Virus record (IMG/VR): IMGVR_UViG_3300030109_002517
Coordinates: 1 to 33,440 of that record
Length of the DNA stretch: 33,440 bases
Source: a virus
Strand: one strand, 5' to 3'
Shown: positions 1 through 33,440 of the stretch, in pieces
How the letters are laid out: every line of letters starts with the position of its first letter
How positions within the stretch are numbered: the stretch's first letter is position 1
Position numbers and translations under genes: made by a program
The notes under the pieces: model-generated
What the model saw: the letters and a program-made list of their open reading frames with translations, nothing else
Databases searched by the model: none
What the model was told of the DNA's origin: nothing

Positions 1-171
1 GCCTATGGCGGGGTGAAGGCAGGATTAAATGGGGCTAAACAGTCCCTCGCTCAAATTGAGCGCACTGTAAACCGTATTGGAACAAAGGTGGATACACATG
101 GGGAAAGGCTCGCGTCAGTCGAAGCAGAGACGGCAAACCTCAAAGAACGAATCTCAGACAGAAACAACTAA
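1..171 (+). CDS. C-terminal fragment of a coiled-coil protein (5' end outside window)
   Basis: Frame 1 is open from the first base to a TAA at 169-171 and encodes the last 56 residues of a protein. After a short Gly/Ala-containing start the fragment is a regular heptad pattern (SLAQIERTVNRIGTKVDTHG and onward), so it is a coiled coil. The start is off the window, so size and membrane anchoring cannot be judged. Phage proteins with this kind of tail are often small membrane-anchored accessory or virion proteins, but that is inference. The next gene probably starts inside it at 98, a 74-nt overlap that is long even for a phage. Function unknown. Confidence 0.7.
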   Translation, partial: AYGGVKAGLNGAKQSLAQIERTVNRIGTKVDTHGERLASVEAETANLKERISDRNN

Positions 172-361
172 CGAGGAAAAGGTGCCGCTAACTGTGGAGC
201 AAGCAGAGATCTTTAAGCAGTTAATTCAAGAAGCTAATCAAGCACAGGCTCAGTTGAACTTTGCCATTGCTTCTGCCGGGTTGTCCGGCCAAGTAATTAT
301 AGGTGGACACTTAGATGGAGGGGAGCCGTACCTTACCGTTCAAAAAAACGCTGAGGCATAA
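98..361 (+). CDS. Small hypothetical phage protein
   Basis: This 87-residue protein has a basic, Ser/Gln-rich N-terminus (MGKGSRQSKQRRQ), a predicted helix around residues 30-50 (LTVEQAEIFKQLIQEANQAQ) and a short beta-like C-terminal part. ATG 98 is preceded by AAAGGTGG at 84-91, a well-spaced ribosome binding site. A second possible start is GTG 182, after GAGG at 173-176 and just downstream of the previous stop; it would give about 59 residues and remove the long overlap with the upstream gene. The helical and C-terminal parts are in both models. The stop overlaps the next start as TAATG at 359-363, so translation is probably coupled. No function recognised; it lies at the head of the structural block. 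Confidence 0.7.
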   Translation: MGKGSRQSKQRRQTSKNESQTETTNEEKVPLTVEQAEIFKQLIQEANQAQAQLNFAIASAGLSGQVIIGGHLDGGEPYLTVQKNAEA

Positions 362-630
362 TGGCGATAACCTACCGTGGCGAAAAGTTTTCAGGGTACA
401 ACAAACCAAAGCGTACCCCTAACGCTAAGAAATCGCATGCTGTCCTTGCTAAAGAAGGAGAGAAGGTCAGGCTAATACGGTTTGGTCAGCAGGGTGTTAG
501 TGGTGCAGGGGCAAACCCTAAGACCAAAAAAGGTAAGGCGCGTCAAAAAAGTTTTAAGGCGCGACACGGCAAGAACATAAAAAAGGGGAAAATGAGCGCG
601 GCCTACTGGGCCGATAAAGTTAAGTGGTAG
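361..630 (+). CDS. Small basic conserved phage protein (KARHGKNIKKGKMSAAYWA motif)
   Basis: This 89-residue protein is strongly basic, rich in Lys and Arg throughout. Its C-terminus has the signature KSFKARHGKNIKKGKMSAAY followed by WADKVKW. I recall this R-H...A-Y/R-Y-W type tail in small proteins of many marine phages, encoded next to structural genes, with no established role. The charge suggests nucleic-acid contact or capsid association, which is inference. The start overlaps the previous stop (TAATG). The next gene begins 4 nt after its stop, so it sits in the late structural transcript. Confidence 0.75.
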   Translation: MAITYRGEKFSGYNKPKRTPNAKKSHAVLAKEGEKVRLIRFGQQGVSGAGANPKTKKGKARQKSFKARHGKNIKKGKMSAAYWADKVKW

Positions 631-634
631 GCAT

Positions 635-1066
635 ATGGCTACAGTAGATCCCTTACGGTATCGCACAAACGGCGATGATCCTGAAATAGACCCGCGCCTG
701 TTAGAACAGGTGATGGACACCCTTACCACGGCACAGCGCACAAGAGATGGGTACACAACCCCTGCTGACTCTGTGTATTCGGTGGTTGGCAGATCACCAA
801 GCATGGGTATAGCTAGACGGATGGCCCAAGCAATGATGCGTCGGAAGTTAGCGTTACATGAAGCTGAAGATAATCTTGTCCAAGAAGACCTGCGCCATTC
901 TGGCTTAGCTCGATTGACCGGCGACGTGCGACAAGCAGAGGATAACCCTTCTCTTTTTGAATTTGTTCAGTACTACTCTCCTGATATGAGGAGACAACTT
1001 ATGGCTAAGATGTTTGGCACAGAAGGTCGTGCCTCTGGTGGCATATTAAACCTTTTGCAAAGGTAG
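635..1066 (+). CDS. Hypothetical virion-block protein, helical
   Basis: This 143-residue protein appears mostly helical and soluble, with no membrane segment or signal peptide. The middle (residues about 55-90) is Arg/Met-rich (RRMAQAMMRRKLALHEAEDN) and the C-terminus ends in a Gly-rich stretch and LLQR. An AGG at 629-631 precedes ATG 635. It lies directly upstream of the large tail/neck protein, which starts 4 nt after its stop. In T7-like phages this place is taken by a tail tubular or head-tail adaptor protein, so a connector or accessory role is possible, but I see no motif that proves it. Confidence 0.7.
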   Translation: MATVDPLRYRTNGDDPEIDPRLLEQVMDTLTTAQRTRDGYTTPADSVYSVVGRSPSMGIARRMAQAMMRRKLALHEAEDNLVQEDLRHSGLARLTGDVRQAEDNPSLFEFVQYYSPDMRRQLMAKMFGTEGRASGGILNLLQR

Positions 1067-1070
1067 ACGT

Positions 1071-3446
1071 ATGCCTTTTACGAAGATATCCCCTGAAGCC
1101 GGACTGGTTACTGACGGCACTAGGTATAGTGCTAAGGGTAGCTGGTTTGATTCTGACAAGGTACGCTTTCGTAAAGGCTTTGCAGAAAAGATTGGCGGTT
1201 GGGCACGGTACGTTACGAGCAGATATGTAGGCATAAGCCGTAAGATACATGACTGGGTAACTGACTCTGGAAACGCTTACATCGGCGTAGGAACGACCAA
1301 CAACCTATACGTCAACCAAGGCAGCACCTACCACGACATAACACCGCTTCGTTCTTCAGTAACTCTTGGCACAAACCCAATAGCAACGGTAGACGAAACT
1401 GCTGTGGTTACGATTAGCCACACATCCCACGGAGCAGTAATTGGCGACTATGTCACCATAGCTAGTGCAACTGCGACGGGTGGCATTGGAACAAGTTCGC
1501 TTAATACTGAGCATCGCATTGTTGCCTTAGGAGCCCCGGACGGTAGCAACCCTGACGACAAGTACCGCATTGTGTGTAATGCGCAAGCTACTTCGACTGT
1601 ATCGGCGGGTGGGGGAACTAGTGCAACGGCGGCATACCAAATTAATGTAGGCTTAGATGAGTATGTTAGAGCATCGGGCTGGAGTTCAGGCACTTGGGGT
1701 GCAGGAACTTGGGGGTCTGCATCAGGAATTGGTCAGGCAAGCCAGCTACGTCTCTGGTCTATAGACAACTTTGGTGACGACATGCTTGCATGTGTGCGTC
1801 AAGGAAATGTCTTTTACTGGGACGAGAGTGATGGCACAGGCACTCGTGCTGTAGCGTTAAGCGACCGCACTAGGCGCACGATTACGTTGGCCGGATCAAC
1901 ACCAATAGCTGTTACTAACACGTCTAGCATAATTACGGTTACAGACAAAGGTGGTCATGGCGCAGGCGTGGGGGACAAGGTCACGTTCTCAGGTGCAGCC
2001 GATGTTGGTGGCGTACTTGCTGCAAGCATTAACAAAGAACACACCATTGCCAGCACACCCACCAAGACAACTTTTACAGTTGACACTGGTGACGCGGCCT
2101 CAAGCACGACTACTGGTGGTGGAAGCAGTGTCGTAGCGACATACAAGGCCGGGGTCTACTATACGCCAGTTGCTGCACTACAGGTCATGATGTCGGATGT
2201 AGCTAGGCATGTTATCTGTTTCGGGTGCAACCCAATAGGATCCACGACCATTAATCCATTGTTTGTCAGATGGTCTACTTCTGAAAATGCTGCTCAGTGG
2301 CAACCACTATCTACAAACAGTGCAGGTGGTCAGGAGCTATCATCGGGGTCAGAGATCATAGGTGCGTTAATGACGCGCCAAGAAATCCTAATCTTTACGG
2401 ACGTTGGCATACAGTCCATGAGATATGTAGGTAGTCCGTTTTACTTCTCGTTTACGGAAGCAGCAAGGGGGATGTCTATGGTGTCTCCTAACGCAGCGGT
2501 AAACGCTAACGGAAGAGTTTTCTTCATGGACCGGGGGTCTTTCTACAGCTATACAGGAACAGCACAAAAGCTGTCGTGTCCGGTTTTGAGCACAGTGTTT
2601 GATGACTTTGACGAGGAACAAGCGTTTAAGGTTACCGCAGGATCGAACCCTGATTTTGGTGAGGTAATATGGATGTACCCATCCAAATCAGGTAACGGAG
2701 AAAACGACCGCTACGTCATATACAACTACGAGTCAGACATATGGTACTATGGCACACTTGAGCGCGGGACGTGGAATCACGCGGCCACAAAGGTATATCC
2801 ATTAGCGTCTACGATTTACAACCAAGATTTGGGTGAAAACCCTATTACTACTACGACAGACGCAACAAGCAATGTGACTGTTACAGCAACTGCTCACGGG
2901 CTAATTGCTGGAGACACGTTCCGCTTAACAGGAGCGTCTGCTACGGGTGGATTAGAAGCGGTGCTTTTAAACAACGAGCACACGGTGGTCTCAGTAACCG
3001 ATGACACTATTGTGTTTACGATAGCAGACACAGCCACTGCGGAAACTGCGGGTGGTGGATCCGTTACCCTAATTAAATCGAACGTGCTCTACAACCACGA
3101 GAGTGGGCATGACGACGATGGGTCCGCAATGACGGCCTACATTGAGACCGGAGACATGGACCTAGGTGAGGGCGATCAAGTGTGGGCAATTAACCGCGTA
3201 ATACCAGACCTAGTGTTCAGAGACGCTCAGTCTACTGATGAAGTCACAATCAGCTTAAACGGACACAACTTTCCCGGTGACGCACAGTCATCATTAACCT
3301 CAGCCGCCATCACGTCTAGCACAGGGCAAGCCTTTGTACGCGCTAGGGCCAGACAGGTATCTATGAAAGTAGAGAGCACGGGTGCGGGATACGGCTGGCG
3401 TCTAGGCTATGTAAGGCTAGATGGCAGAACAGACGGGAGACGGTAA
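1071..3446 (+). CDS. Large tail/neck structural protein with three inserted beta repeats
   Basis: This 791-residue protein begins PFTKISPEAGLVTDGTRYSA, then KGSWFDSDKVRFRKG and GGWARY. That opening is typical of marine podovirus tail-tube or DNA-stabilisation-like proteins analogous in position and size to T7 gp12 or P22 gp10. Aromatic, Gly-rich beta segments such as GVGTTNNLYVNQG and MSMVSPNAAVNANGRVFFMDRG suggest a beta-propeller-like core. Three related inserts of about 80-95 residues lie at roughly 97-193, 270-357 and 590-672. Each has a hydrophobic beta start, a (S/G)HG..(V/I/A)GD..(T/R) motif, an (E/K)H.IV turn and a Gly-rich end. They look like duplicated surface domains. The assignment is by resemblance and position. 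The stop overlaps the next start (TAATG at 3444-3448). Confidence 0.75.
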   Translation: MPFTKISPEAGLVTDGTRYSAKGSWFDSDKVRFRKGFAEKIGGWARYVTSRYVGISRKIHDWVTDSGNAYIGVGTTNNLYVNQGSTYHDITPLRSSVTLGTNPIATVDETAVVTISHTSHGAVIGDYVTIASATATGGIGTSSLNTEHRIVALGAPDGSNPDDKYRIVCNAQATSTVSAGGGTSATAAYQINVGLDEYVRASGWSSGTWGAGTWGSASGIGQASQLRLWSIDNFGDDMLACVRQGNVFYWDESDGTGTRAVALSDRTRRTITLAGSTPIAVTNTSSIITVTDKGGHGAGVGDKVTFSGAADVGGVLAASINKEHTIASTPTKTTFTVDTGDAASSTTTGGGSSVVATYKAGVYYTPVAALQVMMSDVARHVICFGCNPIGSTTINPLFVRWSTSENAAQWQPLSTNSAGGQELSSGSEIIGALMTRQEILIFTDVGIQSMRYVGSPFYFSFTEAARGMSMVSPNAAVNANGRVFFMDRGSFYSYTGTAQKLSCPVLSTVFDDFDEEQAFKVTAGSNPDFGEVIWMYPSKSGNGENDRYVIYNYESDIWYYGTLERGTWNHAATKVYPLASTIYNQDLGENPITTTTDATSNVTVTATAHGLIAGDTFRLTGASATGGLEAVLLNNEHTVVSVTDDTIVFTIADTATAETAGGGSVTLIKSNVLYNHESGHDDDGSAMTAYIETGDMDLGEGDQVWAINRVIPDLVFRDAQSTDEVTISLNGHNFPGDAQSSLTSAAITSSTGQAFVRARARQVSMKVESTGAGYGWRLGYVRLDGRTDGRR

Positions 3447-3649
3447 TGGCTTTAAAACGATATCGCTCACTTAATGATGCGCCTGCGGAATATGAAGCTT
3501 TTGATGAAAGTATGTCGCGCAGGACTATCGAACAAAACTTTGATGATGTTAGTAGCGATATCAACTCAGTGAAAACACAAACGGATAAAGATAGCTCTCT
3601 GTCATTGCGTAAGTATCAATTCTTATTGCTAGGAGCTAGTAATGGCTGA
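3446..3649 (+). CDS. Small acidic hypothetical protein
   Basis: This 67-residue hydrophilic protein has a central charged helix (residues about 15-50, EYEAFDESMSRRTIEQNFDD) and a short hydrophobic end (YQFLLLGASNG). The start overlaps the previous stop and the C-terminus overlaps the next gene by 8 nt, so it is tightly built into the structural operon. No family recognised. Small proteins in this place in short-tailed phages are often minor virion or assembly factors; that is inference from position only. Confidence 0.6.
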   Translation: MALKRYRSLNDAPAEYEAFDESMSRRTIEQNFDDVSSDINSVKTQTDKDSSLSLRKYQFLLLGASNG

Positions 3650-3974
3650 TACATTAAAGGTACTGGGACAAGCGGCTCCTTCAGATACCAATGAAGCCAC
3701 ACTGTACACCGTGCCTGAAGACACGGTTACTACGGTGAGTTCGATTGTCGCCTGCAACCTCACAGGTAACACGCCGACGTTTAGAATCGCCGTGAGACCT
3801 GAAGGGGCTACCGTAGCAAATGAGCACTACATTTACTACGACAAGGCGATGACCGCTAACGATTCTGTTTTCACAATCATCGGCATCACCTTGAGTGATA
3901 ACGATGTAGTCTCTGTCAGATCTTCTGCGGCAGACGAAATAGCGTTTAGCATATTTGGTGTGGAGACAAGCTAA
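3642..3974 (+). CDS. Small beta-rich virion protein, conserved in marine phages
   Basis: This 110-residue protein has almost no charged helices and a continuous beta-sandwich pattern: VLGQAAPSDTNEATLYTVPE, a VACNLTGNTPTFRIAVRPEG segment, then NEHYIYYDKAM and a C-terminal hydrophobic strand (EIAFSIFGVE). I recall this pattern (QAAP..T...LYTVP, CN......RIAVRP.G....NEHY) as a recurrent small structural protein of marine tailed phages, possibly a decoration or tail-associated protein. The exact role is not established. AGGAG at 3630-3634 serves ATG 3642. One nucleotide separates its stop from the next start. Confidence 0.75.
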   Translation: MADTLKVLGQAAPSDTNEATLYTVPEDTVTTVSSIVACNLTGNTPTFRIAVRPEGATVANEHYIYYDKAMTANDSVFTIIGITLSDNDVVSVRSSAADEIAFSIFGVETS

Positions 3975-3975
3975 G

Positions 3976-6900
3976 ATGGCAATAGGTTTTCAGGGCTACA
4001 GAGGCATGCAGCAGATGCAACCCATGGGTATGGGTGGCATGCGCCGTGGAGGCATCGGTGGCCTTAGAGGCAACCTGCGCCAAGGCTTTAACCCGATGCA
4101 GATGGGGATGCAGGCACCACAAGGCATGATGCCCCCTCAGCAGTTTGCAATGCCGCAGGGCAGAGGGGCGATGCGCCAAGGCTTCAATCCAATGCAAATG
4201 GGGATGCCTGCACCAGCAGCCATGACGCTTGCTTCTCCAATGCAACCGCGACCGCAGCAGGTGACGCGGCTTCAAGATCAGGTTGGAATGCCGCTGCAAC
4301 AAATGATGCCACAGGAACAAGCTCTTCAAGCTCGACGCCTTGCACCGCAACAGTTTGGGCCTATGGGCGGGCCGGGCTTTGCCCAACCGCTATCTCCGCC
4401 ACCGTCTCAGCAGCAGCAGATGACGCGGCTGCAAGATCGAATATCCCCTGTCTTTAACCGTCCTGCACCGCAGCCATTGGGTGGGCCTATGGGCGGGCCA
4501 CAGCCGTTTGGCGGACCACAACAGCAACAAATGCAGCAACAGATGCTAGGTGGACCACAGCAACAGGGTGGTCAGGCAATGGGTGGTGCCAAGTGGACGA
4601 TGGAAATCAAGCCAGCAGAGGGCATGGCGACAGGGGGCATGATAGAGGGTGGAGGTTTTAATGTCCCACAGCCGCGCATACCAGAAGAGTTTACTGAGGG
4701 AGTAGAAGTTCTAAACTTCGATTCTACTGCACCGCTACCAGAACTAGAAAACCCAAATATGATGACAGGGGCAGACATACCCGTCCCTGACATGCAAGAA
4801 ACCAACGAGTTGCTAGATCTAATAGACGGAACCCTAGACTCTGGCATGGACACTACATCTGAGTTGATGGGCGAAGCTGTTTTGTCTGGACCGGCAATAG
4901 AAATAGAAGAGCCAATGATGCAGGAAATGCCTATGAGCGGCATAGCTCAATTGAACATGGCAGGTGGTGGTTATGTGCCTATGGTGTATGCCAATGGTGG
5001 CTATATACCAGCCTATGGACTAGGCGGGTTTTTTAAGAAAGTTGCTAAGGGTGCACTAAAGCTTGCTCCTGTAGCCGCTATGGCAATTCCGGGCATTGGC
5101 CCACTAGCTTCGGGTGCCATAGGCGGACTTGCGGGGACGTTGTCAGCCAAGCTTGAGGGTCAGGACTTTGGCAGTGCCTTATCAAGAGGGTTGTCTACCG
5201 GAATCAAGTCATATGCTGGCAGCAAAGCTATTGGCGGATTCAAGGACGCTTTTGCTGAAGGCGAAGGGTCGTTCTTAGACAAACTTGAGGGTGGGCTAGG
5301 TGGACTAAAAGACGCATTTAGCACAGAAGACATCCTTAAGATGGCACCAATGATTGCTCAGGCTGAGGCTATGAGCCAAGGCCATGCAGGTGGTGCAGGT
5401 GGCGACATGACTGCTACTACGGTGATGCCGGGTGGTGGTGGAGGCAGGCCATCGGGTGCTATGCCGGGCACGATAACACAGGTAGAAGCTCCAACAGCCG
5501 CCAGATACAACCTGTTTGATCAAATTGCAGCAGACGCAGGACAGACACGGGCTGGCGGTGGCCCAGTAGGTAGCTTGTACGCTATGAGACGTTTTGGTGG
5601 CGGGGAGATTGACGGCTACCGTATTGGTGGTCGAGTTAGCAAGCGAGGAAGACGAGGAAGACGAGGAAGACGAGGAAGAAGGGAGTCGTCACGACCACGT
5701 CGGTCTCCACGCAGAAGCGTAAGGCCACCAACAAGGGCTCCTGTTCAACGCGCACAGCCAGTAGCACCGCCACCACCTCCAACGATGGCTGCTCCTGATA
5801 TGATGCCTGCGATACCGGACGTAATGCCGGTCGCGCCCCCACCCCCAGTGGCACCACCCCCACCACCTCCGGCACGGGCTCCTGCGCCACCTTCGGTCAT
5901 GGCTCCGCCGGTTATGGATACGCCGGTTGCCGCGCCACCTCCTCCACCGGCTCCAGTACGTCCACCCCCAATGCGGGCTCCAGCACCTCCTCCGATGCGA
6001 CCGGCACTAATTAATCGCGCACCCGTTGGAGGCGACGATCCAATGATGCCTCAGCCTGCTGCGCCAAGGGCTCCGGTACGTTTACCTCCGGCTCTAATTG
6101 AGCCACCCACAGAAGACAGTGGCCCACTGATGATGCCTCAGCCTGCCGCGCCTAAAGATCCGCGTAAAATGAGTCCAAGCAGGGGACGGCCTGTTGATAT
6201 CCCAATGGAAGGTGGGTTTATACCAAGTCCAGAGGTAGAACCTGCTCCGGTTGCGCCAGAGATAGAAGAACTGCTTCCTGCAACGACCGGCAGAGGTGAA
6301 GAACGCCGTAGAAGTAGGCGCGGTAGAAAAGGTGGCGAAGGTAGTGGCCGCATGGGTAGTGAAGGTGGTGGTGAACGCCGCGAAGAAAAAAGGTCTAGAG
6401 ACAGTGGCAGGCGCGGTGAAGAAGGCGGCGAACTTGGTGGTGAAAAGACTGAGACAACAAGTGGTGCAAAAGACACGGGTCGAGGCTTTTCTTACGAAGA
6501 AGGAGACTATAAGTACGGCGACCGCATGACCGAAGAGCAGAAGCGGATGGCAGAGAAATTCGCTACCAAAGATCCTGAAAGTCCTCTGACCTTGGGCGTA
6601 GACGAGTCTGCCAAAATTGAAAACATACGCGCTATAGCACAGGGTAAACCGGCAGATGATATAGCCAGTATTGAAGGCACTATGGTTGAGCCTGAAAATG
6701 TCAACGATCCTACGCCACCTTCTATTGTTGGTTATCAGAACCCAGATTTGTTGGCGCAGAGAGATGCGGAGTTGATGGCAACACCCGTTACTTACCAACG
6801 GCCCCCGCCACCACCACCTACTATGCAGGGTGGTATGATGCAAACTGGTGATGGGCTAGGGTTATTCGGGACACCTGCGAAGGCCGCGCCAATTAACATG

Positions 6901-7566
6901 TTTGGATCCGGAGCAAGTCCGTCTGAAATGCGCACTGAGGCTGATCAGTTTGCTGAGTCCAACCCACGCATGGCAGCAATGTTGGCAAGAATGGATGCAC
7001 CGGAAGCTCCGCTTGAAAAGTATGTGCCAGAGGGCAAGGCTGAAGGCGGGTTCCTAGCAGAAATGCAACAAGATGAAACTGGGGTGCAGATACTAGAGGC
7101 TGTTGCTATGGCCTTACAGAATCCGCAGGATGACGACAACGCTCAAACGATCCAGTCATTCCAAGAAGCGTTTGGAGATGAAGCTTTAGCTGAGGTAGCA
7201 CAAATGCTTCAAGCGGGAGCACAACAGGAAATGATGGCTATGGATCAAGCAGCAATGGCTCCGCCTGTGGCAAGACAAACGGGAGGCTTGGTGCCGGGAG
7301 CAGGAGACGCAATGGCTGACGACAAGCTGGGTGTTGTAGATCAAGGTGAGCCTACGGCCTATCCAATTAAATTTAGCTCTGGGGAGTTCTTGGTGGCTGG
7401 AGATGTCGTAGCAGGACTAGGTAGTGGAAACACAGAGCGCGGTGCTGAGGTGTTAAACAAATTACAAGACGATGTCAGGGTGGCGCGAAACGGAACCACG
7501 CAACAGGCTCCCCCAATCAACCTGAGTGACGTATTGCCCGGTACATATGGTGAACGATATGGATAA
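3976..7566 (+). CDS. Giant low-complexity virion protein (Met/Gln/Pro-rich)
   Basis: This protein has 1196 residues from ATG 3976, chosen because it follows the previous stop by 1 nt and has GGAG at 3962-3965; an in-frame upstream start at 3955 would overlap. In order: a Met/Gln/Gly/Pro-rich N-terminus with a duplicated 15-residue unit; a hydrophobic, membrane-active-looking segment at about 347-425 (LKLAPVAAMAIPGIGPLASG); an Arg-Gly run at about 557-570; a long Pro/Ala-rich region; an Arg/Glu/Gly-rich region; and a C-terminal module (GGLVPGAGDAMADDKLG then YPIKFSSGEFLVAGDVVAGL). The C-terminal motif resembles the 'SD.IPA.LS.GEFV' segment common in phage virion and tail proteins. An internal or ejected virion protein is likely. 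Confidence 0.7.
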   Translation: MAIGFQGYRGMQQMQPMGMGGMRRGGIGGLRGNLRQGFNPMQMGMQAPQGMMPPQQFAMPQGRGAMRQGFNPMQMGMPAPAAMTLASPMQPRPQQVTRLQDQVGMPLQQMMPQEQALQARRLAPQQFGPMGGPGFAQPLSPPPSQQQQMTRLQDRISPVFNRPAPQPLGGPMGGPQPFGGPQQQQMQQQMLGGPQQQGGQAMGGAKWTMEIKPAEGMATGGMIEGGGFNVPQPRIPEEFTEGVEVLNFDSTAPLPELENPNMMTGADIPVPDMQETNELLDLIDGTLDSGMDTTSELMGEAVLSGPAIEIEEPMMQEMPMSGIAQLNMAGGGYVPMVYANGGYIPAYGLGGFFKKVAKGALKLAPVAAMAIPGIGPLASGAIGGLAGTLSAKLEGQDFGSALSRGLSTGIKSYAGSKAIGGFKDAFAEGEGSFLDKLEGGLGGLKDAFSTEDILKMAPMIAQAEAMSQGHAGGAGGDMTATTVMPGGGGGRPSGAMPGTITQVEAPTAARYNLFDQIAADAGQTRAGGGPVGSLYAMRRFGGGEIDGYRIGGRVSKRGRRGRRGRRGRRESSRPRRSPRRSVRPPTRAPVQRAQPVAPPPPPTMAAPDMMPAIPDVMPVAPPPPVAPPPPPPARAPAPPSVMAPPVMDTPVAAPPPPPAPVRPPPMRAPAPPPMRPALINRAPVGGDDPMMPQPAAPRAPVRLPPALIEPPTEDSGPLMMPQPAAPKDPRKMSPSRGRPVDIPMEGGFIPSPEVEPAPVAPEIEELLPATTGRGEERRRSRRGRKGGEGSGRMGSEGGGERREEKRSRDSGRRGEEGGELGGEKTETTSGAKDTGRGFSYEEGDYKYGDRMTEEQKRMAEKFATKDPESPLTLGVDESAKIENIRAIAQGKPADDIASIEGTMVEPENVNDPTPPSIVGYQNPDLLAQRDAELMATPVTYQRPPPPPPTMQGGMMQTGDGLGLFGTPAKAAPINMFGSGASPSEMRTEADQFAESNPRMAAMLARMDAPEAPLEKYVPEGKAEGGFLAEMQQDETGVQILEAVAMALQNPQDDDNAQTIQSFQEAFGDEALAEVAQMLQAGAQQEMMAMDQAAMAPPVARQTGGLVPGAGDAMADDKLGVVDQGEPTAYPIKFSSGEFLVAGDVVAGLGSGNTERGAEVLNKLQDDVRVARNGTTQQAPPINLSDVLPGTYGERYG
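4075..4215 (+). repeat. Intragenic 45-bp direct duplication
   Basis: Two 45-nt copies at 4075-4119 and 4171-4215, 96 bp apart, encode (L/M)RQGFNPMQMGM(Q/P)AP. They differ at a handful of positions, mostly synonymous (ggctttaacccgatgcag versus ggcttcaatccaatgcaa). This is an old in-frame duplication kept under protein-level selection in the Met/Gln-rich N-terminus of the giant virion protein. Confidence 0.85.
5645..5680 (+). repeat. 9-bp tandem repeat (gaggaagac x4) in coding sequence
   Basis: Four tandem 9-nt units (gaggaagac three times, then gaggaagaa) encode a run of Arg-Gly-Arg triplets. The unit is a multiple of three, so slippage would change the length of the basic run without a frameshift. 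The run lies between the hydrophobic module and the Pro-rich region of the host protein. Confidence 0.9.
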
Positions 7567-9253
7567 GAAGATGCCGCGCTATCAGCTTGGCGGACTAATG
7601 ACGACTCAACAGCGAGCAAACAAACAGGTTAATCGCGACCTAGACAGAGACTTGCCTGTACCAACACCATTTGGTTCGGGTATCGGCGGTCTTGTTCCGC
7701 AGGATCTTCTGCCATCGGACAAAAAAGCAAGACTTAAAAGAATGAAGCAAAACCGACTGGACAGCATGCGGACAAAGGTGCGCGAAGGAGACCGCGACAG
7801 GGCTCGCCAGTTGCTTATGAGTCGTCGCAGAGAAGAAAAAATAAAAAGACCGATTGCTCCAAGGCGAGCGCGTATGAGTCAAATGGGTATCAGGAGAGCG
7901 TCGGGCGGTATTGTAGGATTTCAAGAAGGCGGCGTAACCACAAGGGGCTACACCCCAAGCAGTTCGTTACCTGCAAATTACGGTGGCATGACAGCGTACC
8001 AAGGGTACGGAATGCCGGGTCAGTTTGAGCAACGAAGGTCTTATGTTGCGCCAGAGCTTGCTTCTCAGTATGCAGACATTACTCAAGCAATTATGCAGAC
8101 CGGGACGAGACCCTATGAGCAAACAAGGTATACGGGTCCACACCTCGCAGGATTCACTCCAGAAGAGGAAGCTTACAGGGCCGCTGTAACCCGCATTGGT
8201 ACAGGTGAAGGGCCACGGGCCACACGACAGGCTGAACAAACCATTGGAGAAGCAGCTAGGGGTATTGGCTCAGTTGCTACAGCAGCAGGTGCCCCAAGCT
8301 TATTGAAAGATGCTGATCTTTCACCATACGAGTCGCAGTACACGCAAGGCGTCATTGACCCACAGATCAGGGCAATACGGGAAGCAGCCAGACAGCAGGC
8401 CGCTGAGTTAGGATCTTCGGCAGCACAGGCTGGTGCGTTTGGTGGTTACCGTCACGGACTACAAGAGCAAGCAATCGGTCAGCAAGAGATACAGCAGATC
8501 GGAGATGTAACAGCTAAGGGGGCAGAGGAAGCGTTCAGGGCTGCTCAGGCTGCACAGCAAAAGGATGCAGCGGCTGAAGCAGCGGCTCGCGAACAACAGA
8601 TGTCAGCGTTTGGTAGGCTTGGGGGGATGGGTACTTCGCAAATGCAGTTGGGTCAGCAGATGGGTGCTGATGAAATGCGCAGACTGCAAGCGATGCGCGG
8701 TGCAGGCATGGACGCAAGGAAGATGCAGCAAACAGCATTCGACATACAAAAGTCTGAGTTTGAAAAGCAGATGCAATACCCTGAAAAGCAACTGCAATTC
8801 ATGACAGGAATGTTGGGCCAGCTACCATATGAGAACATTCAGACGGCGGGCACATACACACCACAGGCAGGTCCGATGTCCAGCATGATTGGTGCAGGCA
8901 TCTCAGGTGCAGGTGCTGCTGATGCATATGCGAGACAACAGCAAGGACAAGGGGTTTCTCCAAACCAACTGTTGGGGCAGGCTTTAGGCTCACAAATGAC
9001 TGGTCCGGCTCCCGGTATGACAAATCCGGCAGCAAATCCTGTTAGCAATTTTAATCAAAACCCGTCAGGCACTGGCATAAACGTTGGACCAATAAACGTG
9101 CCAAACGTGAGTGCGATTAATCCCGCAGGACCAACACTGCCTCCGGGCAATTACGGTGGCGGCTTGCTCTCACGGGCCGGTGGCGGGATGATGCCCCACA
9201 TGATGGGTGGTATCGCGGCAAATAACTACGCTCGTCTTTTGAATCGCGGATAA
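7559..9253 (+). CDS. Internal-virion-type structural protein
   Basis: This protein has 564 residues from ATG 7559, chosen because GGTGA at 7550-7554 gives good spacing and the start overlaps the previous stop (7564-7566). It is a soluble Ala/Gln/Met-rich protein. Residues about 45-105 are very basic; GGIVGFQEGGV follows at about 115; residues about 190-400 are long Ala/Gln-rich helices (EAARQQAAELGSSAAQAGAF); and the C-terminus is Gly/Pro/Asn-rich, ending GGGMMPHMMGG. The GF QEGG motif recurs in the next protein, linking the two. In position it corresponds to the T7 gp14-gp15 internal core genes, so a DNA-ejection or internal virion role is inferred. Confidence 0.7.
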   Translation: MDKKMPRYQLGGLMTTQQRANKQVNRDLDRDLPVPTPFGSGIGGLVPQDLLPSDKKARLKRMKQNRLDSMRTKVREGDRDRARQLLMSRRREEKIKRPIAPRRARMSQMGIRRASGGIVGFQEGGVTTRGYTPSSSLPANYGGMTAYQGYGMPGQFEQRRSYVAPELASQYADITQAIMQTGTRPYEQTRYTGPHLAGFTPEEEAYRAAVTRIGTGEGPRATRQAEQTIGEAARGIGSVATAAGAPSLLKDADLSPYESQYTQGVIDPQIRAIREAARQQAAELGSSAAQAGAFGGYRHGLQEQAIGQQEIQQIGDVTAKGAEEAFRAAQAAQQKDAAAEAAAREQQMSAFGRLGGMGTSQMQLGQQMGADEMRRLQAMRGAGMDARKMQQTAFDIQKSEFEKQMQYPEKQLQFMTGMLGQLPYENIQTAGTYTPQAGPMSSMIGAGISGAGAADAYARQQQGQGVSPNQLLGQALGSQMTGPAPGMTNPAANPVSNFNQNPSGTGINVGPINVPNVSAINPAGPTLPPGNYGGGLLSRAGGGMMPHMMGGIAANNYARLLNRG

Positions 9254-9255
9254 CC

Positions 9256-11208
9256 ATGAACATTCTTGAGATCACAGAAAGCCTGAAAGATCTAAGCGAT
9301 CAAGAGTTGGCGGGGGCAGGTGCGCCTGAGTATCTGAAGCAGCAAGAGATTTCGCGCAGGTTAGATGTGCGCAATCGGTATCAAGCGCAACAGGCACAGG
9401 TCGATGCAACTAAAACTGTAGCCGAAAAAAATCTAGAACAGTTGATGATGGGCGGGATCGCAGGTGCTGATCCTATGATGGGTCAAGAGGGTGACCCCTC
9501 TATGCAAGCGGGTATCGCAGGAGGGATGGAGGCACCCCCACCACAGGGTCCGCCAATGATGTACGGTGGAGGCATACTAGGGTTTCAAGAAGGCGACCTA
9601 ATTGAGCCTGATCCCGATGATCCGTTCCAGATACCCGCAGAGCTTCAAGGAACTGATTACGAAATACCTTTCTCCATAGATTCGTTTGATTACGAGCCCG
9701 ACACGCAGGCAATGGGGACGAGAGCGAGAGATTATAATTTGAGCATCGCAGAGCTTGACGCCCAAGGGTTGAGCAGCGCAGAAATTGCAGAAGAAATGGT
9801 ACGACGCGCTGCATTTGAAAACCGAATAACAAGTGGTCGAGACAGAGCTTATGAAAAATACAAAGAGGAGTATGCAAAGACACCCGCAGGTCTGCGAGAT
9901 CCGGATGGTCACATGACCAAAAATCAATTCGTACAACAGAATCGACAGTTTGCTATTCCTTTTGGACAGCAATTCATGGCCCCTAGCCAAAGACGTTACA
10001 GGGGTATTAGAACCGCAGCGGATGTAGACTTTGTACGAGACATAGAAGGCCAAAGCGGTGCCGTTTATGGCGATTTGAGGTTGCCAAGTGAAAGGGAAAG
10101 AGAGCAAGAAAGCGTAATGCAGGCTGATGCCGCAGCGCGTGAAGAGCAAGCAGCAGTTGCTGACGCAGTAGCAGTAGCAAGAGAAGCACTTGAAAGAGAG
10201 AGAGGCACCCGCGCTCAAGAAGCTGCTATAAGAGATCTAGGTCTGGGGTCAGTTCAAGGCTTATACCAAGATGCTGCCGGAAGAATTGATGATGCCATGA
10301 AGTATGCTATGGACCCAGAAAATTATGCAGCAGCAACAGAAGCTCGCCAACACGCTGCTAACGAAGCCCTAGAGAGAGCGGAAGGCATCAATACTCTGGC
10401 TCAATCAAGAATGGAAGAGCAAGAAGGTCTGTTAGCTCAAGAGTTAGGACTAAGCAGGGAGCGTGTTGCGGAGCTTAGAAGCGAAATGGAGACGCCTGAA
10501 AGCATCGAAAAACGCAGAAGGGCTTCGTTGTTTAGTGCGTTAGGCGCAACGCTTATGGGTGACCCGAGAGAGCTTGGTGCTGGCCTCGAACGAACAACAG
10601 ACAAGTTGTTAGACTTGGATGAAGAGATTGCAACCGAAAGAAGGACTGCGCTGACAGGCATCTTCGATGAGCGTAAGGCAGGCATGCAGCGCGAAAGAGC
10701 AGGACGTGGTGAGATTTACACTACAGAAAGCGGTGCCCTGACGAACCTTACGAATGCGCAAAATGCATTTGATAACGAGATGTACAACATGGCACAAGCT
10801 GAGGCAGACCGTAACGTATCTGCTTACACCAAGGCTGGTGATCAAATGGCGGCACTGCTAATGGATCAAGCAAAAACTGTATCTCAGTACATGCAAAGCA
10901 GCGCGGCTATGGATAACGAACTTGAAAAAATGCAGATACAGGGCAAGAACTACTGGGTAGATCCTACCAACTGGCCTAGGATTGATGAGATAATTGAGGA
11001 CACTCGTTCGGCAGCAGAAAGATTTAAGGGTAAGGACAACGAAAGGTATGCAAAGTTAATAGCAACGGCTGATCAGATGGAAGAAATGAAACTAGGTGCT
11101 GCGATACAGTCCGGCAGGGGAGTTGTAACAAGTGCTACAGAACGAACTGTCTCAACAGATGGGTTAGTGCCGTTGCAAACAGGCAACACCTCAGCCACCC
11201 CTTCTTAG
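9256..11208 (+). CDS. Helical internal-virion-type structural protein
   Basis: This is a 650-residue, highly charged, mostly helical protein. Residues about 1-70 form a helical domain (LEITESLKDLSDQELAGAGA), followed by a Met/Gly/Pro segment with YGGGILGFQEGD that echoes the upstream protein. Residues about 270-440 are long Glu/Arg/Ala coiled-coil-like helices. An SLFSALGATLMGDPRELGAG segment at about 422 precedes LLDLDEEIATERR. It starts 3 nt after the previous stop and ends 11 nt before the giant polyvalent gene. Place, size and helicity suggest an internal core or ejection protein similar in role to T7 gp15; no enzymatic motif is visible. Confidence 0.7.
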   Translation: MNILEITESLKDLSDQELAGAGAPEYLKQQEISRRLDVRNRYQAQQAQVDATKTVAEKNLEQLMMGGIAGADPMMGQEGDPSMQAGIAGGMEAPPPQGPPMMYGGGILGFQEGDLIEPDPDDPFQIPAELQGTDYEIPFSIDSFDYEPDTQAMGTRARDYNLSIAELDAQGLSSAEIAEEMVRRAAFENRITSGRDRAYEKYKEEYAKTPAGLRDPDGHMTKNQFVQQNRQFAIPFGQQFMAPSQRRYRGIRTAADVDFVRDIEGQSGAVYGDLRLPSEREREQESVMQADAAAREEQAAVADAVAVAREALERERGTRAQEAAIRDLGLGSVQGLYQDAAGRIDDAMKYAMDPENYAAATEARQHAANEALERAEGINTLAQSRMEEQEGLLAQELGLSRERVAELRSEMETPESIEKRRRASLFSALGATLMGDPRELGAGLERTTDKLLDLDEEIATERRTALTGIFDERKAGMQRERAGRGEIYTTESGALTNLTNAQNAFDNEMYNMAQAEADRNVSAYTKAGDQMAALLMDQAKTVSQYMQSSAAMDNELEKMQIQGKNYWVDPTNWPRIDEIIEDTRSAAERFKGKDNERYAKLIATADQMEEMKLGAAIQSGRGVVTSATERTVSTDGLVPLQTGNTSATPS

Positions 11209-11219
11209 GGTAATCAGTA

Positions 11220-14200
11220 ATGCCTGACAGAGTCGATTTGCCAGACGGCACATACATCGACATTCCCGATGATATGACCAACGAAGCTCGTATAGAGCTT
11301 CAAAAAATGATTGACAATGAGTTTGGAACGAGTCATCACCAGACTTTATATACAGGTCTACAGGGAGGCCCGACCCGAAGCAGTGCATCTAGTCCGATAG
11401 AAGAGTCTGGTGGCACACTGCTTGGCTCCGCATGGGAAGGTATTAAGAGCATTCCACGCGGTGCAAGACAGTTTGGTCTCATGGCAGCACAGGGCTGGGA
11501 AGGCATCAGAACCCCTGACGAAGATACTGACCGCGAGAAAGAACTCAGGCAGCGCATGGAAGATCTCATGATGGAGATCGACCCACGTTATCGGGACTCT
11601 AACCTTGTCAATGTAGGCATGGGTCTTGGTCAGGTTGCTGGCATGATGGGTATTGGCGGAACCGCATCATTGCTAGGCGCGGGAGCCGTAGGGGCAACAG
11701 CTATTACAGGTGCAGCCACTGCACTTATGGGTGCGGGCGAGCAGTCTAGCAGAATAGCTGAGTTTGAAGAGTCTACGGGCCAAGATGTTAGCGCAGCCAA
11801 AGAAGTTATGGCTATGGGTATGGGCTTGGGTATTGGGCTTAGTGAAGTTGCTTTAGGACCGATGGCTAAATTTGGAAAAGCCATTGGTGTCGCTAAGAGA
11901 AGTGGCGCACCGCTAAGACAGGTCTTAGCAGATCAAGGGGAAAACGTCATTGAGCGTGGCCTTGTTGGGTCTGTGCTAAGACAGGCTGGGGAAGAAGCGT
12001 TACAGGAGGGAGCCGCAGGCTTTGCACAAAGTGCTACGGCTAGAGCTTTGTATGACGATCAAGCACTTGTTGGCGGTGGCGCAGCAGCATTAAAAGAAGC
12101 TTTGATCGGTGGTCAGGTAGGCGGTGTAGTCGAGGCAAGCACCAAACTTCTTACACGGGCTTACGCAGGCAGGCGAGGTGCCCAAATCCGACGCTTGCTA
12201 GGCAAAAAGTATGAAGAAAAGCTTGCTAACGGTGAGTTCGACACTCAAGACATCAACGATCTTCTTCAAGATCTTGACGAAGACACTGAACTAGGTGCTC
12301 GCAACCGGGAACTGCGCGACAGCGTGGTAAGAAGAGATGAAGACACTGGCGAGTTTGTTGTACATGAAGATGAAGCTGGGTTAATTGCCCAGAACAATCA
12401 GAAATTTGTAGAAGAAAACGACAGGTTGCACGACAAGTACCTAAACGGCGAGATAAGTTGGGAGACTTACACGGAAGCGTCCGATCAACTAATTGAACGC
12501 AGTGGAAACCTTAAGCGTGAACTTGAGATACTTGCTGCTACCTACAATGCGCAAGCAAAAGGCTTGCTTGATCGTGGCCCCCAACAAATTACCCCGTCAA
12601 TGGCCCCGCCCCCGGTCACTGATGAGCCAAACGTAGAAGCTTTAGCACCTTCAGTAACCACTGACGGCAGAGATTTAGTTGACAATGTCAAAGCTGTTTT
12701 GCGCAGAAGTGACGATGATATAGAGATTGACGCTAGAGAAACTATTCAGCGTCGGATCAATGAACAAAGAACTGTGCAAACAGAACAAAGAGCAAAGATT
12801 AAACAGCAAGAAGAAAAAATTGCATATCAGGAAGCACAGCTTGCTCGTCGTCAGGAGCTTGAAGCGGCTGTAGAAGACACTGTGATTGTTACGCCAGCAA
12901 ACACAGAGGCTGGGTCAAGGGTGTCGCATCCTGAGTATGGACTTGGTGAGGTGGTGCAGTCCGGTCAACCTGTGTTGGTGCCTCAACTTGACGAGAAGGG
13001 CAACCCCAAACGAGACAAAAACGACAGGTTGCTAACGCAAAACCGTTTAGTGGGTCGCGTTGTTAACCACAAGAGCTTGGGGCAAGGTGTGGTTACTGAC
13101 GTAAAAGGGGGTGGAGTCTCTGTAAAGTTTGGCGATGACAAGCCTAAACGCATAAAGGCTGACTTTCTTACAGATGCAGAAACAAACGAATCGTTAGAGG
13201 CCGAACTAGAAACTCAACAAAACGCTGGCCGCTTGATGGTTCAGTTTGATAACGAAGCCGAACCGCGAGTTGTGTCTACACTTACTTCGGGTGATCTGAC
13301 TTCAGCCGAAATGCAAGACAGGCTTGAGACTCTCAGGGCTGATGGAAAAAGAAAAGGATCTATAAGACGAGCAAATCTTAACCTAACAAATTTGCGCAAA
13401 AAGTTTCTTAAAAAGTTGGGCGAAGAACAAGGTTCCGGTGTCATAGAGAACACGAACGTGGGCGCATCAAGACAGCAAAGCCCAAACAAACAACAGGCAG
13501 AGAGGCTTGATCTTATAGAACAAGCTCAGGCCGAATTAGAAACAGCAAGGCAGGCAGTAGAAAACCTTCGTTCAGAAGAACAAAGGATTCTAAACAATCT
13601 AAGAGCAGGTATATCTAAAAATCCCCTTACGGCTGTGCCTGTACAAGGCAGGGCGCGACAAGAATCAAGCCAAGAAATTGCTGATATCGTAGAGCGTATT
13701 GAGCAAGTTCGGAATGGGCCGTGGAGAGGGGCTGCGACTGAAGCTGAAGTGGTAAACATTCAGCGGGAAGCCGTTGCACTACAAGTAGAACAACAACTGC
13801 TAAGAAATGAGGGCAGGCCAGAGACAGACCCTGAGCTTCAAGCAATTAACGATAGGCTTATGGAGCTAGAAGCAACGCTTAATGTCTTAGATCAACAAGA
13901 CAGTCGTGGGCTTCTTGAGTCTCAGACGGCGTTTGACTCTTTTGTAATACCAGAAGGGTTGAGGTACAAAGACTTTGAGTCGGCTACAGACAGGACTCTG
14001 TCAACAAAAGACCCAAGCGGTCTCAACGCTAAAGGCAAAAAGCTTGCAGAAAACTTTGGTGTCGATGAAGCGCAGATGCTCGCTACAATCAAGGAGTACC
14101 GTGCTACTAGAGACCGGGTAGAGTCTCTACAAAAAGAACTGGAAGTGTTGGACGCCCAGCTTAATGAGCTTGATCCTTCTATACAGTTAGCGAGCGACAG

Positions 14201-17200
14201 AGTTACACTAAGTCAGCAACAACAAGAATTAGAAACAATTCAAAACGAAGAGTTGTTTCCTGAGTTGGAAGGTGTTGAGACTACACTGACAGGTATAGAA
14301 AGTGAGTTAGCCGATCCAGATTCGCGCTCCGACACACCTCTACTGTTGTTAAGAAAACAGTTTGAACAACTCCGCAAGCAAGAGGACGCCGCCGATCTCA
14401 CGGCACTAGAGGAACGCCTTGCAACCGCAGAGCAAAGACAGGCGTTGCGTGGACTGCTTGACTTAGCACGAACTGAAGGTGGCATGCCTGCCTTAAGCCC
14501 AAGGCAAGTAAAGCGATATGTGCAAGACATACTCTCAGGTGGAGTATTAGTTAGACCAACACCTGTACTGGAAATAGAAAGTCTTGTTGGCGAGCCTATT
14601 AAGAAACGCATACCTCGCCGCAAGGGCCGGGTGGACCCAAGCAAACCGTTAACCAAAAGACAAGAGGCAGAACAACTTCACAGTTCTGTGCGAAACAGTT
14701 GGTTGTATGGAGACACTAGAACGCCAACACCCCTTGCTCTTGACTCAGAACAAGCTGGTTTGGACGCTGCCGAAAAGGTCATCTATCACACACTAGGCAT
14801 TGGATCTCTAATGGAGATAGCCGATGGCCTAGAAAACAGTGGTGCCTACGACAAGCCCGTTCCGGACAACTGGGTAGGGCCAAGCTTCGGACAGCTAGGC
14901 AAGGCTGAGTTTATCAACTTCAGGAAAAAGCTTGAAAAAGCTAAGTATGAAATAACAGCAGAGCACATCTTTGAGTTGCTCAAACTAAAAGGAATCCCTG
15001 CACCTTTTGGTAACCTTGCAAACTTTGAAAGGTCTCCGTTTTTTCGAGATCTTGTTTTTACTACTGTTGCAGACCCTGATACAGATCTAATAGCAGACGT
15101 AAAATGGAAAGACTTAGCTGAAGGCGAGAAGCAGGCTGTGCTTGCGCGGGTTCTTAACACACCCAGCCGGTTACGAGTTGACCAAGAAGGTGTGCTTACC
15201 TATGCCGTTGGCAGAGTTGGGGATCCTGCGCTTAGGGATCAAGCCAAGCGCACCTTAGCAGGCTCAGTTGACGAGGTCGCTGTCCGCGTTGAAAGCGATT
15301 ACAACGTTCGGATTGAAGGAAACTACGCAAGGATTGATGACGGCCAGCTAGGTCCATTTAAAAGTGAACAACAGAAACTAGAGCAGGCTGAAGGCTTAGA
15401 GGAAGCTCGCCAAAGGATTGAAAGATTTAAAACGGCTGTAGAAAAACGTCTCAGGAAGATGAAAATAACAGCCATCCCCATGTTCACGGCCAATGTAGAT
15501 GGGGTATACGCGCAGATTGAAGACGTGATTGCTAATGGTACGTTTGAGTACGAAACAGATCCTAATACTGGCCGAGTAAAACCTAAGTTAGATAGTAATG
15601 GCCGCGTAATCTATCGTCCGGGGTACGAAGACGGAGCCGTCGCATCACTGCGAAATCACGGCACCCGCATCATGTACAATATTTCCCAGATTGAAGCTAA
15701 GTACGGGAAAGATTGGGACACAAAGATGGACGAGATTGTCAGAGACCTTACTGTCCACGAAGGTGCGCACATTCATTTCCTCAGAGACTTGTTAACTGAG
15801 ACAGAGCGAAAGTCTTTAGAAAAGTTTGGAAAGAAAGAAGGGTATGTGCCCGCGTCCGTTAGCCAAGAAGCGCACAATAAAAAGTTAACGTGGCGTCAGT
15901 ATGTAAAAGAACTGTACCCTGAACTTTCTGAAGCAGCCCTGACTGAGGAAACTTCAGTTCATATTCTAGAAGCGTTAGCATCAGGCAAGCTTGCGGCCAG
16001 CAAAACTGCTGGGATAATCGGAAAGATCAAACGCACCCAGCTAGGCATCTTCAGTGCAATATTCCAGAGTGCCGCAGAAGCAGACATAAACTCTGTAATG
16101 CAGGTCTTTGAAAGAACGCAGAATGTTGACTTAATGAAGTCAAGACAAAAAAGAAAAGCAGATCAAAAAGGTTTAGCTTCTCTGCGTTTGGTTGAAAGGG
16201 CTGACCCAGAAGACCTAAGAGCCTTACGAAAAGCTGTTAAAGAAAACAATCAACAACAGATAGACGAAATCTCTGACCGGATACTGTTAAAGAGGCAGGA
16301 GTTCTCTGACGAACGGTCACCAATGCAGCGTCTGCAAGAGTCTTTAATGACGGAGCTACGGGCGCGGCGACAGATTGAGGGCAACCCGTCTAATGTTATT
16401 GAACCCATATTAAATGCTAAAGCTATTGAGGCTGGCGAAATTGATATAGACAGCCTTAACGCTTATTTCCGATTCAGAGATGGCAGAGAGCCTCCGTTTG
16501 TAATGCCTACGGGAGAAGCTGACAAACGATCTTGGAGAATAAAATTCCAGAAGTCACTGTTTGCTCTGAGTGGTAAAACAGTAGATATGTTAGACAACAC
16601 AAAGTCTGACGGTGGCTATGTGGACACGGGCACCTCAGCCGCAGAAGCTATCATAGAAAAGCTGGACGCACACAACGAGTATGTAAGCAAAAAAACAGGA
16701 AAGAAGGTACGGATAAAGACCGAAAAAGACTGGAAGGAGATGATGCAACAGAGTGGCAAGGAACGCTTTGTTACTCGCTTCTTCGATCAACGCATACCGA
16801 TGTTGAAGTCGCAAATCAGAGAACGCAAGAGACGCGCAGAACTGGCAAGCGAACTTGGTGATTACGAAAGCGCATTGCAGATGTTGTCAGATCAGGTAGC
16901 TATATCGGCGTGGAGGTGGGCCGATAACGCTATGAACTTTGTGTCTATGATCGTAAGTCAGGGGCCATTGCAGTACAGCAACGGTGGTTTTTCTCTTAAC
17001 AAAGAGGCTTACGGTAGAGAAGCAGCAGGCAGGGGCGACATACCAGTAAAAGCACTCAAAGATATTGAGGCACCTTTACTGCAAGTCGAACGAGGCCAAG
17101 AGATGGCTTCGCGTTACCTTAACGCGCTTCGTGTTCGAGACGTTAAGACAGAAGTTCACAAGGCTGAACTAGAGTTACAAGCGGCTGAGTTGGAATTTGA

Positions 17201-19961
17201 ATTGCTTGGTGATCCGAATGCCGACAGAAGCAAGATTATAAAACAAAGAGCGATTGTTCAGGAGTGGCAAAGCCTGTACGAAAGAGCCAACCCTGTCGCA
17301 GGGTATGTAGAAGTTGACGGGGAAAGACGGCCTTATCGTTTGCTTCCAGAAAGAACAGTAGAAAACGAAAAGGGTGACACAATTATGGGTTACCCTGAAA
17401 CAATAGAGTTTTTCCAAGAAGGCACAGACCAAGAGCATGAACTTGTGCGTGAGTTCGCAGAGGAGTGGGCTGATCTCAACGCTCACATGATTCAGTTTGC
17501 AGTTGATACCGGAATGCTTAGTCAGGATCGCGCTGACATCCTAAAGAACATGGCTTTTGTGCCGTTCTATCGGGATCAAGGCTATGACAACGACACGATG
17601 TTGTACAACCCTGACAACAGAACAGTGCAGGAATCAAACCGTGAAGCAGCTAACGACGACCCGGTTCTTCGCGGACAGATTCTTCTAAACAAAGCTATTC
17701 AGGGAAGCGTTGCTCCGATAAGCCAAGATTTGTTTGCAAACTTAAGAGCAAATGTTTCAGGTATTGTCCGCGATGGCATGCGCAATGTAGCAATGACCCG
17801 GACTATTCGAGACGAGCTTAGAAACGGAACAGCCATAGAAGTCATAAGGCCAAGCCTGCAAGAGTTAAATCGCCAGAAGTTTGTTAACGAGCAAATAACA
17901 AAACTTAGAAAGAAAGGAGCAAGGAGAACCGCTCAAGAAGAAACCTTGTTTAACGACTTGCAGTTAGAAAAGGTGGGCTTAGACGAGGTTATTGCAGAAA
18001 AACAAAAAGCATTCAAGAAGCAAGAAAGAGAGTTGAACCTAGCAGGGTTCTCATCAATAGAGGTCATGGTGCAGGGCGTTCAACCAGAAGCAGTTATGCA
18101 ACTTGATGAGAACGGAAACCCTGTGCATGAAGGTAGGCCGATGGCAGAGCAGGGTGAAACAAAAATCTACCGTGTTGTAGACCCGGCTCTTTCTCAGGCC
18201 ATGATGGACATTGGCTTTAGTCCAATGCAAGCTATTGAAGATTTCTTTGGCAAGACTCTTGGTATAAGCCCTAAGTTTTCTCACGGTCTAGCCAAGCTTC
18301 TGGTCGGATCCTCTAGGTTTCTTAGAGAGACTGTGACACGGTCGCCTCCCTTCATGTTAAAAAATATCATGAGGGATGCTATGCAGGCTTCTGTCATTTA
18401 TGGCGGAAATCCGTTTGTGCTTGCCGGTAAAATTATTAAGAACACCGTGACGCCCGGATTGGTTGAACAGGCTGAGGCTCGTGGGTTAGGTATTGCCGTT
18501 GACCAAGCATTCGATGAAGCAGATGGGCGCACCTCTGTGCGGGCAAACTGGGATAGTCAAATACCAATTGTTGGTTCCGTGTGGAACACGCTTGGACGAA
18601 TGGGCAAGCAGTCAGAAGTTGCTACTCGCATGGCTGTGTACGACATGGCTTTGGCAAAAACAGATGGCAACGCGGCAGAAGCGTTAACACAAGCTATAGA
18701 GATCATGAACTATGGTCGCCGTGGATCAAGCCGAATGTTTGCAACTATAGCTGCTATGTCTCCATTCCTAAATGGTCGGATGCAGGGCTTAAGCGTTCTT
18801 GTAAGAAACCACTTGGGATCACTAGACTCGCCCGGCATTATGATGGGCGAAGATGGTATGGCTTTAGACCCAAAGGTAGAGGAAAGGTTAAGACGACAGC
18901 AGGCCCTGATGCGTGGCAGCTTGATTATGCTGGCTACCCTAGGGTACTACCTCATGATGAGGGACGACGAAGAGTACAAGAACGCTCGTGAAGACACGAA
19001 GAATGATTGGTGGCTTATTCCGTTAGGGCGAGACGAAGAAGGTAAGACGAGACTTGGTTTTAAAATACCAATACCGTTTGAGGTGGGTCTGATTTACAAG
19101 GTTATTCCTGAGCAAATGTTCAGGGCTATATCAGAAGAAGAACATGACTTTGTCGATGTAGGCAGCGAAGCGTTTAGGCAGTTAAAGAACACTTTGTTCA
19201 TGGACATGCGTCCACAGCTAATACGTCCAATGCTTGACGCTATGAGTAACCGTGATGCATTCCAGCGTGACCAGATCGTGCCCTCGTGGATGGAGAACTC
19301 TGTCGCAGCAAGTGAACAGTACAATCCCTACACCAACATGATGGCGAGGCTGATTGGCGACAAGCTAGAGAACATACCTGTCTTGAATAAGATGAGTGCT
19401 CTTACATCTCCCATGAAACTAGAGTACATGATGCGTCAGTACACTGGAACTATTGGTGCTTATGGAATGGCTATGGCTGATCGCGTTGCGCGTGAGGTTA
19501 TGGATGAAAACATCGCTGGAACCTCTGCTGACTTTGGCTTCTCGCAAGACACATTCGCACAGATGCCTATGCTTGGCGACCTCTTTTATAGCACAGTAAA
19601 GGGTGGCGGCTACCAAGAAGACTTCTACGAAACCATGGAGCAAATGGATCACCTGATCACGACCATGGGTCAAATTGAAGACAGTGAAGGCGGCGTAGCA
19701 GCGTTGCAGTATAAGGAAGAAAACATAGGCATGTTCCGTCACAAACGCCGCTTACAGTATTTCGACAGGCGCATGAAGCGTTACAGGGAACAAAGAGACA
19801 GAGTGTTTAACAGGCCAGACCTCAGCAAAGATGAGAAACGAAGGATGCTGCACAGAATGTTTGAGCAGCGTGACGATATGCTTTCAGACATGTTAAGAAT
19901 CATGGCAGAAATAAGACGAGACCGAAGTGCAACTGAACGATTGTTTGGAGTTGAACCGTAA
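11220..19961 (+). CDS. Giant polyvalent virion protein: Tudor-like repeats, HExxH metallopeptidase motif, LPD38-like C-terminus
   Basis: This 2913-residue protein is the largest gene in the window. The N-terminus (VDLPDGTYIDIPDDM...) is typical of ejected phage giants. Gly/Ala-rich hydrophobic helices lie at about 127-173 and 198-218. Two SH3/Tudor-like units lie at about 567-652 (VSHPEYGLGEVV and VNHKSLGQGVVTDV). Long Gln/Glu coiled coils follow to about 1100. HEGAH at 1513-1517 matches the zinc metallopeptidase HExxH motif, and TEETSVHILEA 60 residues later could supply the third ligand. Residues about 2355-2745 resemble the LPD38 domain of large polyvalent proteins (RSPPFMLKNIMRDAMQASV; NYGRRGSSRMFATIAAMSPF). 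It is probably packaged and ejected with the DNA, the T7 gp16 place. No lysozyme or transglycosylase motif was found. Domain names are by eye. Confidence 0.8.
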   Translation: MPDRVDLPDGTYIDIPDDMTNEARIELQKMIDNEFGTSHHQTLYTGLQGGPTRSSASSPIEESGGTLLGSAWEGIKSIPRGARQFGLMAAQGWEGIRTPDEDTDREKELRQRMEDLMMEIDPRYRDSNLVNVGMGLGQVAGMMGIGGTASLLGAGAVGATAITGAATALMGAGEQSSRIAEFEESTGQDVSAAKEVMAMGMGLGIGLSEVALGPMAKFGKAIGVAKRSGAPLRQVLADQGENVIERGLVGSVLRQAGEEALQEGAAGFAQSATARALYDDQALVGGGAAALKEALIGGQVGGVVEASTKLLTRAYAGRRGAQIRRLLGKKYEEKLANGEFDTQDINDLLQDLDEDTELGARNRELRDSVVRRDEDTGEFVVHEDEAGLIAQNNQKFVEENDRLHDKYLNGEISWETYTEASDQLIERSGNLKRELEILAATYNAQAKGLLDRGPQQITPSMAPPPVTDEPNVEALAPSVTTDGRDLVDNVKAVLRRSDDDIEIDARETIQRRINEQRTVQTEQRAKIKQQEEKIAYQEAQLARRQELEAAVEDTVIVTPANTEAGSRVSHPEYGLGEVVQSGQPVLVPQLDEKGNPKRDKNDRLLTQNRLVGRVVNHKSLGQGVVTDVKGGGVSVKFGDDKPKRIKADFLTDAETNESLEAELETQQNAGRLMVQFDNEAEPRVVSTLTSGDLTSAEMQDRLETLRADGKRKGSIRRANLNLTNLRKKFLKKLGEEQGSGVIENTNVGASRQQSPNKQQAERLDLIEQAQAELETARQAVENLRSEEQRILNNLRAGISKNPLTAVPVQGRARQESSQEIADIVERIEQVRNGPWRGAATEAEVVNIQREAVALQVEQQLLRNEGRPETDPELQAINDRLMELEATLNVLDQQDSRGLLESQTAFDSFVIPEGLRYKDFESATDRTLSTKDPSGLNAKGKKLAENFGVDEAQMLATIKEYRATRDRVESLQKELEVLDAQLNELDPSIQLASDRVTLSQQQQELETIQNEELFPELEGVETTLTGIESELADPDSRSDTPLLLLRKQFEQLRKQEDAADLTALEERLATAEQRQALRGLLDLARTEGGMPALSPRQVKRYVQDILSGGVLVRPTPVLEIESLVGEPIKKRIPRRKGRVDPSKPLTKRQEAEQLHSSVRNSWLYGDTRTPTPLALDSEQAGLDAAEKVIYHTLGIGSLMEIADGLENSGAYDKPVPDNWVGPSFGQLGKAEFINFRKKLEKAKYEITAEHIFELLKLKGIPAPFGNLANFERSPFFRDLVFTTVADPDTDLIADVKWKDLAEGEKQAVLARVLNTPSRLRVDQEGVLTYAVGRVGDPALRDQAKRTLAGSVDEVAVRVESDYNVRIEGNYARIDDGQLGPFKSEQQKLEQAEGLEEARQRIERFKTAVEKRLRKMKITAIPMFTANVDGVYAQIEDVIANGTFEYETDPNTGRVKPKLDSNGRVIYRPGYEDGAVASLRNHGTRIMYNISQIEAKYGKDWDTKMDEIVRDLTVHEGAHIHFLRDLLTETERKSLEKFGKKEGYVPASVSQEAHNKKLTWRQYVKELYPELSEAALTEETSVHILEALASGKLAASKTAGIIGKIKRTQLGIFSAIFQSAAEADINSVMQVFERTQNVDLMKSRQKRKADQKGLASLRLVERADPEDLRALRKAVKENNQQQIDEISDRILLKRQEFSDERSPMQRLQESLMTELRARRQIEGNPSNVIEPILNAKAIEAGEIDIDSLNAYFRFRDGREPPFVMPTGEADKRSWRIKFQKSLFALSGKTVDMLDNTKSDGGYVDTGTSAAEAIIEKLDAHNEYVSKKTGKKVRIKTEKDWKEMMQQSGKERFVTRFFDQRIPMLKSQIRERKRRAELASELGDYESALQMLSDQVAISAWRWADNAMNFVSMIVSQGPLQYSNGGFSLNKEAYGREAAGRGDIPVKALKDIEAPLLQVERGQEMASRYLNALRVRDVKTEVHKAELELQAAELEFELLGDPNADRSKIIKQRAIVQEWQSLYERANPVAGYVEVDGERRPYRLLPERTVENEKGDTIMGYPETIEFFQEGTDQEHELVREFAEEWADLNAHMIQFAVDTGMLSQDRADILKNMAFVPFYRDQGYDNDTMLYNPDNRTVQESNREAANDDPVLRGQILLNKAIQGSVAPISQDLFANLRANVSGIVRDGMRNVAMTRTIRDELRNGTAIEVIRPSLQELNRQKFVNEQITKLRKKGARRTAQEETLFNDLQLEKVGLDEVIAEKQKAFKKQERELNLAGFSSIEVMVQGVQPEAVMQLDENGNPVHEGRPMAEQGETKIYRVVDPALSQAMMDIGFSPMQAIEDFFGKTLGISPKFSHGLAKLLVGSSRFLRETVTRSPPFMLKNIMRDAMQASVIYGGNPFVLAGKIIKNTVTPGLVEQAEARGLGIAVDQAFDEADGRTSVRANWDSQIPIVGSVWNTLGRMGKQSEVATRMAVYDMALAKTDGNAAEALTQAIEIMNYGRRGSSRMFATIAAMSPFLNGRMQGLSVLVRNHLGSLDSPGIMMGEDGMALDPKVEERLRRQQALMRGSLIMLATLGYYLMMRDDEEYKNAREDTKNDWWLIPLGRDEEGKTRLGFKIPIPFEVGLIYKVIPEQMFRAISEEEHDFVDVGSEAFRQLKNTLFMDMRPQLIRPMLDAMSNRDAFQRDQIVPSWMENSVAASEQYNPYTNMMARLIGDKLENIPVLNKMSALTSPMKLEYMMRQYTGTIGAYGMAMADRVAREVMDENIAGTSADFGFSQDTFAQMPMLGDLFYSTVKGGGYQEDFYETMEQMDHLITTMGQIEDSEGGVAALQYKEENIGMFRHKRRLQYFDRRMKRYREQRDRVFNRPDLSKDEKRRMLHRMFEQRDDMLSDMLRIMAEIRRDRSATERLFGVEP

Positions 19962-20377
19962 TGGCTGTTAACGGGATTGTGTGGCACCTGCGCAGAGAGC
20001 TACAAAAAGGTGACGCGATATGGGGACGCCTGTACAACGATGCTGATGGTGCAAGCTTTTGGACTATTGAAAACTCAGCCAAGCCTATCCCTGAAGGTCT
20101 GCACCCTTGCGTTAAAGACTACTACCACCGTGGCGATTACCCGACGTTTGAAATTATTGTAGAAGATCGGGATCGTTTGCTGTTTCATGCAGCCAACTAT
20201 GCATCTGAGCTTGAAGGGTGCATAGCTCCCGGCAAGGACAGAGGTGAGACAGAAGATGGCAAGCTTGCTGTGTGGAACAGCAAGAAAGCATTCAACGAAT
20301 TCTGGGATCTCGTACAAGACGAAGAAAAGTTTTTACTTATGATCGAAGACGCAACCGAGGATAGCAGCGATGAGTAG
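19961..20377 (+). CDS. DUF5675-like protein, lysis-cassette candidate
   Basis: This 138-residue soluble protein has the core of the DUF5675 family: a short beta start (GAIWGRLYND-type turn, W34), TIENSAKPIPEGLHPCVKDY around residues 36-55, and FHAANYASELEGCIAPG at about 75-92. In that family 'H.GN....EGCI..G' forms a conserved Cys/His pocket, and many members sit beside holin genes. The acidic C-terminus (EDATEDSSDE) is unusual. The start overlaps the giant gene's stop (TAATG) and the stop overlaps the holin-like gene by 8 nt. A peptidoglycan-directed role, perhaps replacing a classical endolysin, fits the context but is not proven. Confidence 0.7.
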   Translation: MAVNGIVWHLRRELQKGDAIWGRLYNDADGASFWTIENSAKPIPEGLHPCVKDYYHRGDYPTFEIIVEDRDRLLFHAANYASELEGCIAPGKDRGETEDGKLAVWNSKKAFNEFWDLVQDEEKFLLMIEDATEDSSDE

Positions 20378-20603
20378 ATTTTTGAGTGTGTTCAAGGACA
20401 ACAACGATTGGAATGAAAAGACAATTGTTGGTGCAGTTTCTTTTGCGATGATGGTTGTCACTGCCGTCGTTGATGTAACAACCGGGGTGTGGGGGATGGA
20501 GCTTCAGGTTCAGGAGTTTATCTACAACAGCTTTCTGATTATAACCCTAGGGTGCTTCTCAATCAGCGGCGTTGAAAAGTGGGCACCTAAACGAGACGAC
20601 TGA
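20370..20603 (+). CDS. Holin-like two-TM membrane protein
   Basis: This 77-residue protein has a charged N-terminus (MSRFLSVFKDNNDWNEK), a first membrane helix at about 19-41 (IVGAVSFAMMVVTAVVDVTT), a short loop, a second at about 50-67 (FIYNSFLIITLGCFSISG) and a basic tail (EKWAPKRDD). Size, two membrane helices and position after a DUF5675-type gene and before small membrane coiled-coil genes all fit a holin that permeabilises the host inner membrane at lysis. It overlaps both neighbours (8 nt upstream; TGATG downstream). Family membership cannot be proven without a search. Confidence 0.65.
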   Translation: MSRFLSVFKDNNDWNEKTIVGAVSFAMMVVTAVVDVTTGVWGMELQVQEFIYNSFLIITLGCFSISGVEKWAPKRDD

Positions 20604-20998
20604 TGCCTGCCCGGTTGAACGATAACACTGAACTCACAATGCCCTTGCGCAACCTCCTGTCCATTGTGGCAGGGGTTGCTATCGGTGTGTGGGCGTACTT
20701 CGGGATTGTCGAGCGACTCAATACAATTGAAACCTCTTTGTTAATGATGGAGAACGAGGTTGAGGCGAACTCTGACTTTAGGGTACGATGGCCCAGAGGA
20801 GAGCTAGGCTCTCTGCCTGCTGATGCTGAACAATTCATGTTACTAAACCACCTCGACACGCAACTTGAAAAGCTTATTGAAGAGGTGGAGTCGGGCAGTG
20901 CTCCATTTGATCAACAGCAAGAGCTTACGCTTGAGTGGTATGCGCAGCGAATATCTGAGCTTGAGTCGCAAGTCGAAGAGATAAGGGCAAGACGGTAA
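20603..20998 (+). CDS. Membrane-anchored coiled-coil protein, lysis cassette
   Basis: This 131-residue protein has one membrane helix at about 15-37 (PLRNLLSIVAGVAIGVWAYF), a linker with a conserved-looking RVRWPRGELGSLPADAEQFM segment, and a C-terminal coiled coil ending ELESQVEEIRARR. I recall similar proteins starting at MPLRN in marine phages; here that would be ATG 20639, but no ribosome binding site is visible there, while ATG 20603 overlaps the previous stop. The shape (short cytoplasmic start, one helix, periplasmic coiled coil) resembles an inner-membrane spanin or holin partner. Role inferred. Confidence 0.65.
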   Translation: MPARLNDNTELTMPLRNLLSIVAGVAIGVWAYFGIVERLNTIETSLLMMENEVEANSDFRVRWPRGELGSLPADAEQFMLLNHLDTQLEKLIEEVESGSAPFDQQQELTLEWYAQRISELESQVEEIRARR

Positions 20999-21288
20999 TG
21001 GCTAACGGTATATCCAAGGCAACATCCCTTCCTGCAATAAGCGTAGGCTTTGCTATCTCCATACTGGTTGCCACATGGGTGGCAGGCGGACGGTTCGAGG
21101 CCATGGAGCGAGCAGATGCACAGGCTATGGTAGAGATCGCTGATGTCGCAGATCGCCAAAGCAAGTACATCGGGACAACCGGCTTGCTGACCGAGCAGAT
21201 CGACGAGCTTGCTGACAGGGTAACAGAACTTGAACAACAACTGGCACTGTTACGAGTTAGGCTTGAGCTTGGCGGTGACAACCAGTAA
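20998..21288 (+). CDS. Membrane-anchored coiled-coil protein, lysis cassette
   Basis: This 96-residue protein has a hydrophobic helix at about 12-30 (PAISVGFAISILVATWVAGG), a helical linker, then a leucine-rich coiled coil at about 64-92 (EQIDELADRVTELEQQLALL). Start and stop both overlap the neighbours as TAATG. Topology resembles small spanin-like or anti-holin-like phage membrane proteins, and also the coiled-coil fragment at the window's left edge. No sequence motif allows a firm function. Confidence 0.6.
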   Translation: MANGISKATSLPAISVGFAISILVATWVAGGRFEAMERADAQAMVEIADVADRQSKYIGTTGLLTEQIDELADRVTELEQQLALLRVRLELGGDNQ

Positions 21289-21473
21289 TGGATTGTCCAC
21301 GCTGTGGCGCAGAAAATCATGCAGACGAAACCTTCTGCAATTTTTGCGGCTGGAACTTTCAATCTGATTGGAGCATCTGCTCCACCTGCAACCGCACAGT
21401 AAAAAAAATAGACTGTGGTGGGTGCCCCAGTAAAAAGAAAGACTGTGTTCCTGCAAGAGATGTAGTTAAATGA
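21288..21473 (+). CDS. Double zinc-ribbon mini-protein
   Basis: This 61-residue protein has two CxxC...CxxC sets: C3, C6, C17, C20, then C31, C34, C43, C46, with an extra C53. Residues CPRCGAENHADETFCNFCGW are a textbook zinc-ribbon start. Such domains bind zinc and often mediate protein or nucleic-acid contacts; there is no catalytic residue. It overlaps the preceding gene (TAATG) and the following phosphoesterase gene (ATGA at 21470-21473), so the two are probably translated together and may work together. Confidence 0.75.
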   Translation: MDCPRCGAENHADETFCNFCGWNFQSDWSICSTCNRTVKKIDCGGCPSKKKDCVPARDVVK

Positions 21474-22315
21474 AACACATAGTCGTTTGTTTTGGAGACA
21501 CTCATTGCGGATCTACCGTAGGGCTCTGCCCACCCGAAGGGATACCCTTAGATGACGGCGGGATGTATATGCCGAACAGGGGTCAGGAGTGGTTGTGGAA
21601 TAATTGGGAGGAAGCGTGGGCTAAGGTAAAGTCTGCCATGCGAAAGAACCGCAAGGCAAAGCTCCACCTTGTTATCAACGGAGACCTGACGGATGGCGAC
21701 CACCACCGCACAACTCAGATCGCTACGGGCCACGAAGGTATCCATGTTCACTGCGCCATAGAAACACTGCGCGTACCGTTAGCACTCAAGCCGGACAGCA
21801 TCCACATTCTCCGGGGCACACCTGCTCATGTAGGTAGGGCCGGGGGTATGGAAGAAGGAATTGCCAAGGCACTAAAGTCTCAAGGCTGGAAGGTGGTTGA
21901 GGATCCGGACACTGGAAACTCATCATCATACCAAAGGCTCATTAAGATTGGTGGTGTGAGCTTTGATGTGAAACACCACGGAAGGATGGGTAGGCGAGCC
22001 CATACCAAGGGTCCGTACATACGATGGTACGCTCAAGACATCTTCTTTAATTACCTGATGGACGGAGAGGACGCTCCTGATCTGGCGATCCGTAGTCACT
22101 TCCACCAGTTCGCAGACAGTGGCAAGATCCACAAGATCAAGACACGCGCTGTCGCATTGCCTGCATGGCAGTTAGCTACGGAGTATGTCCACAGGGTGGC
22201 TGAATCACTGGCAGACGTAGGGCTCGTTTGGTTTGAGATCCATGATGATGATGACTATACTATGAGGACGTTATTGTTCAAGCCAGAACGACCTACAACG
22301 GTGGAGGTTTCGTGA
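21470..22315 (+). CDS. Calcineurin-like metallophosphoesterase
   Basis: This 281-residue protein has the metal-binding motifs of the calcineurin-like phosphoesterase fold in order: GDTHCGS (D10, H12), NGDLTDG (D72), KHHGRMG (H169, H170) and SHFHQF (H210, H212). The usual GNH(D/E) motif is replaced by RGTPAHVG at 115-122, so the asparagine ligand is not in the classical place. The enzyme should hydrolyse a phosphomonoester or diester using two metals; the substrate is unknown. It is cytoplasmic, with no signal peptide. It lies between a zinc ribbon and a winged-helix protein, overlapping both by 4 nt, inside an otherwise membrane/lysis-type cassette. Confidence 0.85.
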   Translation: MKHIVVCFGDTHCGSTVGLCPPEGIPLDDGGMYMPNRGQEWLWNNWEEAWAKVKSAMRKNRKAKLHLVINGDLTDGDHHRTTQIATGHEGIHVHCAIETLRVPLALKPDSIHILRGTPAHVGRAGGMEEGIAKALKSQGWKVVEDPDTGNSSSYQRLIKIGGVSFDVKHHGRMGRRAHTKGPYIRWYAQDIFFNYLMDGEDAPDLAIRSHFHQFADSGKIHKIKTRAVALPAWQLATEYVHRVAESLADVGLVWFEIHDDDDYTMRTLLFKPERPTTVEVS

Positions 22316-22581
22316 GTGATTACGTTACCGAGACAGAGCTACTGCAACAGGTGCAGAAAGCACTCTTTGAAACATCGGACCCAGCAGGGGCCATGTCAGT
22401 CTTTGAGCTAAGTGAATCTACGGGTATGCCAGAGCCAGCGGTTCGACGACGACTGAGAAAGTTAATCAACCAAGGCGATGTAGAAGTGGTGAAGGTGCCC
22501 CGCACCAACATCGTTGGGACCGTCGCTCGACAGTACTGCTACCGGATGGTTACGCCAAAGGAGACCCATGAAGACGAGTAA
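22312..22581 (+). CDS. Winged-helix DNA-binding protein
   Basis: This 89-residue protein starts at GTG 22312 after GGTGGAGG (22301-22308); the start overlaps the phosphoesterase stop (GTGA). Residues about 27-60 form a helix-turn-helix (MSVFELSESTGMPEPAVRRR followed by LRKLINQGDVEVV), and residues 60-75 look like the beta wing. Such proteins bind DNA, so it may be a late regulator or act on the host. It overlaps the next gene by 14 nt. The fold is well supported; targets are unknown. Confidence 0.7.
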   Translation: MSDYVTETELLQQVQKALFETSDPAGAMSVFELSESTGMPEPAVRRRLRKLINQGDVEVVKVPRTNIVGTVARQYCYRMVTPKETHEDE

Positions 22582-23185
22582 CATTCTTGTTGGCCTGCTC
22601 GCGCTCGTTGTTATTGTCCTTGGCCTCCGTCAAGTTGACTCAGGCCGGACCAATGCACTGCTCGCAGAGGAGAAGGTCAGGGTTCTGGAGGAAGAGCGAG
22701 CCCAACTCGAAGCCGAGTTCGAGGAGGCGGTCCAGAGTTATGAGTCCTTGAGGGACAGTTTGGACCAAGCCCACGATTCTCTGGCAAAAATCAGAGATGC
22801 GGCAAAAAACGACGCCCTCACAGCCTCTCTAAGCTACAACGAGAACCTTCAGACACTACGGGGTAGGCTGGAAGGACAAAGTGGATTAGAGGCCCTGCTA
22901 GATACCTTAGAATTGAATCACGAAAAAGAGGTGTCTGCATACCAGACTCAGATCGCTACACTAGAGGCTGACAACGTTTTGCTCTGGCAAAGAGTAGAAT
23001 CTCTGGACTCCATGTGGGTTCGGGAGCAAGAGGTGAACCAAGCACTTCGTCTTGAGGTCGCCGCACTGAACGAAGAGTCGGATGCTTGGAGGTCGGTTGC
23101 CAACAAGAACATCTTCAGGAGGATCGGCGGGGCCGTGCCCTACGTTCTGGCCGGAGTAGCTATTGGCTCGCTCGTCCAAAACTGA
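22568..23185 (+). CDS. Membrane-anchored long coiled-coil protein, inner-membrane spanin-like
   Basis: This protein has 205 residues from ATG 22568, with AAAGGAG at 22557-22563. An N-terminal membrane helix at about 5-22 (NILVGLLALVVIVLG) is followed by about 150 residues of continuous coiled coil (EEKVRVLEEERAQLEAEFEE) and a C-terminal hydrophobic segment (VPYVLAGVAIGSLVQN). The first part resembles an inner-membrane spanin of the Rz type, but it is longer than most and has a second hydrophobic end, so it could instead span two membranes alone or be a hairpin. Placement at the end of the lysis-type cassette supports a role in outer-membrane disruption. Function inferred. Confidence 0.6.
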   Translation: MKTSNILVGLLALVVIVLGLRQVDSGRTNALLAEEKVRVLEEERAQLEAEFEEAVQSYESLRDSLDQAHDSLAKIRDAAKNDALTASLSYNENLQTLRGRLEGQSGLEALLDTLELNHEKEVSAYQTQIATLEADNVLLWQRVESLDSMWVREQEVNQALRLEVAALNEESDAWRSVANKNIFRRIGGAVPYVLAGVAIGSLVQN

Positions 23186-23483
23186 CCGGAAGGAAAAGCA
23201 GTTTGGGTTGAAGGCTGAGTGGATCCGGACGCTGCCCTGCCATGCCTGCGGGAAAGACGGACCCAGTGACCCAGCCCACATGAAGTCGCGTGGTGCTGGC
23301 GGAACGAGCGACCACCTCGTGCCCCTCTGTCGAGACTGCCACATGGAGCAACACTCCAAGGGCATCAAGACGTTCTTCGAGAAGCACGGGGTGATCGACA
23401 CGCTTGACCTAGCGCAGCAGTACCATCACAGATGGACCTACCAAGACTACTGGCGGAACCGGAAGCGAGATCTGCTCTACTGA
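23163..23483 (+). CDS. HNH endonuclease
   Basis: This 106-residue protein starts at TTG 23163, supported by GGAG at 23153-23156, and overlaps the previous gene by 23 nt. It has the zinc-bound beta-beta-alpha-metal nuclease core: C26/C29 (PCHACG), D36-P-A-H39, D50-H51-LVPLC56, C59-H60 and H64. This is the layout of small phage HNH enzymes that nick or cut double-stranded DNA, often near terminase or recombination genes. It is the last plus-strand late gene and runs tail-to-tail into a minus-strand gene with a 7-nt overlap of stops. Confidence 0.85.
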   Translation: MARSSKTDRKEKQFGLKAEWIRTLPCHACGKDGPSDPAHMKSRGAGGTSDHLVPLCRDCHMEQHSKGIKTFFEKHGVIDTLDLAQQYHHRWTYQDYWRNRKRDLLY

Positions 23484-23704
23484 TTCCTGAAGGTTCGATT
23501 CCAAAACGATCTGAGGTTATCGACCAGTCGGTCCCAGACTAACCTCACCCTGCTCGCCCCACGTCGGAAGTAATTCATCACCGGCTCTCCTTGGGTGTGT
23601 TGATACCAGACGTAAGCCTTATGAGAACTGATCAGGATGATTCCGGCAAGCACTGCGACCATAAGAGAGAGCAAGAACAGATCGAATAGAATTCTATAGA
23701 TCAT
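23477..23704 (-). CDS. Small single-TM protein with basic tail
   Basis: This 75-residue protein has an N-terminal membrane helix at about 5-26 (ILFDLFLLSLMVAVLAGIIL) and an Arg/Trp-rich, amphipathic C-terminus (RRGASRVRLVWDRLVDNLRS). ATG 23702-23704 overlaps the upstream stop (ATGA). It is the last gene of the minus-strand block and meets the HNH gene tail-to-tail. The shape would suit a small inner-membrane effector; no family recognised. Confidence 0.6.
   Translation of the reverse strand: MIYRILFDLFLLSLMVAVLAGIILISSHKAYVWYQHTQGEPVMNYFRRGASRVRLVWDRLVDNLRSFWNRTFRNQ
23512..23547. other. Nested inverted repeat near convergent gene ends
   Basis: TGAGGTTA at 23512-23519 pairs with TAACCTCA at 23540-23547. 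The loop contains a second stem, GACC (23522-23525) with GGTC (23530-23533). It lies 29 nt past the HNH stop and inside the 3' part of the opposing minus-strand gene. There is no T-run on either side, so it is not a classical intrinsic terminator, but it sits where late and early transcripts collide. Confidence 0.55.
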
Positions 23705-23925
23705 TTAGAGAACTCTCCTGTGAACTCTCCTGTTCGCCAATTTAATCGACCCTCCCAGATCGTCGTACTCTTAGTAAATCGCCCTTTGCACTCGCATGAG
23801 CCATTTGTTTTGTTACCGTCTATGTCACGGGGACGGTGGTATGGGCGAGAATGGGCACACAAAGTCCTATGATCGCCAGATGCGTACACCTTCCACGGGT
23901 TGCCGTCTCTGTCGGTGGTTTCCAT
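23701..23925 (-). CDS. Small hypothetical hydrophilic protein
   Basis: This 74-residue protein is rich in Asp, Arg, Gly and aromatic residues (METTDRDGNPWKVYASGDHR). H19 and C23, then C44 and C46 in CEC, could be metal ligands but do not make a recognised pattern. A strong AGGAGG lies 6 nt upstream of ATG 23925, inside the last codons of the upstream gene. The stop overlaps the next start. Function unknown; it may be a host-takeover or anti-defence factor by position, which is inference only. Confidence 0.6.
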   Translation of the reverse strand: METTDRDGNPWKVYASGDHRTLCAHSRPYHRPRDIDGNKTNGSCECKGRFTKSTTIWEGRLNWRTGEFTGEFSK

Positions 23926-23926
23926 A

Positions 23927-24244
23927 TCAAACCTCCTCTATCGGCGTAGCCAACGCCTCACGATAGTCGTAGCCCGAATTGAAGCTCGAAGTCACAACCC
24001 TGAGTCGAGCCCAAACCAATTGGGCTTGATTGTAATCTTGAAACGCAGACTGCCAGTCGCGCCCACTGCTGTAGGAGTTGTCCAACTCAACCTTGATAGC
24101 GGCGATGCATCCTGAGATGTAACCCATATGCCATGCGACACTCTTGAGAGGCATCGTCTTGTAGTTGCTTTTGAGATAGGAAGCTTTCTCAGCCAGCTTA
24201 TCCCTCAAGCCTTGGTGTGCGTTGCTTCTGCTGTGCTTACGCAT
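23927..24244 (-). CDS. Small hypothetical helical protein
   Basis: This is a 105-residue basic, helical protein: N-terminal SRSNAHQGLRDKLAEKASYL, a central hydrophobic stretch (VAWHMGYISGCIAAIKVEL) and a polar C-terminus ending PIEEV. ATG 24244 follows GAGGAGG in the 3' end of the upstream gene, with an 8-nt overlap. The hydrophobic stretch contains H and K and is unlikely to span a membrane. No family recognised. Confidence 0.6.
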   Translation of the reverse strand: MRKHSRSNAHQGLRDKLAEKASYLKSNYKTMPLKSVAWHMGYISGCIAAIKVELDNSYSSGRDWQSAFQDYNQAQLVWARLRVVTSSFNSGYDYREALATPIEEV

Positions 24245-24659
24245 TGTTCACATCCTCCTCTGTTGGGGGAGTGAAGTAAGAGTTGCCACACCACTCACGG
24301 CAATCCCAACTGTCTAGCAACACACCGTCCTTAATGCAGGTAAGGTGGTTGCTCGTGCGGATGATGTATGTGCCCTGCTCTGCGTAGTTGGTGAGCCGGA
24401 GCTTGCGACCGCGCCCATTCTTCATGGGGCTGTTCTTGGTCCACCCAAGCGACTTGAGGTACTTCTCCCAGAGCTTCGAGTTGTTGGGCATGTTCCCCTC
24501 ACTCATCGCCAAAGCAAAAATCTCGTCATAGACCACCTTGTAGTCCATGCCGGTGCCATGAGCAATCGCTCGAATAACACAGTCGTTGATCCTGTCCTTC
24601 TTCAGGTCACAGGACCAGTACTTCTCCCTACCGCCGAATGACTTCTGCCATTCAACCAT
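24237..24659 (-). CDS. Papain-like cysteine-peptidase-fold protein (predicted)
   Basis: This 140-residue protein carries a Cys-His-Asp pattern: NDCVIRAIA with C27 at the start of a helix, GTYIIRTSNHLTCI with H105 on a strand, and DGVLLDSWDCR with D116/D119 on the next strand. I recall this 'DC..RAIA......Y......L' plus 'G.Y.......H......G...DTWD' arrangement in phage proteins with a papain- or C39-like fold. It could be a peptidase, a deamidase-like enzyme or a transglutaminase-type modifier of host proteins. It has no signal peptide. It is the first gene after its own promoter (24706-24734) and has GGGAG six bases before ATG. Confidence 0.6.
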   Translation of the reverse strand: MVEWQKSFGGREKYWSCDLKKDRINDCVIRAIAHGTGMDYKVVYDEIFALAMSEGNMPNNSKLWEKYLKSLGWTKNSPMKNGRGRKLRLTNYAEQGTYIIRTSNHLTCIKDGVLLDSWDCREWCGNSYFTPPTEEDVNNA

Positions 24660-24705
24660 AATGTTCTCCCAAACAAAATGAATGATAGTTAAACATCGTA
24701 TACCA

Positions 24706-24734
24706 ATCGTAATATGATCATGTCACCCTGTCAA
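24706..24734 (-). promoter_or_regulatory. Sigma70-like promoter, leftward
   Basis: On the minus strand, TTGACA (24729-24734) is followed after exactly 17 nt by TACGAT (24706-24711). A perfect -35 and a 4/6 -10 at ideal spacing lie about 47 nt upstream of the start of the cysteine-peptidase-like gene at 24659. CCCCC immediately precedes the -35, as in the sister promoter at 25404-25432. Confidence 0.7.
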
Positions 24735-24760
24735 GGGGGTGAGGTTTTAGCCCCACCCCC
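24735..24760 (-). terminator. GC hairpin between minus-strand operons, possible weak terminator
   Basis: GGGGGTG (24735-24741) pairs with CACCCCC (24754-24760), with further GG/CC pairing around a TTTTAG loop. It lies just past the stop of the gene at 24772-25143 in the direction of transcription. Only two T residues follow the stem, and these are part of the next promoter's -35, so termination may be inefficient or the hairpin may have another role. Confidence 0.4.
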
Positions 24761-24771
24761 CAGTCGGTTAC

Positions 24772-25143
24772 CTAAGTACGCGCAACCCGCTCAAACCAAT
24801 GAGACGGTCCGGTACTGCGTTCGAGACGGTACGGCCAAGGCTTGCGCAGAGGCCAAGGGGTCTTCGACACAAAACTGCCGCTAGGGTACATCTGAAAATA
24901 CTCGTCAAAGTTCTTCCCGTTTTCCGGCGAGATGACGTTGTCCATCTTCTCAAGGGTGAGATATCCCTTCCGCGTCAAACCATAGCCGCCGAACCTCGAA
25001 GCAACCTCAAAAATTAAATCCTTCTTGAGCAGCGCATTGATGGTACGCGGCAACGCCGTGTACTCCATCGCATTCGTGCCATGGTAGGCGTTTTCAATTT
25101 CACGCAACGCCTTATGCTGAACAGTGCTGACCTTAATTCCCAT
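24772..25143 (-). CDS. Winged-helix-like small protein
   Basis: This 123-residue protein has a likely winged helix at about 8-68: VQHKALREIENAY, an ALPRTINALLKKDLIFEV recognition region and a GYGLTRKGYLTLEKM wing and final helix. The 'YGLTRKGY' strand is typical of such folds. The C-terminal 50 residues are Pro/Trp/Arg-rich with no recognised fold. AAGGAG lies 8 nt upstream of ATG 25143. It follows the small gene at 25171-25350 by 27 nt and shares its promoter. A DNA-binding regulator is plausible; target unknown. Confidence 0.6.
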   Translation of the reverse strand: MGIKVSTVQHKALREIENAYHGTNAMEYTALPRTINALLKKDLIFEVASRFGGYGLTRKGYLTLEKMDNVISPENGKNFDEYFQMYPSGSFVSKTPWPLRKPWPYRLERSTGPSHWFERVART

Positions 25144-25170
25144 CTCTTTGACTCCTTAGTGAACGTCGAG

Positions 25171-25350
25171 TCACTCAGGTGCAGGTGCATCCTCAGAGTG
25201 CTCGTACTTGGCTATGTGATCGCGAATCGTGTTGCCCAAGTCAGTCATGTCAGTCTTGAAGGGCAAACCCGGCGCGTCTTGCAAGTAGGGAGACAGGACT
25301 ACAATCTGGTAGCGAACGCTTTCCAGTAACTTCTTTGTCGCCTCGTCCAT
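25171..25350 (-). CDS. Small acidic hypothetical protein, 59 residues
   Basis: Reading the minus strand from ATG at 25348-25350 gives 59 residues to TGA at 25171-25173. It begins MDEATKKLLESVRYQIVVLS and ends HSEDAPAPE. GAGG lies 8 nt upstream of the ATG. A sigma70-like promoter at 25404-25432 lies about 54 nt upstream, and the winged-helix-like gene follows 27 nt downstream, so this is the first gene of a two-gene transcript. Helical and acidic; no family recognised. Confidence 0.6.
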   Translation of the reverse strand: MDEATKKLLESVRYQIVVLSPYLQDAPGLPFKTDMTDLGNTIRDHIAKYEHSEDAPAPE

Positions 25351-25403
25351 CTTATCCTCACTTTGAATGCGCTCTGTTGCAGGCCAGAGCGTGAGCCTGG
25401 TCT

Positions 25404-25432
25404 ATCGTATAGTCGTATGGTTGTCGAGTCAA
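25404..25432 (-). promoter_or_regulatory. Sigma70-like promoter, leftward
   Basis: On the minus strand, TTGACT (25427-25432) is followed after 17 nt by TACGAT (25404-25409). It starts 5 nt beyond the primase-helicase stop and drives the genes at 25350 and 25143. The CCCCC-TTGAC(A/T)-17-TACGAT design is the same as at 24706-24734, which supports both as real phage promoters. Confidence 0.7.
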
Positions 25433-25437
25433 GGGGG

Positions 25438-27189
25438 TTAGAAATCCCACCTGCCATCATCAACCTCTTCGGTAATGAAATCAGTCCACCTTCCAGTAGC
25501 TTTGTCGAACTCCAACTGGCAGTGTCCATTCTTGCCGATCCAGCCCCACCGCACCTTCCAGACATGACACTCCGGTGGCTCTAGGTCTTGGGGGTGTCGC
25601 CATGCAGTGATGCCTAGGTCAGCCTTAGCGAACCACGCCGCTGACCCTGCAATGTCGTGCCCAGTGATCAGCACTTTCTTCTCTGACCTACGGTCAGGTG
25701 AGACCTTGGTGGGGTGAGCTATGAAGAAGACGTGCACATCATGAGACTTAGCCCACTTCTGTATCTGCGTCAGCATCTTGCTAATCGCATCTGTTTCGCG
25801 GTCACTCTTTGGTAGCTCAATAAAATTGTAAGGATCAATCACCAAGAGCCTGCAACCAAGCTGCATCACTGCGGCTGAGGCCGTGTCTAGAATACCCTCA
25901 ATCGTTGTCGGTCCATCTAGTGAGTGGTCCATGAACAAGAAGTGATCGTCAATGTACTCGTATGCGTAGTCCTTCTTAGAGCACTCCATCCTAGTAGAGG
26001 GGCCTTCAAAGAATGGCTGGTTCATTAGCTTCTGTGCTAACTGGGCCATGTGCAGGGCGGGTGGCTTCTCGAATGAACAGTACACTGTCTTGAGACCTTC
26101 CTGCCTAGCCAGATTCAAACAGATCTGGTCAATCAAATCACTCTTACCCGACGACGGAAAGCCGGTTACTACAGTCATCATGCCCGGCACGATCTGGATA
26201 AGCTGATCCAAGGATCTCAAACCAGTAGAGCTACCACTAATCTGTCCCTCTTCGTACAGAATATCGTATTCTTTTTTAAAGTCCCTAGCTCTATGCAATC
26301 CCACGGTCGGAAACGGATCACACACCTCCAGTTGTCCAAGCAAGTAAGAGGCTCCCTTTAGTTGTAACGCCTCTGAGGTGTCCTTGCATTCCCCTAGGTC
26401 TAGAGTCCAGAGCCTGCTCGTGCCGACACGTCTCTTGATCTCTTCCTCTAACGCACCGCCAGCCTCATCATTGTCAAAGCAAAGGATAATTCTCTTAGCA
26501 CTTTCAAGTTGATCTTTAGCTCGCCAGACATACTGAAACTTCTTGTCTTCACGGGGGTCAACCTTGCCATCTTTAACCTTCGAGGGTGCCCCATTGGGGA
26601 TGCTCATCACCGTCAGGTTATCTGGGAGGTCGCACGACATCCACGACAGGGCGTCCATCTCACCCTCAACTAGCAGTATGTCGTTGCCCTTCTTGTAGTT
26701 ATGAAGATTGTAGAAGTCTTCGCAAACATTCTGTTGGCTGTAGTACTTGTTAGCACCTGCGCTCCGCCACTTAATGGCAGTAACCCCATGGCTGTCTTTG
26801 TACACAAAGCCTACCGCAGGCACAGCTTTCCCATTGAATGTGTAGGTGCCCTGAATCGTGTGCTCATCCATGACACCTTCTGAAATCTTGCGACTTAGTA
26901 GGTAGTCCTTTGCTATCTCGTTAGGCTCAGACTGCTTCGGTAGCGTAATGGTTTTTCGTTCTCGCATCTGCGGACTGAACCCGTTTGTTTTGTGCATCCA
27001 CCCTCCACTGGTGTCACAGTGATGACAGTGGTATCTGACACCGTCAGAATCCACCTTAATTGATAGCGATTTGTCGTGCTTGTTCTTAGACCTAGTGTGG
27101 TGGCAGGCCGGACATTTCCGTTTGTGTTGCCCAATAGACAACCTCTCCCCTAGAAGTTGGATGTCACTAGGAACGTCTGCTTTTAACAT
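25438..27189 (-). CDS. T7 gp4-like DNA primase-helicase
   Basis: This 583-residue bifunctional replication enzyme unwinds DNA and probably makes RNA primers. An N-terminal zinc ribbon has C26/C29 and C55/C58. A TOPRIM core carries VEGEMDA at 174-180 and CFDNDEAG at about 250. A RecA/DnaB-type helicase domain follows, with Walker A GFPSSGKSDL at about 345, Walker B LLVIDPYNF at about 450, and a sensor-like HVFFIAHPTK. Length and domain order match gp4/Twinkle proteins. The start ATG 27189 is preceded by AAAGGCAGGG. It lies 10 nt downstream of the RusA-like gene on the same transcript. No DNA polymerase is encoded nearby. Confidence 0.93.
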   Translation of the reverse strand: MLKADVPSDIQLLGERLSIGQHKRKCPACHHTRSKNKHDKSLSIKVDSDGVRYHCHHCDTSGGWMHKTNGFSPQMRERKTITLPKQSEPNEIAKDYLLSRKISEGVMDEHTIQGTYTFNGKAVPAVGFVYKDSHGVTAIKWRSAGANKYYSQQNVCEDFYNLHNYKKGNDILLVEGEMDALSWMSCDLPDNLTVMSIPNGAPSKVKDGKVDPREDKKFQYVWRAKDQLESAKRIILCFDNDEAGGALEEEIKRRVGTSRLWTLDLGECKDTSEALQLKGASYLLGQLEVCDPFPTVGLHRARDFKKEYDILYEEGQISGSSTGLRSLDQLIQIVPGMMTVVTGFPSSGKSDLIDQICLNLARQEGLKTVYCSFEKPPALHMAQLAQKLMNQPFFEGPSTRMECSKKDYAYEYIDDHFLFMDHSLDGPTTIEGILDTASAAVMQLGCRLLVIDPYNFIELPKSDRETDAISKMLTQIQKWAKSHDVHVFFIAHPTKVSPDRRSEKKVLITGHDIAGSAAWFAKADLGITAWRHPQDLEPPECHVWKVRWGWIGKNGHCQLEFDKATGRWTDFITEEVDDGRWDF

Positions 27190-27199
27190 GCCCTGCCTT

Positions 27200-27625
27200 T
27201 TAAACTAGTTTACTAAGAGTACTTATAATCTCATCTTGTTTTTCTACTGGTCCTACTAGTAAAACAGTTCTAGGGTTTTCCTTATCTAGACCATGCAAAA
27301 CATATTTCATTTTGATTGATCTATCATTCTTGTAGATCTTGTCTTGAAGCAGATCTAGTATCAGGCTTTCATCAAGATCTGGTCTCCTAGTGCAATAGTA
27401 GATTTTCATAGCAATAGCGAGATCACCCTCTAACAAATCCTCTAGCACTGGGCACTGCAAATCGACAGCCTTCTTGTACAGAAGAGCCTTCTTCGATTTA
27501 ATAAACCGGGGCTTGCCACCAATCGAAACCAAACGTCTTGAGTTTGCTTTCGAGGCTGGTTCTCCCTTGATCGTGAGAGCGATGATATCTCTGTCGCACC
27601 CCTTGCGCAATACTTGTTGGGTCAT
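27200..27625 (-). CDS. rusA: RusA-like Holliday junction resolvase
   Basis: This protein has 141 residues from ATG 27625, preferred over 27631 because AAAGGA is then correctly spaced. RusA-family features: an N-terminal GEPASKANSRR segment, RRPDLDES at 80-87 with acidic pair D83/D85, and KIYKNDRSI with D101, corresponding to the three metal-binding aspartates. RusA homodimers cut four-way DNA junctions made by recombination or replication. The gene is visibly richer in A+T and in CTAG tetranucleotides than its neighbours, a sign of different origin. It is first in the minus-strand operon, just behind a promoter at 27654-27682. Confidence 0.85.
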   Translation of the reverse strand: MTQQVLRKGCDRDIIALTIKGEPASKANSRRLVSIGGKPRFIKSKKALLYKKAVDLQCPVLEDLLEGDLAIAMKIYYCTRRPDLDESLILDLLQDKIYKNDRSIKMKYVLHGLDKENPRTVLLVGPVEKQDEIISTLSKLV

Positions 27626-27653
27626 TACCATCCTTTCGTCTGTCGGGACGAGG

Positions 27654-27682
27654 ACAATAGCAGCACAAAATCTTTATGGCAA
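27654..27682 (-). promoter_or_regulatory. Sigma70-like promoter, leftward, for rusA/helicase
   Basis: On the minus strand, TTGCCA (27677-27682) is followed after 17 nt by TATTGT (27654-27659), in the 72-nt gap between the divergent RusA-like gene and the plus-strand gene at 27698. The predicted start site is about 20 nt before the RusA start. No equally good rightward promoter is visible in the gap. Confidence 0.6.
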
Positions 27683-27697
27683 GAAAAGGAGTTTTGC

Positions 27698-27961
27698 GTG
27701 AGTGAAACGGCCACACGCTTCAGGGTTTACGAGGATGCGGGACCGCCTCCAAGAAAGTCTGGACCACCAGTTAAGTGGGGCTACCTGCCGATGCATGAGA
27801 TCGCTGTTAACGACATGATTGAGTTGACGATGACCGACGAAGAGGTTCGGGAGAAGATCAACGCAATCAGAAGTTATGCAGGTAGGATGACCAGAAAGAC
27901 CGGAAAAAAATTTTCTATCAGAGTTACTGACTACGGCATTGGGATCTGGAGAACCAAATGA
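27698..27961 (+). CDS. Small phage protein, first of a paralogous pair
   Basis: This protein has 87 residues from GTG 27698, with AGGAG at 27687-27691. The upstream in-frame ATG at 27614 would overlap the divergent RusA gene and its promoter, so it was rejected. The fold signature is GYLPMHEIAVNDMIELT...K(K)FSIRVTDYGIGIWR(T). The same order (P-hydrophobic-x-x-(L/I)xVxD, then a helix, then Kx(F/Y)xxR..(D/E)...G(I/V)WR) is repeated in the next gene. I recall this small alpha/beta protein in many tailed phages without known function. The stop overlaps the next start (ATGA). Confidence 0.7.
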   Translation: MSETATRFRVYEDAGPPPRKSGPPVKWGYLPMHEIAVNDMIELTMTDEEVREKINAIRSYAGRMTRKTGKKFSIRVTDYGIGIWRTK

Positions 27962-28212
27962 CAGAAGCAACAAAGGATGGAGTGAACATCCTGAAGGGGG
28001 TTCCAATACCTCACAGGACAGAGAGACGCACCTATCCCTTCGACAGGTTAGGGGTGGACGATTGCTTCATGATAGAGTGTGAGGACATGAAGCATGAGCG
28101 CAGTGTTCGTTCTTCGGCTACACGATGGAACGACAACGATGAGGGACGCAGGTATATCGTCAGGCGCATGCCTGAGACTGATAGAACGGTTGGGGTGTGG
28201 AGAGTTTCTTGA
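27958..28212 (+). CDS. Small phage protein, second of a paralogous pair
   Basis: This 84-residue protein aligns with the preceding gene over YPFDRLGVDDCFMIE, the SSATRWNDNDEGRRYIVRR helix-strand and GVWRVS at the end, while the N-termini differ. Such tandem duplication is seen in phage early regions. No catalytic motif. It overlaps both neighbours (ATGA upstream; TTGA with the nuclease gene at 28209), so it is translated with the recombination genes. Confidence 0.7.
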   Translation: MTEATKDGVNILKGVPIPHRTERRTYPFDRLGVDDCFMIECEDMKHERSVRSSATRWNDNDEGRRYIVRRMPETDRTVGVWRVS

Positions 28213-29036
28213 AGCTCACTAACCGTTACGGCGCACCAGACTCTATCGTAGACGCTATCCGGAATGACCCATACACAAAGGATGGGGCAGATTTCAGCGT
28301 GACAGAGTTAATCAAACCGCCACAAATACGCCGGTTGTGGCACCTGCATGAAGACGACATCAGTGTTGATGTCAGAGAAGAGATCTGGAAACTGCTTGGC
28401 AAGGGCGTTCACAATGTCATTGAACAAGCTGACAGTGAGGGCACCAAAGAACGTAGGTTCCATGCAGAGCATGACGGATCCACGATCAGTGGTGCCATTG
28501 ATCTGTTAGGTGACGACGGATCTATCACGGATTACAAAGTCACCTCAGCCTACAGTGTACAACGTGGGTTGAAGGAGGATTGGGAAAAGCAGTTGAACAT
28601 GTATGCGTGGTTGGTCCGGCAGAACGGGATCACGGCTACCAAGCTGAACATCGTGTGCATATGCAGGGATTGGATGCGTTCGAGGGTGGGGAAGTACGAC
28701 TACCCAGAATCTCCTGTCGTGGTAATGTCTGTGCCTATGTGGAGAGACGAGCGGCAGGATGATTACATAGCCCAACGGGTAAAGTTGCACACCCAAGAGC
28801 GCACCATTCCCTGTACACCTGAAGAGCGATGGGCTCGTGGTGCTTACCAAGTCAACGGTAGTGGCAAGCCACGCTCATTCGACACCATGAGAGAGGCGAC
28901 AGACTACATCAACAAACAGAAGACGGGCAACTTCTCCATCGTAGATGGACAGGCGAAGTACATCCGTTGTGAGAGTTGGTGTGAGGTCGCAGAATTTTGT
29001 CCACAGTGGAAAGGAGAGAGAGGAAATGCCCGCTAA
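28209..29036 (+). CDS. PD-(D/E)XK nuclease, RecB/Cas4-like exonuclease
   Basis: This protein has 275 residues from TTG 28209, which has GGAG 6 nt upstream (28199-28202) and gives MKLTNRYGAPDSIVDAIRND, the usual start of this family; GTG 28197 is less likely. Nuclease motifs: GKGVH with H68, GAIDLL with D98, DYKVTS with D108 and K110, then QLNMYAWL, a RecB-type QxxxY motif. The C-terminus has C254, C258 and C264 (CESWCEVAEFC), recalling the iron-sulphur cysteines of Cas4/AddB nucleases, although no N-terminal partner cysteine is obvious. It probably resects DNA ends for the annealing protein encoded next. Confidence 0.85.
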   Translation: MKLTNRYGAPDSIVDAIRNDPYTKDGADFSVTELIKPPQIRRLWHLHEDDISVDVREEIWKLLGKGVHNVIEQADSEGTKERRFHAEHDGSTISGAIDLLGDDGSITDYKVTSAYSVQRGLKEDWEKQLNMYAWLVRQNGITATKLNIVCICRDWMRSRVGKYDYPESPVVVMSVPMWRDERQDDYIAQRVKLHTQERTIPCTPEERWARGAYQVNGSGKPRSFDTMREATDYINKQKTGNFSIVDGQAKYIRCESWCEVAEFCPQWKGERGNAR

Positions 29037-29736
29037 GAGTTTAACAGCAGGCAGTATCTGGAAGACATTGAGTTCGATTAATGTCAACGAGTTCACAGAA
29101 GAGAAGGGGGGTCTGACTTACTTGAGTTGGAGTCATGCCTACCGTCTCATGATGGAGAACTATCCAGAGATGTCGATCAAGTGGCACGGCACGACTGACT
29201 CGCAGGGTGTGACGAGGGATGTCACTTACTACGAGGGCGGTACGGCTACCGTATCATGCACTGTTCGTATCGGGGATGTTGCCCGTGAGATGTGGTTACC
29301 TGTGATGGACTACCGCATGAAGAGCATTGCTCATCCCTCAAGCAGGGATATATCTGACGCGAAAATGCGTTGCATGGTCAAGGCGTTCAGCCTGTTTGGC
29401 CTAGCGAACTACCTCTATTCCGGTGATGGCCTGCCGATGGAAGAGGCGAACGGCGTTACCAAGGCACCGGCAAAGAAGCCGATCAAGGCTAAGGCCAAGG
29501 CTCAGAAGAAGGCTGATCCTGTTGAGGAACAGGTGCAAGCACTCAGAGATCTGGCGAACCAAGTAGTTCAGGGCGGGTGGGATCCCGATCCGGCAACCGC
29601 ATCAGAGATCAAGGCGGCTATCGCTGGACGTGACCAGAAGGAGATAGCCAAGGTCATGATCAACCTGCAAAAACTTTCTAAAGCGGCACTTCAAATCAAC
29701 AACGACACAGTTCAAGGGGAACTGATTGATGCCTGA
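29026..29736 (+). CDS. DUF1071-type single-strand annealing protein (Sak/Rad52-like)
   Basis: This protein has 236 residues from ATG 29026, behind a strong AGGAGAGAGAGG, overlapping the nuclease gene by 11 nt. The N-terminal half matches DUF1071/Sak-like recombinases: LSSINVNEFTEEKGGLTYLS then WSHAYRLMMENYPEM, strands with VSCTVRIGD, and SSRDISDAKMRCMVKAFSLF before GLANYLYSGDGLP. Proteins of this group anneal complementary single strands in phage recombination. A Lys/Ala-rich linker (about 150-170) leads to a helical C-terminal part. With the nuclease before it and the SSB-like gene after it, this is a Red-type module. Confidence 0.85.
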   Translation: MPAKSLTAGSIWKTLSSINVNEFTEEKGGLTYLSWSHAYRLMMENYPEMSIKWHGTTDSQGVTRDVTYYEGGTATVSCTVRIGDVAREMWLPVMDYRMKSIAHPSSRDISDAKMRCMVKAFSLFGLANYLYSGDGLPMEEANGVTKAPAKKPIKAKAKAQKKADPVEEQVQALRDLANQVVQGGWDPDPATASEIKAAIAGRDQKEIAKVMINLQKLSKAALQINNDTVQGELIDA

Positions 29737-30040
29737 TTACAAGAACCAACCGAAGCTAGACTTCGCGATCTTCAGTAACAAGTTCCGGCAGAGTGACCGG
29801 CACCCATCAAAGACAGGGACCATTGAGTTCACGGAAGAGTTTCTCCGTGCGATGGTGAACAAGGCGAAGGAAGGCGCGATGCCCAAGCTGAAGGTGGCTG
29901 TCTGGGATCGCACCTCCAAGGGCGGCATGCCTTACGAGAACGCTCGCCTTGAGATTGACCTAGCCAGCACTGGATCTGGTCCAGTCAAGGTCGAGGCTGA
30001 ACCGGCGGCTGACGCAGAGGGTGATGGCCTCCCCTTCTGA
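29729..30040 (+). CDS. Putative single-stranded DNA-binding protein with acidic tail
   Basis: This 103-residue protein starts at ATG 29729 after AGGGGA and overlaps the annealing protein by 8 nt. Residues 8-80 are a beta-rich domain with basic and aromatic residues (LDFAIFSNKFRQSDRHPSKT; VAVWDRTSKGGMPYENARLE). The C-terminus is flexible and acidic, ending AEGDGLPF, similar to the D-D-D-I-P-F tip by which SSB proteins recruit partners. Position after a recombinase supports ssDNA binding. The core does not match a classical OB-fold SSB by eye, so it may be a divergent or unrelated binding protein. Confidence 0.6.
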   Translation: MPDYKNQPKLDFAIFSNKFRQSDRHPSKTGTIEFTEEFLRAMVNKAKEGAMPKLKVAVWDRTSKGGMPYENARLEIDLASTGSGPVKVEAEPAADAEGDGLPF

Positions 30041-30248
30041 GGAGAAAGTTAAATTTCTCCTGAGAGTAGAGGCGGGCACCCTTGAGACTTTGCGAAGCAC
30101 TGCAAGTGTCAGGGGTGTCAGCCTGTCTCAGTTACTGCGAGACATACTGAATGACTATGTGCAGGCAATGGATCGTCCGATCATAGAGCACCGAGTAGAT
30201 CCGTACAGTGTCCCTAAAAAGAAAAAGGAAAAAAATTGGTGGGAATAG
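30024..30248 (+). CDS. Ribbon-helix-helix (Arc/CopG-like) DNA-binding protein
   Basis: This 74-residue protein starts at ATG 30024; GTG 30021 is an alternative. VKFLLRVEAGTLETLRSTAS forms the strand and first helix, and RGVSLSQLLRDILNDYVQAM the turn and second helix, which is the Arc/MetJ/CopG fold; these dimers bind operators through the strand. The C-terminus is very basic (PKKKKEKNWWE). It overlaps the neighbours by 17 and 13 nt. It is a good candidate to regulate the early genes and to bind one of the repeat sets in the noncoding region, which is inference. Confidence 0.75.
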   Translation: MASPSEEKVKFLLRVEAGTLETLRSTASVRGVSLSQLLRDILNDYVQAMDRPIIEHRVDPYSVPKKKKEKNWWE

Positions 30249-30715
30249 AGGACAACAACGGTGATGCGATATCTTGCATTGTCTTAATGATTGATAGTTT
30301 AGCCAGTGAGAACAGGGCTGACGTAACTGTCCAGACCTATCACAACGATGACTGTGAGATCTTTCGCATGATGCAGGATGAGTCTGTTAGCAACGAGTCA
30401 ATCAATCAGCACGAGCCTACTTCGAGTGAGGCTCGCAACCATCTGTACTCATGCAACTGCGATGCAACGATAGAGACTACGTTTGAGCGCGATGACGGTG
30501 AGACACTAATGGTTCAGTTCGTGCTGAGTGATGTGAAAGAAAAGCATCCTTGGCTAGACGACCCAGAGCAGACTAGGGACATGATTGAGTTAGCCTCAGA
30601 CGACAAGCTTGCGCCTCTGATTGAAGAGATGAAGCCGTTGTTCAAGAAGCGGATGGGCAGGAGAGTTCCTATGGGTATCGGTGGGTTCAACCTAAAGAGT
30701 GACACGGTACATTGA
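30236..30715 (+). CDS. Hypothetical acidic protein
   Basis: This 159-residue acidic protein has several Asp/Glu/Asn-rich stretches (IEDNNGDAIS; NDDCEIFRMMQDESVSNESI) and a more basic end (KPLFKKRMGRRVPMG). It has no membrane segment and no recognised motif. TTG 30236 follows AGGA by 6 nt; GTG 30239 is the alternative. The strong net negative charge would also fit a DNA-mimic type inhibitor, but nothing specific shows this. The stop overlaps a membrane micropeptide start (TTGA). Confidence 0.6.
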   Translation: MVGIEDNNGDAISCIVLMIDSLASENRADVTVQTYHNDDCEIFRMMQDESVSNESINQHEPTSSEARNHLYSCNCDATIETTFERDDGETLMVQFVLSDVKEKHPWLDDPEQTRDMIELASDDKLAPLIEEMKPLFKKRMGRRVPMGIGGFNLKSDTVH

Positions 30716-30795
30716 TTGCCTTGCTCGTGATCCTAGCACTTTGCTTTTGTATCTATGAGATGGCAAAGGCAATAGACAACGAGACTGAGAGATGA
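30712..30795 (+). CDS. 27-residue single-TM micropeptide
   Basis: TTG 30712 to TGA 30793-30795 encodes MIALLVILALCFCIYEMAKA followed by IDNETER: one hydrophobic helix and a polar tail. The start overlaps the previous stop (TTGA) and the stop overlaps the next start (ATGA), exactly the junction style of the surrounding genes, which argues that it is translated. No separate ribosome binding site is strong, so coupling from the upstream gene is likely. Its role would be at the inner membrane; unknown. Confidence 0.5.
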   Translation: MIALLVILALCFCIYEMAKAIDNETER

Positions 30796-31175
30796 AGGAA
30801 AGTACTAGGAAATTTTTAGATGATCTGGACAGGTTGTGCGCGTATGCAGGCGGGCCACCCTCGCCACCGACAGGGCCAGAGGTAGGGAATTACTCAGAGG
30901 AAGACGGCAAGTGGAGGCGGTATCTGGGGTGGAGGTATTCGGAGCGGGGCGAGAAGTGTTGGAGCTACCTTGAGACCATGGCCCTTGATGCCTTGAGGCG
31001 TGGACACAAGCACTTCTCTGTGCGTGATGCCGTTGCTAGGTACAGGACAAATGAAGGAGAGGGAATCACCAACTGCTTTACTCCATGGTTGGCTGACGAA
31101 TTGGTTGAAACTTATCCCGCTTTGCTTGATATTATATCACGGAAGCGAAGGACGAAAACAAAAGATGACGATTGA
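30792..31175 (+). CDS. Hypothetical early protein
   Basis: This is a 127-residue soluble protein. The N-terminus is helical (STRKFLDDLDRLCAYAG), then a Pro/Gly-rich linker (GGPPSPPTGPEVG), a Trp/Tyr-rich middle (WRRYLGWRYSERGEKCWSYL), and helices ending in a basic-acidic tail (KRRTKTKDDD). The middle and last helices (HFSVRDAVARYRTNEG) might form a DNA-binding-like unit, but no family is recognised. The start overlaps the micropeptide stop (ATGA). The next 96 nt have no gene. Confidence 0.6.
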   Translation: MKESTRKFLDDLDRLCAYAGGPPSPPTGPEVGNYSEEDGKWRRYLGWRYSERGEKCWSYLETMALDALRRGHKHFSVRDAVARYRTNEGEGITNCFTPWLADELVETYPALLDIISRKRRTKTKDDD

Positions 31176-31271
31176 CAGAGGGGCCTATGCCGGTGGTACC
31201 TCCCTACCACGGCGAGCCTTAAATAACCACAGAATGAACTACGTTTTCACGAACGTGGGGTGCCCTCTGTC

Positions 31272-31652
31272 ATGACTATGTCAACTACTGATATAGATTT
31301 AAGTATTGCGGCAGAACTCAAGAGGCGTGGCGATATGCCATTGGCTATGTTTCGTGACCTTGTCGGTCGCGTCTCGGACATTGATCCTCATGGCGACCTA
31401 GCCTTGGTGAACCAAGCTTGGAATTGTCTCCTGTGTATGAACGTTAGCGATGAGTTCATTGAACTTGTGCGTAGATTACACGAGAAGGGACTAATCGACT
31501 CACGGAGGATGAGTCACATGGAGGCGGTTATGGTGCATGCATATGACGGCGTTGAAACGTACAAGTTACCTGTCGCAAACAAGATCCCTAAAAACGGCTA
31601 CAAGGAGAAACGGTGGGCTCCTGTGCTAGTCTGGGCCGGAAAGGATGAATAA
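31272..31652 (+). CDS. Hypothetical early protein
   Basis: This 126-residue protein starts at ATG 31272, after GGGGTG at 31257-31262 (GTG 31260 and ATG 31278 are alternatives). It is an all-helical soluble protein: DLSIAAELKRRGDMPLAMFR, VNQAWNCLLCMNVSDEFIEL and MSHMEAVMVHAYDGVETYKL, with a basic Pro/Lys end and final VWAGKDE. The first gap of note in this operon (31176-31271) precedes it and holds two weak hairpins, GTGGTA/TACCAC and ACGTT/AACGT. Function unknown. Confidence 0.6.
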   Translation: MTMSTTDIDLSIAAELKRRGDMPLAMFRDLVGRVSDIDPHGDLALVNQAWNCLLCMNVSDEFIELVRRLHEKGLIDSRRMSHMEAVMVHAYDGVETYKLPVANKIPKNGYKEKRWAPVLVWAGKDE

Positions 31653-31809
31653 GTTGAGCAAGCTCACGCTACTTGGGGCCTGCGTAGCTCTCGGGGTTCG
31701 GTACGCTGTGAAGTACGGATGGCTGTGCGGATACACGCACTGGCAGGTAGAGCGCAGTAGGATGAGACGCGAAGATCTGCTCGAAAGGCTACGAGAGAGA
31801 GGCTATTGA
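31645..31809 (+). CDS. Small basic hydrophobic protein, 54 residues
   Basis: ATG 31645 to TGA 31807-31809 encodes MNKLSKLTLLGACVALGVRY and on to a basic helix ending RREDLLERLRERGY. Residues 4-20 form a short hydrophobic stretch, perhaps a membrane anchor; C13 and C28 are present. It overlaps the previous gene by 8 nt with GGAAAGG just upstream, and it is the last gene before the strong terminator at 31872. Function unknown. Confidence 0.55.
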   Translation: MNKLSKLTLLGACVALGVRYAVKYGWLCGYTHWQVERSRMRREDLLERLRERGY

Positions 31810-31871
31810 CCGGCGAGTGTACTCACTCATAGGTTAATTAAAACGCCGTGTTTCCCCTCCTTTGCGCGGCT

Positions 31872-31923
31872 CCCCCTAGGCTACGGTTTGGTATTCCTCT
31901 CCCCCGTACCCTAGGGGGTTTTT
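31872..31923 (+). terminator. Strong intrinsic terminator, rightward
   Basis: CCCCCTAGG (31872-31880) pairs perfectly with CCTAGGGGG (31910-31918). One mismatch is followed by TACGG (31882-31886) with CCGTA (31904-31908), giving a 14-bp-plus stem around a 17-nt loop. TTTTT follows at 31919-31923. It ends the plus-strand early operon and lies 4 nt from the stop of the convergent gene at 31927. On the minus strand there is no T-run, so it is one-way. Confidence 0.9.
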
Positions 31924-31926
31924 AGT

Positions 31927-32172
31927 TTACAGACTAATAAGCTTGAGGATTAGCTTGCGGATCCAGTTGATCTCGCCGCAGTTAGAATGGAGCATGGGTC
32001 CGGCCACGTTGTCGGGATTGTCCCACGCCTCTAGCATGGCCCGACACTCCTGACGTTGACACCCATAGAGCTTGAGTGCCCCTGAGTGTACGATCTCAGT
32101 GGGCTTGTGTCCCCTCACCACTGCGATGAGGAGACCACGCCTCAGCAACCGTCTTGCACCTCTTGTTCTCAC
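31927..32172 (-). CDS. Small basic hypothetical protein
   Basis: This 81-residue protein starts at GTG 32172, overlapping the upstream stop (GTGA). The N-terminus is very basic (MRTRGARRLLRRGLLIAVVR), the middle has C38, C43 and C65, and the C-terminus is a hydrophobic helix (INWIRKLILKLISL). The cysteines are not in a standard zinc-finger spacing. It may contact the membrane or DNA. It ends only 4 nt from the rightward terminator's T-run. Confidence 0.5.
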   Translation of the reverse strand: MRTRGARRLLRRGLLIAVVRGHKPTEIVHSGALKLYGCQRQECRAMLEAWDNPDNVAGPMLHSNCGEINWIRKLILKLISL

Positions 32173-32399
32173 AGCCCTTCTCTTGCGTCATCACGAACAT
32201 CGTCCAGCTTGAGATACAAACTGTTCTCAATGTCCGCAAGCATCCGCTCTGACTCTTCTGTCAGTTGAGCGATTAGAATCTGAGAGCGATCACCTCCCTG
32301 CTTAGCAGATGTCAGCATCATCTCTCGTGTCCGGGCATACACCTTAACCTTACTCATAAAGGTGTTGATCCACGTCTGGTGCTCATGCCTAATGGTCAT
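32169..32399 (-). CDS. Small helical hypothetical protein
   Basis: This 76-residue charged, all-helical protein (HQTWINTFMSKVKVYARTRE; QILIAQLTEESERMLADIEN) ends in an acidic-basic tail. AGGAAG lies 6 nt before ATG 32399. It is first of a two-gene minus-strand unit behind a promoter at 32434-32461. No family recognised; the helical heptads suggest a dimer or bundle. Confidence 0.6.
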   Translation of the reverse strand: MTIRHEHQTWINTFMSKVKVYARTREMMLTSAKQGGDRSQILIAQLTEESERMLADIENSLYLKLDDVRDDAREGL

Positions 32400-32433
32400 G
32401 TCTGCTTCCTCGCTCTGAATTAAACATGCTTGA

Positions 32434-32461
32434 AATCTATATCACCACATCAACATGTCAA
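32434..32461 (-). promoter_or_regulatory. Sigma70-like promoter, leftward
   Basis: On the minus strand, TTGACA (32456-32461) is followed after 16 nt by TAGATT (32434-32439). It lies about 35 nt upstream of ATG 32399. As at the other leftward promoters, CC precedes TTGACA. It overlaps an imperfect inverted repeat (ATATCA at 32439-32444 with TGATAT at 32466-32471), a possible operator. Confidence 0.6.
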
Positions 32462-32472
32462 GGGTTGATATC

Positions 32473-32501
32473 TTGCACGGAACCACCGCCCTGTTTAACA
32501 T
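32473..32501 (+). promoter_or_regulatory. Weak promoter candidate for terminase small subunit
   Basis: TTGCAC (32473-32478), a 17-nt spacer and TAACAT (32496-32501) lie 28 nt before ATG 32529. Only TTG of the -35 and four of six -10 bases fit, so this is a guess supported mainly by position in the divergent intergenic gap. Confidence 0.3.
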
Positions 32502-32528
32502 GGGTGTGAACCTACAGCCGGAGACACT

Positions 32529-32966
32529 ATGACGAGGGGCACTACCCTAACACCAAAGCAGGCCGCGTTCTGTGCGTTTGTAGCACGAGGGGACACCCAG
32601 ACGGAGGCGTATATCAAAGCCTATGATGTGCAGGGGGGAAGCAGACGAAGCGCATCCAACGAAGCGACCAAGCTCTGTCGGATGGACAAGATCAAGACAC
32701 GAATCCAAGAGCTTAAAGACGACAGCGCAGTAGCTAAACGAGAACAGAAGAAACTCTCGAAAGCATGGATCATACAAAGCCTTCAGGCCGAAGCAAGCAA
32801 CACCGACAACGCTCCAAGTGTGAGAGTCAGGGCACTCGAAATCCTAGCCAAGACTGAGAAGCTGTTCGACGATAGCACGTCAGTGAATATCGTACATAGG
32901 AATAGCGAGGAGATCTACCGAGAACTACAGGAAGCTCTCAGTGGTCTCGACTTCGATATGAATTGA
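32529..32966 (+). CDS. terS: Terminase small subunit
   Basis: This 145-residue protein shows the Terminase_2/XtmA-type layout: LTPKQAAFCAFVARGDTQTE with AYIKAYDV, a helix-turn-helix (SRRSASNEATKLCRMDKIKT), a coiled linker (RIQELKDDSAVAKREQKKLS) and a C-terminal oligomerisation part with ARALEILAKTE-like helices (VRALEILAKTEKLFDD). Small terminases form rings, recognise the packaging site and hand DNA to the large subunit. GGAGA at 32519-32523 is the ribosome binding site. No large subunit follows within the window: at least 474 nt of noncoding DNA comes next. Confidence 0.85.
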   Translation: MTRGTTLTPKQAAFCAFVARGDTQTEAYIKAYDVQGGSRRSASNEATKLCRMDKIKTRIQELKDDSAVAKREQKKLSKAWIIQSLQAEASNTDNAPSVRVRALEILAKTEKLFDDSTSVNIVHRNSEEIYRELQEALSGLDFDMN

Positions 32967-33071
32967 TATACCCTGTAGATGGTAGGCAGAGAACAAGCGC
33001 AGGGGCTCTTTCGCACGGGTTTTTTCGGCAAAACAGGGTCAAAGTTTCGCAACTCACCAAAAATTCAGGGC

Positions 33072-33100
33072 TTGACAGGGAAGTAAAACTAGTTTACTAG
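33072..33100 (+). promoter_or_regulatory. Promoter candidate, rightward
   Basis: A perfect TTGACA (33072-33077), 17-nt spacer, then TACTAG (33095-33100), only 3/6 to the -10 consensus. The -10 half sits in a near-palindrome (AGTAAA-A-CTAGTTTACT, 33082-33098), so it may be an operator-controlled promoter. Confidence 0.4.
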
Positions 33101-33149
33101 TAGAAAGAACTGTTTAAGTAGATAAACTGGTAGAAATACCTAGTAGAAA
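33097..33149 (+). repeat. Three short direct repeats CT(A/G)GTAGAAA
   Basis: Copies at 33097-33106, 33127-33136 and 33140-33149 (the second has G in place of A) lie in the AT-rich part of the control region. The same CTAGTAG / CAGTAGAAA words occur close together in the minus-strand coding sequence near the 3' end of the RusA-like gene, which may reflect shared base composition rather than function. Confidence 0.55.
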
Positions 33150-33198
33150 AGAGATAGGTAGTTTAAATAGATTACCTTTTATACTAGGAGAGTGGTCC

Positions 33199-33398
33199 GA
33201 CGCCCGTACCTCGGCTGATTAAGGTTGACGCCCGTACCTCGGATCACTATAAGAGAGGTGTCATGGCTAGGTGGGCTGATATCTGAGTCCAGTGGCCCCC
33301 TTAGCATGACTTAAACGACCATGGACAACCTTCGCTCTGACGTTGGTGGCCTCTCACGTCCGTACCTCTGACGCCCGTACCTCTCACGTCCGTACCTC
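33199..33398 (+). repeat. Five-copy 14-bp repeat array (G/C)ACG(C/T)CCGTACCTC
   Basis: Copies: 33199-33212 and 33227-33240 (GACGCCCGTACCTC, both followed by GG), 33355-33368 (CACGTCCGTACCTC), 33370-33383 (GACGCCCGTACCTC) and 33385-33398 (CACGTCCGTACCTC). The first two start 28 bp apart; the last three start exactly 15 bp apart and alternate between the two variants. All are in one orientation. Ten of 14 positions in the core are invariant or nearly so. This looks like an iteron or operator array. Confidence 0.9.
33225..33253 (+). promoter_or_regulatory. Strong sigma70-like promoter overlapping repeat copy 2
   Basis: TTGACG (33225-33230), exactly 17 nt, then TATAAG (33248-33253): 5/6 at both boxes. 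Repeat copy 2 (33227-33240) covers part of the -35 and most of the spacer, so any protein that binds the repeat would block or shape this promoter. Behind it, ATG 33263 stops after 7 codons, so the transcript either has a very short leader peptide or codes beyond the window. Confidence 0.7.
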
Positions 33399-33440
33399 AG
33401 TCATATATATAGTGTGTGCGTGATACCTGTTGACACATAT

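Follow-up and report, generated by a model that had tools for sequence, protein, structure and literature searches.

The question raised by this locus is whether a frame of 27 codons, lying between two longer genes of an uncultured bacterial virus, is a gene and, if so, what its product might do. The stretch analysed (here, the window) is a virus record of 33,440 bases. Re-examination of the list of open reading frames confirmed the placing of the ORF in the original prediction, at 30712-30795 with four-base overlaps on either side; the frame starts with the TTG at 30712, its TGA ends at 30795, and the deduced peptide is MIALLVILALCFCIYEMAKAIDNETER. The locus comprises the following features:

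30236..30715, + strand: upstream 159-aa gene, TTG start, probable translational donor; present in 13 IMG/VR contigs
30712..30715, + strand: TTGA, start codon of the peptide over the stop of the 159-aa gene; same in L001, L002 and L010
30712..30795, + strand: very probable membrane micropeptide gene, 27 codons, TTG start; ORF with homologs in L001, L002, L010 and L003, under purifying selection
30715..30774, + strand: hydrophobic segment, codons 2-21; peak 17-residue Kyte-Doolittle mean 2.55
30769..30792, + strand: codons 20-27, charged tail with conserved Ala-Ile 20-21 and Glu 24; invariant alignment columns A20, I21 and E24
30792..30795, + strand: ATGA, stop of the peptide over the start of the 127-aa gene; pairing with this gene seen in the window only
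30792..31175, + strand: downstream 127-aa gene (ORF), with no family in family searches

The TTGA and ATGA junctions had been taken as evidence of a gene, and both exist; they turned out to be weak evidence by shuffles, and the ATGA shared with the 127-aa gene is particular to the window. The whole window has, on its + strand, 526 start codons that share bases with a TGA. Eleven of these lead into TM-like ORFs of 20-60 aa, and the peptide ORF, read from two starts, accounts for two of the eleven. The region 27000-33440 contains two such TM-like ORFs, both of them this peptide, where shuffles averaged 0.6 and in 200 rounds never exceeded 3, and a dinucleotide shuffle of the 78 bases of the peptide left the frame open and TM-like in 62 of 20,000 cases. 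Because any gene end in ATGA, GTGA or TTGA gives an overlapping start, the junctions are not deciding evidence, and we rejected the two overlaps as proof of a real gene, the counts of overlap plus hydrophobicity not going beyond chance in these shuffles. We thus take the peptide as a gene because of its conservation, not because of overlaps or hydrophobicity.

Among the 13 IMG/VR contigs with the 159-aa gene, four also contain the peptide near it: L001 (33 aa), L002 (60 aa), L010 (25 aa) and L003 (26 aa). We ran a profile of all five peptide copies against 37,834 frames of at least 15 aa in 98 sequences (97 loci, many of them repeat stretches, plus the window) and found nothing convincing for the peptide in the stretches read of the other nine contigs, several of which are fragments. 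The 159-aa protein of the carriers is 61-99% identical to that of the window, and that of the nine non-carriers 46-57%. Loss of the frame in close relatives, which had been put forward as the observation that would speak against the gene, was looked for, and the frame was kept in all four relatives with at least 61% identity in the neighbouring 159-aa protein. In L011 and L012 the end of the 159-aa gene is the same, including a junction-like TTGA, and the frame there reads LIAPVLKGSLAKGFPWGLYRGGLPVAS, with no hydrophobic helix, so the peptide is dispensable in some lineages.

Homology is clearest for L010, which a left-out profile made from the window, L001 and L002 recovers at E=1.7e-7, the next unrelated frame coming at E=0.26. 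That of L003 is weaker, because every profile built without L003 misses it, and it rests on the comparison with L010, the start-anchored score and the position. The L003 and L010 peptides are 48% identical, and their start-anchored score is 46, whereas among 1,327 TM-like starts no unrelated one scores above 18; shuffles preserving helix and tail composition reach 46 in 9 of 100,000 trials, and 708 of 100,000 reach the score of 34 obtained for L003 against the window copy. Additionally, L003 has an ATG exactly at the aligned start position, six bases past AGGAG, and this makes the TTG more credible as the true start of the other copies. Two scans of IMG/VR with peptide profiles, of 273 candidate stretches each, confirmed only known contigs (3 and 1) and L003 failed in them, so that more distant peptides may be missed.

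Comparison of synonymous sites in relatives, suggested as a check when the gene was predicted, bore the prediction out: replacements were fewer per site than synonymous changes, more weakly for L003 against three of the copies. The pN/pS ratios, which are rough since the peptide has only about 16-17 synonymous sites, were 0.23 for window-L001, 0.28 for window-L002, 0.41 for window-L010, 0.44 for both L001-L010 and L002-L010, 0.33 for L010-L003, and 0.65-0.72 for the window, L001 and L002 each paired with L003; the L001 and L002 peptides differ by two replacements and zero synonymous changes. Fisher tests on rounded counts gave p=0.011 for window-L001, 0.007 for window-L010 and 5e-6 for L010-L003. 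For comparison, pN/pS of the 159-aa gene was 0.17-0.37 in three pairs. The synonymous difference between the window and L010 amounts to 0.61 for the peptide and is higher, 0.99, for the 159-aa gene, and the likeness of the peptides may thus come in part from nucleotide-level constraint or recombination. Since four related viruses keep it, this is very probably a real protein-coding micropeptide gene, as judged from sequence comparison.

The surroundings of the peptide are more variable. In none of the five copies is the peptide farther than 230 bases downstream from the 159-aa gene, and four of them (window, L001, L002 and L010) retain the upstream TTGA; in L003 the peptide sits behind a 67-aa ORF, without a TTGA junction, which indicates that the peptide itself is conserved and not merely the junction. 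On the downstream side, the L001 peptide overlaps by 8 bases a 219-aa gene, and in L002 the frame reads on to 60 aa without an overlapping start and is then followed by the 219-aa gene. An ATGA in L010 and a GTGA in L003 open frames of 38 and 56 codons (possible genes), which cross an RNA-like element, described below, each of them finishing in an ATGA shared with a PDDEXK_14 nuclease gene. The 219-aa gene, for whose product no family was found, is located as follows:

L001 6571-7230 and L002 5904-6563: 219-aa gene, no family, between the peptide and the 127-aa gene; absent from the window

The 60-aa product of the extended L002 frame (5656-5838) contains a CHTCGK motif. The DNA past the L002 peptide also encodes RHEHETWINT in another frame, which resembles a minus-strand 76-aa ORF of the window (32169-32399).

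Identity between L001 and L002 is 100% over 75 peptide bases but falls to 84% for the 159-aa gene and to 62.5% for the last 56 bases of this gene. This contrast suggests a recombination joint where the peptide begins.

As for the product, it had been described as a clean single membrane helix. One hydrophobic segment is indeed present, although "clean" is slightly generous, because in the window Glu16 ends the uninterrupted hydrophobic run after residues 2-15 (14 residues); this run spans residues 2-18 in L010 and 4-21 in L003. Maxima of 17-residue hydropathy were 2.41-2.66 across the five copies, as in segments capable of spanning a membrane. Alignments of the five copies contain six constant residues (Ile2, Leu4, Cys11, Ala20, Ile21 and Glu24), and the part past residue 15 has a net charge of -2 to 0.

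Searches of family libraries did not name the peptide. Pfam gave nothing named above the cut-off, the best being DUF3927 (E=0.14, 12.6 bits vs a cut-off of 25), and no named match appeared in NCBIfam, PHROGs or PDB sequences; tblastn of two peptide copies against INPHARED, up to E=10, and DNA searches of the same collection were equally without match. The unknown-function PHROGs 7696, 4546 and 20768 weakly match the 60-aa version of L002 (E=0.013), L010 (E=0.022) and L001 (E=0.03), respectively, but not the window peptide, and such weak matches of short hydrophobic sequences can be chance. We found no paper on this peptide, or tying it to inhibition of a host protein or to superinfection exclusion, an absence that is not proof.

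Small phage proteins with a single helix are a familiar kind, and the peptide falls within the general class of conserved small single-TM phage proteins by its frame, conserved in 4 of 13 contigs, and its pN/pS. KdpF-type small subunits are likewise a short hydrophobic single helix. CydX, a 37-aa single-helix subunit of cytochrome bd oxidase, is described as able to serve its partner with few fixed residues (PMC6005532), and the peptide resembles it in having one short hydrophobic helix, tolerance of substitutions and acidic residues at the helix end. However, the peptide differs from CydX and KdpF in being phage-borne and without match to either family profile: no CydX or KdpF profile of Pfam or NCBIfam matched any of the five copies at E<=10, in a search with HMMER, whose filters can lose very weak matches. 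MgtR and AcrZ are named as small single-helix membrane proteins of E. coli (PMC6005532), and AcrZ binds AcrB (PMC7267776); the peptide is like both in size and predicted single helix, but no sequence relation to them was found. In being a conserved smORF-encoded protein it is also like those of the GMSC catalogue of small proteins from microbiomes (PMC11364881).

Of the ORFs upstream in the same direction, one matches a phage exonuclease (E=4e-37), another a Sak-like annealing protein (E=1e-36) and a third, weakly, an Arc-like repressor (E=0.0007). Other genes of the window are:

1071-3446: virion structural protein gene, far from the peptide
11220-19961: 2913-aa ORF
32529-32966: terminase small subunit gene, downstream of the peptide (E=1e-13)

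The 159-aa protein had no Pfam match above the cut-off, no strong PHROG match and no named family, nor any match in INPHARED at E<=1e-5, and of 49 stretches of the genome collection that fit its family pattern none was confirmed. Its AlphaFold model has a mean pLDDT of 61 and no Foldseek match in the PDB at E<=0.001, so no function was assigned from it. Searches of Pfam and PHROG found no family for the 127-aa protein, and the ORFs of 1203 aa (3955-7566) and 650 aa (9256-11208) gave no PHROG match at E<=0.01. A 54-aa basic, partly hydrophobic ORF (MNKLSKLTLLGACVALGVRYAVKYGW..., 31645-31809), with no Pfam match above the cut-off, has matches in L003, L010, L014-L016, L032 and L037. At 20370-21288, a 77-aa ORF with two hydrophobic segments is followed by ORFs of 131 and 96 aa with one segment each; these membrane ORFs are a possible lysis group, among which no endolysin was identified.

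The reading that we prefer, and hold tentatively, is that of a genuine phage micropeptide made by coupled re-initiation, whose bitopic helix would tune a larger membrane protein, most likely one of the host, in early or middle infection. No Shine-Dalgarno site was seen close to the TTG of the peptide, and a ribosome ending the 159-aa protein would re-initiate at this overlapping TTG, so that the peptide would be made in step with the 159-aa protein, from what appears to be an operon of recombination-type genes (the exonuclease and the Sak-like annealing protein). The peptide would then enter the cytoplasmic membrane of the host as a bitopic helix, and there a helix face with Leu4, Cys11 and Tyr/His15, together with the interfacial Ala-Ile-x-x-Glu, may touch the larger membrane protein, which would be tuned in early or middle infection much as by the small single-helix subunits of bacteria. 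Early expression is read from gene order alone and is likewise putative. A more specific idea, which we consider doubtful, is that these peptides form a family of helix-only regulators, each mimicking a subunit and entering one host membrane complex by means of a face with an intramembrane cysteine (Cys11, constant in all 5 copies) and a collar of Ala-Ile-x-x-Glu, its dose being set by stop-start coupling to the 159-aa protein.

The peptide might instead serve the 159-aa protein as its anchor or subunit in the membrane, produced in step with it by the coupling. This would agree with the short distance between both in all five copies (at most 230 bases), with the four-base overlap in four of them, and with the failure to find the peptide in the nine contigs with more distant 159-aa proteins; nevertheless, it is rather unlikely, because nine of the 13 relatives have the 159-aa gene without the peptide, the recombination in L001/L002 separated both (100% identity over the 75 peptide bases vs 84% in the 159-aa gene), and another ORF intervenes in L003. 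A superinfection-exclusion peptide, sitting in the host membrane and barring the entry of related phages, would also be small, hydrophobic, patchy among relatives and located in a region of variable gene content. We regard this role, which the original prediction had mentioned, as unlikely: the window peptide matches no named superinfection-exclusion family of PHROG, Pfam or NCBIfam above the cut-off, lies after recombination-type genes, and has no counterpart linked to exclusion in the papers found.

Translation of the frame, rather than its product, could be all that matters if the ORF were a relay by which ribosomes leaving the 159-aa gene reach the next frame, as four of the five copies have a start over the peptide stop (ATGA in the window and L010, GTGA in L003, and the 8-base overlap in L001). 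This is quite improbable, because replacement changes are suppressed, the hydrophobic helix and the Ala-Ile-x-x-Glu are kept, L002 has no overlapping start, and any base but C before the TGA suffices for such an overlap. Small holin-like peptides are of a size that this one can reach and, like it, may consist of a short hydrophobic helix, from which a pinholin- or antiholin-like role in the timing of lysis could be proposed. We find it very unlikely, since the upstream genes (exonuclease, Sak-like and weakly Arc-like) do not place the peptide in a lysis cassette as in holins and pinholins; it lies among DNA-metabolism genes, about 10 kb from the membrane ORFs of 20370-21288, which are the likelier lysis group, and the lone match to a holin PHROG is that of the 60-aa version of L002 (E=0.27). 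Finally, a chance ORF is expected often enough, the shuffles predicting about 0.6 TM-like ORFs with overlapping starts per 6.4 kb, but the homologs, the selection and the aligned start in relatives make it extremely unlikely here.

The RNA-like element that the frames of L003 and L010 cross is also present in the window, downstream of the 127-aa gene:

31176-31269, + strand: three-helix RNA-like element, with a bulged G in the second helix and a TTAAANNACCA linker; shows covariation and ends just before a start codon
33253-33355, + strand: second, weaker copy (22.8 bits, E=0.0095), shared by L001 and L002
Window 31165-31275 (36 codons), L010 7842-7958 (38) and L003 4019-4189 (56): short open frame through the element

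The first copy had no Rfam match, and the element occurs also in L001, L002, L003, L010, L011, L012, L033, L105 and L109. The genes after it vary, being a 130-aa ORF in the window, the PDDEXK_14 nuclease in L003, L010 and L011, and an HATPase-like ORF in L109. A covariance model was seeded with seven sequences (window, L001, L002, L003, L010, the metagenome contig L109, which carries the label Rickettsiales, and L105, a further phage contig) and searched against the window and 77 of 110 loci, the 33 left out being 19 repeat stretches of included records and 14 other contigs; its matches beyond the seeds were L011 and L012 (37.9 bits), L033 (54.3 bits, equal to L105) and the second copies in the window, L001 and L002. 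Of the 23 pairs, 4 vary on both sides in the seed alignment, where pairing holds in 91.4% of cells, vs 35-61% in slid controls; with nine distinct model-aligned sequences, an alignment that leans to the model, these values were 12 of 23 pairs and 94.5%, vs 37-58%. A pattern scan of IMG/VR for the element yielded 10 stretches. L103, L106 and L107, which share one coding-like stretch, and L104, without such structure, were read as chance pattern matches; the covariance model did not match L103, L104 or L110 (from the genome scan).

The short frames of the window, L010 and L003 each end in an ATGA with the next gene, and their 3′ part is alike (..LNNHRMN..VGCPLS), the 5′ part having no single constant frame. 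The 3′ half of the element keeps the reading frame in L003, L010 and L109, but not in L011 (a selection test on this half covered 8 codons only), and the length of the 5′ half differs from that of the window by +1 in L003, -2 in L010, -3 in L011 and -1 in L109. Candidate explanations for the element are an RNA leader, a ribozyme, a DNA structure and a structured RNA with a short frame inside it.

The second copy lies downstream of the terminase small subunit gene, among ACGYCCGTACCTC repeats, of which there are five at 33194-33398 of the window. The sequence GACGCCCGTACCT recurs past the terminase small subunit gene in L001, L002, L003, L011, L013 and L015. These repeats are perhaps origin iterons or regulator sites.

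Judging from its sequence, the peptide looks like a family without match in the libraries searched, and like one more of the many tiny phage membrane proteins. The case illustrates that a gene under the usual annotation limits can be recovered by conservation where overlaps alone cannot decide, and the RNA-like element may be a more general lead than the peptide. Being short and easily cloned, the peptide is a candidate for finding a host membrane target, and, to judge from the putative recombination joint at its start, such peptides may move between phages as cassettes of their own.

Follow-up and report, generated by a model that had tools for sequence, protein, structure and literature searches.

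Short direct repeats at the gene boundaries between terS and terL in a group of related marine phages are, somewhat more likely than not, asymmetric operators for a phage-encoded DNA-binding protein, arrayed before separately promoted genes. The window (the whole stretch of DNA that was analyzed, 33,440 nucleotides) is an entire linear IMG/VR contig that ends inside the repeat region, and it contains arrays 1 and 2 only, the contig end cutting off the remainder of a larger system. The GTAC-centered 14-bp unit SACGYCCGTACCTC is present as five exact copies starting at 33199, 33227, 33355, 33370 and 33385, every one of them on the + strand, with no copy on the - strand, against a chance expectation of about 0.0005 exact matches in the window under a first-order Markov model. 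The copy-to-copy spacings are 28, 128, 15 and 15, which bears out an earlier sequence-only reading that had described five such repeats, two of them 28 bp apart and three in a 15-bp tandem of alternating variants. That reading had also placed them in the only long gene-free stretch, and positions 32967-33440 (474 bp) are indeed the longest part of the window without an ORF of at least 50 aa, the runner-up measuring 129 bp. The features concerned are listed here.

30021 to 30248, + strand: Arc-like ribbon-helix-helix protein, 75 aa, a candidate binder of the repeats
32529 to 32966, + strand: terS, terminase small subunit gene (phrog_51), directly preceding the arrays; its product is the rival candidate binder
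33199 to 33212, + strand: repeat copy 1, GACGCCCGTACCTC, in array 1 (terS-proximal)
33227 to 33240, + strand: repeat copy 2, GACGCCCGTACCTC, in array 1, within a promoter-like stretch TTGACG-17-TATAAG (33225-33253)
33355 to 33368, + strand: repeat copy 3, CACGTCCGTACCTC, in array 2 (15-bp tandem)
33370 to 33383, + strand: repeat copy 4, GACGCCCGTACCTC, in array 2
33385 to 33398, + strand: repeat copy 5, CACGTCCGTACCTC, in array 2
33402 to 33412, + strand: AT-rich tract catatatatag, after the last copy
33430 to 33435, + strand: TTGACA, -35 element of the next gene's sigma-70 promoter, the -10 element lying past the contig end (TATACT in the near relative G001)

The window does contain the promoter that had been proposed around copy 2, with a 17-bp spacer between TTGACG (33225-33230) and TATAAG (33248-33253), but since its -35 element reads CTGACG in G001 (terS 98% identical) it is not firmly conserved. 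The AT-rich tract behind copy 5 is real and is conserved in relatives, and downstream of it lies a near-consensus sigma-70 promoter, which in G001 is TTGACA-17-TATACT. Between terS and array 1, at 33072-33102, there is in addition a conserved TTGACA (33072-33077) followed by the palindrome ACTAGTTTACTAGT; relatives carry TTGACA and CTAG-rich palindromes at this place in differing order.

The repeats belong to a system shared by a whole lineage. A search with the TerS protein returned 19 viral loci at 55-98% identity, and the core CGYCCGTACC lies downstream of terS in all of them but L011, a contig that stops 285 bp past terS; the repeat is thus present in every terS relative of the lineage whose contig extends far enough. 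Loci that reach terL (phrog_38, PF17289) carry about four arrays at successive gene boundaries, spread over roughly 3-5 kb. Across 70 arrays in 20 sequences the core RCGYCCGTACCT was counted 189 times on the terS strand and never on the opposite strand. The commonest pitch between copies is 13 and 15 bp, longer values of 41, 53 and 28 bp occurring mainly in the post-terS array, and the consensus of 145 distinct aligned sites is the asymmetric CTN-RCGYCCGTACCT, the search pattern itself having dictated its ten central positions. Strong sites in G029, a relative of 52.7 kb, are confined to the terS-terL interval. A scan of IMG/VR for the tandem pattern yielded 26 stretches, and those new beyond the TerS set (L050, L051, L054 and L066) carry the lineage's terL. 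The same scan of about 85,000 prokaryote genomes gave no arrays and only three lone matches, so that the motif is specific to one phage group, and we rejected a host regulatory site on the same grounds. No named phage was found by DNA similarity to the window. After the terL-nearest array, L016, L017, L020 and L024 share a conserved stretch (gtttgagccagcaaggcgaggcgagg...ctcgcatatg) with no obvious promoter behind it.

The gene content between arrays differs among relatives and includes GP88 (PF17338) and DUF932 (PF06067) proteins, and several contigs break at arrays. Both observations would fit shared cassette linkers or selfish repeats that favor the swapping of genes within a variable cargo region and have no regulatory role. 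We regard this as highly improbable, because the core of the arrays is nearly invariant while the flanks diverge, and because the orientation is so one-sided; selection for a bound protein explains these features better. Nor did the search for integrase families give a match.

Evidence that the arrays are linked to gene expression comes from what surrounds them, as judged by simple consensus rules for promoters and terminators devised for this analysis. A strong terminator (hairpin plus T-run) lies within 60 bp upstream of 37% of arrays, compared with 1.8% of random positions. Downstream, a strict sigma-70 promoter follows within 110 bp in 16 of the 46 non-redundant arrays, versus 2.9% of random positions; upstream on that strand, or in reversed orientation, the count is 0 of 46. 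The strict promoter is missing within 110 bp in about two thirds of non-redundant arrays, including the terL-nearest one. Positions 6-15 bp past the last copy are 76-80% AT against a background of 51%, such a tract standing behind most arrays. In the window's clade the last copy is separated from the -35 element by 31-34 bp, and elsewhere mostly by 42-57 bp. Since many arrays come after terminators and before promoters, a function at the DNA level is more likely than one at the RNA level. An RNA element was considered and rejected, as the arrays sit between terminators and promoters and a search of Rfam gave nothing above gathering scores.

The usual unit would then begin with the end of the preceding gene and, in many cases, an intrinsic terminator, and continue with one to five direct copies of RCGYCCGTACCT, an AT tract, a sigma-70 promoter and a short gene or gene pair. 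The units under array control would include those of GP88, DUF932 and small orphan genes, with the sigma-70 promoters presumably read by host RNA polymerase. A protein filling the array could give these genes a timing distinct from that of the early, replication and structural genes, and its effect could be repression, activation or both, or the blocking of read-through. Of the alternatives that the sequence-only reading had raised, an operator cluster is the one best supported, given arrays at gene boundaries with terminators upstream and promoters downstream. Two points weigh on the other side: intergenic position alone would place any DNA element between terminators and promoters, and a regulator without a site at its own operon or elsewhere would be unusual.

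It could also be that the bound protein acts as a roadblock, halting read-through at gene boundaries and so reinforcing the terminators, and does not act on the downstream promoter. The strict co-orientation of asymmetric sites with transcription, often just after terminators, resembles the stoperators of cluster A mycobacteriophages such as L5 and TipsytheTRex, which are short asymmetric intergenic 13-mers whose orientation follows transcription and whose reversal abolishes repression (PMC9283540). Those sites, however, are dispersed genome-wide in temperate phages and are bound by a two-domain immunity repressor, whereas the present ones form tandem arrays upstream of promoters and confined to the terS-terL interval, in phages where the integrase family search found no integrase. 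Moreover, the genes flanking the arrays all seem co-directional, so that orientation is not a clean test of this idea, nor can it separate regulation from the direction of packaging or replication. On this evidence, roadblocks of this kind seem improbable.

The main rival, above all for the terS-proximal array, is packaging. The repeats, chiefly those of the post-terS array, would be a pac-type site bound by TerS that marks the DNA for headful packaging, and the other arrays would serve as extra loading sites. The restriction of the arrays to the terS-terL interval and the presence of direct repeats near terS speak for it, and the pac site of SPP1 likewise includes direct repeats, and it overlaps promoters and the start of terS (PMC4737164). 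Directly after terS, the sister lineages G023 and G027 carry arrays with five and six copies, respectively, of another unit, and no promoter seems to explain the one in G027. The predicted recognition-helix region of TerS is, in addition, conserved within the lineage and different where the repeat differs, which makes TerS a possible alternative binder. Nevertheless, several arrays over 3-5 kb, each at a gene boundary and many of them promoter-linked, are unlike the usual single pac site; in SPP1 and SF6 that site lies at the start of terS, whereas here the arrays lie downstream of terS and extend towards terL. Many contigs, furthermore, span the whole interval uninterrupted, which leaves no place in it for a fixed virion end, and the TerS of SF6 shows little specificity for pac repeats (PMC4737164). 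Packaging, which the sequence-only reading had also proposed, is thus possible for the terS-adjacent array and as a general account fairly unlikely. The case for it is strongest at that array, and the promoter link is strongest at the internal ones.

If the repeats are operators, their likeliest binder is the ribbon-helix-helix protein encoded at 30021-30248, an assignment that we make tentatively from its distribution and predicted fold. In a gene-content comparison by tblastn, its gene was present in 12 array-lineage contigs and in none of 12 outgroup contigs. Lineage confounds this association, since GP88, DUF932 and further genes have the same distribution. Only two close relatives came out of a locus search with the protein. 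In ten sequences FLLRV, the strand predicted to read the DNA, does not vary, and a profile of the protein searched against the PDB gave AvtR and Arc as best matches. A model of the 75-aa protein matches ribbon-helix-helix folds, the E-values for PDB folds being weak, as expected for a monomer of 75 aa. The candidate would in this respect be like the small ribbon-helix-helix proteins that bind known operators, among them Arc, CopG, and AvtR and SvtR of archaeal viruses. Such regulators bind cooperatively to repeated sites, and sites lying about 80 bp from the promoter can serve as starting points for their spread (PMC5569661). The consensus of AvtR and SvtR, however, is an imperfect inverted repeat, in contrast to the putative sites described here, which are asymmetric direct repeats with a pitch of 13-15 bp.

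Further information comes from relatives in which the same interval carries other repeats. Judged by TerL, the nearest named phages are HTVC027P, DSL-LC04, 023Pt_psg01 and HTVC023P, about 55-59% identical. In HTVC027P, psg01 and HTVC023P the terS-terL interval holds short repeats particular to each phage; DSL-LC04 is a less clear case, with weaker repeats. As a genome-wide scan of short-repeat density was confounded by repeats in structural genes, motif counts were used instead. The psg01 genome has five copies of GGGTGGGCC, all of them in the interval and on a single strand, and a TTGACA promoter lies 40 and 48 bp downstream of two of these. In HTVC027P, 16 of 17 overlapping matches to CAAGCNNCAAGC fall inside the interval, on one strand, and there are only two repeat-plus-promoter units, in which the heptads abut the consensus promoters of gp33 and gp34. 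The pelagiphages HTVC027P and psg01 thus share with the window's lineage a GP88 homologue in the interval and lineage-specific repeats upstream of sigma-70 promoters (TerL about 56-59% identical), and differ from it in the unit (CAAGCNN heptads and GGGTGGGCC, respectively) and in its distance to the promoter (7 and 40-48 bp). The HTVC027P gp33 protein (L102 16750-17349), whose function is reported as unknown (PMC12753301), matches the GP88-family (PF17338) protein of G017 over 203 aa at 44% identity. An RNA-seq study of HTVC027P, which encodes no RNAP, assigned precisely gp33 and gp34 to an additional temporal cluster, with high expression at 6-9 hours and outside the early, middle and late classes (PMC12753301). 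This match is independent of our comparisons but post hoc, and it concerns two adjacent genes and a different repeat. Promoters for a phage RNA polymerase were also considered as a reading of the repeats and set aside; a search for the single-subunit RNAP family gave no match, but it gave none in control genomes either and so carries no weight.

That relatives differ in the repeats they carry in this interval suggests sites of gene control that change rapidly, and not a replication origin. The latter had been the first suggestion of the sequence-only reading, the repeats being taken as the iterons of an initiator and the AT tract as the unwinding region, and direct repeats followed by a conserved AT-rich tract would suit it. 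The GC-skew check proposed at the time went against it: in the window and in G029 the cumulative skew tracks the gene strand, with no switch at the arrays. About four separate arrays, each with its own AT tract, replace the one locus expected, no initiator gene was recognized beside the repeats (most small neighboring genes being without a family match), and the primase-helicase gene (phrog_239) lies about 6 kb from the arrays with no repeat copies near it. Because of the missing skew switch and the several arrays, an origin is now extremely improbable, and we rejected it.

Taken further, the operator reading suggests that a marine podovirus family may keep, between terS and terL, an island of separately timed genes whose promoters carry operator arrays, the operator word having been swapped wholesale between lineages while the architecture was retained. 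We put this forward as a possibility more doubtful than the operators themselves. It would indicate rapid co-evolution of regulator and site, perhaps avoiding cross-control by co-infecting relatives, and the terS-proximal array may double as a packaging mark. Pelagiphages of the HTVC023P type are widespread yet little known (PMC9599517), and the transcriptome of HTVC027P includes early genes of unknown function and the unexplained extra expression class (PMC12753301). The present results may bear on how such phages time their genes using host RNA polymerase alone. Should the arrays prove to be operators, such an expression class would have identified control sites and a regulator open to testing, and the arrays would provide a case of operator sequence turnover in which gene order and promoter layout are kept. 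We came across no account of arrays of this kind in open-access papers, a result that speaks for their novelty only weakly, subscription papers being mostly outside the search, and no mention of such repeats was found in the pelagiphage genome paper (PMC9599517).

Several other elements were observed along the way. Dispersed palindromic, operator-like motifs are found in the sister lineages G023 and G021 and are absent from the window's lineage. In G023 (IMGVR_UViG_3300030090_003065), a lineage without the window's repeat, there are 21 instances of the 13-bp palindrome ACTAATNATTAGT between 12.6 and 21.3 kb, of which 12 read AACTAATNATTAGTT, and they form a dispersed operator-like family (L088 12612-18431, L089 19-1275). 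G021 (L092 10276-20934) has 12 copies of GTTTAAAC, and TTACTAG heptads stand in tandem right after its terS. The array of G027 (37731-37906; L082 17731-17906) comprises six CGATTCCNCC units with a pitch of 31-42 bp, and the gene beyond it is apparently convergent, so that no downstream promoter accounts for the array. In the window, a 76-aa minus-strand ORF beside terS (32169-32399; RHEHETWINTFMSKVK... / IENSLYLKLDEV) is kept across the array lineage and was not found in outgroup contigs, and a single ORF of 2913 aa (11220-19961) has relatives in contigs both with and without arrays.
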